Assembly (NCBI GenBank): GCA_947474495.1
Contig: CANJIM010000034.1
Location: 1 to 32,024 of the forward strand
From: Rhodospirillaceae bacterium
Lineage (GTDB): Bacteria > Pseudomonadota > Alphaproteobacteria > SMXQ01
Length of the DNA: 32,024 nucleotides
Direction: 5' to 3'
Positions 1 through 32,024 of the stretch are shown piece by piece; position 1 is the stretch's first letter, and the number at the start of each line of letters is the position of its first letter. The notes beneath the pieces were generated by a model. That model did no database searches. It was not told the origin of the DNA and saw only the letters and a program-made list of their open reading frames with translations. The position numbers were made by a program, and so were the translations under genes.

Positions 1-239
1 CCGACTTCGCCGAGGAAAAGCCCAAGTGCCCGACGATCCTGCACAACGGCACCGAGGACAAGGGCATCCCGATGGACAAGGTCGAGAAGATCAAGGCCGC
101 CCGCCCGGAAGTGACGGTCTACACCTACGAGGGCGCCGGCCACGGCTTCAACTGCGACGAGCGCGGCAGCTGGCATGAAGCCTCCGCCAAGCTCGCCCGC
201 CAGCGCACCATCGACTTCCTCGCCAAGCATATCGGATAG
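1..239 (+). CDS. Dienelactone hydrolase-family protein, C-terminal fragment
   Basis: An open frame enters from the left edge (first full codon at base 3) and stops with TAG at 237-239, giving the last 78 residues of an alpha/beta hydrolase. The fragment reads DFAEEKPKCPTILHNG, then GTEDKGIP, then EGAGHGF. The Asp in GTEDKGIP and the His in GAGHGF sit where the catalytic Asp and His of dienelactone hydrolases lie; the nucleophile (Cys or Ser) would be upstream, outside the window. The family hydrolyses dienelactones in aromatic ring-cleavage pathways, but many members have other or unknown substrates. It is followed by about 200 bases without a clear gene. Family assignment is fairly safe; the substrate is not known. 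Confidence 0.75.
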   Translation, partial: DFAEEKPKCPTILHNGTEDKGIPMDKVEKIKAARPEVTVYTYEGAGHGFNCDERGSWHEASAKLARQRTIDFLAKHIG

Positions 240-447
240 AGAGTACGGCGGCCGCGCGGCGACGTCTTCGCAACCGCAAGAAAACACGGCCTTTTTTGTG
301 AAACAGGTCATTAAGCAACCTGGGGAAAGATAGCATTTTGTAGATAGCGGATAATCGTCAGCGGCTTGCCGATGTTTAATGCTTGCGTCTTTTCGAGTGA
401 ACGGGGTGATCGTCTCAGTTAGCGCCCCATTGACGAAAGTATGCGAG

Positions 448-1038
448 ATGCGTGGCGACGATGTCTTGATCCTGGCGGGTAGCCTTGGCCAGTATTCGGT
501 CAGCCGGATCGCTGGCGAGATCTTGGAAAAGAATCTCGCCGCTTCTGGCCTCTCGACACGGCTGCTGTCGATCGCCGATCTCAACCTGCCGCTATTCAAT
601 CCGGACGTGCATTACAAGGATCGCGCCGTCGCGCAGGATTTCCTCAATGCCGTGCGCCGCGCCCGCGCGATGATCTGGTGTGCACCGTCTTATCACCGGA
701 CGATTAGTGGCAGCTTCAAGAATGCCATCGACTTCATGGAATTGCTGCTCGACGATAAGCCGTCCTATCTGACCGGCAAGGTGGTCGGCGCGGTGGCCAC
801 ATCTAAGGGCATCGTCGCCGCTTCGAATACGGCAGGGGAGCTGGCGATGGCCGCGCAGGCCTTGCGCGCCTTCACCTTTCCGCTGCTCGTGCCGATCACT
901 GCCTCGCACCATGCGCTCGACGAGGCCGGCAATCTCAAAGACAAGCGCATCGAGGGCAAACTCGATCTGCTCACCGACGAAGTGCGGCTCTACCTCGCGT
1001 CCCATCCGGTGATGAAGGCCGGCGTGGCGGCGGAGTAG
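448..1038 (+). CDS. NADPH-dependent FMN reductase family protein
   Basis: A 196-residue flavodoxin-fold protein. The N-terminus VLILAGSLGQYSVSR is the phosphate-binding loop of the FMN_red family (normally GSxRxxS), and APSYHRTISGSFKNAIDF matches the second FMN-contacting segment (PxYxxSxPGxLKNxIDW). These enzymes reduce FMN, azo dyes, quinones or chromate with NAD(P)H in the cytoplasm. The frame is open upstream to ATG 379, but the flavodoxin fold begins right after ATG 448 and the extra 23 residues look like no known extension, so I prefer 448; neither start has a strong Shine-Dalgarno. It lies 74 bases before the first solute-binding protein, so it could supply reduced flavin to oxygenases in the cluster, which is inference. 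Confidence 0.75.
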   Translation: MRGDDVLILAGSLGQYSVSRIAGEILEKNLAASGLSTRLLSIADLNLPLFNPDVHYKDRAVAQDFLNAVRRARAMIWCAPSYHRTISGSFKNAIDFMELLLDDKPSYLTGKVVGAVATSKGIVAASNTAGELAMAAQALRAFTFPLLVPITASHHALDEAGNLKDKRIEGKLDLLTDEVRLYLASHPVMKAGVAAE

Positions 1039-1102
1039 AGACGATCTATTAGACGTGCCTATGGCATCCGGCAAAAAGCCGGAGCGAATAAAGATAGAAC
1101 CT

Positions 1103-1109
1103 GGGGAGG
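1103..1109 (+). promoter_or_regulatory. Strong Shine-Dalgarno of the first binding-protein gene
   Basis: GGGGAGG lies 3 bases before ATG 1113 and 6 before ATG 1116. The spacing favours the second ATG, so the protein may begin one residue later than annotated. Confidence 0.6.
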
Positions 1110-1112
1110 TTT

Positions 1113-2252
1113 ATGATGTCTGTCCTTTTCACAAGGATGTTGTCACTCGTGTGCTTGGCCGCGTTGGCGTTGCTTGCTGATGGCGCAAGCCGCTCAGCCG
1201 CCGCACAAGATGCGTGGAAAGCCGAGTGGGACAGAACGGTCGTCGCGGCAGAGAAGGAGGGCAAGGTGGTCCTCTACATGCGCCGCTACGATGCCGCATT
1301 GAAGGACTTCGCCAAGCGCTATCCGAAGATCAAGCCGGTCATCGTCACCGGCGAAGGCTCGGTGCTCGGCGCGCGTATTCTTTCCGAGCGGCGTGCCGAC
1401 AAGTTCCTCGTCGATCTCTATGTCGGCGGACCCTATACGGTGGCGGGCATGCTACTGCCGGCGGGCGCGCTCGATCCGATCAAGGACCAATTGCTGCTGC
1501 CCGAAGTGCTCGACACCTCGGCCTGGGTCAACAATGAGTTGCGCTACACGGACCCGGAGAAGAAATACAACTTCGCTTTCCTGGCGAGCCCAGGCAGCGA
1601 TCAAGTGTCCTATAACACCAAGCTGATCGACCCCAAGACGATTACGTCATATCAAGATTTTCTCGACCCGAAGTTCAAGGGGAAGATCGTCTCGCTCGAT
1701 CCCTCGCAGCGCTTCTTCGGCGCGTTGACGCAATTCATCTATTACAACCCGGCTCTCGGCGAAGGCTTTTTCCGCAAGCTTTTCGGCGAGCAGGATATTA
1801 CCTACGCGCGCAATAACCGGCAGATGACCGATTGGCTTGCCAACGGGAAATTCTCCATCTGCTTCGGCTGCCTCGCCATCGAGAAGGCGCGTCAGCAGGG
1901 TCTGCCGGTCGACAATATCGACACCACACTGTTCAAAGAGGGCGCGAGCTTTCAGGCTGCGAGCGGCTCGATCAGTTTGCTCAACAAGGCGCCGAACCCG
2001 AACGCAGCCAAGGTGCTCATCAACTGGTTCCTTTCGCGCGAGGGCCAGATCGCCGTTCAGAAAATCAGCGACGCCGGCGAGCATCTCAATTCCGGCCGCA
2101 TCGATATTCCGAAAGACGATGTCGACGAAGACAACCGCTTGGTGCCGGGGCGCCACTACTTCGACCAGAACAGTCCTGAGTGGGCCAACCTGGAGCCGAT
2201 CGACAAGCTGGCCAAGGAAATCATGGCCAACAAGCAGATGCAGGGAGAGTAA
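1113..2252 (+). CDS. ABC transporter family-1 extracellular solute-binding protein
   Basis: A 379-residue protein starting with a typical Sec signal peptide (basic MMSVLFTR, hydrophobic LSLVCLAALALLA, likely cleavage near residue 32). The mature part follows the ferric/2-aminoethylphosphonate-type binding-protein pattern: AEKEGKVVLYMRR, then SYQDFLDPKFKGKIV, then NPNAAKVLINWFLSREGQIAVQ near the C-terminus. The segment that carries the two adjacent iron-binding tyrosines in FbpA-type proteins reads NGKFSICFGCLAIE here, with no tyrosine pair, so ferric ion is an unlikely ligand and a small organic anion is more plausible. It heads a run of closely spaced genes (flavin reductase, permease, ATPase, bicupin) and should deliver its ligand to the permease at 2926. 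Confidence 0.85.
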   Translation: MMSVLFTRMLSLVCLAALALLADGASRSAAAQDAWKAEWDRTVVAAEKEGKVVLYMRRYDAALKDFAKRYPKIKPVIVTGEGSVLGARILSERRADKFLVDLYVGGPYTVAGMLLPAGALDPIKDQLLLPEVLDTSAWVNNELRYTDPEKKYNFAFLASPGSDQVSYNTKLIDPKTITSYQDFLDPKFKGKIVSLDPSQRFFGALTQFIYYNPALGEGFFRKLFGEQDITYARNNRQMTDWLANGKFSICFGCLAIEKARQQGLPVDNIDTTLFKEGASFQAASGSISLLNKAPNPNAAKVLINWFLSREGQIAVQKISDAGEHLNSGRIDIPKDDVDEDNRLVPGRHYFDQNSPEWANLEPIDKLAKEIMANKQMQGE

Positions 2253-2257
2253 GCCTC

Positions 2258-2929
2258 ATGAATGAGATGCGACCTGCATCGCGCGAGACCTCGTGGCCGG
2301 CTCCCGACGAGTTCGAGACCATCGCCCATGCCAACAAGCCATTCTCGCTGCGCGTGCCGGCGCTCGTCGTGACGCGCGGTTTGGACGGAACGTTGAACGT
2401 CATGCTCTCCATGTGGTTCACGCCGATGGGCATCGAGCCGTCCTGCTTCCTGGTCGCGGTCGATCCCAAGACCAAGACCTACGAGCTGATGATGCAAACG
2501 AAAGAATTCGTCATCGCCGCGCCGGACGAAAGCATGTTCGCCGCGGCGATCTATGCGGGTGCGGTTACCGGTCATAAGGAAAACAAGTGGGACGCGTGCG
2601 GCTTCACCCCGCTAGAGCCCAAGGTGGGTAGCGTGCCGCTGGTGCGCGAGGCGCTGGCCAATGTCGAGCTCGTGGTCGACCGCACTATGCCGTTCGATGC
2701 GAGGTTCCTGCTCGTCGTCGGCATGGTGAAGGCCTGCCATGTGAAAAGCGAATTCTTCCGCAGCGGCATCTATAAGGACGGCGCCAATCCGCTGTTGTGG
2801 CTCGGCAAGGCTTCTGGCGAGCAGCAGGGCAACAAGACCGCTGTCAATTATGGCGCCGGCATGGGCCGCACCTGGGCATCTGACGATACGTCGCCGCTGC
2901 TACAGCGTATCAAGGCAGCGAAGAAATGA
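2258..2929 (+). CDS. Flavin reductase-like (FMN-binding split barrel) protein
   Basis: A 223-residue protein of the flavoredoxin / flavin-reductase-like class. Evidence is the early PALVVTRGLDGTLNVMLSMWFTPMG (strand-turn pattern where these proteins hold FMN), followed by LVAVDPKTKTYELMMQTKEFVIAAP, the usual '..tye.i..tgefvvn.p' region. ATG 2258 is chosen because GGGAGAG ends 8 bases upstream and it follows the upstream stop by 5 bases; longer readings run into the binding-protein gene. Its stop overlaps the next start as ATGA (2926-2929), so the two are translationally coupled. A flavin reductase inside an ABC transporter operon is uncommon and suggests that import and flavin- or oxygen-dependent processing are linked. 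The electron acceptor is unknown. Confidence 0.7.
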   Translation: MNEMRPASRETSWPAPDEFETIAHANKPFSLRVPALVVTRGLDGTLNVMLSMWFTPMGIEPSCFLVAVDPKTKTYELMMQTKEFVIAAPDESMFAAAIYAGAVTGHKENKWDACGFTPLEPKVGSVPLVREALANVELVVDRTMPFDARFLLVVGMVKACHVKSEFFRSGIYKDGANPLLWLGKASGEQQGNKTAVNYGAGMGRTWASDDTSPLLQRIKAAKK

Positions 2930-4653
2930 CCGACGCGCGGATCGACGCCGCCGGCCCCCTCCCTTGGCCACGCCTACCGGCGCTGCGCTGGGGTTTTCTG
3001 CTGATGATTGGGCTGATCGGCTCAATGGGCTTTCTCGTGCTCTATCCGCTTGTCGTTATTCTTATCAACAGCTTCAACGAAGCCTCGATCGTCCATGAGC
3101 CTGTCTATGGATTTGGCGCCTGGCGTGAGGCTTTTGGTGCGCCGGGCGTGTGGCGGGCGCTGAAGAACACGGTGGATGTCGCCGTGGTGCGCCAACTCAT
3201 CACCTTTCCGCTCGGCGTGCTGATCGCCTGGGTGCTGGCGCGCACCAATATTCCTTTTTCGCGCGGTTTCGAATTTCTGTTCTGGATCTCCTTCATGTAT
3301 CCGACCGTCGCCACGGTATTCGGTTGGATGCTGCTGCTCGATCCCGATACCGGACTGGTCAATTCCGTCTTCCAAAGCTGGTTCGGAACGTCGCCGTTCA
3401 ACATCTATTCCTTCTGGGGGATCATCTGGGTCCATGTCATCAGCGGCATCGACACCAAGGTGATGCTGCTGACACCGGTCTTTCGCCGCATGGACGCAGC
3501 AATGGAGGAGGCGAGCCGCATGTCTGGCGGTGGCACCTTCAGCACCATGATGCGCGTGACGCTACCCGTGATGACGCCGGCTCTGATTGTCGTGCTGATG
3601 CTCAGCCTGGTGAGGCTATTCGAGTCCTTCGAGGTCGAATATCTTATCGGTGCGCCGTGGGGCTTTTACGTGCTATCGACCAAGATCGTCGATCTGGTGC
3701 GGAGTGAACCGCCGATGATCAACCAGGCAGCCGCGCTCGGTAGCATCGTCTTGATGTTCCTTGTCGTCATGATCCCCTTGCAACGCTGGCTGATCGGACG
3801 GCGCACCTTCGTCACCGTGACCAGCCAGATGAAGCTGAAGATCATCGAGATCGGCGTCTGGCGCTGGGTCGTCGCCGGCGGTCTGATGCTGCTCATTTCC
3901 ATGTCGGTGGTGGTGCCGGTACTCAGCGTGGCGGGTGGCGCCTTCATGACGCGCTTCGGTTTCTTCCACCTGCCGCAGACCTGGACGCTGGAATACTGGG
4001 AAAACGCCCTGACGAATCCTGGGCTGATCTCATCGCTCGAGAACACGCTGATCATCGCCGGCAGCGCCGCGCTGATCGGCACCGTCGTTTTCTCGCTGAC
4101 GGCCTATGTCCTAGTGCGCACCAAATTGCCGGGACGTGGCATTCTCGACGCCATCTGCTGGTTACCGTCTGCCGTGCCGGGCGTCTTGCTTGGTCTAGGT
4201 CTACTCTGGATGTTCCTCGGCACGCCGATCTTCCGGCCGCTCTATGGCAGCATCAGCCTTCTGATCATTGGCTCTATCCTCGGTGGCGTGACGCTGTCGA
4301 CACAGATTCTCAAGGCCAACTTCATTCAGCTCGGCCCGCAGCTGGAGGAGGCCTCGCGCATGTCGGGCGCCGGCTTTTGGCGCACCTATTGGCGCGTTGT
4401 CGTGCCCCTGATGGCGCAAAGCCTAATCCTGACTGCGATTCTCAAGTTCCTCTTCGCGGCGCGTAACGCCTCGACCGTCATCTTCCTTTCAACGTCGGAG
4501 ACGCGCCCGCTTTCGGTGCTGGCGCTCGACCAGATCGCCGCCGGCTATCACGAAGAAGCGTCGATCACAGTTTTCCTCATCATCTTGCTGACGACGGGCC
4601 TCGCTATTGCCGCGCGTATTTGCGGGCTCAATATCGGCGTGCGGGATCAATAA
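2926..4653 (+). CDS. ABC transporter permease, two fused permease domains
   Basis: A 575-residue inner-membrane protein with about 12 hydrophobic segments. It is a head-to-tail fusion of two BPD-type permease domains, each with its own EAA loop for ATPase contact: EEASRMSGGGTFSTMMRV in the first half and EEASRMSGAGFWRTYWRV in the second. This double-length layout is characteristic of the FbpB / ferric-type family and means that one polypeptide forms the whole channel. Translation is coupled to the gene before it (4-base overlap). With the solute-binding protein at 1113 and the ATPase at 4662 it makes a complete importer. It is a paralogue of the permease at 14032. Confidence 0.9.
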   Translation: MTDARIDAAGPLPWPRLPALRWGFLLMIGLIGSMGFLVLYPLVVILINSFNEASIVHEPVYGFGAWREAFGAPGVWRALKNTVDVAVVRQLITFPLGVLIAWVLARTNIPFSRGFEFLFWISFMYPTVATVFGWMLLLDPDTGLVNSVFQSWFGTSPFNIYSFWGIIWVHVISGIDTKVMLLTPVFRRMDAAMEEASRMSGGGTFSTMMRVTLPVMTPALIVVLMLSLVRLFESFEVEYLIGAPWGFYVLSTKIVDLVRSEPPMINQAAALGSIVLMFLVVMIPLQRWLIGRRTFVTVTSQMKLKIIEIGVWRWVVAGGLMLLISMSVVVPVLSVAGGAFMTRFGFFHLPQTWTLEYWENALTNPGLISSLENTLIIAGSAALIGTVVFSLTAYVLVRTKLPGRGILDAICWLPSAVPGVLLGLGLLWMFLGTPIFRPLYGSISLLIIGSILGGVTLSTQILKANFIQLGPQLEEASRMSGAGFWRTYWRVVVPLMAQSLILTAILKFLFAARNASTVIFLSTSETRPLSVLALDQIAAGYHEEASITVFLIILLTTGLAIAARICGLNIGVRDQ

Positions 4654-4661
4654 GGACCATC

Positions 4662-5885
4662 ATGGATAATCTCATTGAGCGACCCTTCATCGAACTTCGA
4701 GGCCTGCAAAAGCGCTTCGGTAATATGACGGCGCTGCACGGGCTCGATTTGCAAATCCGAGAAGGCGAGTTTTTTACGCTGCTGGGTCCATCCGGTTGCG
4801 GCAAAACGACCAGCCTGCGCCTGATCGGCGGCCTGGAAAAGCCGGACGGCGGTGAGATATTCGTCGCTGGCCAATGCATGGCCTCGGCGGCACGCCGGAT
4901 TTTCGTCAATCCGGAAAAGCGCAACATGGGCATGGTGTTCCAGTCCTACGCGCTGTGGCCGCATATGACGGTGTTCGAGAATGTCGCCTATCCCTTGCGC
5001 TTGCGTTGGGTGAAGAAGGCGACAGTGCGTCAGAAGGTCGAGGAGGCATTGGCACTGGTCGGGCTGACCGGCCTCGGCGATCGCGCTGCTCCAGCCCTCA
5101 GTGGCGGTCAGCAGCAGCGCGTGGCGCTCGCCCGCGCGTTGGTCTTCTCGCCGCGTATGCTGTTACTCGACGAGCCGCTGAGCAATCTGGACGCTTTGCT
5201 GCGCGACGAGATGCGCAAGGAATTGAAGGCGCTGCAGGAGCGGTTGGGCCTGACCGTCGTCATGGTCACGCATGACCAAGTGGAGGCGCTGAGTCTATCT
5301 GACCGGGTTGCCATCATGAGCCAGGGCCGCTTGGAGCAACTCGGCACGCCGGAAGCCGTCTATCACTGCCCGGTGACGACATTCGCGCGTGATTTTCTCG
5401 GCAAGATGTTCGCGGTAACCGGCGTTGTGCAGGAAAACCGCACCGGCCGAATCGTCCTGCGTCTGGCCCATGTCGAGGGAGAGAACATCGTCGTCGAGCG
5501 CTCCGATATGGCCGGAGATGCCTCAGCAGCACCACCGGGCACCACTGTGATGGTGGCAATCCGGCCGGAGCAGATCGTCGTCGCCGATCATTCCATCGAG
5601 GCGAGGGAGAACGTGGTGCGGGCGACAGTCGAGCGCAGCCATTTTCTTGGCGACCGTCAGGAGTATGTCGTTTCCGTCGGCGCTGAACGCCACACGCTGC
5701 TGCTGCCAGCGACTCAAGCCTCTTACAAGCCGGGCGAGCGCATCGGCCTACATTTGCCGTCCGACAAAATCACGTTGTGGAACACCGGGCGGCAGACCGT
5801 GATCGCTGCGATGGACGAGGCGATCGCCATTCCGGGGTTCATCCCGCCAACGGCCGCCGTCGGCGGCGTGCGGCGGTTGGCATAA
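4662..5885 (+). CDS. ABC transporter ATP-binding protein (with C-terminal TOBE-like region)
   Basis: A 407-residue cytoplasmic ATPase. Walker A GPSGCGKTT (residues 42-50), Q-loop Gln94 in MVFQSYALWPHMT, signature LSGGQQQR (146-153), Walker B MLLLDEP (166-172) and switch His204 in VTHDQ are all intact. Residues from about 240 on form a TOBE_2-like regulatory region (TTVMVAIRPEQIVV), typical of importers of iron, sugars, polyamines or organic anions. ATG 4662 is chosen because AAGGA overlaps the previous stop and the conserved domain starts soon after. It is the only ABC ATPase in the window, while there are two fused permeases, so it may energise both. The tail after the TOBE region (IPGFIPPTAAVGGVRRLA) looks non-conserved. 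Confidence 0.9.
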   Translation: MDNLIERPFIELRGLQKRFGNMTALHGLDLQIREGEFFTLLGPSGCGKTTSLRLIGGLEKPDGGEIFVAGQCMASAARRIFVNPEKRNMGMVFQSYALWPHMTVFENVAYPLRLRWVKKATVRQKVEEALALVGLTGLGDRAAPALSGGQQQRVALARALVFSPRMLLLDEPLSNLDALLRDEMRKELKALQERLGLTVVMVTHDQVEALSLSDRVAIMSQGRLEQLGTPEAVYHCPVTTFARDFLGKMFAVTGVVQENRTGRIVLRLAHVEGENIVVERSDMAGDASAAPPGTTVMVAIRPEQIVVADHSIEARENVVRATVERSHFLGDRQEYVVSVGAERHTLLLPATQASYKPGERIGLHLPSDKITLWNTGRQTVIAAMDEAIAIPGFIPPTAAVGGVRRLA

Positions 5886-5923
5886 GGCGCATCCGACGCC
5901 CGCGAAGAGATAAATGGTTCAAC

Positions 5924-5929
5924 AGGAGG
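5924..5929 (+). promoter_or_regulatory. Consensus Shine-Dalgarno of the bicupin gene
   Basis: AGGAGG sits 7 bases before ATG 5937. This near-perfect site after a 51-base gap suggests the bicupin is expressed more strongly than the transporter genes before it. Confidence 0.6.
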
Positions 5930-5936
5930 AAAAGTC

Positions 5937-7037
5937 ATGGGACGCATTGTGAAAGAGTTCGCGACAACCTGGGACGGCGATCAAAAGCTGTGGTTTGAGC
6001 GTGACGAGGATGAACTCGTCGGCACACAGCAGAGCGGTGGCGTGCCGATTCCGCGCATCCGCATCTGCGACGTGATGTCGGGACCGACCAATCGCGAACG
6101 CAACAAGGCCCCTGTGCTATGGGCGGGGGAAGACGGCGTGGTCGAAAGCCACTTCATTACCGGCGCGGAGCCGCATTTTCATCGCCCATCCAACTACGAT
6201 GTGCTGATCCTGCAGTTCGCCGGTAAGGCCGCGATCGAGACCGAGTTCGGCGAATTCCACCTGGAGCCGGGCCATGTCATGCATGTGCCGACAGGCGCGG
6301 CGTATCGCATTATAGGCAATTCGCAGTGCCATCAACTCATCGCCAAGGTGCGGGAGAAGTTCGAGGTGACCGCCGATCCGGCCAAGCCGCTGACAGAAAC
6401 AGTGTTCGACGTTCGCCGGAAGGGCGACAACTCGGAATCAGAACCGGTCGCCTTCCCGGTTCGCAAGGGCAAGATCCTCGAGATCACCGAGTTCTGGAAC
6501 GATGAAGCAGATTCCATCGTCATCGAGCGCGATCACGCCAAGTTGGTCGGCTGCGCCACCGCAAACAGTGCTCGCCGCGTCACCGTGTTGCGCGCCTTCG
6601 ACTATTTCTGCGGTATCACCGGCAAGGGCGGTGTGCGGGCACCTGAATTGTTCAAAGGCAAGAAGTTCAAGGTTGACGTCTATAACACCGAAGGTGAGCA
6701 GTACGGCTTCCATCGTGGATGCGACAGCGAGGAAATCTGGTTCCAATTCCGCGGCCAGGCGAAGAACGACACGGAATGGGGTGTGCATCACCTCTCGCCG
6801 GGCGAGATCGGTTATGTGCCGCGCGGCATTGCCCATCGCATCACAGGCGACAAGAATTTCCTTCGCTTCAACTTTTATTTTCAGTGCCAGATGCGGCCGA
6901 AGGTCGACGCCAGCCATCATCACTTGGAATCGAGCTATGAAGTCGAGACGCCATCTCGTAAAGAGCTGCCGGCCCTGGCCGAGGCGAAGAAGCGGATCGA
7001 AGAGGCGCTGGCCAAGAACCAGCAGCCGCGGATGTAA
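5937..7037 (+). CDS. Bicupin, homogentisate 1,2-dioxygenase-like
   Basis: A 366-residue protein with two cupin barrels. The N-terminal one (about 70-135) reads NYDVLILQFAGKAAIETEFG then LEPGHVMHVPTGAAYRI, resembling the N-terminal barrel of homogentisate dioxygenase. The C-terminal one (about 245-320) carries HRGCDSE, with His259 and Glu265 spaced as the Fe(II)-binding HRNCxSE of homogentisate dioxygenase, and His300 (GIAHRI) as a possible third ligand. It is shorter than true homogentisate dioxygenases (about 430-450). The likely role is Fe(II)- and O2-dependent oxidation or ring cleavage of the compound imported by the adjacent transporter. It could instead be a non-ring-cleaving cupin oxygenase. 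Only 48 bases separate it from the LysR gene. Confidence 0.7.
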   Translation: MGRIVKEFATTWDGDQKLWFERDEDELVGTQQSGGVPIPRIRICDVMSGPTNRERNKAPVLWAGEDGVVESHFITGAEPHFHRPSNYDVLILQFAGKAAIETEFGEFHLEPGHVMHVPTGAAYRIIGNSQCHQLIAKVREKFEVTADPAKPLTETVFDVRRKGDNSESEPVAFPVRKGKILEITEFWNDEADSIVIERDHAKLVGCATANSARRVTVLRAFDYFCGITGKGGVRAPELFKGKKFKVDVYNTEGEQYGFHRGCDSEEIWFQFRGQAKNDTEWGVHHLSPGEIGYVPRGIAHRITGDKNFLRFNFYFQCQMRPKVDASHHHLESSYEVETPSRKELPALAEAKKRIEEALAKNQQPRM

Positions 7038-7085
7038 CGGGGCGTGGCCGGCGGTGACGCCGGCCGCAACCGAGCGGGACGCATA

Positions 7086-8003
7086 ATGCTCGACGGCAAG
7101 ATAGAGGATATGAACGACATCATAGTCTTCGTCATGGTGGCGGAGCGCGGGAGCTTCACGCGCGCCGCCGCCAGCCTGCATCTGTCCCTACCATCGGTCA
7201 GCCGGCGCGTTAAAATTCTGGCAGACGCCTTACAAGTGCAGCTCTTCGTGCGTTCGACCCGGCATTTGTCCCTGACAGATGCCGGGCACTTTTACTACGA
7301 GCGCTGCGCCCGCATTCTCGGCGAGCTCAATCTGCTGCATGAGGAGATCGGCGGACTGACGCAAGGCCTCAAAGGCAGCATTCGTATCTACTCGCCGCTT
7401 GGCTTCGGCGAGCATGTGTTGCCGGAAATCGCCATGAAGTTCGGGCGGCTTTATCCCGATATCGTCACGGAGTTGCGGGTCGGCGACCGCTCGACGAATC
7501 CGACGGAAAAGGGTGTCGATATCGCGATCCGCACGGCGGAGTTGGCCGACAGCAGCTTGGCGTCCTACGAGCTGGGCGATCTCATGTATCACGTCTGCGC
7601 TGCCCGATCTTACCTTGAAGCTCATGGCGAGCCGCATGATCCCGGAGATCTGGCGCAGCATAACTGCCTGGTTCATACCGCGCAGCCGTCGTCCGACGTC
7701 TGGCGTTTCGAGACGCGCGGAGAGCCGCTCGATGTGCCGGTGAAAGGCGATCTGCGTTCGAACAGCGGCTCCGTCATTTTTCGCGTTTGCATGGCGGGAG
7801 CAGGGATCGCGCGACTGCCGGAGTACGACGCGCGTGCCGGCATCGAATCGGGAAAGCTGAAAATTCTGTTTTCTGGACAAATGGGCTTCACGCGGATGAT
7901 GCGTGCCTATTATCCGCGCAGCAAACATACGCCGGTGCGCATCGACCGCTTCCTCAAGTTTCTCCGGTCAGAGATCGGTCCCTATCTACGACCGCTGTCG
8001 TAG
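7086..8003 (+). CDS. LysR-family transcriptional regulator
   Basis: A 305-residue LysR regulator. The winged helix-turn-helix covers about residues 9-67 (MNDIIVFVMVAERGSFTRAA, SLPSVSRRVKILADAL, LFVRSTRHLSLTDAG), followed by a LysR_substrate ligand domain ending GIARLPEYDARAG. ATG 7086 is used; ATG 7110 fits the family's usual first residue, but its nearest purine-rich stretch (GAGGA) is only one base away, which is too close. It is closely similar along its length to the regulator at 8018, so the pair is a tandem duplication. It sits between the two transport/oxygenase modules and is transcribed the same way, so it probably controls one or both; LysR proteins usually act as inducer-dependent activators. 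Confidence 0.85.
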   Translation: MLDGKIEDMNDIIVFVMVAERGSFTRAAASLHLSLPSVSRRVKILADALQVQLFVRSTRHLSLTDAGHFYYERCARILGELNLLHEEIGGLTQGLKGSIRIYSPLGFGEHVLPEIAMKFGRLYPDIVTELRVGDRSTNPTEKGVDIAIRTAELADSSLASYELGDLMYHVCAARSYLEAHGEPHDPGDLAQHNCLVHTAQPSSDVWRFETRGEPLDVPVKGDLRSNSGSVIFRVCMAGAGIARLPEYDARAGIESGKLKILFSGQMGFTRMMRAYYPRSKHTPVRIDRFLKFLRSEIGPYLRPLS

Positions 8004-8017
8004 GAAGATCGACAAAT

Positions 8018-8969
8018 ATGGAAAATCTCAACGATATCCAGATATTTGCCAGCGTCGTCGACAAGGGCGGATTTTCGGCTGCGGCGCGCGAGCTTGGCCT
8101 GTCGCCGTCGTTTGTCTCTAAGCGCGTACGCTTCTTAGAGGAAAGCTTGCAGATCCAATTACTCAACCGATCGACGCATTTCGTCGCCCTGACGGAATCG
8201 GGCCAGATCTTTTACGAGCGTTGCTCGGAAGCGATGCGTTTGTTGAGTTGGGCGAAGGATGAGGCGCCGGAGAAAGCCAACAAGCTGAAAGGGCGCTTGC
8301 GCATCTTTGCGGCACTTGGGCTTGGCGAGTATGTGTTGTGGCGGATCGTTTCGAATTTCACGAAACGCTTTCCGGATATCACCGTGGAGTTCGAGGTTGG
8401 CAATCGCGCCACCAACGTTCTTGAATCGGAAGTCGACATAGCCTTCCGCAGCGCAGATCTCGCCGATTCCAGCTTGCAGAAACGAGACTTCGGCACGCTG
8501 CATTATCACCTATGCGCGTCACCTGCCTATCTGGCAAGCGCCGGCACGCCTGCCTTGCCGCGCTTCAACTGTCTGATCCATTTGGCGCAGCATCCCACCG
8601 ACCGTTGGCGCTTCAAGGATGCGGCAGGCGCGGTCTATGTGGTGAAGGTGAACGGGGATGTTGCATACCAACAGCAGCGTGACTGTGCATGGCGCCTGTG
8701 AGCTTGGCGTCGGCATTGCGCGCCTGCCCGCCTATACCGCGCTCGACGGCATCGCCAATGGCCGCTTGGTCGAATTATTTCCGGGCGAGTTGCACTTTGA
8801 GCGGGCAATCAAGGCGTTCTATCCACGTACGGCCCATACGCCGTCGAAGATCGCGGCCTTCTTGGATTTCACACAAGATTGCTTGGCATTGGACCAGGGG
8901 CAGCTGGCCGTGCTGCCAGCGCCGCATTGTGAGTTGCAGCAAGAGTTGACCGACGTGTCGCTGAAGTAG
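8018..8969 (+). pseudogene. LysR-family regulator, interrupted by a +1 frameshift
   Basis: Translation from ATG 8018 (AGGAAG overlaps the previous gene's stop) gives an intact LysR DNA-binding domain and most of the ligand domain, then runs out of frame near base 8655 and stops at 8701. The expected C-terminus continues in the next frame, LHTNSSVTVHG... GVGIARLPAYTALDG, to TAG at 8967-8969. Aligned with the neighbouring paralogue (KGDLRSNSG against NGDLHTNSS), removing one base between 8653 and 8661 restores a co-linear protein of about 316 residues. A run of four G (8654-8657) lies there, so a homopolymer sequencing error is as likely as a real mutation. If real, the product would lack the end of the effector domain while keeping DNA binding. 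Confidence 0.75.
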
Positions 8970-9086
8970 GCCGTCGCCCCCTCTTCGTCCTGCTGGAAAG
9001 ACAGCATTTCCAACTGGGCGGATACCCGCCTGCGTCTTGCGGGATTAACCTTCTGAAAAAGCTTTAATTAAGGGAGGGAAAGCGCC

Positions 9087-9917
9087 ATGGCGCTATGCGA
9101 GGGCTTTAGCCACCTTGTGCTACCCGTGGCCGACCTTGACCGGTCGGAAAAGTTCTACCAGTCGGTGTTCGGCCTCGAGCTCGTCGGTCGGAATCTCGTG
9201 TCAGAAGGCGAAGCCAATTCGCTGATGAAGGCCGATAGCCGACAGATGGTGCTGTTCATTCAGACGCCCGCCGATCAAGTGCGCATCGAGCGCGAAGGCG
9301 CCAATTCGACACACCATGCCTGGCTGGTCAAAACCCCGGCTGAATACAAGCGAATTGAAAAGCGCCTGAGCGAGCAGGGCTTTGACGTCAGCGACTACCG
9401 CGCCGCGTTCCGCGCCGCCGGCCAGTATAGCGTCGATCTCGTCGATCCCGACGGCCATCGCTGGCAGATTCAGGCGCAGGGTCCCGAGGCCACGGACGTG
9501 CGCGTCGAGAAGGCCGGCGTCATCAATTGCGGGCCGGCGGACCAATATAAGCTCAAGGACATCAAGCTGTTCAAGGAGCACAAGTTTTTCATCGTGCGCT
9601 TGGAAGAGGGAATTCTTGCGCTGTCGCAATGGTGCACCCATCAGAATGGGCTGATGAAGTGGCGCGACAACTTCTACGACTTCTACTGCCCGAAGCACGG
9701 CGCGACCTTCAACCGCGAGGGCGAAGGCACCGGTTCGGTGTTGAAGCTGCCGCCGCTGCGTCTGCATCCGGTCCAAATCAACGATAAGGGCGAAGTCGAG
9801 GTCGATACGGACCGCGTCATCCTGCGCCGCAACTTCGACGCGGCCCAGGTGGTCCCCATGGTCTGCGGCGCCAAGCTGCAGGTCGATAAACTCAAATTCG
9901 TGAAGGAGGTCGTGTAA
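9087..9917 (+). CDS. VOC (glyoxalase-fold) and Rieske [2Fe-2S] fusion protein
   Basis: A 276-residue two-domain protein. Residues 1-130 are a VOC module (FSHLVLPVADLDRSEKFY, then VDLVDPDGHRW). Residues about 143-250 form a Rieske domain whose cluster ligands are visible as C183-T-H185 and C201-P-K-H204, separated by 15 residues, the classical CxH-x15-CxxH pattern. In the VOC half the usual final metal ligand Glu (DPDGxxxE) is replaced by Gln128 or Gln130 (RWQIQAQ), so its metal site may be altered. A Rieske centre carries one electron, often to an oxygenase; its fusion to a VOC fold is unusual. GGGAGGG precedes the ATG, and the stop overlaps the next start (TAATG), so the pair is coupled. The reaction is unknown. 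Confidence 0.8.
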   Translation: MALCEGFSHLVLPVADLDRSEKFYQSVFGLELVGRNLVSEGEANSLMKADSRQMVLFIQTPADQVRIEREGANSTHHAWLVKTPAEYKRIEKRLSEQGFDVSDYRAAFRAAGQYSVDLVDPDGHRWQIQAQGPEATDVRVEKAGVINCGPADQYKLKDIKLFKEHKFFIVRLEEGILALSQWCTHQNGLMKWRDNFYDFYCPKHGATFNREGEGTGSVLKLPPLRLHPVQINDKGEVEVDTDRVILRRNFDAAQVVPMVCGAKLQVDKLKFVKEVV

Positions 9918-10390
9918 TGGCCGACATGAACAGCATCAGCCACAGCGTCATTTGCGTCGACGACCTGCACGCGGCGCATGAATTCTACGAGAACGTGATG
10001 GGGACGAAACGCACATCCTCTGTCTGCTTCGAGACAGAAGACACGCTACGCGGCCGTTCCGTCCACGACACCTACATCATTTCCGAGGATTTCGTGTTCT
10101 TCGTGGCCCTGGCGGAAAAGAAGCTTCCCAAGCCGCCGGCCGACCAGCATCGCGGCCTCGATGGTTTTCGTAGCGCCTTTTTCGTGCGGAAAGCGCAATT
10201 CGACAAGACCGTCGCGGCGTTGAAAGAGCGCGGCATTGGCTTCGAAGGCCCGATCAACCATTCGGAAAAGGGCCCTTTCGGCCAGTCCGTCTACTTCAAG
10301 GATCCCTCAGGCAATTTTTTCGAATGCCTGTGGCGGCGCGACGAGGGCACGCCGGCCTTCGAGAAGCCGTACTTCCTCGGTCTCGGTTGA
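9917..10390 (+). CDS. VOC-family protein (single domain)
   Basis: A 157-residue VOC protein made of two beta-alpha-beta-beta-beta repeats. It opens ISHSVICVDDLHAAHEFYENVMG and ends VYFKDPSGNFFECLW, so His9 and Glu136 occupy the first and last metal-ligand places. The middle histidine position (DGFRSAFFV) is not clearly kept. VOC proteins include extradiol dioxygenases, epimerases, glyoxalases and resistance proteins, so the fold alone does not give the reaction. It shares one base with the preceding gene (TAATG at 9915-9919) and is followed 13 bases later by another VOC gene, so three VOC proteins are made together. Confidence 0.8.
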   Translation: MADMNSISHSVICVDDLHAAHEFYENVMGTKRTSSVCFETEDTLRGRSVHDTYIISEDFVFFVALAEKKLPKPPADQHRGLDGFRSAFFVRKAQFDKTVAALKERGIGFEGPINHSEKGPFGQSVYFKDPSGNFFECLWRRDEGTPAFEKPYFLGLG

Positions 10391-10403
10391 GAGGTCAGGC
10401 AGC

Positions 10404-11312
10404 ATGAGCTTGAAAGAGAGTGCGGCTTCGCCCGTCGAAGGGCTGAGCCATCTGATCATCGAGACGCCGGACATCAAAGCGGCGCAGGGATTCTATACAA
10501 AGCTCTTCGGCTTCGTACCGGCGGGGCAGGACATGTGGGCGGGCTGCGAGCGCAGCTCCACCTTGCGCACGCCGTCCGGGCAGTATCTGGTCTTGGCCGA
10601 CGTCAAGCCGCTAAAGGAGGATCTCGCTGTTTCAGCGGTCCATCAGGCCTATGCGGTCTCGCCAGCGGCGCGCGAACAGATCTTGGGGGCGGTCCGCGCC
10701 GATGGCAAAGAGGTCTTCGGCTATCGCGAAGATCGCCCGTCGGAGGCGGACGACAATGTCTACATCACCGATCCTTGCGGCAACAGGGTGCAGTTGTTGG
10801 CCCGCGCCAACGGCAAGGTCGGATCGATCGATCACGTCGCCATCGAAGTGAATGACATCCTCTGGTCGGAAGAGGCCTTTGGCAAATGGCTGTCGATGCC
10901 AATTGAGCATCGCGTCGGTTGGGCGGCGAAGGATTATGTCGAGGCCAAGGCCGCCGGCGAGGCGAGCGCCATCCCTGGCTCGCGCTACTGGAACGAGCGT
11001 TATTCGCAGTTCGAAACCGAACGCAAGGCGCTGCGTCCCACGCCGCAGCTCTATTTCTCGCTCAACTCGGGTTCGAGCGTCGCGGTTTATCTGGCGAACC
11101 GCAACTATCAATCGACGCCCGATACACAGCGTCTCGGTACGCCGCGGCTCGGCCTGCGCCTGCAGAAGGGTGGCGTCGACGCGGTGGCACGCACGCTTGA
11201 AGACAAGCGGGTCAAGTTCGAGGGGCCGGTGAAGCATGGTGCCAACATGCCGATCTCTCGGTCGCTTTACATGCGCGACCTGGGCGGCAATTTCGTCGAG
11301 TTCACGGAGTAG
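10404..11312 (+). CDS. VOC-family protein with two tandem VOC modules
   Basis: A 302-residue protein with an N-terminal VOC module (about 12-135: LSHLIIETPDIKAAQGFY to VYITDPCGNRVQLLA) and a second one (about 140-302: IDHVAIEVNDILWSEEAF to YMRDLGGNFVEFTE). Two modules in about 300 residues is the size of type I extradiol ring-cleavage dioxygenases. In module 2, His144 and Glu299 match the first and third iron ligands of those enzymes, but the middle His is not evident (PRLGLRLQKG), so ring cleavage cannot be claimed. In module 1 the last ligand is Gln130. ATG 10404 lies 13 bases after the previous stop and fits the domain start; longer readings cross into the previous gene. Confidence 0.75.
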   Translation: MSLKESAASPVEGLSHLIIETPDIKAAQGFYTKLFGFVPAGQDMWAGCERSSTLRTPSGQYLVLADVKPLKEDLAVSAVHQAYAVSPAAREQILGAVRADGKEVFGYREDRPSEADDNVYITDPCGNRVQLLARANGKVGSIDHVAIEVNDILWSEEAFGKWLSMPIEHRVGWAAKDYVEAKAAGEASAIPGSRYWNERYSQFETERKALRPTPQLYFSLNSGSSVAVYLANRNYQSTPDTQRLGTPRLGLRLQKGGVDAVARTLEDKRVKFEGPVKHGANMPISRSLYMRDLGGNFVEFTE

Positions 11313-11390
11313 GCATAGCGCGTCATCCGGCGCGAAAAGACACGATCGAGCGGCAGAAGCCGCCGACGATAAACCGAGGGAGAGAACGTC

Positions 11391-12779
11391 ATGAAAGCCA
11401 GCGTGCGGGGCGTGCTGTCGGCGCCCATGTGGGGCGCCCTGTTGATCGGCGGCTGGATGGCGGCAGGGTCTGCCATGGCCGCCGACCTGCCGAAGGCGAC
11501 GCAAGAGATGCTTGCCAAGATGAAACTCGATCCGGCGACCTTGGTCGGACTCAACGAGGAAGTCGAAAACATTCCCGCCGCCGTCCTTGAAGGCGCTAAG
11601 AAAGAAAAGCGAGTCGACATTAGCGGCTCGATGGATGTCCGCGAATTCAACGTCATGACGCAATCCTTCAAGGAGCGCTATCCGTTCCTCGATGTGCGTT
11701 ACAGCAGCGGCGATCAGTTCTCGCGCAACATCCGGCCGCTCATCGCCTATCGCGAAGGACGCGTGTTGGTCGATATCGTCGAAGGCCTCGGCGTCAATCT
11801 CTCGGATTACAAGCAGGCCGGCGCGTTGCTCAAGCTCGACGGGATTCCGAATTCGGCGAACGTGCCGGCGGAAATGAACGACAAGGACGGCTATTACGTC
11901 GGTCCGCGTATCCGCCATTGGTGCATGACCTACAACACCAACAAGGTGAAGGTCGATGAGTTGCCCAAGACCTGGGACGACGTGGTCAATATGCCGCAGT
12001 TGCGCAATGGCCGCATGGGCCTCGGCAATCGACCGAACAATTTCATGATCATGCTGTGGGGCGTGAAAGGCCCCGAATGGTCGAACGACTTCATGAACAA
12101 GCTGTTCAACGTCGTCAAGCCGCAGTTGCGCAAAGAGGGTGCCGACGCGCTGGTCTCGCTGGTCGCGGCGGGCGAGATGGACATCTCCTTCCCGACTGCG
12201 TCCTACCGCACCGCGCAGTCGGTCGCCAAGGGCGCTCCGATCTCCTGGTGGTGCCCGACCCCGGTTCCGGTGTCGTCATCGGCCATGGTCATCATGAACA
12301 AGAGCCCGCATCCCAACGCGGCCAAGCTCTACATCAACTGGTTCCTCTCCAAGGAAGGCCAGATCGCGCAGAACTACGCCGACGGCTCGCCGCCGATCCA
12401 TCGCGACCTGCAGCAGCCGGTGTTCCTGCTCTATCCCGAGCAGACCATCAACCGCGAAGCCGCACCGCGTACGCCGCAATTGCTCGAAGAGGAAATGCCG
12501 AAGGTTGCCAAGCTGTGGGACACCTATTGGCTCGGCGGCAAGGAGCGCGGCCCGCAGACGGTCAGTACCGGCCTGATGGCGGTCAACAAGGCCGGCGGCG
12601 AGATCAAATTCCAAGGCGGCAACGATGCCATGGAAACGCTGGCGGTCAACGCCAGTCGCACCAAGATCTCCATCGCCGGCAAGGAAGCCAAGCGTGGGGA
12701 CCTGAAAGCCGGCATGAGCTGCAAGATCAGCTATGGCGGCGGCGCTCAGGGCGAAGTGCAGGAAATCGCCTGCGAATAA
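11391..12779 (+). CDS. ABC transporter solute-binding protein with C-terminal extension
   Basis: A 462-residue periplasmic protein. The signal peptide ends at AGSAMA (about residue 30). The body follows the family-1 binding-protein pattern (EGAKKEKRVDISGSMD, PNAAKLYINWFLSKEGQIAQ), related to the protein at 1113 but about 80 residues longer. The last 65 or so residues (398-462) look like a separate small beta domain: TLAVNASRTKISIAGKEA, then GDLKAGMSCKISYGG, ending QEIACE, with two cysteines (444 and 461) that could pair in the periplasm. The pattern recalls small DUF5666-like beta domains, which I offer only as a resemblance. The region holding FbpA's iron tyrosines reads AGEMDISFPTASYRT, without a tyrosine pair. 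GAGGGAGAG precedes the ATG. It should serve the permease at 14032. Confidence 0.85.
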   Translation: MKASVRGVLSAPMWGALLIGGWMAAGSAMAADLPKATQEMLAKMKLDPATLVGLNEEVENIPAAVLEGAKKEKRVDISGSMDVREFNVMTQSFKERYPFLDVRYSSGDQFSRNIRPLIAYREGRVLVDIVEGLGVNLSDYKQAGALLKLDGIPNSANVPAEMNDKDGYYVGPRIRHWCMTYNTNKVKVDELPKTWDDVVNMPQLRNGRMGLGNRPNNFMIMLWGVKGPEWSNDFMNKLFNVVKPQLRKEGADALVSLVAAGEMDISFPTASYRTAQSVAKGAPISWWCPTPVPVSSSAMVIMNKSPHPNAAKLYINWFLSKEGQIAQNYADGSPPIHRDLQQPVFLLYPEQTINREAAPRTPQLLEEEMPKVAKLWDTYWLGGKERGPQTVSTGLMAVNKAGGEIKFQGGNDAMETLAVNASRTKISIAGKEAKRGDLKAGMSCKISYGGGAQGEVQEIACE

Positions 12780-12788
12780 GGAGTTCGT

Positions 12789-14018
12789 ATGTCGGATATT
12801 CTCTCCGCGCCTCGCTCTGCCGCTTCGCGGCCGGGCGAGGTGCCGCGGCCGTCTCTGGCCGAGCGCGACCGCCGTCATGCCTTGATCCGCGCAGGCATGG
12901 CGCGCGACGGGCTTGATCTGCTGGTTCTGTCGCCCAACACGGCGCGTTGGGGCCAGATGATGGCCGATTCGCGCTACGTCACCGCCATCGGCGGCTTCGC
13001 CACGGAAGTGCTGACCGTGGTGCCGCTGAAAGGCGACATCACCGCCTATGTCTATAACCGGGCGGATTGGTGGAAGCGCGAAGTCGACTGGATTTCCGAC
13101 GTGCGCGATGGCCGTAACAAATGGGCCGAGAACGTCGTCGAGCGGGCGCGTGAACTGGGCTTGGATAAGGGTCGCATCGGCATCTCAGGCATTTCCGGCC
13201 TCGCCCGCGCGCCGAGCGGCACCGTCACCTTCGCCACTATCACGGGCATTCAGGAAGCGCTGCCGCAAGCCGAGGTCGTCAACGCCACGGCCTTGATGCA
13301 GGACGTCCGCATGCTCAAAAGCGACGAGGAGATCGGGCTGCTGGAGCAGTCCGCCGCCATCGTCGAGAAGATGATCGACGTCTGCGTCCGCACTGCCAAG
13401 CCGGGCGTCAGCGAGAAGGAGCTCTACGCCCAGATGACGGCGACCCTGCTCGCCAATGACGGCGAGTTGCCGAACTTCCTGCTGTTCGCCACCGGCCCGG
13501 GCCTGCGCCGCTCGTCCTTCGTGCCGACCAACCGCATCGTCGAGGCGGGCGACCGCATCATCAACGAGATCGAGGCGAAATACGCCGGCTATGGTGCCCA
13601 GGCCGTGGCCCCGATGACGCTCGGCAGGCCCGACCCCCTGTTCGCCGAGATGGTCGGCCTGTCGCGCCTCTGCTTCGACGCGGTACTGGCGGCGATGAAG
13701 CCGGGCGTCACCTTCGGCCAGTTGCTCAAGGTCTATGCCGACGTCGTCGCCAAGGAAGGCCAAGGCCGCTTCGGCACCGGTATTCCACTGATGCACGCGC
13801 GCGGCCTAGGCGACGACGGGCCGGCATTGCTGCGCAAGTCAGACCTGGAAACTTTTCAAAGCATTCCGCTGCAGAAGGGCATGACCTTCATCATGAAGCC
13901 GCGTCTCGTCGAGATCGACGGCAAGGAACGCGCCAGCCTCGGCGATACGGTGGCGGTCACCGCCACCGGCGCCAAGCGTCTCGGCAAACGGCCGCTCGAA
14001 CTGATCGTGATCGATTGA
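12789..14018 (+). CDS. M24 (creatinase/aminopeptidase P-fold) protein without metal ligands
   Basis: A 409-residue protein with a creatinase-type N-terminal domain (about 28-165) and a C-terminal pita-bread domain (about 180-405), the layout of Xaa-Pro peptidases, creatinase and ectoine hydrolase. Reading the five M24 metal positions from their motifs gives Glu260 for Asp, Gln271 for Asp (EIEAKYAGYGAQ), Thr330 for His (FGTGIP), Lys370 for Glu (GMTFIMKP) and Gly385 for Glu (ASLGDTV). All five are replaced, so a dinuclear metallopeptidase is unlikely. Creatinase is a known metal-free enzyme of this fold, so an amidino- or amidohydrolase or a binding role is possible. AAGGAG overlaps the upstream stop; the gene lies between a binding protein and its permease. 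Confidence 0.8.
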   Translation: MSDILSAPRSAASRPGEVPRPSLAERDRRHALIRAGMARDGLDLLVLSPNTARWGQMMADSRYVTAIGGFATEVLTVVPLKGDITAYVYNRADWWKREVDWISDVRDGRNKWAENVVERARELGLDKGRIGISGISGLARAPSGTVTFATITGIQEALPQAEVVNATALMQDVRMLKSDEEIGLLEQSAAIVEKMIDVCVRTAKPGVSEKELYAQMTATLLANDGELPNFLLFATGPGLRRSSFVPTNRIVEAGDRIINEIEAKYAGYGAQAVAPMTLGRPDPLFAEMVGLSRLCFDAVLAAMKPGVTFGQLLKVYADVVAKEGQGRFGTGIPLMHARGLGDDGPALLRKSDLETFQSIPLQKGMTFIMKPRLVEIDGKERASLGDTVAVTATGAKRLGKRPLELIVID

Positions 14019-14031
14019 ACGGAGCCCGGCG

Positions 14032-15810
14032 ATGACAGCCATTTTGACCGAGCCGACGGCCAAGCCGGCGAAGATCGTGTGGCCGCGCCTCGCCCAATTC
14101 CACCTGTGGCATTGGCTCGTCTTCCTGGTCGTGCTCGCGTTGGTCAGCCTACCGCTCGGTTTCCTCGTGCTCGGCAGCTTCTCGACGGCGTCCCTGCCGA
14201 CGGATTTCTCCTTCGCGCGGATGGACCTCAGCAATTACGAGGATGTCTGGTTCGATCCGACGACCTATCCGCTGTTCGTCAATACGGCGATCTATGTGAC
14301 GGGCTCGACGGCAATCGGGCTCAGTATCGCGGTGACGCTTGCTTGGCTCGTCGAGCGGACCAACATTCCCGGCAAGATGTGGATATACGGCTTCGTGCCG
14401 ATGACGCTGGCCATGCCCGGCATGTTGCAGGCGATGGCTTGGGTGCTGCTGCTGTCGCCGAAGATCGGCTTCATCAACTTGGCCGCTATGTGGGCCTTCA
14501 ACCTCGAGAAGATGCCGTTCACCGTCTATTCGATCACCGGCATGGTGGTGATCGAGGGCATCCGCCTTGTGCCGACGGCCTTCCTCATGCTCGTGCCGCT
14601 GTTGCGCTCGATGGACCCGACCTTGGAAGAGGCCGCCGCCATGAGCGGTGCCGGCCCGTTGTCGATGCTGCGCCGCGTGACGTTCCGACTGATGCTGCCG
14701 GGCCTGCTCGCCGTGCTGATCTATCAGGCGATGACGGCATTGGAGGTCTTCGAGGTGCCGGGCATTCTCGGCATTCCGGGCGGCATTTACGTCTTCTCGA
14801 CGAAGATCTATGCCGTACTGCACACAGCGACCGGCATTCCCGAATATGGCAAGGCCAACGCCTTGGCGCTGATCTACGTGGTGATCGCCGTCGTCGCGAC
14901 GACGCTCTATTCGCGCGTCATCGCCAAGTCGGAGAAATACACCATCGTCACGGGTAAGGGTTACCGGCCGCGTGAAATGGATCTCGGCCGGTGGAAATGG
15001 CCGGCCATCGCCCTGATCGCGGCGTTCTTGCTGGTATCGATCATCCTGCCCTTCTTCGTCCTGCTTTATGTGTCTTTCCTGCCCTTCATGCAGGTGCCGA
15101 CGACGGCGGCCTTCAAGTCGATGAGCTTCGAGAACTATCTCGAACTCGGCCGGCAGGAGTTAATCGGTCGGGTCATGCTCAACACCGTCATCATGGTGGT
15201 GATTACCTCGACCATGACGGTGATTGTCTCCTTCCTGATTTCGACGATCGTCGTGCGCAGCAAATTCTGGGGCCGCAAAGTCCTCGACCAGATGGCTTTC
15301 CTGCCCCATGCGGTGCCGGGCATCGTCATGGGCCTGGCCTTCCTCTGGGTCTTCCTGCGGCTCGACAATTACGGCATCGACATCCACGGCGGCATCCTGG
15401 CGATATCCATCGCCTTCACCGTGAGCTTCATGTCCTATGGCACGCGCGCCACCAATGCCGCCATCCTGCAAATCCATAAGGACTTGGAAGAGGCGGCGCA
15501 GGTCTCCGGCGCGCCTTACTGGCGCACCATGTGGCGCGTATTCTTCCCCTTGATGATGCCGACCTTGGTCGGTGTCTGGGTGTGGTCGATGTTGCATGCG
15601 GTGCGGCAGGCCGGCACGCCCCTGATCCTCTACGAAGGCTCGGACAATCAGGTGCTCGGCGTCTTCATCTGGAATCTATGGGATCGCGGCGAGATTCCGA
15701 TCGTCGGCGCGATCGGCGTGCTACTGATCCTCGGCCTCTTGGTCATCACCATGCTGCTGCGCTTCATGGGCTTCGGCCGCGGCGCCCATGTGCAGAAAAC
15801 CAAGGGCTAA
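14032..15810 (+). CDS. ABC transporter permease, two fused permease domains (second copy)
   Basis: A 592-residue inner-membrane protein with two permease domains joined head to tail. The ATPase-contact EAA loops are EEAAAMSGAGPLSMLRRV and EEAAQVSGAPYWRTMWRV. The first 30 residues (AILTEPTAKPAKIVWPRLAQ) are a cytoplasmic leader. The layout is the same as the permease at 2926, though the two differ clearly in sequence, so they are diverged paralogues rather than a recent copy. No ATPase gene follows: a terminator starts within 20 bases of the stop and the next gene is on the other strand. The likely energising subunit is the ATPase at 4662. The start follows the M24 stop by 13 bases. Confidence 0.9.
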   Translation: MTAILTEPTAKPAKIVWPRLAQFHLWHWLVFLVVLALVSLPLGFLVLGSFSTASLPTDFSFARMDLSNYEDVWFDPTTYPLFVNTAIYVTGSTAIGLSIAVTLAWLVERTNIPGKMWIYGFVPMTLAMPGMLQAMAWVLLLSPKIGFINLAAMWAFNLEKMPFTVYSITGMVVIEGIRLVPTAFLMLVPLLRSMDPTLEEAAAMSGAGPLSMLRRVTFRLMLPGLLAVLIYQAMTALEVFEVPGILGIPGGIYVFSTKIYAVLHTATGIPEYGKANALALIYVVIAVVATTLYSRVIAKSEKYTIVTGKGYRPREMDLGRWKWPAIALIAAFLLVSIILPFFVLLYVSFLPFMQVPTTAAFKSMSFENYLELGRQELIGRVMLNTVIMVVITSTMTVIVSFLISTIVVRSKFWGRKVLDQMAFLPHAVPGIVMGLAFLWVFLRLDNYGIDIHGGILAISIAFTVSFMSYGTRATNAAILQIHKDLEEAAQVSGAPYWRTMWRVFFPLMMPTLVGVWVWSMLHAVRQAGTPLILYEGSDNQVLGVFIWNLWDRGEIPIVGAIGVLLILGLLVITMLLRFMGFGRGAHVQKTKG

Positions 15811-15828
15811 AATATTGTTAAATAAGGG

Positions 15829-15865
15829 AAAACTGCCTGTCTCGAGATAAAGACAGGCGGTTTTT
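15829..15865. terminator. Bidirectional intrinsic terminator between convergent genes
   Basis: GCCTGTCT (15835-15842) pairs with AGACAGGC (15851-15858) around an 8-base loop. The stem extends through a G-T pair into an A run on the left and TTTTT on the right, so it can terminate transcription from both sides. It ends the long cluster and the minus-strand msrB unit, and its T-run touches the msrB stop codon. Confidence 0.9.
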
Positions 15866-16267
15866 CTATTCTTCTGCGGTGAAGTTCAGCGCCACGCCGT
15901 TGATGCAGTAGCGCAAACCGGTCGGCGGCGGCCCGTCGGGAAAGACATGGCCGAGATGGCTGCCGCAGGTGGCGCAATGGACTTCCGTGCGCGTCATGCC
16001 GTGGCTGCGATCGACGGTGTCTTCGGTGGCGCCGGGCAGGGGCTGGTCGAAGCTCGGCCAGCCGGTGCCGCTCTCGAACTTGGTCTTCGAGCGGAACAGC
16101 GGCGTGTCGCAACCGGCGCAGGCGAAGCTGCCGGCGCGCTTTTCCAGCAGCAGCGCGCAGCTGCCGGGCCGCTCGGTGCCATGCTCGCGCATGACGTAAT
16201 ATTGCTCCGGCGTCAGCTTGGCCTGCCATTCGGCGTCCGTGCGTTTGACGGGAAAGGTCTTGTCCAT
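15866..16267 (-). CDS. msrB: Peptide methionine-(R)-S-oxide reductase MsrB
   Basis: A 133-residue single-domain MsrB, which reduces the R form of methionine sulfoxide in proteins using thioredoxin. Zinc-holding pairs are C50-A-G-C53 and C98-A-T-C101. The substrate-site SGTGWPSF (about 66-73) and the catalytic Cys121 in [11 protein letters not shown] are present. It has no signal peptide, so it is cytoplasmic. The frame is open further upstream, but the family's normal start is the ATG at 16267, with AGGGAG 6-7 bases before it; that site overlaps the stop region of the aldo/keto reductase, so the two genes are likely co-transcribed, both fitting a stress or detoxification role. Confidence 0.95.
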
Positions 16268-16277
16268 CGCTTGCTCC

Positions 16278-17150
16278 CTATTTGAAGGTCTTGCTGGCGC
16301 GGTCGATCTCGGCGAATTCCACGTCCGATAGCTGAATGTCCGCCGCCGCGACATTTTCCTCCAGATGCGCGACCTGGGAGGTGCCGGGGATCGGCAGCAT
16401 GACCGGGCTGCGCTTCAAAATCCAGGCGAGCGCGATCTGGCTTGTCGTCGCGCCGCGCGCCTTGGCGATGGCGGTGAGCGGCGAGCCGGGCTTGGCGAGG
16501 TCGCCGGCGGCCAGCGGATACCAGGGAATGAAGCCGATACCCTGGGTGGTGCAGTAATCGAGCACGTCTTCATGCGCGCGGTCGGCGAGGTTGTAGCGGT
16601 TCTGCACGGTGGCGACCGGGAAGATCTTTTGTGCGGCCTGAATGTCGGCGACCGAGACTTCGCTGAGGCCGGCATATTTGATCACGCCCGCGTCGAGCAG
16701 CGCCTTGACCGCGCCGAACTGCTCGCCGGCGGGCACGCGCGGATCGATGCGGTGCAGCTGCCACAGGTCGATCTGCTCGGTGCGCAGCTTCTTCAGGCTC
16801 TTCTTCGCCTGGGCGATCAGATAGTCGGGCTTGCCGTTGGGGCTCCAGCGGTCTGGGCCCGGCCGCGTCAGGCCGGCCTTGGTGGCGATGAAGAGACTTT
16901 GGTAGGGATGCAGCGCCTCGGCGATCAGCTCTTCCGAGACGTCCGGGCCGTAGCTGTCGGCGGTGTCGATGAAATTGACCCCAAGTTCAGGCAGGCGCCC
17001 CAGCGTCTTGAGGGCACCGGCCTTGTCGGCCGGAGGGCCCCAAATGCCCGAGCCGGTGACGCGCATGGCGCCGAAGCCGAGACGATGGACGGCGGTTTGT
17101 CCGCCGATCATGAAGCTGCCGGAATGCGCCGCGTTGAGGTCCGTCATCAT
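16278..17150 (-). CDS. Aldo/keto reductase
   Basis: A 290-residue TIM-barrel oxidoreductase using NADPH. The catalytic tetrad is visible as Asp62 and Tyr67 ([13 protein letters not shown]), Lys91 (IATKAGL) and His133 (QLHRID). GAMRVTG near the start and GLSEVS in the middle are usual family segments, and the C-terminal half has the conserved [18 protein letters not shown]. It resembles the YajO/YghZ-like or oxidoreductase-YdbC type more than the sugar reductases. ATG 17150 is preferred over the longer frame because AAAGGGG lies just upstream. It is the first gene of a two-gene unit with msrB, which begins 10 bases after its stop. The physiological carbonyl substrate cannot be told from sequence. 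Confidence 0.9.
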
Positions 17151-17216
17151 GGTTGCCCCTTTATGTTGGAACGGCACATATCGGGGGCCGGGGGGTCCAT
17201 TTCAACTGTGGCCGAC

Positions 17217-17258
17217 CGCCTTTCATGGAAGGCCGCCTTGATCTGTCGATGAAAGGCG
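17217..17258. repeat. 10-bp perfect inverted repeat upstream of the aldo/keto reductase
   Basis: CGCCTTTCAT at 17217-17226 is the exact reverse complement of ATGAAAGGCG at 17249-17258, with 22 bases between. It lies 67-108 bases upstream of the minus-strand ATG at 17150, where an operator could be. There is no T-run on either side, so a terminator for cobF is less likely. Confidence 0.4.
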
Positions 17259-17309
17259 CGTGCCGCGGGTTGGGCGAAGCGCGCATGGTCACAAAAAGCA
17301 CAGACGAGG

Positions 17310-18077
17310 CTAGTTGGCCTCACGCTTGCGCAGCAAGTAGCTGTCCATGATCCAGCCATGCGTCTGCCGCGCCGTCTCGCGCGCGGCGGTAATTTTCTCG
17401 GCGACATCCGCGAGCGGTCCGGCAATCAGAATTTCGTCTTCGGTGCCGACATAGGCGCCCCAGAAAATCTCGACGTCCGTCTCGACGACGCGTTCATAAG
17501 CCTGGCGGCCGTCGAGCATGACGACGAGATTTTCCGCGTCTTGCGGCCAGCCGGCTTCGAGCTTGCGCCCGGTGGTGATCTGCACCGATTCGCCGATCCG
17601 GTTGAGCGGCACGCGGTGACGGGCGGCGAGTGCCTGGACGGCGCCGATGCCGGGAATCACCTCATAGTCGAAGGCGAGACTATCCTTGGCGAGGATCTCA
17701 TCGAGAATACGCATCGTGCCGTCATAGATCGCCGGGTCGCCCCAGACGAGAAAGGCGCCGCATTGGCCGTCCGTCAGCTCCTCGGCGATGAAGCGCTCGT
17801 AGCTCGCGGTCACGGCCGCGCGCCACTTGTCGATATTGTCCTTGTAGTCGGGAAGTTCGCGGATATCGCGCTCTGGCATGCGCATTTCGGCGAAACGGTA
17901 AGTTGCCTTCTCGATGAAGCGCGCGCAGATGTCGCGGCGCAGCTTCTGCAACCCGTCCTTGTCGGCGCCCTTGTCCGGCATGAAGAAGACATCGACGGCA
18001 TTGAGGGCTTTGATTCCCTGAATCGTCATATAGTCTGGATCGCCCGCGCCGATGCCGATGATGAAGATTTTGCGCAT
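17310..18077 (-). CDS. cobF: Precorrin-6A synthase (deacetylating), CobF
   Basis: A 255-residue SAM-dependent tetrapyrrole methyltransferase. The N-terminus KIFIIGIGAGDPDYMTIQG is the family's first glycine-rich loop, and FLVWGDPAIYDGT and YEVIPGIGAVQALAA are the later conserved stretches; the pattern DVFFMPDKG and the length match CobF. CobF methylates C-1 of precorrin-5 with loss of acetate to give precorrin-6A in the oxygen-dependent cobalamin route. The frame is open 47 codons further up, but MRKIF at 18077 is the family's start and has GGAG 7-8 bases upstream. No other cob gene is in the window, so it is separate from the main cluster here. I see no cobalamin riboswitch upstream. Confidence 0.85.
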   Translation of the reverse strand: MRKIFIIGIGAGDPDYMTIQGIKALNAVDVFFMPDKGADKDGLQKLRRDICARFIEKATYRFAEMRMPERDIRELPDYKDNIDKWRAAVTASYERFIAEELTDGQCGAFLVWGDPAIYDGTMRILDEILAKDSLAFDYEVIPGIGAVQALAARHRVPLNRIGESVQITTGRKLEAGWPQDAENLVVMLDGRQAYERVVETDVEIFWGAYVGTEDEILIAGPLADVAEKITAARETARQTHGWIMDSYLLRKREAN

Positions 18078-18301
18078 TCGCCGCTCCGTTTGCCGCACTT
18101 CGATCGGTGCGATCTGTAGCACATCGCCGGTAGCCGGCGTAGCGCGTAAGCTTTCCCCGCGGCCGGCATGGCTCTCGTTATTGTTATGGGCGGGATGCTG
18201 CGGGACGGGTAAAATCACCGGACAATAACCAGCGCGCCCGCACGCCCCAAGATCGAATGATCATCGCGGCGCGGCGCGCTGTCCATTAAACGCGTGCAAC
18301 A

Positions 18302-18323
18302 AGCGAGGCGTATACGCCTCGCT
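18302..18323. promoter_or_regulatory. Perfect 22-bp palindrome in front of the Bug-type gene
   Basis: AGCGAGGCGTA is followed directly by its exact reverse complement TACGCCTCGCT, with no loop. It ends 16 bases before ATG 18340, just before the Shine-Dalgarno GGGAG. Spacerless dyads of this length suit a dimeric repressor operator; as RNA, a hairpin here could shield the ribosome site. Confidence 0.6.
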
Positions 18324-18339
18324 GACTGGGAGATGACCA

Positions 18340-19398
18340 ATGCCAGCCAAGTTCGTTACCACCACAACTGCGTTCGCGCTAATCGCCGCCGCCAGCGTGA
18401 TCGGAGGAGAGGCGCACGCGCAATCCGCCGCCGAGTTCTACAAAGGCAAGACTTTGACGATCTACAGCGGCCATTCCGCCGCTGGCGCCTATTCCGCCTA
18501 TGCGCGCCTGCTCGAGATGCATATCGGCAAGCACATTCCCGGCAACCCGACGACAATTCTCAAGATTATGGAGGGCGGCACCGGGCTGACGCTCGCCAAC
18601 TTCCTGTATGGCGTTGCGCCGAAGGATGGCCTGTCCTTTGGCATCTTCCACGAACGCATGGGCCTCGAGCCGCTGGTTGCGCCGCGCGGCACGCAGTTCG
18701 ACGGCCGCAAGTTCACCTGGATCGGCAGCATGGCAAAGCAGACGAGCGTTTGCTTCACCTGGCATGAATCCAAGGTGAAGACCGTGGAGGACGCCAAGAA
18801 AGTCTCCATCCCGGTCGGCTCCGACGCCGCTGCCGCGTCCGATTCGGTCATGCCGCGCATGATGAATGCCATGCTGGGGACCAAATTCCAGATCATCCGG
18901 GGCTATAGCGGCTCGGAAATTCCGCTCGCTATGGAGCGCGGCGAGGTGGAAGGCCGTTGCGGTTTCGGCTGGGCCAGCCTGAAGACCACGCGGCCGAACT
19001 GGATCACGGATAACAAGCTCAACATGCTGGCGCAGTTCTCCTTCAAGCCGCATCCGGAGCTGCCGAACGTACCGTTGATGATGGATCTGGTGCAAAAGCC
19101 AGAGGATAAACGTGCGCTCGAGTTGGTTTTCGCCACCCAGGAGATGGGCCGTCCTTTCGCCGCGCCGCCGTCGATCCCCAACGATCGCGCCGCTGCCTTG
19201 CGCAAGGCGTTTCAGGATGTGGCCAAGGATCCGGCGCTGTTGGCCGACGCGCAAAAGCAGAATATCGAGATCGACACCATCAGCGGCGAGGAGATCACCG
19301 ATCTCCTGGTGCGCCTCTATGAGACGCCGAAAGAGATCGTCGAGCGTGTGAACGCCTTCCGCACCGGTGGTTCCGGCGAAAAAGAAGTCGGCAAATAG
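18340..19398 (+). CDS. Bug/TctC-family tripartite tricarboxylate receptor protein
   Basis: A 352-residue periplasmic binding protein. The signal peptide ends at GGEAHA (about residue 27). The mature part shows AAEFYKGKTLTIYSGHSAAG, then RLLEMHIGKHIPGNPTTILKIMEGGTG, the start of the Bug fold where ligand carboxylates are held, and later VRLYETPKEIVERV. Members bind carboxylates, amino acids or aromatic acids and usually feed TctA/TctB-type permeases, or act as sensors' partners. No tctA or tctB gene is nearby, so it is an orphan receptor. GGGAG precedes the ATG. A perfect palindrome lies upstream and a strong terminator downstream, so it is a single-gene transcription unit. Confidence 0.8.
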   Translation: MPAKFVTTTTAFALIAAASVIGGEAHAQSAAEFYKGKTLTIYSGHSAAGAYSAYARLLEMHIGKHIPGNPTTILKIMEGGTGLTLANFLYGVAPKDGLSFGIFHERMGLEPLVAPRGTQFDGRKFTWIGSMAKQTSVCFTWHESKVKTVEDAKKVSIPVGSDAAAASDSVMPRMMNAMLGTKFQIIRGYSGSEIPLAMERGEVEGRCGFGWASLKTTRPNWITDNKLNMLAQFSFKPHPELPNVPLMMDLVQKPEDKRALELVFATQEMGRPFAAPPSIPNDRAAALRKAFQDVAKDPALLADAQKQNIEIDTISGEEITDLLVRLYETPKEIVERVNAFRTGGSGEKEVGK

Positions 19399-19432
19399 CC
19401 GAAGCTGAACCAGGTCTCGGCCGGCTCTGAGG

Positions 19433-19467
19433 AAAGGCCCCGCGGCAGCGCGGGGCCTTTCTTGTTT
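19433..19467 (+). terminator. Intrinsic terminator of the Bug-type gene
   Basis: AAAGGCCCCGCG (19433-19444) and CGCGGGGCCTTT (19449-19460) form a perfect 12-bp stem with a 4-base loop GCAG, followed by CTTGTTT. It lies 35 bases after the stop codon. Confidence 0.9.
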
Positions 19468-19710
19468 CCCATGACCCCGGAGGATCCTCCTGCTCATCCG
19501 CCCGCTGAACGCGCGTCTATGAATACAATCGTATGGCAGTGGGCATTATGGAAAATAGGCTCGCGAAAGGTCATGAAGCAGAAAAAGCTAGCTCTGGCGC
19601 GGCTTTCCGCCGCCCCCGCGCAGCCAGATAGAGCGCGTTTAAGGGTTAATTAAGAGAAAAGATTTCTAGTTAGACCTCGCGTGCCGCTCGGTTTTCCAAC
19701 ATGGATCCAC

Positions 19711-20604
19711 ATGATGTCTGGTGTTCTGCGCAGCCTGAGGGGGACCCTCTGTGGCGCGGTTTTGCTTCTCGCGGGCGCGCCCCCGAGTCTTGCCGACGAG
19801 CTTTTCGATAGCGGCAAGCTGCTGGCGACAGGCGGCGTCTCGCAGATCGAAGGTGCCGGCGGCAGCGGCCTGGTGCCGTGGGCTCTCATCTCCGGCTATG
19901 GAACGCGCGACGCCATCGGCGCCAACGTTCATTACACCTTCGTCGGCCTCTCCGATTTCGATCTGAACACGGGCGGCATCGCCGTCGGTCTGTTCGACCG
20001 CGTCGAACTCTCCTATGCGCGTCAGGCCTTCAACACCAAGGATACCGGAATCCTGCTCGGTCTCGGCCAAGGCTTTACGTTTCATCAGGATATCGTCGGA
20101 GCGAAGGTGCGGCTGTTCGGCGATGCGATCTACGACCAGGATAAATGGCTGCCGCAGGTGGCGTTCGGTGCGCAATACAAGGCCAACGACCGGCATGGCA
20201 CGCTGACCGCGATCGGCGCGAAGGATGATGAAGGCGTCGACTACTACTTAGCCGCGAGCAAGCTGTTCCTCGCCCAAAGCCTGCTGGCGAACGTGACTTT
20301 GCGAGAAACGCGCGCCAATCAATATGGCATTCTCGGCTTCGGCGGCGATAAGAACGACGACTACAAGCTGCAGTTCGAAGGCTCCATCGCCTATTTGCTC
20401 TCTCGCCAATTGGCGCTGGGCGTGGATTGCCGCACCAAGCCGGATAATCTCAGCTTTGCCAAGGAAGAGAACGCCGGTGACATCTTCCTCGCGTTCTTCC
20501 TCAACAAGAACATTTCGCTCACGGTCGCATATGCCATGTTGGGCGATATTGCGACACAGAAAGAGCAGAATGGCCTCTACGTCTCTCTGCAGGCAGGATT
20601 CTGA
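19711..20604 (+). CDS. DUF3034-family envelope protein
   Basis: A 297-residue exported protein. The signal peptide MMSGVLRSLRGTLCGAVLLLAGAPPSLA is followed by DELFDSGKLLATGGVSQIEGAGGSGLVPWALISG, the characteristic opening of DUF3034 proteins. The rest alternates short polar and aromatic stretches (HYTFVGLSDFDLNTGGIAVGLFDRVELSYA) and ends in LYVSLQAGF with a terminal Phe, as outer-membrane beta-barrels do; this topology is inferred. A GTG at 19681 opens the frame earlier, but the signal peptide begins at ATG 19711. The stop overlaps the next start (TGATG), so it is coupled to the exported haemoglobin gene. No function is established for the family. Confidence 0.8.
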   Translation: MMSGVLRSLRGTLCGAVLLLAGAPPSLADELFDSGKLLATGGVSQIEGAGGSGLVPWALISGYGTRDAIGANVHYTFVGLSDFDLNTGGIAVGLFDRVELSYARQAFNTKDTGILLGLGQGFTFHQDIVGAKVRLFGDAIYDQDKWLPQVAFGAQYKANDRHGTLTAIGAKDDEGVDYYLAASKLFLAQSLLANVTLRETRANQYGILGFGGDKNDDYKLQFEGSIAYLLSRQLALGVDCRTKPDNLSFAKEENAGDIFLAFFLNKNISLTVAYAMLGDIATQKEQNGLYVSLQAGF

Positions 20605-21080
20605 TGCCGTCCATCGCGCATTCCCATCGTCCGCCGTGGCCGCGCGTGATGCGCGCCGCTTTCATCGGCCTGCTCGCCGCCGCGACCGTCGCGGCCGGTT
20701 TCGCGCGCCATAGCAACGCCTCAGACGATTCGCTTTACCGAGGGCTCGGCGGCAAGGACAGCATCGTGAAGGTCATCGATGTGGCCATGACGAAATGGCT
20801 GACGGATCCCCGTATTCTCGATGAGTTCGACAACATCAACATCGAACGATTGAAGTCGCGTATTTCCGATCAGATATGCCAGATCGCCGGTGGGCCCTGC
20901 CAATATAGCGGGCGCGACATGTACGCCTCTCACAAAGGCCTGCATCTCAACCAAGCAAAATTCAATGCTCTGGCGGAAGACCTGCAACTGGCGATGGACG
21001 AACTCGATATTCCCTTCCGCACGCAGAACCGCCTGATGGCTTTGCTCGCGGCGATGCAAAGAGACGTGGTGACGCGATGA
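20604..21080 (+). CDS. Exported group 1 truncated haemoglobin
   Basis: A 158-residue protein: an N-terminal hydrophobic segment (about 16-34) with a possible cleavage near NAS40, then a truncated globin domain SLYRGLGGKDSIVKVIDVAM... with the Gly-Gly turn AGGPCQYSGRDM. The haem-binding proximal His is His110 in ASHKGLHL. Aligned by eye to cyanobacterial GlbN, the usual distal Tyr (B10) is Met62 and the E7, E10 and E11 places appear as Leu, Arg and Ile, so the polar ligand-stabilising set is absent. Truncated globins bind O2 or NO; a periplasmic one next to a blue copper protein suggests redox or NO chemistry in the envelope. Genes overlap on both sides (TGATG and ATGA). Confidence 0.8.
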   Translation: MPSIAHSHRPPWPRVMRAAFIGLLAAATVAAGFARHSNASDDSLYRGLGGKDSIVKVIDVAMTKWLTDPRILDEFDNINIERLKSRISDQICQIAGGPCQYSGRDMYASHKGLHLNQAKFNALAEDLQLAMDELDIPFRTQNRLMALLAAMQRDVVTR

Positions 21081-21433
21081 CCCGGGGCATTCTTTCCTTC
21101 TCATTCCCGTGGCGCGAGCTGCTGGTGGCGGCGGTGGCCTTCGCGGCGGCGCTGACGGGTAGCCTGGCCTTCGCGAAAAGCTTCCATGACGTCTCGCAAA
21201 AGGGACGCGCCTTCAACTTGAAGGAGCTGACCATCGAACGTGGCGACACGGTGCGGTTCAATAACGACGATGAGTTTATCCATCAAATCTTTATCGATTC
21301 GCGCGCTTTCAAATTCGATTCGGCGGAGTCCGATCCGGGCAATGTCATCCCGGTCGAATTCGCCGCGGCCGGTCTTTATGACGTGAAGTGCCACATCCAC
21401 CCGAAAATGCTCTTGATCGTGACGGTGAAATAG
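21077..21433 (+). CDS. Cupredoxin with amicyanin-type copper site
   Basis: A 118-residue exported blue copper protein. The signal peptide runs to about residue 33 (LTGSLAFA). Type 1 copper ligands are His69 (DEFIHQIF), Cys105, His108 and Met111 in CHIHPKM, with the CxxHxxM spacing seen in amicyanin and pseudoazurin. KELTIERGDTVRFNNDD is the typical strand before the first ligand. It is annotated in some genomes as a methylamine-utilisation-like protein, but no methylamine dehydrogenase gene is near. It overlaps the globin gene by 4 bases (ATGA), so it is likely a one-electron carrier for, or from, that exported globin; this pairing is inference. Confidence 0.85.
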   Translation: MTRGILSFSFPWRELLVAAVAFAAALTGSLAFAKSFHDVSQKGRAFNLKELTIERGDTVRFNNDDEFIHQIFIDSRAFKFDSAESDPGNVIPVEFAAAGLYDVKCHIHPKMLLIVTVK

Positions 21434-21449
21434 CGGGCCTGATCGTCAC

Positions 21450-21469
21450 CGTTCGCGATGGTGCGAACG
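21450..21469 (+). terminator. Small hairpin between the cupredoxin and kinase genes
   Basis: CGTTCGC (21450-21456) pairs with GCGAACG (21463-21469) around a 6-base loop and is followed by ATTTAGTTT. It is a weak terminator or attenuator that would let some transcription continue into the kinase gene, which starts 19 bases later. Confidence 0.4.
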
Positions 21470-21488
21470 ATTTAGTTTGAAGGATTCC

Positions 21489-23420
21489 ATGTTGGCGAAA
21501 GCCACGACATCCAAGGCGCGCTCGATACGCACGGCTATTTTTGCCGCGTTCGTCGCCATGGGACTGATCACAGGTGGGCTGGGCGCTTACGGCCTTTACG
21601 TGCTGTTCGCGGCCAGTAAGCTTGTGGTGCAAACCTATGATGGCCCATTGATGGCCATCAATTACGCCCGCTCGGCGAGCCTCAGCTTTTCGCGCATGGA
21701 CAAGGAATTGCTGCGCCGTGCCATCGCGCCGGGCGAAGACTACGCCGAGATCGATAAGCTGATTGGCGAATTGCGCGAGGTGTTTCTCGCCGACCTCTCG
21801 GTTGCCGAACAGCGCGCGTTGGCGCCGAACGAACGTGTGGTCATCGGCGAGATCAAGCATCTCTTCGCCGAGTGGAATGCGCATCGCTTGGCGGGCGGCG
21901 ATCCGGTGACGGATGGCGAACTTCTGCGTTTGAGCAACCAGCTGGTCGATCGCTTCGATGTTTTGACCGAGCTGATCGCTGGCCACACATTCGTCGAGCG
22001 CCGCAAAGCGATCTGGGCAATCAACGATTATGAATATTACAGCTTGGGCGCCTTGGCCTTGGCGCTCGTCTTGTCGGCGATCATCAGCTTCCTGCTGGCG
22101 CGGCGCATCTTAAGGCCTTTGTCCGCTGCGGCTGTTGTTGCCGACCGCATTGCAGCCGGCGATTTGAATATGCCGATCCCGATGGGAAGCCGGGACGAAA
22201 CAGGAGCTTTGCTGCGCTCAATGTCGTTCATGCAGCAAAGCATCCGCGTCATGATGGAGCGCGAAATGGCGCAGCGCCGCTCGGCGCAGAACCGCTTGAT
22301 CGACGCGTTGGAAAGCTCGCAGGAAGGCATGGCGCTCATCGATGCAGACGGCAAAATCGTCGTTGCCAATAGCCAGATCGCCCACTTCTTCCCTTCTGTG
22401 GCGCCTTATCTGGTGGAAGGCGCTGACTTTTCCAGCGTGATGTCTTTGATCACAAGCAAGATCGCCAGCCGCATGGAGGCAAGTGGCCGCGCCGACATGG
22501 TGCCTGCCGGCGACAGCGCCTTGTTCGCGGCAGGGGAATGCGAGATCGACGATGGCCGTTGGGTGCGTTTCAGCCGGAGCGAAACGCAGGACGGCGGCTT
22601 CTTTCTGTTCTTGAGCGATTTCACCGATATCAAGCAGCGCGAAGAACATTTCAAACAGGCCAAGCGCGAGGCCGAAGAGGCCAGCATGGCCAAGACCAGT
22701 TTCCTTGCCAATATGAGCCATGAGCTGCGCACGCCGCTCAACGCCGTGATCGGCTTTTCGGAGATCATCTCCGGTCAGATTCTCGGCCAGATCGGCAACC
22801 AGAAATACGTCGGTTATGCCGAGGACATTTTGCAGAGCGGCCGCCATCTGCTCGACATCATCAACAGCGTGCTCGATCTCGCCAAGAGCGAAGCCGGCAA
22901 GCTGCAGCTGATGCCGGAGACGGTGGATCTGCGCCGCGTGCTGGAATCGTCCGCGACAATGATCCGCGAGCAATGCCGTGCGGCGGAGCTGAGCTTTGAC
23001 GTGATCTACCCCGAAACGCCGCTGCTGGTGATCGGCGAGACCGCCAAGCTGCGTCAAATCGTCCTCAATCTCTTGTCGAATGCCGTTAAATTCACCAATC
23101 CGGGTGGGAGTTTGGTGCTGGCGGCACGCGAAGCGGACGGCGATCGCGTCGAGATCCGCGTCACGGACAGCGGCATCGGCATGACCAAGGATGAGATTCC
23201 CATCGCTCTCGCAGCCTTCGGGCAGGTCGATAGCTCGTTATCGCGGCGTTATGAGGGCACCGGCCTCGGCCTGCCTTTAACGAAAGTCTTGGTCGAACTG
23301 CATGGCGGCGAACTTGCAATCGTCAGTGAACCTGGTGTTGGCACTACGGTTTTCGTCTATTTGCCGCGCGCCGCGGGCCGTTCGGCCAAGGTGCTGCCTT
23401 ATGGTCGCGCCACCGGCTAG
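21489..23420 (+). CDS. Membrane sensor histidine kinase with PAS-like region
   Basis: A 643-residue inner-membrane kinase. TM1 is about residues 14-40, a periplasmic helical sensor region about 41-182, TM2 about 184-205, then HAMP (about 205-258) and a PAS-like fold (about 265-385: LIDALESSQEGMALIDADGKIVVAN). The HisKA box FLANMSHELRTPLN has phospho-acceptor His411. The ATPase domain has the N-box (LNLLSNAVKFT, about 526-536), DSGIGM (560-565) and GTGLGL (590-595). ATG 21489 is used (GAAGGA 4 bases upstream); a TTG at 21477 would also open the frame. No response regulator is beside it. It follows the DUF3034-globin-cupredoxin genes by 55 bases and may sense the redox state they report; that is inference. 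Confidence 0.9.
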   Translation: MLAKATTSKARSIRTAIFAAFVAMGLITGGLGAYGLYVLFAASKLVVQTYDGPLMAINYARSASLSFSRMDKELLRRAIAPGEDYAEIDKLIGELREVFLADLSVAEQRALAPNERVVIGEIKHLFAEWNAHRLAGGDPVTDGELLRLSNQLVDRFDVLTELIAGHTFVERRKAIWAINDYEYYSLGALALALVLSAIISFLLARRILRPLSAAAVVADRIAAGDLNMPIPMGSRDETGALLRSMSFMQQSIRVMMEREMAQRRSAQNRLIDALESSQEGMALIDADGKIVVANSQIAHFFPSVAPYLVEGADFSSVMSLITSKIASRMEASGRADMVPAGDSALFAAGECEIDDGRWVRFSRSETQDGGFFLFLSDFTDIKQREEHFKQAKREAEEASMAKTSFLANMSHELRTPLNAVIGFSEIISGQILGQIGNQKYVGYAEDILQSGRHLLDIINSVLDLAKSEAGKLQLMPETVDLRRVLESSATMIREQCRAAELSFDVIYPETPLLVIGETAKLRQIVLNLLSNAVKFTNPGGSLVLAAREADGDRVEIRVTDSGIGMTKDEIPIALAAFGQVDSSLSRRYEGTGLGLPLTKVLVELHGGELAIVSEPGVGTTVFVYLPRAAGRSAKVLPYGRATG

Positions 23421-23561
23421 GGCGAATAACTCAACCATTTCAATTGGCGAAAGAAACGGTGTGCGAACCCCTCAAAAGGATGGTTCGGACGGCCACACTT
23501 GCTCCATTGCACGGCTCTTGCATGGCGCCCCTCATCGGATAATGCTGAAGTAAAATGGGGC

Positions 23562-23567
23562 AGGAGG
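23562..23567 (+). promoter_or_regulatory. Shine-Dalgarno fixing the oxygenase start
   Basis: AGGAGG lies 5 bases before ATG 23573. The frame also opens at ATG 23555, but that codon lies upstream of this site and has none of its own, so 23573 is the real start. Confidence 0.7.
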
Positions 23568-23572
23568 CGCAG

Positions 23573-24676
23573 ATGAATATCTCGACCAGCGGTTTGCGGG
23601 ACAACTTCCGAAGCTACATCGAAGCGCGCCGCACCCCGGCGCGCGCCATGGATCCCGTGGTCGACCCCGCAGGCTGGCTCGCCAACGAACTGCGCAATGT
23701 CTCGACCTGGAGTTATGAGATCACCGACGCAGACGCCGCCGAGTTGCAGGCGGCCGTCGCGGCCTTTCAACGCAGCGGCAAACCGATCGAGGCTGTGTCG
23801 CTCGCCGATTTCCCCCTCGACGCATTCGGCGAAACCTTGCGCGACATTCGCCGCGAACTGCTCGACGGACGCGGCATCGTCATGATGCGGCATTTCCCGC
23901 TCGATGCGTTGAATCGCGAGGAAACCGCCATCGCCTATCTCGGTCTCGGCTGCTATCTCGGCAACCCGATGTCGCAGAACAAGCATGGCCATATTCTGGG
24001 CCATGTGAAGGATCTCGGCGGCGACTACGCCGATCCGAAAACGCGCGGTTACATGACCAACGCCGAAATGCGGTTTCATTCCGACGGCTGCGATTATGTC
24101 GGCCTGCTCTGCCTGCAGACCTCCAAATCGGGCGGCGAAAGCCGCGTCGCCAGCTCTGTCACCGTCTACAACCGCATGTTGGCGCAGCGGCCCGACTTGG
24201 TGAAAGCGCTGACCGAGGACTTCTATCGCTCGCGCACCGGCGAGATCAATCCCGGCGAATTGCCGTATTTCAAGCAGCCGATCTTTTCCTTCGCCGAGGG
24301 CTATTTCAGCGCCATCGGCGTCGGCGCCGTGATCGACAAGGCGCAGAAGCTGCCCGGCGTGCCGCAATTCACCACGGCCCAGAAAGAAGCCGTGGAACTC
24401 TATCGCCACACGGTCGACGAATGCGCCGTCGATATCGGCTTCGAGCGCGGCGACATCCAATTTCTCAACAATTGGGTCATGCTGCACACGCGGCGCGGTT
24501 ATGAGGATTGGCCGGAGGTGGCGCGTAAACGCCATTTGCTGCGCCTGTGGCTGAACGACCCGAACGGCCGTCCCGTGTCGCTTGACCAGCGCAGCAGCCG
24601 CACCGGCAAGGGTGTGCAGATCGCCGGGGTCAAACTCATCGCCCCGCTCGATGTCGGCGAGCCGGCAGAAGCCTGA
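23573..24676 (+). CDS. TauD/TfdA-family Fe(II)/2-oxoglutarate oxygenase
   Basis: A 367-residue non-haem iron oxygenase. The metal triad is readable as His169 and Asp171 (RFHSDGCDYVG) and His305 (NNWVMLHTRRGYED), with Arg324 in RHLLRLWL where these enzymes hold the 2-oxoglutarate carboxylate. GIVMMRHFPL is the early substrate-side strand. It probably hydroxylates a small organic acid or sulfonate-like compound in the cytoplasm, with release of succinate and CO2. It stands alone, about 150 bases after the kinase and on the same strand, and does not form an obvious operon. The fold is clear; the substrate is not. Confidence 0.85.
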   Translation: MNISTSGLRDNFRSYIEARRTPARAMDPVVDPAGWLANELRNVSTWSYEITDADAAELQAAVAAFQRSGKPIEAVSLADFPLDAFGETLRDIRRELLDGRGIVMMRHFPLDALNREETAIAYLGLGCYLGNPMSQNKHGHILGHVKDLGGDYADPKTRGYMTNAEMRFHSDGCDYVGLLCLQTSKSGGESRVASSVTVYNRMLAQRPDLVKALTEDFYRSRTGEINPGELPYFKQPIFSFAEGYFSAIGVGAVIDKAQKLPGVPQFTTAQKEAVELYRHTVDECAVDIGFERGDIQFLNNWVMLHTRRGYEDWPEVARKRHLLRLWLNDPNGRPVSLDQRSSRTGKGVQIAGVKLIAPLDVGEPAEA

Positions 24677-24768
24677 GCCTTTTCATAGTGGCTTCGCGCG
24701 GGCTTTGACAGGCGCGGCCGGCAGCCTTATCAACTTTGGCTGTTCATTCATTCTTGAAGGCAGCCCGT

Positions 24769-24972
24769 GTGAACCGTTTGCGGCCGTTGCGGCTCGCCCC
24801 CAGCCTCATCGCGGGCACTGAGCCATTTTCCTTGAGCCGGCGTGCCATGCTGCAAAGCAGCGCGGCCGCACTCTTCGCTGCGGCTTGCGGCCTTAGCGGT
24901 TGCGCCGAAGAGCGACAGCCCTTGCCATCGCCGACGACCTTCTTCGACGACGGCAGCAATTTTGCACCATGA
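24769..24972 (+). CDS. Tat-type lipoprotein leader, in frame with the beta-helix protein
   Basis: A 67-residue frame starting at GTG 24769 (GAAGG 8 bases upstream). It has a twin-arginine motif SRRAMLQ (residues 23-29), a hydrophobic stretch SSAAALFAAACG and a lipobox LSGC (Cys45), then only 22 residues before TGA 24970. Such a leader normally precedes a folded exported domain. The next gene starts 36 bases later in the same reading frame, and no other stop lies between. So this is either the broken-off signal of that protein, a read-through or sequencing artefact, or a tiny stand-alone lipoprotein. I favour a split single gene. Confidence 0.6.
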   Translation: MNRLRPLRLAPSLIAGTEPFSLSRRAMLQSSAAALFAAACGLSGCAEERQPLPSPTTFFDDGSNFAP

Positions 24973-25008
24973 GCATCCCGCTGGCCGCGCGAGAAGGCGC
25001 CTGATCGC

Positions 25009-26988
25009 ATGACCGATATGGACGCGCTGTTTCCAGCCAACGGCCCCGTCAGCAAAGAGGCGCTGCGCCGGTATCTGCCTGGCCCGGTCGCCAATGTGCA
25101 GGGCTTCGGCGCCAAAGGCGATGGCGTCGCCGACGACACCGCCGCGATTCAGGCGGCGATCGACGAGATCGGCCGGTCTGGCGGCGGCATCGTCTATCTG
25201 CCGGCGGGCACTTACCGCATTCAGCCGCAAGCGAGCGTCGCCGCCGACCGTTTGCGCGCCCACGCCCTGCATATCGCCTGGGACAACGTCACCTTACGCG
25301 GCGACGGCGTGGCTCTGACCAAGCTGCTGTTCCGCACCTTCGGCGGCGGCGATCCGACGACGCACTATGAGCTGAACCGCTGGTATGAGGACGATGCGCG
25401 CCGGGCCGTCTGGCGCGGCAGCGCCCTGTTCATCGTCGGCGGCGACAACGCGCAATCGGCGCGCCAGAACGTCACGATCGAGAATTTGGCGATCGACGGC
25501 GGCGTGCGCCCCGGCAACAACGGCGACCGCACCTGGCCGGCGAACGAAACAGCGCCCGGCGGCTGGGACATCAGTCACAAGGGTATTTATATCCAGGAGG
25601 ACAAGCACCATCGCCGCATCGTCGTCCGCAATGTCCATGCCCATGATTTTCGCGGCGAGATCATCTATGGCGGCGGCCGCTTCATCGATGATGTGCTGGT
25701 CGAGGGCTGCGAACTGCATGCCACCAATGGCGACTGCATTTCCTTCAGCGCCTCTGCGGTCGTCCGCGACAACCATCTCTACGATGCCGCCCATGCCTGC
25801 GTGGAGAATTTCCATTACGCGAAGGAAGCGCGCTACTTAAACAACCGGGTCGAGCGCGCCCGCTTCGGCTTCAACATTCAGACGGCATGGGACAGCCCGT
25901 TTCCCTGCATCGTGTCGGGCAATGTGTTCTCCGACTGCAGCGAATATGGCCTGTTTTTCAACATCGAGAACGGCGCCACCTTCATCTCGGAAAACACCTT
26001 CGTCGATTGCGGCTATGGGCTGCCGCATCATGCGGCGATCTTGCTGAGCCCCGGCAAGAAGGGGCTGTCCGGTCCGATCATCAACGGCGTGATGATTCGC
26101 AACAACACCATCCTGCGGCAAACCAAAGACGGCGGCGTCGGCGTGTCGATCGGCTGCGATACCGGTTGCAAGCTCAAGTCGATCGTCGTCTCTGAAAACT
26201 TCATCGGCTCGACCGGCGCGGCGATCGAGCGCAATCTGCGGTTCCTGGCGCCGATCGTTTACAGCTACATCAAGGGCGCCGAGGTCGATGGCGTCTTCAT
26301 CAGCAAGAACATCTTCTTCCGCACCCAGCGTCATGTCGAAAACACGCTGGCGCATTTGCCCGAATTGGGCGGCCCGATGCCGCTGATGTGGGACAACCAG
26401 GCCATCGCTTTCAACGACTCTGCGAACACGACGGCGATCAGCGACGGCTTGAAACCGATTCGCTTGCAAAACGAGGGTCCGATCAGCTTGCAAAGCGGGC
26501 GCGGCGACGGCGAGCTCGTGCCGCGTCTGTTGCCGAGCGATTATAGCCAGGGCCAGAAATTTTCTCTGACCAACGCCAATGTCGAACGCAAAGTCTATAT
26601 TCCGCAGTCGTCGGATATTTACGCCTGCCGCATCGGCCGTTATCTCGTGCCGGGCGTCTGTCTCACCTTGATGCGCGACGGCGATAAAATGCGAGAGATC
26701 GCCTTCGAAGATCGACGTTCGAGGGCATTTGCGGAAGTGACGGACGGCGAGATCATCGCCGCCGATGGCTTCGAAGAGGTCTATGTCACTGTGCCGAGCG
26801 AGCGGCGCTTTACCGGCTTTTCCGGCATCGGCCACGGCGCTCAGATCCGCATCATCGCGACCAATAACAACGTCACAATCGCCCATGGCGGCAGCATCAG
26901 CCTGCATGCCAATAGCGACTACGCCATGCGCGAGAACGAGGTGAAGCTCTTTATGCGGACGCGCGACGGAATCCTGCGCGAAATCTAG
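25009..26988 (+). CDS. Pectate-lyase-like (Pectate_lyase_3) beta-helix protein
   Basis: A 659-residue protein opening with [23 protein letters not shown] then [14 protein letters not shown] (residues about 30-71), the standard Pectate_lyase_3 start. It continues with repeated short strands and turns typical of a right-handed parallel beta-helix ([49 protein letters not shown]), then a beta-rich C-terminal part after about residue 470. Such proteins cleave or bind acidic polysaccharides outside the cell, but no signal peptide is present here. ATG 25009 has only a weak, distant GAAGG. The upstream in-frame Tat leader is probably its missing signal. No neighbouring polysaccharide genes help with the substrate. 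Confidence 0.75.
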
Positions 26989-27149
26989 CTGCGCGGAGCT
27001 TCCCGTCCGCTTGCCCGAGCGTGGGCGGCTATTTCGTGCATTCTCGATTGAACATGCCGCCCTCATTTCGCAATGCGGCTCGCTGGACCTTTGCGTCCGC
27101 GCCGCCTAAAATTACGCCAAATAAAATCAGTGGAGCGCGCGCGTACCTC

Positions 27150-28640
<1,491 letters not shown>

Positions 28641-28695
28641 ACCAACCACGGCGCAGAGCCCGCGAGAGGTTCGCCGATCAGACTGGGAGAGACTT

Positions 28696-29889
28696 ATGAC
28701 CAATCATGGCCCGACCATCGCCGACATCCTCGCCGGCAAAACCGCCAATGCCATGCCGCCGGAAAAGCTGTTGCCGCAGACCGAGCTGCGCAACTACTTC
28801 CAGGCGATCGACAACATGATGAAAGTGTTCGCCATCCGGCCCGGCGACAACGTCGTGTTCCTCACCGATCCGGGCCTCGACCGCCGCGTCGTCGATGCGG
28901 TGACGGGTATCGCGCTCGGGCGTGGCTGCAAGCCCAAGGAGTTCATGCACCACACCAGCCAGATCACCGAGCCGCCGCCCGAAGCGGTGGCGCTGATCGA
29001 AAAGGCGGATTTCGTCGTCTCGACCTGGTTCGCTTCGACCGGCTATCCCTTGTTCAACAAGCTGCGCAAGGACAAGGGGCAGCGCTGGATCAAGATCACC
29101 TATTTCCGCAATCTCGACGTGCTGAACACGCCGCAGGCGCGCTTCCCGGTCGAACTGGTCGGCGAGATCATCCGCGCCACCGCGCGCATGTACCCGCGCG
29201 ACAGGGATTTCGACATGACCTTCGCCGACGCGCGCGGCACCGATCTGGTGATCAAGTTCAAGCCCGAAATGGTGAAGAACCTGTTGGAGCATAACCGCTG
29301 GCGCGGCGAGAACACCGGCGATGTCGATGGCTGCTACGTCCATTACTTGCCGGCGCACGGGCCCAACATATACGCCCACAGCTGCTTTAAGCGCGATCCG
29401 CATGCCCGTCCGGAGATGGGCGGCGTGGTCTTCCCGCAATGGGCGGTGGGTTTCCCCAAGCCGTTCGAGGAGAAGATCGGCATCGAATATAAGGATGGCA
29501 TCGTCGAGAAGGTGCATGGCCGCTCGCTCGACGCCGAAGTGTTGCGCGACATGCTGGTCGGCCGCGAGGCCCTGCTGCACGAACTCGGCTGTGGCTTCAA
29601 TCCGAAGGCGCCGCGCTACAATATCTATCCGGCGGGCTCCAATTCGGCGGGCGCCTTGCACTTCGGCACCGACAGCAACCGTCCTAGCGAATATATGCAG
29701 CGCGTCGTGCCCTATTGGGAGGAGCCGCATATCCACCAGGATTGCGTGATCTTCGATGCCACCGTGAAGGCCGGCAATACCACTCTGATCGACAACGGTT
29801 TCCTGATGTCGCTGCGCGACCCCAAAGTGATCGAGATGGCGAGCAAATATGGCGATCCGGTCGAATTGCTCGAGGCGTTTGTCGAGTAG
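28696..29889 (+). CDS. M29 aminopeptidase / NicX-like metalloenzyme
   Basis: A 397-residue cytoplasmic protein related to the M29 peptidase fold, which also includes NicX, the Fe(II) 2,5-dihydroxypyridine dioxygenase of nicotinate breakdown. Candidate metal ligands are Glu296 (HELGCGFNP), His322 (GALHFGTDSN), and His347 with Asp349 (PHIHQDCVIFDAT), matching the M29 pattern ExxxGxN, lHxxxG and iHxD. Residues 41-130 (IRPGDNVVFLTDPGLDRRVVDAV) match the N-terminal domain of the fold. Whether it is a peptidase or a ring-cleaving dioxygenase cannot be decided here, but the catabolic mmsA just upstream (55 bases) makes the latter worth testing. GGGAGAG precedes the ATG. Confidence 0.65.
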   Translation: MTNHGPTIADILAGKTANAMPPEKLLPQTELRNYFQAIDNMMKVFAIRPGDNVVFLTDPGLDRRVVDAVTGIALGRGCKPKEFMHHTSQITEPPPEAVALIEKADFVVSTWFASTGYPLFNKLRKDKGQRWIKITYFRNLDVLNTPQARFPVELVGEIIRATARMYPRDRDFDMTFADARGTDLVIKFKPEMVKNLLEHNRWRGENTGDVDGCYVHYLPAHGPNIYAHSCFKRDPHARPEMGGVVFPQWAVGFPKPFEEKIGIEYKDGIVEKVHGRSLDAEVLRDMLVGREALLHELGCGFNPKAPRYNIYPAGSNSAGALHFGTDSNRPSEYMQRVVPYWEEPHIHQDCVIFDATVKAGNTTLIDNGFLMSLRDPKVIEMASKYGDPVELLEAFVE

Positions 29890-29908
29890 CAGACCGGCTC
29901 TTGAAACG

Positions 29909-29940
29909 AAAAAGGGCGCTCCTGCGGGGGCGCCCTTTTT
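29909..29940. terminator. Bidirectional intrinsic terminator
   Basis: AAAAAGGGCGC (29909-29919) pairs exactly with GCGCCCTTTTT (29930-29940) over a 10-base loop. The A-run on one side and T-run on the other let it stop both the mmsA/NicX-like unit and the minus-strand DUF1194 gene, which converge here. Confidence 0.9.
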
Positions 29941-29958
29941 GTTGGAGCAACGTCCGAT

Positions 29959-30804
29959 CTATTCGGCGGACTGCGCCGAAGCGTCCTGCTGCTTTTCCGT
30001 GAGCGGCCCGTAGGCGAATTGCGAGTCGCCTTCGATGGGAATGCCCGGCGCGATTCCGGCGATCTCGCGCATCAGTTTGGACTTCACGGCTTCGGAGAAG
30101 GTATCGAAGCTTTCGGCCGGCACCATGAAGGCGCCCGGTCCGCCGATGACCTGCGTTTGGTAGTAGATGTCGAGGTCGGGATCGGACGGCCAGCCGCGCG
30201 GCCCGCCGGAATCGTAGGCGCCCGAGCGGCTATTGAGGATCGGTAGGCCGTTGATGACGATGCCGGCGGCAAGCGCCTCGGCGCGTGCGGCCGCGAGATC
30301 GCGGCCGTGGTTGTTCTTGCCGTCGCCGGAGATGTCGACGACCCGGCGCGTCCCCTCATAGGGGCTCTTGTCGAACAGCGCCTTGGAATAATCGATGGCG
30401 GCGCTGATCGAGGTCCAGCGGATCGCCACATAAGGCGAATCGGCGACCTTGCTCATGAAATTCTGCGCGTCTTGCAGATTCTCGATCAGCGTCCAGGGCA
30501 TGATGGTCTGCTGATATTGCTCGCCGGCCCATTCGACATAGGAGAGGGCGATGCGCCGGTAGGGACCCGATTGAATGGCCTTGATGACCTTGTCGCTGGT
30601 CATGGCGGCGATATAGCCCTCGCGCTGTAGGCGCGCCTCGATGGCATCGACGCTGCCGGACACATCGACGGCGAGAATCAATTCGAGATCGACGGGCATG
30701 GGGGCCGCCTGCGCCGGCCCGCCGATGGATAGCGCGGGCGCCAGCGCGGCGACCAAAAGGGCGGACGAGACGGCGAGTCGGCGAAGCAGCGGCGACATTG
30801 GCAT
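29959..30804 (-). CDS. DUF1194 (VWA-fold) exported protein
   Basis: A 281-residue protein. A signal peptide ending at PAQAA (about residue 34) precedes a von Willebrand A domain with the metal-ion-dependent adhesion motif DVSGSVD (Asp47, Ser49, Ser51) and a downstream VDISGDGKNNHG stretch; LILAVDVSGSVDAIEARLQREGYIAA matches DUF1194. Such domains hold a divalent metal and make protein contacts; the family's job is unknown. ATG 30804 is chosen because AGGAGG at 30811-30816 is 6 bases upstream; the GTG at 30810 abuts that site directly and cannot use it. It stands alone between a terminator and a 180-base gap. Confidence 0.85.
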   Translation of the reverse strand: MPMSPLLRRLAVSSALLVAALAPALSIGGPAQAAPMPVDLELILAVDVSGSVDAIEARLQREGYIAAMTSDKVIKAIQSGPYRRIALSYVEWAGEQYQQTIMPWTLIENLQDAQNFMSKVADSPYVAIRWTSISAAIDYSKALFDKSPYEGTRRVVDISGDGKNNHGRDLAAARAEALAAGIVINGLPILNSRSGAYDSGGPRGWPSDPDLDIYYQTQVIGGPGAFMVPAESFDTFSEAVKSKLMREIAGIAPGIPIEGDSQFAYGPLTEKQQDASAQSAE

Positions 30805-30810
30805 GTCCAC

Positions 30811-30816
30811 CCTCCT
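30811..30816 (-). promoter_or_regulatory. Shine-Dalgarno fixing the DUF1194 start
   Basis: On the minus strand AGGAGG directly precedes a GTG codon and lies 6 bases before ATG 30804, so it selects the ATG. Confidence 0.7.
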
Positions 30817-30989
30817 GGCAAAAAGCGACGCTTCGACTTCCCCGTTTGGTTGAGTATTCCCCAGGTGCGGCCCGATTGCCTATCTCGAATCCAGGGGGGC
30901 TGTATTGCGATTTGCGTATGTCGCCCCGCAAAACAGAGGGCGATTGATTCTATGGTGAAATGTCTCCGGGGCCTGCGGAGAGGCGCGGC

Positions 30990-31988
30990 TTAATTGCCGC
31001 CGTCGAGGGTTTGGCCGAGCCCGGCCGCCTTGGCTTTGCGCGCCAGCATGGCGGACGAGCCGAGATATTCTAGCGAAGTGCCGCCGGACAGGAAGATCGT
31101 GATGTCGTCCTCGGCAACGCGCGGCGTGACCTTGCCGGCGATGACTGATCCGATATCGCCGAGCACGATGTCGCGGCTGATGGCGCCGGCCTTGAGCGGG
31201 ATGATCAGCTCGCCTTTCTCGTGAAAGGCCTGGTCGAAATCGTCGACGATGATGCGGCCACGCTTCAGCACGGCCTCGTCCACTTCACGCTGTTCCGGAT
31301 AATGCGCGCCGATGAAGTTGCAATGGGCGCCGGCCTCGATCCAGCCGGCTTCGATCACCGGCGTCTTGGAATTGGTCACGGTGACGACGATATCGGCGCC
31401 GGCAAGCGCGGCTTCGGCGCTCATCGAGGCGAGCACGGTCAATTGGGGAAATGTTTGGCGCGCCCAGGCGGCGAAGCTTTCGCGGTTCTCGGCATCGCGG
31501 CTGTAGACGCGCACCTCGCGCAAGGGTCGCACCACCATCAGGCCCATGAGTTGCGTGCGCGCCTGGTCGCCGCTGCCGATGATGCCGGCGACGGCCGCAT
31601 CGGGGCGCGACATATATTTGGCGGCGATGGCGGAGGTTGCGCCGGTCTTCATCGGGCCGATCTGGCCGGAATGCAGGATGGCTTCAACGTCGCCGGTCAC
31701 GGCGGAATAGGCGGTGATCCACAGATTCATGCCGCCGCCGTAGCCGGTCGAATACATCGAGCAGCCCATGACGCCGACCGTCATGAGCAGGCCGCCGCCC
31801 AGCTTGAGCGAGCCGGGCTTGGTTTGACCGGGGCGTTCCATCCAGAAATTCTGCCGCGGCAGAATCTGGAAATCGCCGGTGCCCTGGTCGCGATAGGCGG
31901 CTTCGACGGCCTCGACATAATCGGCCATGGTGACGGCGCCGCTGTCGTGCAGATGGCGGATATGGTCGTCGTTGAGAAAGATGGTCAT
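30990..31988 (-). CDS. Ornithine cyclodeaminase / mu-crystallin family protein
   Basis: A 332-residue NAD(P)-binding protein. LKLGGGLLMTVGVMG and the Rossmann loop GIIGSGDQAR (135-144) are diagnostic, and AVTGDVEAILHSGQIGPMKTGATSAIAAKYMS covers the substrate-side strand. In ornithine cyclodeaminases that stretch reads RTG/RTA; here the Arg is Lys114. The family includes ornithine cyclodeaminase, ketimine reductases and alanine or N-methylamino-acid dehydrogenases, so the exact substrate is open. The start at 31988 has only a distant purine stretch upstream (GGGGAG, about 12 bases). No downstream gene on this strand is close; a gap of about 180 bases follows. Confidence 0.85.
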   Translation of the reverse strand: MTIFLNDDHIRHLHDSGAVTMADYVEAVEAAYRDQGTGDFQILPRQNFWMERPGQTKPGSLKLGGGLLMTVGVMGCSMYSTGYGGGMNLWITAYSAVTGDVEAILHSGQIGPMKTGATSAIAAKYMSRPDAAVAGIIGSGDQARTQLMGLMVVRPLREVRVYSRDAENRESFAAWARQTFPQLTVLASMSAEAALAGADIVVTVTNSKTPVIEAGWIEAGAHCNFIGAHYPEQREVDEAVLKRGRIIVDDFDQAFHEKGELIIPLKAGAISRDIVLGDIGSVIAGKVTPRVAEDDITIFLSGGTSLEYLGSSAMLARKAKAAGLGQTLDGGN

Positions 31989-32024
31989 GGCCGCGCGGCG
32001 CTCCCCTGCTCTTGTCGCGAGGAG

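Follow-up and report, generated by a model that had tools for sequence, protein, structure and literature searches.

What could a Rieske iron–sulfur cluster do on a protein of the VOC fold? The question is raised by a gene at positions 9087–9917 of the DNA analysed here (the window: 32,024 nucleotides, contig C34 of a 2.99-Mb MAG from a Rhodospirillaceae bacterium). The original prediction saw in this gene a VOC module joined to a Rieske domain and made together with two more VOC proteins, and proposed an electron-linked oxidation that lacked precedent.

The fusion and its distribution

The gene is single and intact, lies on the forward strand and encodes 276 residues. It starts with an ATG that has a clear ribosome-binding site (aaGGGAGGgaaagcgccATG), and its GC3 of 0.80 is similar to that of neighbouring genes. 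Residues 7–131 (positions 9105–9479) form the VOC domain and residues 145–258 (9519–9860) the Rieske domain. Pfam detects Glyoxalase (PF00903, E = 7e-11, residues 7–128) and, C-terminal to it, Rieske (PF00355, E = 7e-6, residues 163–222), both above the curated cut-offs and with no other domain. The AlphaFold2 model is confident and two-domain (pLDDT 90.4, pTM 0.81), so that the proposed join is borne out by profile and model alike. The four cluster ligands, Cys183-x-His185 and Cys201-x2-His204 (9633–9698), are exactly those that had been predicted and are retained in 47/47 fusions.

The genome holds three such paralogues, the other two at 42% identity. Beyond it, the same architecture occurs in two phyla with matching VOC genes alongside, and the set comprises 47 distinct genes in 12 MAGs, with between one and 15 copies per genome; this count excludes duplicate records of identical contigs, draws every sequence from MAGs and includes two frame-shifted or cut members (L102 and L103). 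Eighteen of the genes come from eight MAGs of one alphaproteobacterial family, each with one to three copies. The remaining 29 come from four Chloroflexota MAGs, which were found by scanning the genomes of 84,980 species with the 18-member alignment, and about 15 of them are carried by CoA_1_bin.38 (G393). Unlike the alignment scan, a single-protein pattern scan of genome contigs gave no match, the patterns being too specific. A Pfam scan of 45 members identified Glyoxalase in all 45 and Rieske in 44. The suspicion that the join might be an assembly artefact, or a chance motif, is dispelled by 47 fusions in 12 genomes; the fusion is a recurrent and amplified family and not a one-off. A viral origin was also rejected, the PHROG match being weak and confined to the VOC part.

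With the top few candidates per genome scored, a sample of the class to which the window belongs yielded the fusion in two of 385 genomes, both inside the family. Under the same scoring, which rare distant members could escape, none was seen in the other Pseudomonadota sampled; plasmids gave no fusion match. The cassette described below is patchily distributed within the alphaproteobacterial family. Three genomes of the same genus or family (G001, G002 and G006) are without a full-length fusion match. Two irregular loci may be recorded here: at L102:4005–5411, in a Chloroflexota member, a frameshift splits the gene between its VOC and Rieske parts, and at L105:6163–8281 two VOC-Rieske genes lie near each other with small VOC genes close to each.

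Kinship of the Rieske half

It had been claimed that Rieske centres usually feed oxygenases. This is not where the comparison leads for the fusion, the Rieske half of which groups with proteins of bc complexes instead. By sequence and by fold its best match in the PDB is the bc-type protein 9rk4 (profile E = 1.5e-20; Z = 16.2, r.m.s.d. 2.0 over 110 residues), which confirms the Rieske fold itself, and the best dioxygenase ferredoxin among the matches listed has a profile E of 2.4e-5. The nearest stand-alone relatives in Chloroflexota are bc-complex Rieske subunits encoded next to cytochrome b and c genes, and a C-terminal tail motif (VDT...R..F...Q.V) is common to them and the fusions. A tree of 92 Rieske domains, in which the outgroup is thinly sampled and branches are long, sets fusions and bc proteins apart from Rieske oxygenases and two ferredoxins on a branch of 100/98. 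Fusions and bc proteins all have a cluster-ligand spacing of 15, the oxygenases and ferredoxins one of 16. Judged by these comparisons, the Rieske half resembles the quinol-oxidising proteins of bc complexes and not the dioxygenase ferredoxins.

The bc/b6f Rieske proteins, represented by Kuste4569 of Kuenenia (PDB entry 9rk4), are the closest found in sequence, fold, spacing and tail motif, but they are membrane-anchored and carry a characteristic serine and disulfide. The fusion has no N-terminal membrane anchor. The disulfide cysteines (CTHxxC...CxCH) are present in ten of ten bc relatives and in seven of the nine fusions that belong to a two-gene version of the locus, and in 0/38 of those in cassettes. 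The serine lies two residues past the last ligand; it is found in all ten bc relatives and is absent in cassette and two-gene versions alike, with one exception among the 38 cassette members, where it is mostly replaced by alanine. Mutation of that serine in the yeast Rieske protein drops the potential by about 130 mV (PMC12954380). From the loss of both serine and disulfide we infer a lowered potential for the cassette fusions. A high-potential respiratory Rieske protein would thus have been converted to a lower-potential one, a direction that depends on the rooting of the tree. No cytochrome gene was noted beside the cassettes, where the neighbours are VOC and catabolic genes.

The VOC half, its partners and their surroundings

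The N-terminal half has the paired beta-alpha-beta-beta-beta fold of the VOC superfamily, and structures matching it are FosX, FosA, ChaP and similar single-module proteins (Z about 13–15). Its metal-ligand positions are His9 on strand 1 (9111–9113; His in 44 of 45 homologues), His76 on strand 5 (9312–9314; 46 of 46), which rather than His77 is the conserved middle histidine, and Gln127 (9465–9467) in the sequence DPDGHRWQ, where classic VOC enzymes have glutamate. The equivalent ligands of FosA are His7, His67 and Glu113 (PMC10779102). The exchange of glutamate for glutamine had been taken as the loss of a ligand. The glutamine is indeed there, but it is the norm of the family and not the decay of a site in one protein: position 127 is Gln in 41, Glu in four (all Chloroflexota members) and Arg in one of 46 sequences. 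With Gln so frequent and both histidines kept, the metal site has probably been modified and not abolished. Gln and Glu alternate at this position, which could bind metal with either residue. Glutamine is a weaker metal ligand than glutamate and is unusual in dioxygen-activating VOC enzymes. In one fusion copy at L105, Lys replaces His9.

FosA, FosB and FosX share fold and ligand positions (His, His, Glu/Gln) with the VOC half. The fusion differs from them in its glutamine, its Rieske domain, its multi-gene cassette and in giving no sign of thiol-transferase activity or resistance; as a fosfomycin-resistance protein it was rejected, the best NCBIfam score being 32 bits where the cut-off is 180. 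Scores against the type I extradiol dioxygenase families of NCBIfam are likewise far under the cut-offs.

The two additional VOC proteins are encoded immediately downstream on the forward strand. The first gene (9917–10390) shares one base with the stop codon of the fusion gene and specifies a 157-residue partner VOC protein with His9, Ser86 and Glu136; the second (10404–11312) specifies a two-module VOC protein of 302 residues with His80, Gln130, His144 and Glu299. This order, VOC-Rieske, 157-residue VOC, two-module VOC, is recurrent. A partner VOC gene lies downstream on the same strand in 45 of the 47 fusions (in one case with the help of the overlapping locus L105), in both phyla and usually within about 130 bases. 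In the Alphaproteobacteria the 157-residue VOC comes next in 18/18 and is followed by the two-module VOC in 16/18. The full cassette is also present in Chloroflexota, as is the two-gene version, consisting of the fusion and one VOC protein of about 165 residues, similar to module 2 of the two-module protein. At L110:7593–8966 and L084:2–1153 the partner is itself naturally fused to the two-module protein, so that one chain holds three VOC modules. Recurrent cassette and natural partner fusions together provide strong circumstantial evidence, at the level of gene arrangement, for a physical complex.

Within the partner family His9 and Glu136 are found in every copy that covers them and His86 in 33 of 37; the window's own partner has Ser86 in place of this middle metal-ligand histidine. 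Fusions with Glu127 tended to have partners lacking His86 (Fisher p = 0.005, from counts made by hand), but most cases belong to a single clade, and this association was set aside as not independent. The two-module protein retains His80 and Gln130 in module 1, and His144 and usually Glu299 in module 2. Its AlphaFold2 model (pLDDT 89.3, pTM 0.88) matches PcpA (4huz, Z = 21.2), 1zsw and 3oaj along the whole length with Z about 21. Fold and catabolic setting are thus shared with PcpA/MhqO-type hydroquinone dioxygenases and type I extradiol dioxygenases (BphC, XylE), from which the system differs in the ligands His80, Gln130 and His144, in having no middle histidine in module 2 and in an extra Rieske subunit. 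FosA- and PcpA-type proteins share metal sites between modules. In the same manner a His-His-Gln site could be completed between fusion and partner (a partner histidine with His76 and Gln127), and another could form within the two-module protein (His144 with His80 and Gln130).

The surrounding genes, all on the forward strand, form a cluster with two ABC importers, a bicupin, LysR regulators, flavin reductases and an M24-like protein. It begins with the solute-binding protein, permease and ATPase of the first importer (1113–5885, including a flavin reductase at 2258–2929), followed by the bicupin, which is weakly homogentisate-dioxygenase-like (5937–7037, Pfam), and a LysR-type regulator (7086–8003, Pfam). 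A second LysR-type gene (8018–8969), next to the fusion on its upstream side, has a frameshift near 8650–8701 and is either a pseudogene or an assembly error. Downstream of the cassette lie the solute-binding protein of an ABC importer (11391–12779), a family that occurs near the cassette in many relatives, an M24 (creatinase/prolidase-like) protein (12789–14018) and an ABC permease with two BPD_transp_1 domains (14032–15810, Pfam). The M24 protein is a conserved neighbour and frequent cassette companion, is more creatinase-like and appears to be without the usual metal ligands; the Asp/Glu pattern is absent from its aligned relatives too. Further along, at 19711–23420, DUF3034, truncated-globin-like and cupredoxin-like proteins and a sensor histidine kinase follow one another and may make up a unit for gas or redox sensing.

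Cassettes elsewhere have bicupins, UbiD, amidohydrolases, LigXa-type Rieske oxygenases and importers in their vicinity. Immediately upstream of the cassette at two loci, L033 and L039, are the genes for both subunits (alpha and beta) of a ring-hydroxylating dioxygenase. For some alphaproteobacterial loci, where the self-trained caller mis-called strands, the first gene caller and six-frame profile matches were used. The genomes that carry the fusion are unusually rich in Rieske domains, with 32 matches in the host of the window (G000), 33 in G010, 16 in G004, 60 in G391 and 149 in the 3.9-Mb genome of CoA_1_bin.38, an extreme enrichment in Rieske oxygenases. This is in line with the dioxygenase expansions reported for SAR202 Chloroflexota (PMC6946804). 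A BphA4-type reductase (PF14759) occurs once each in G004 and G010 and was found in none of G000, G391 and G393.

Possible functions of the proposed complex

We consider it close to an even bet, on the cautious side, that the cassette encodes a multi-subunit VOC metal enzyme with a built-in Rieske electron supply for oxidative catabolism. The fusion would be its redox subunit. The VOC half would hold a mononuclear metal, probably Fe(II), bound by two histidines and a glutamine, and the site would most likely be completed across a VOC–VOC interface with the co-encoded partner or partners, the arrangement known from FosA-type dimers. The cluster of the fused Rieske domain, stripped of its high-potential features, would hand single electrons to this metal, which would then activate O2 for attack on an imported substrate, an aromatic or some other resistant organic acid. 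The whole would amount to an oxygenase driven by a Rieske cluster, with the VOC fold as its catalytic scaffold. The identity of the metal, the shared site, the direction of electron flow and the oxygenase chemistry are all put forward here by inference; electron-linked oxidation, as originally proposed, is a reasonable one from the sequences. A Rieske-fed VOC enzyme is favoured because both cofactor sites are conserved together, with Gln or Glu at position 127 in 45 of 46 sequences alongside the histidines and cluster ligands, and because the potential of the cluster is probably lowered. The recurrent cassette with its natural partner fusions, the confident two-domain model, the whole-length match of the third protein to a PcpA-type hydroquinone dioxygenase, the catabolic neighbours and the abundance of Rieske domains in the carrying genomes count in its favour. 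The glutamine ligand, the missing BphA4-type reductase of the host, G391 and G393, and Ser86 in the window's partner count against it.

The same neighbours would suit a humbler task, in which the VOC proteins cleave rings as Fe(II) dioxygenases that take up no electrons during turnover, and the Rieske domain does no more than bring Fe(III) back to Fe(II), as XylT, a ferredoxin on its own, does with catechol 2,3-dioxygenase. Oxidation inactivates extradiol dioxygenases, and ferredoxins restore their activity (PMC2590616); most partner VOC proteins have a full His-His-Glu triad. XylT-type ferredoxins would resemble the fusion's Rieske domain in being Fe–S carriers dedicated to a VOC-fold dioxygenase. 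These known reactivating proteins, however, have a plant-type cluster on a separate protein, not a fused Rieske cluster; a fusion that has lasted in 47 genes, with a conserved glutamine site of its own, points to more than sporadic repair, and the window's partner is without the middle histidine. We regard a repair role as unlikely. A ferredoxin role, with the fusion supplying separate ring-hydroxylating oxygenases and its VOC half docking or acting on the product, draws on genomes rich in Rieske oxygenases and on L033 and L039, where the cassette occupies the place that a ferredoxin gene usually takes relative to the alpha and beta genes. Most cassettes adjoin no ring-hydroxylating oxygenase, however, and the Rieske half groups away from dioxygenase ferredoxins. 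The BphA3-type proteins that serve such oxygenases are small, stand-alone and paired with a BphA4-type reductase; the Rieske domain here is fused, and no such reductase was found in G000, G391 or G393. We find this role distinctly unlikely.

Electrons might instead run the other way, from a substrate oxidized by a VOC oxidase or dehydrogenase through the cluster to the respiratory chain. The bc-type kinship and the cysteines kept in most two-gene members speak for such an arrangement, but loss of the serine in both versions and of the disulfide in 38/38 cassette members should lower the potential, and neither membrane anchor nor adjoining cytochrome gene was noted; we think it improbable. The VOC half, finally, may not be catalytic at all and may bind a ligand or product, leaving the Rieske domain as sensor or structural leftover. 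VOC folds of the bleomycin-resistance type can act purely in ligand binding, and the change from Glu to Gln weakens a metal site. Near-invariance of the metal-site histidine pair and of the cluster ligands over two phyla exceeds what binding would need, however, and a non-catalytic role has in our estimation little chance of being correct.

If the Rieske-fed VOC enzyme is correct, the closest functional parallel would be the Rieske non-heme iron oxygenases, such as naphthalene dioxygenase and vanillate O-demethylase. They too combine a Rieske cluster and a mononuclear metal site (predicted in the fusion) on each polypeptide, have catabolic neighbours and deliver electrons from cluster to metal, as is likely in the fusion. 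Their catalytic fold is the helix grip (Ring_hydroxyl_A), with the Rieske domain N-terminal and a spacing of 16; the fusion has a VOC fold, a C-terminal Rieske domain of bc type with a spacing of 15, and metal positions His-His-Gln. More tentatively, and with appreciable doubt, the fusion may stand for a new class of non-heme metal oxygenase driven by a Rieske cluster. Such an enzyme would unite a bc-type Rieske domain with a VOC fold, be heteromeric with a shared His-His-Gln site, have arisen independently of the known Rieske oxygenases, reach some 15 copies per genome and attack recalcitrant organic matter.

Both domains are already known, and what appears to be new is their union in a recurrent VOC cassette. 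Among the PDB matches listed no chain covers VOC and Rieske domains together, and a literature search found no description of a VOC-Rieske fusion, in keeping with the supposed lack of precedent; annotated but as yet uncharacterised members may exist in UniProt or InterPro. The non-heme iron supplied by Rieske clusters sits, to our knowledge, in essentially a single catalytic fold. Had the VOC fold independently entered into such a pairing, this chemistry would have arisen more than once. With bc-type cysteines in the two-gene version and none in the cassette version, the change of a respiratory Rieske protein into a catabolic one would become directly testable. The fusion could also serve to flag uncultured members of the Alphaproteobacteria and Chloroflexota as possible degraders of resistant organic matter.
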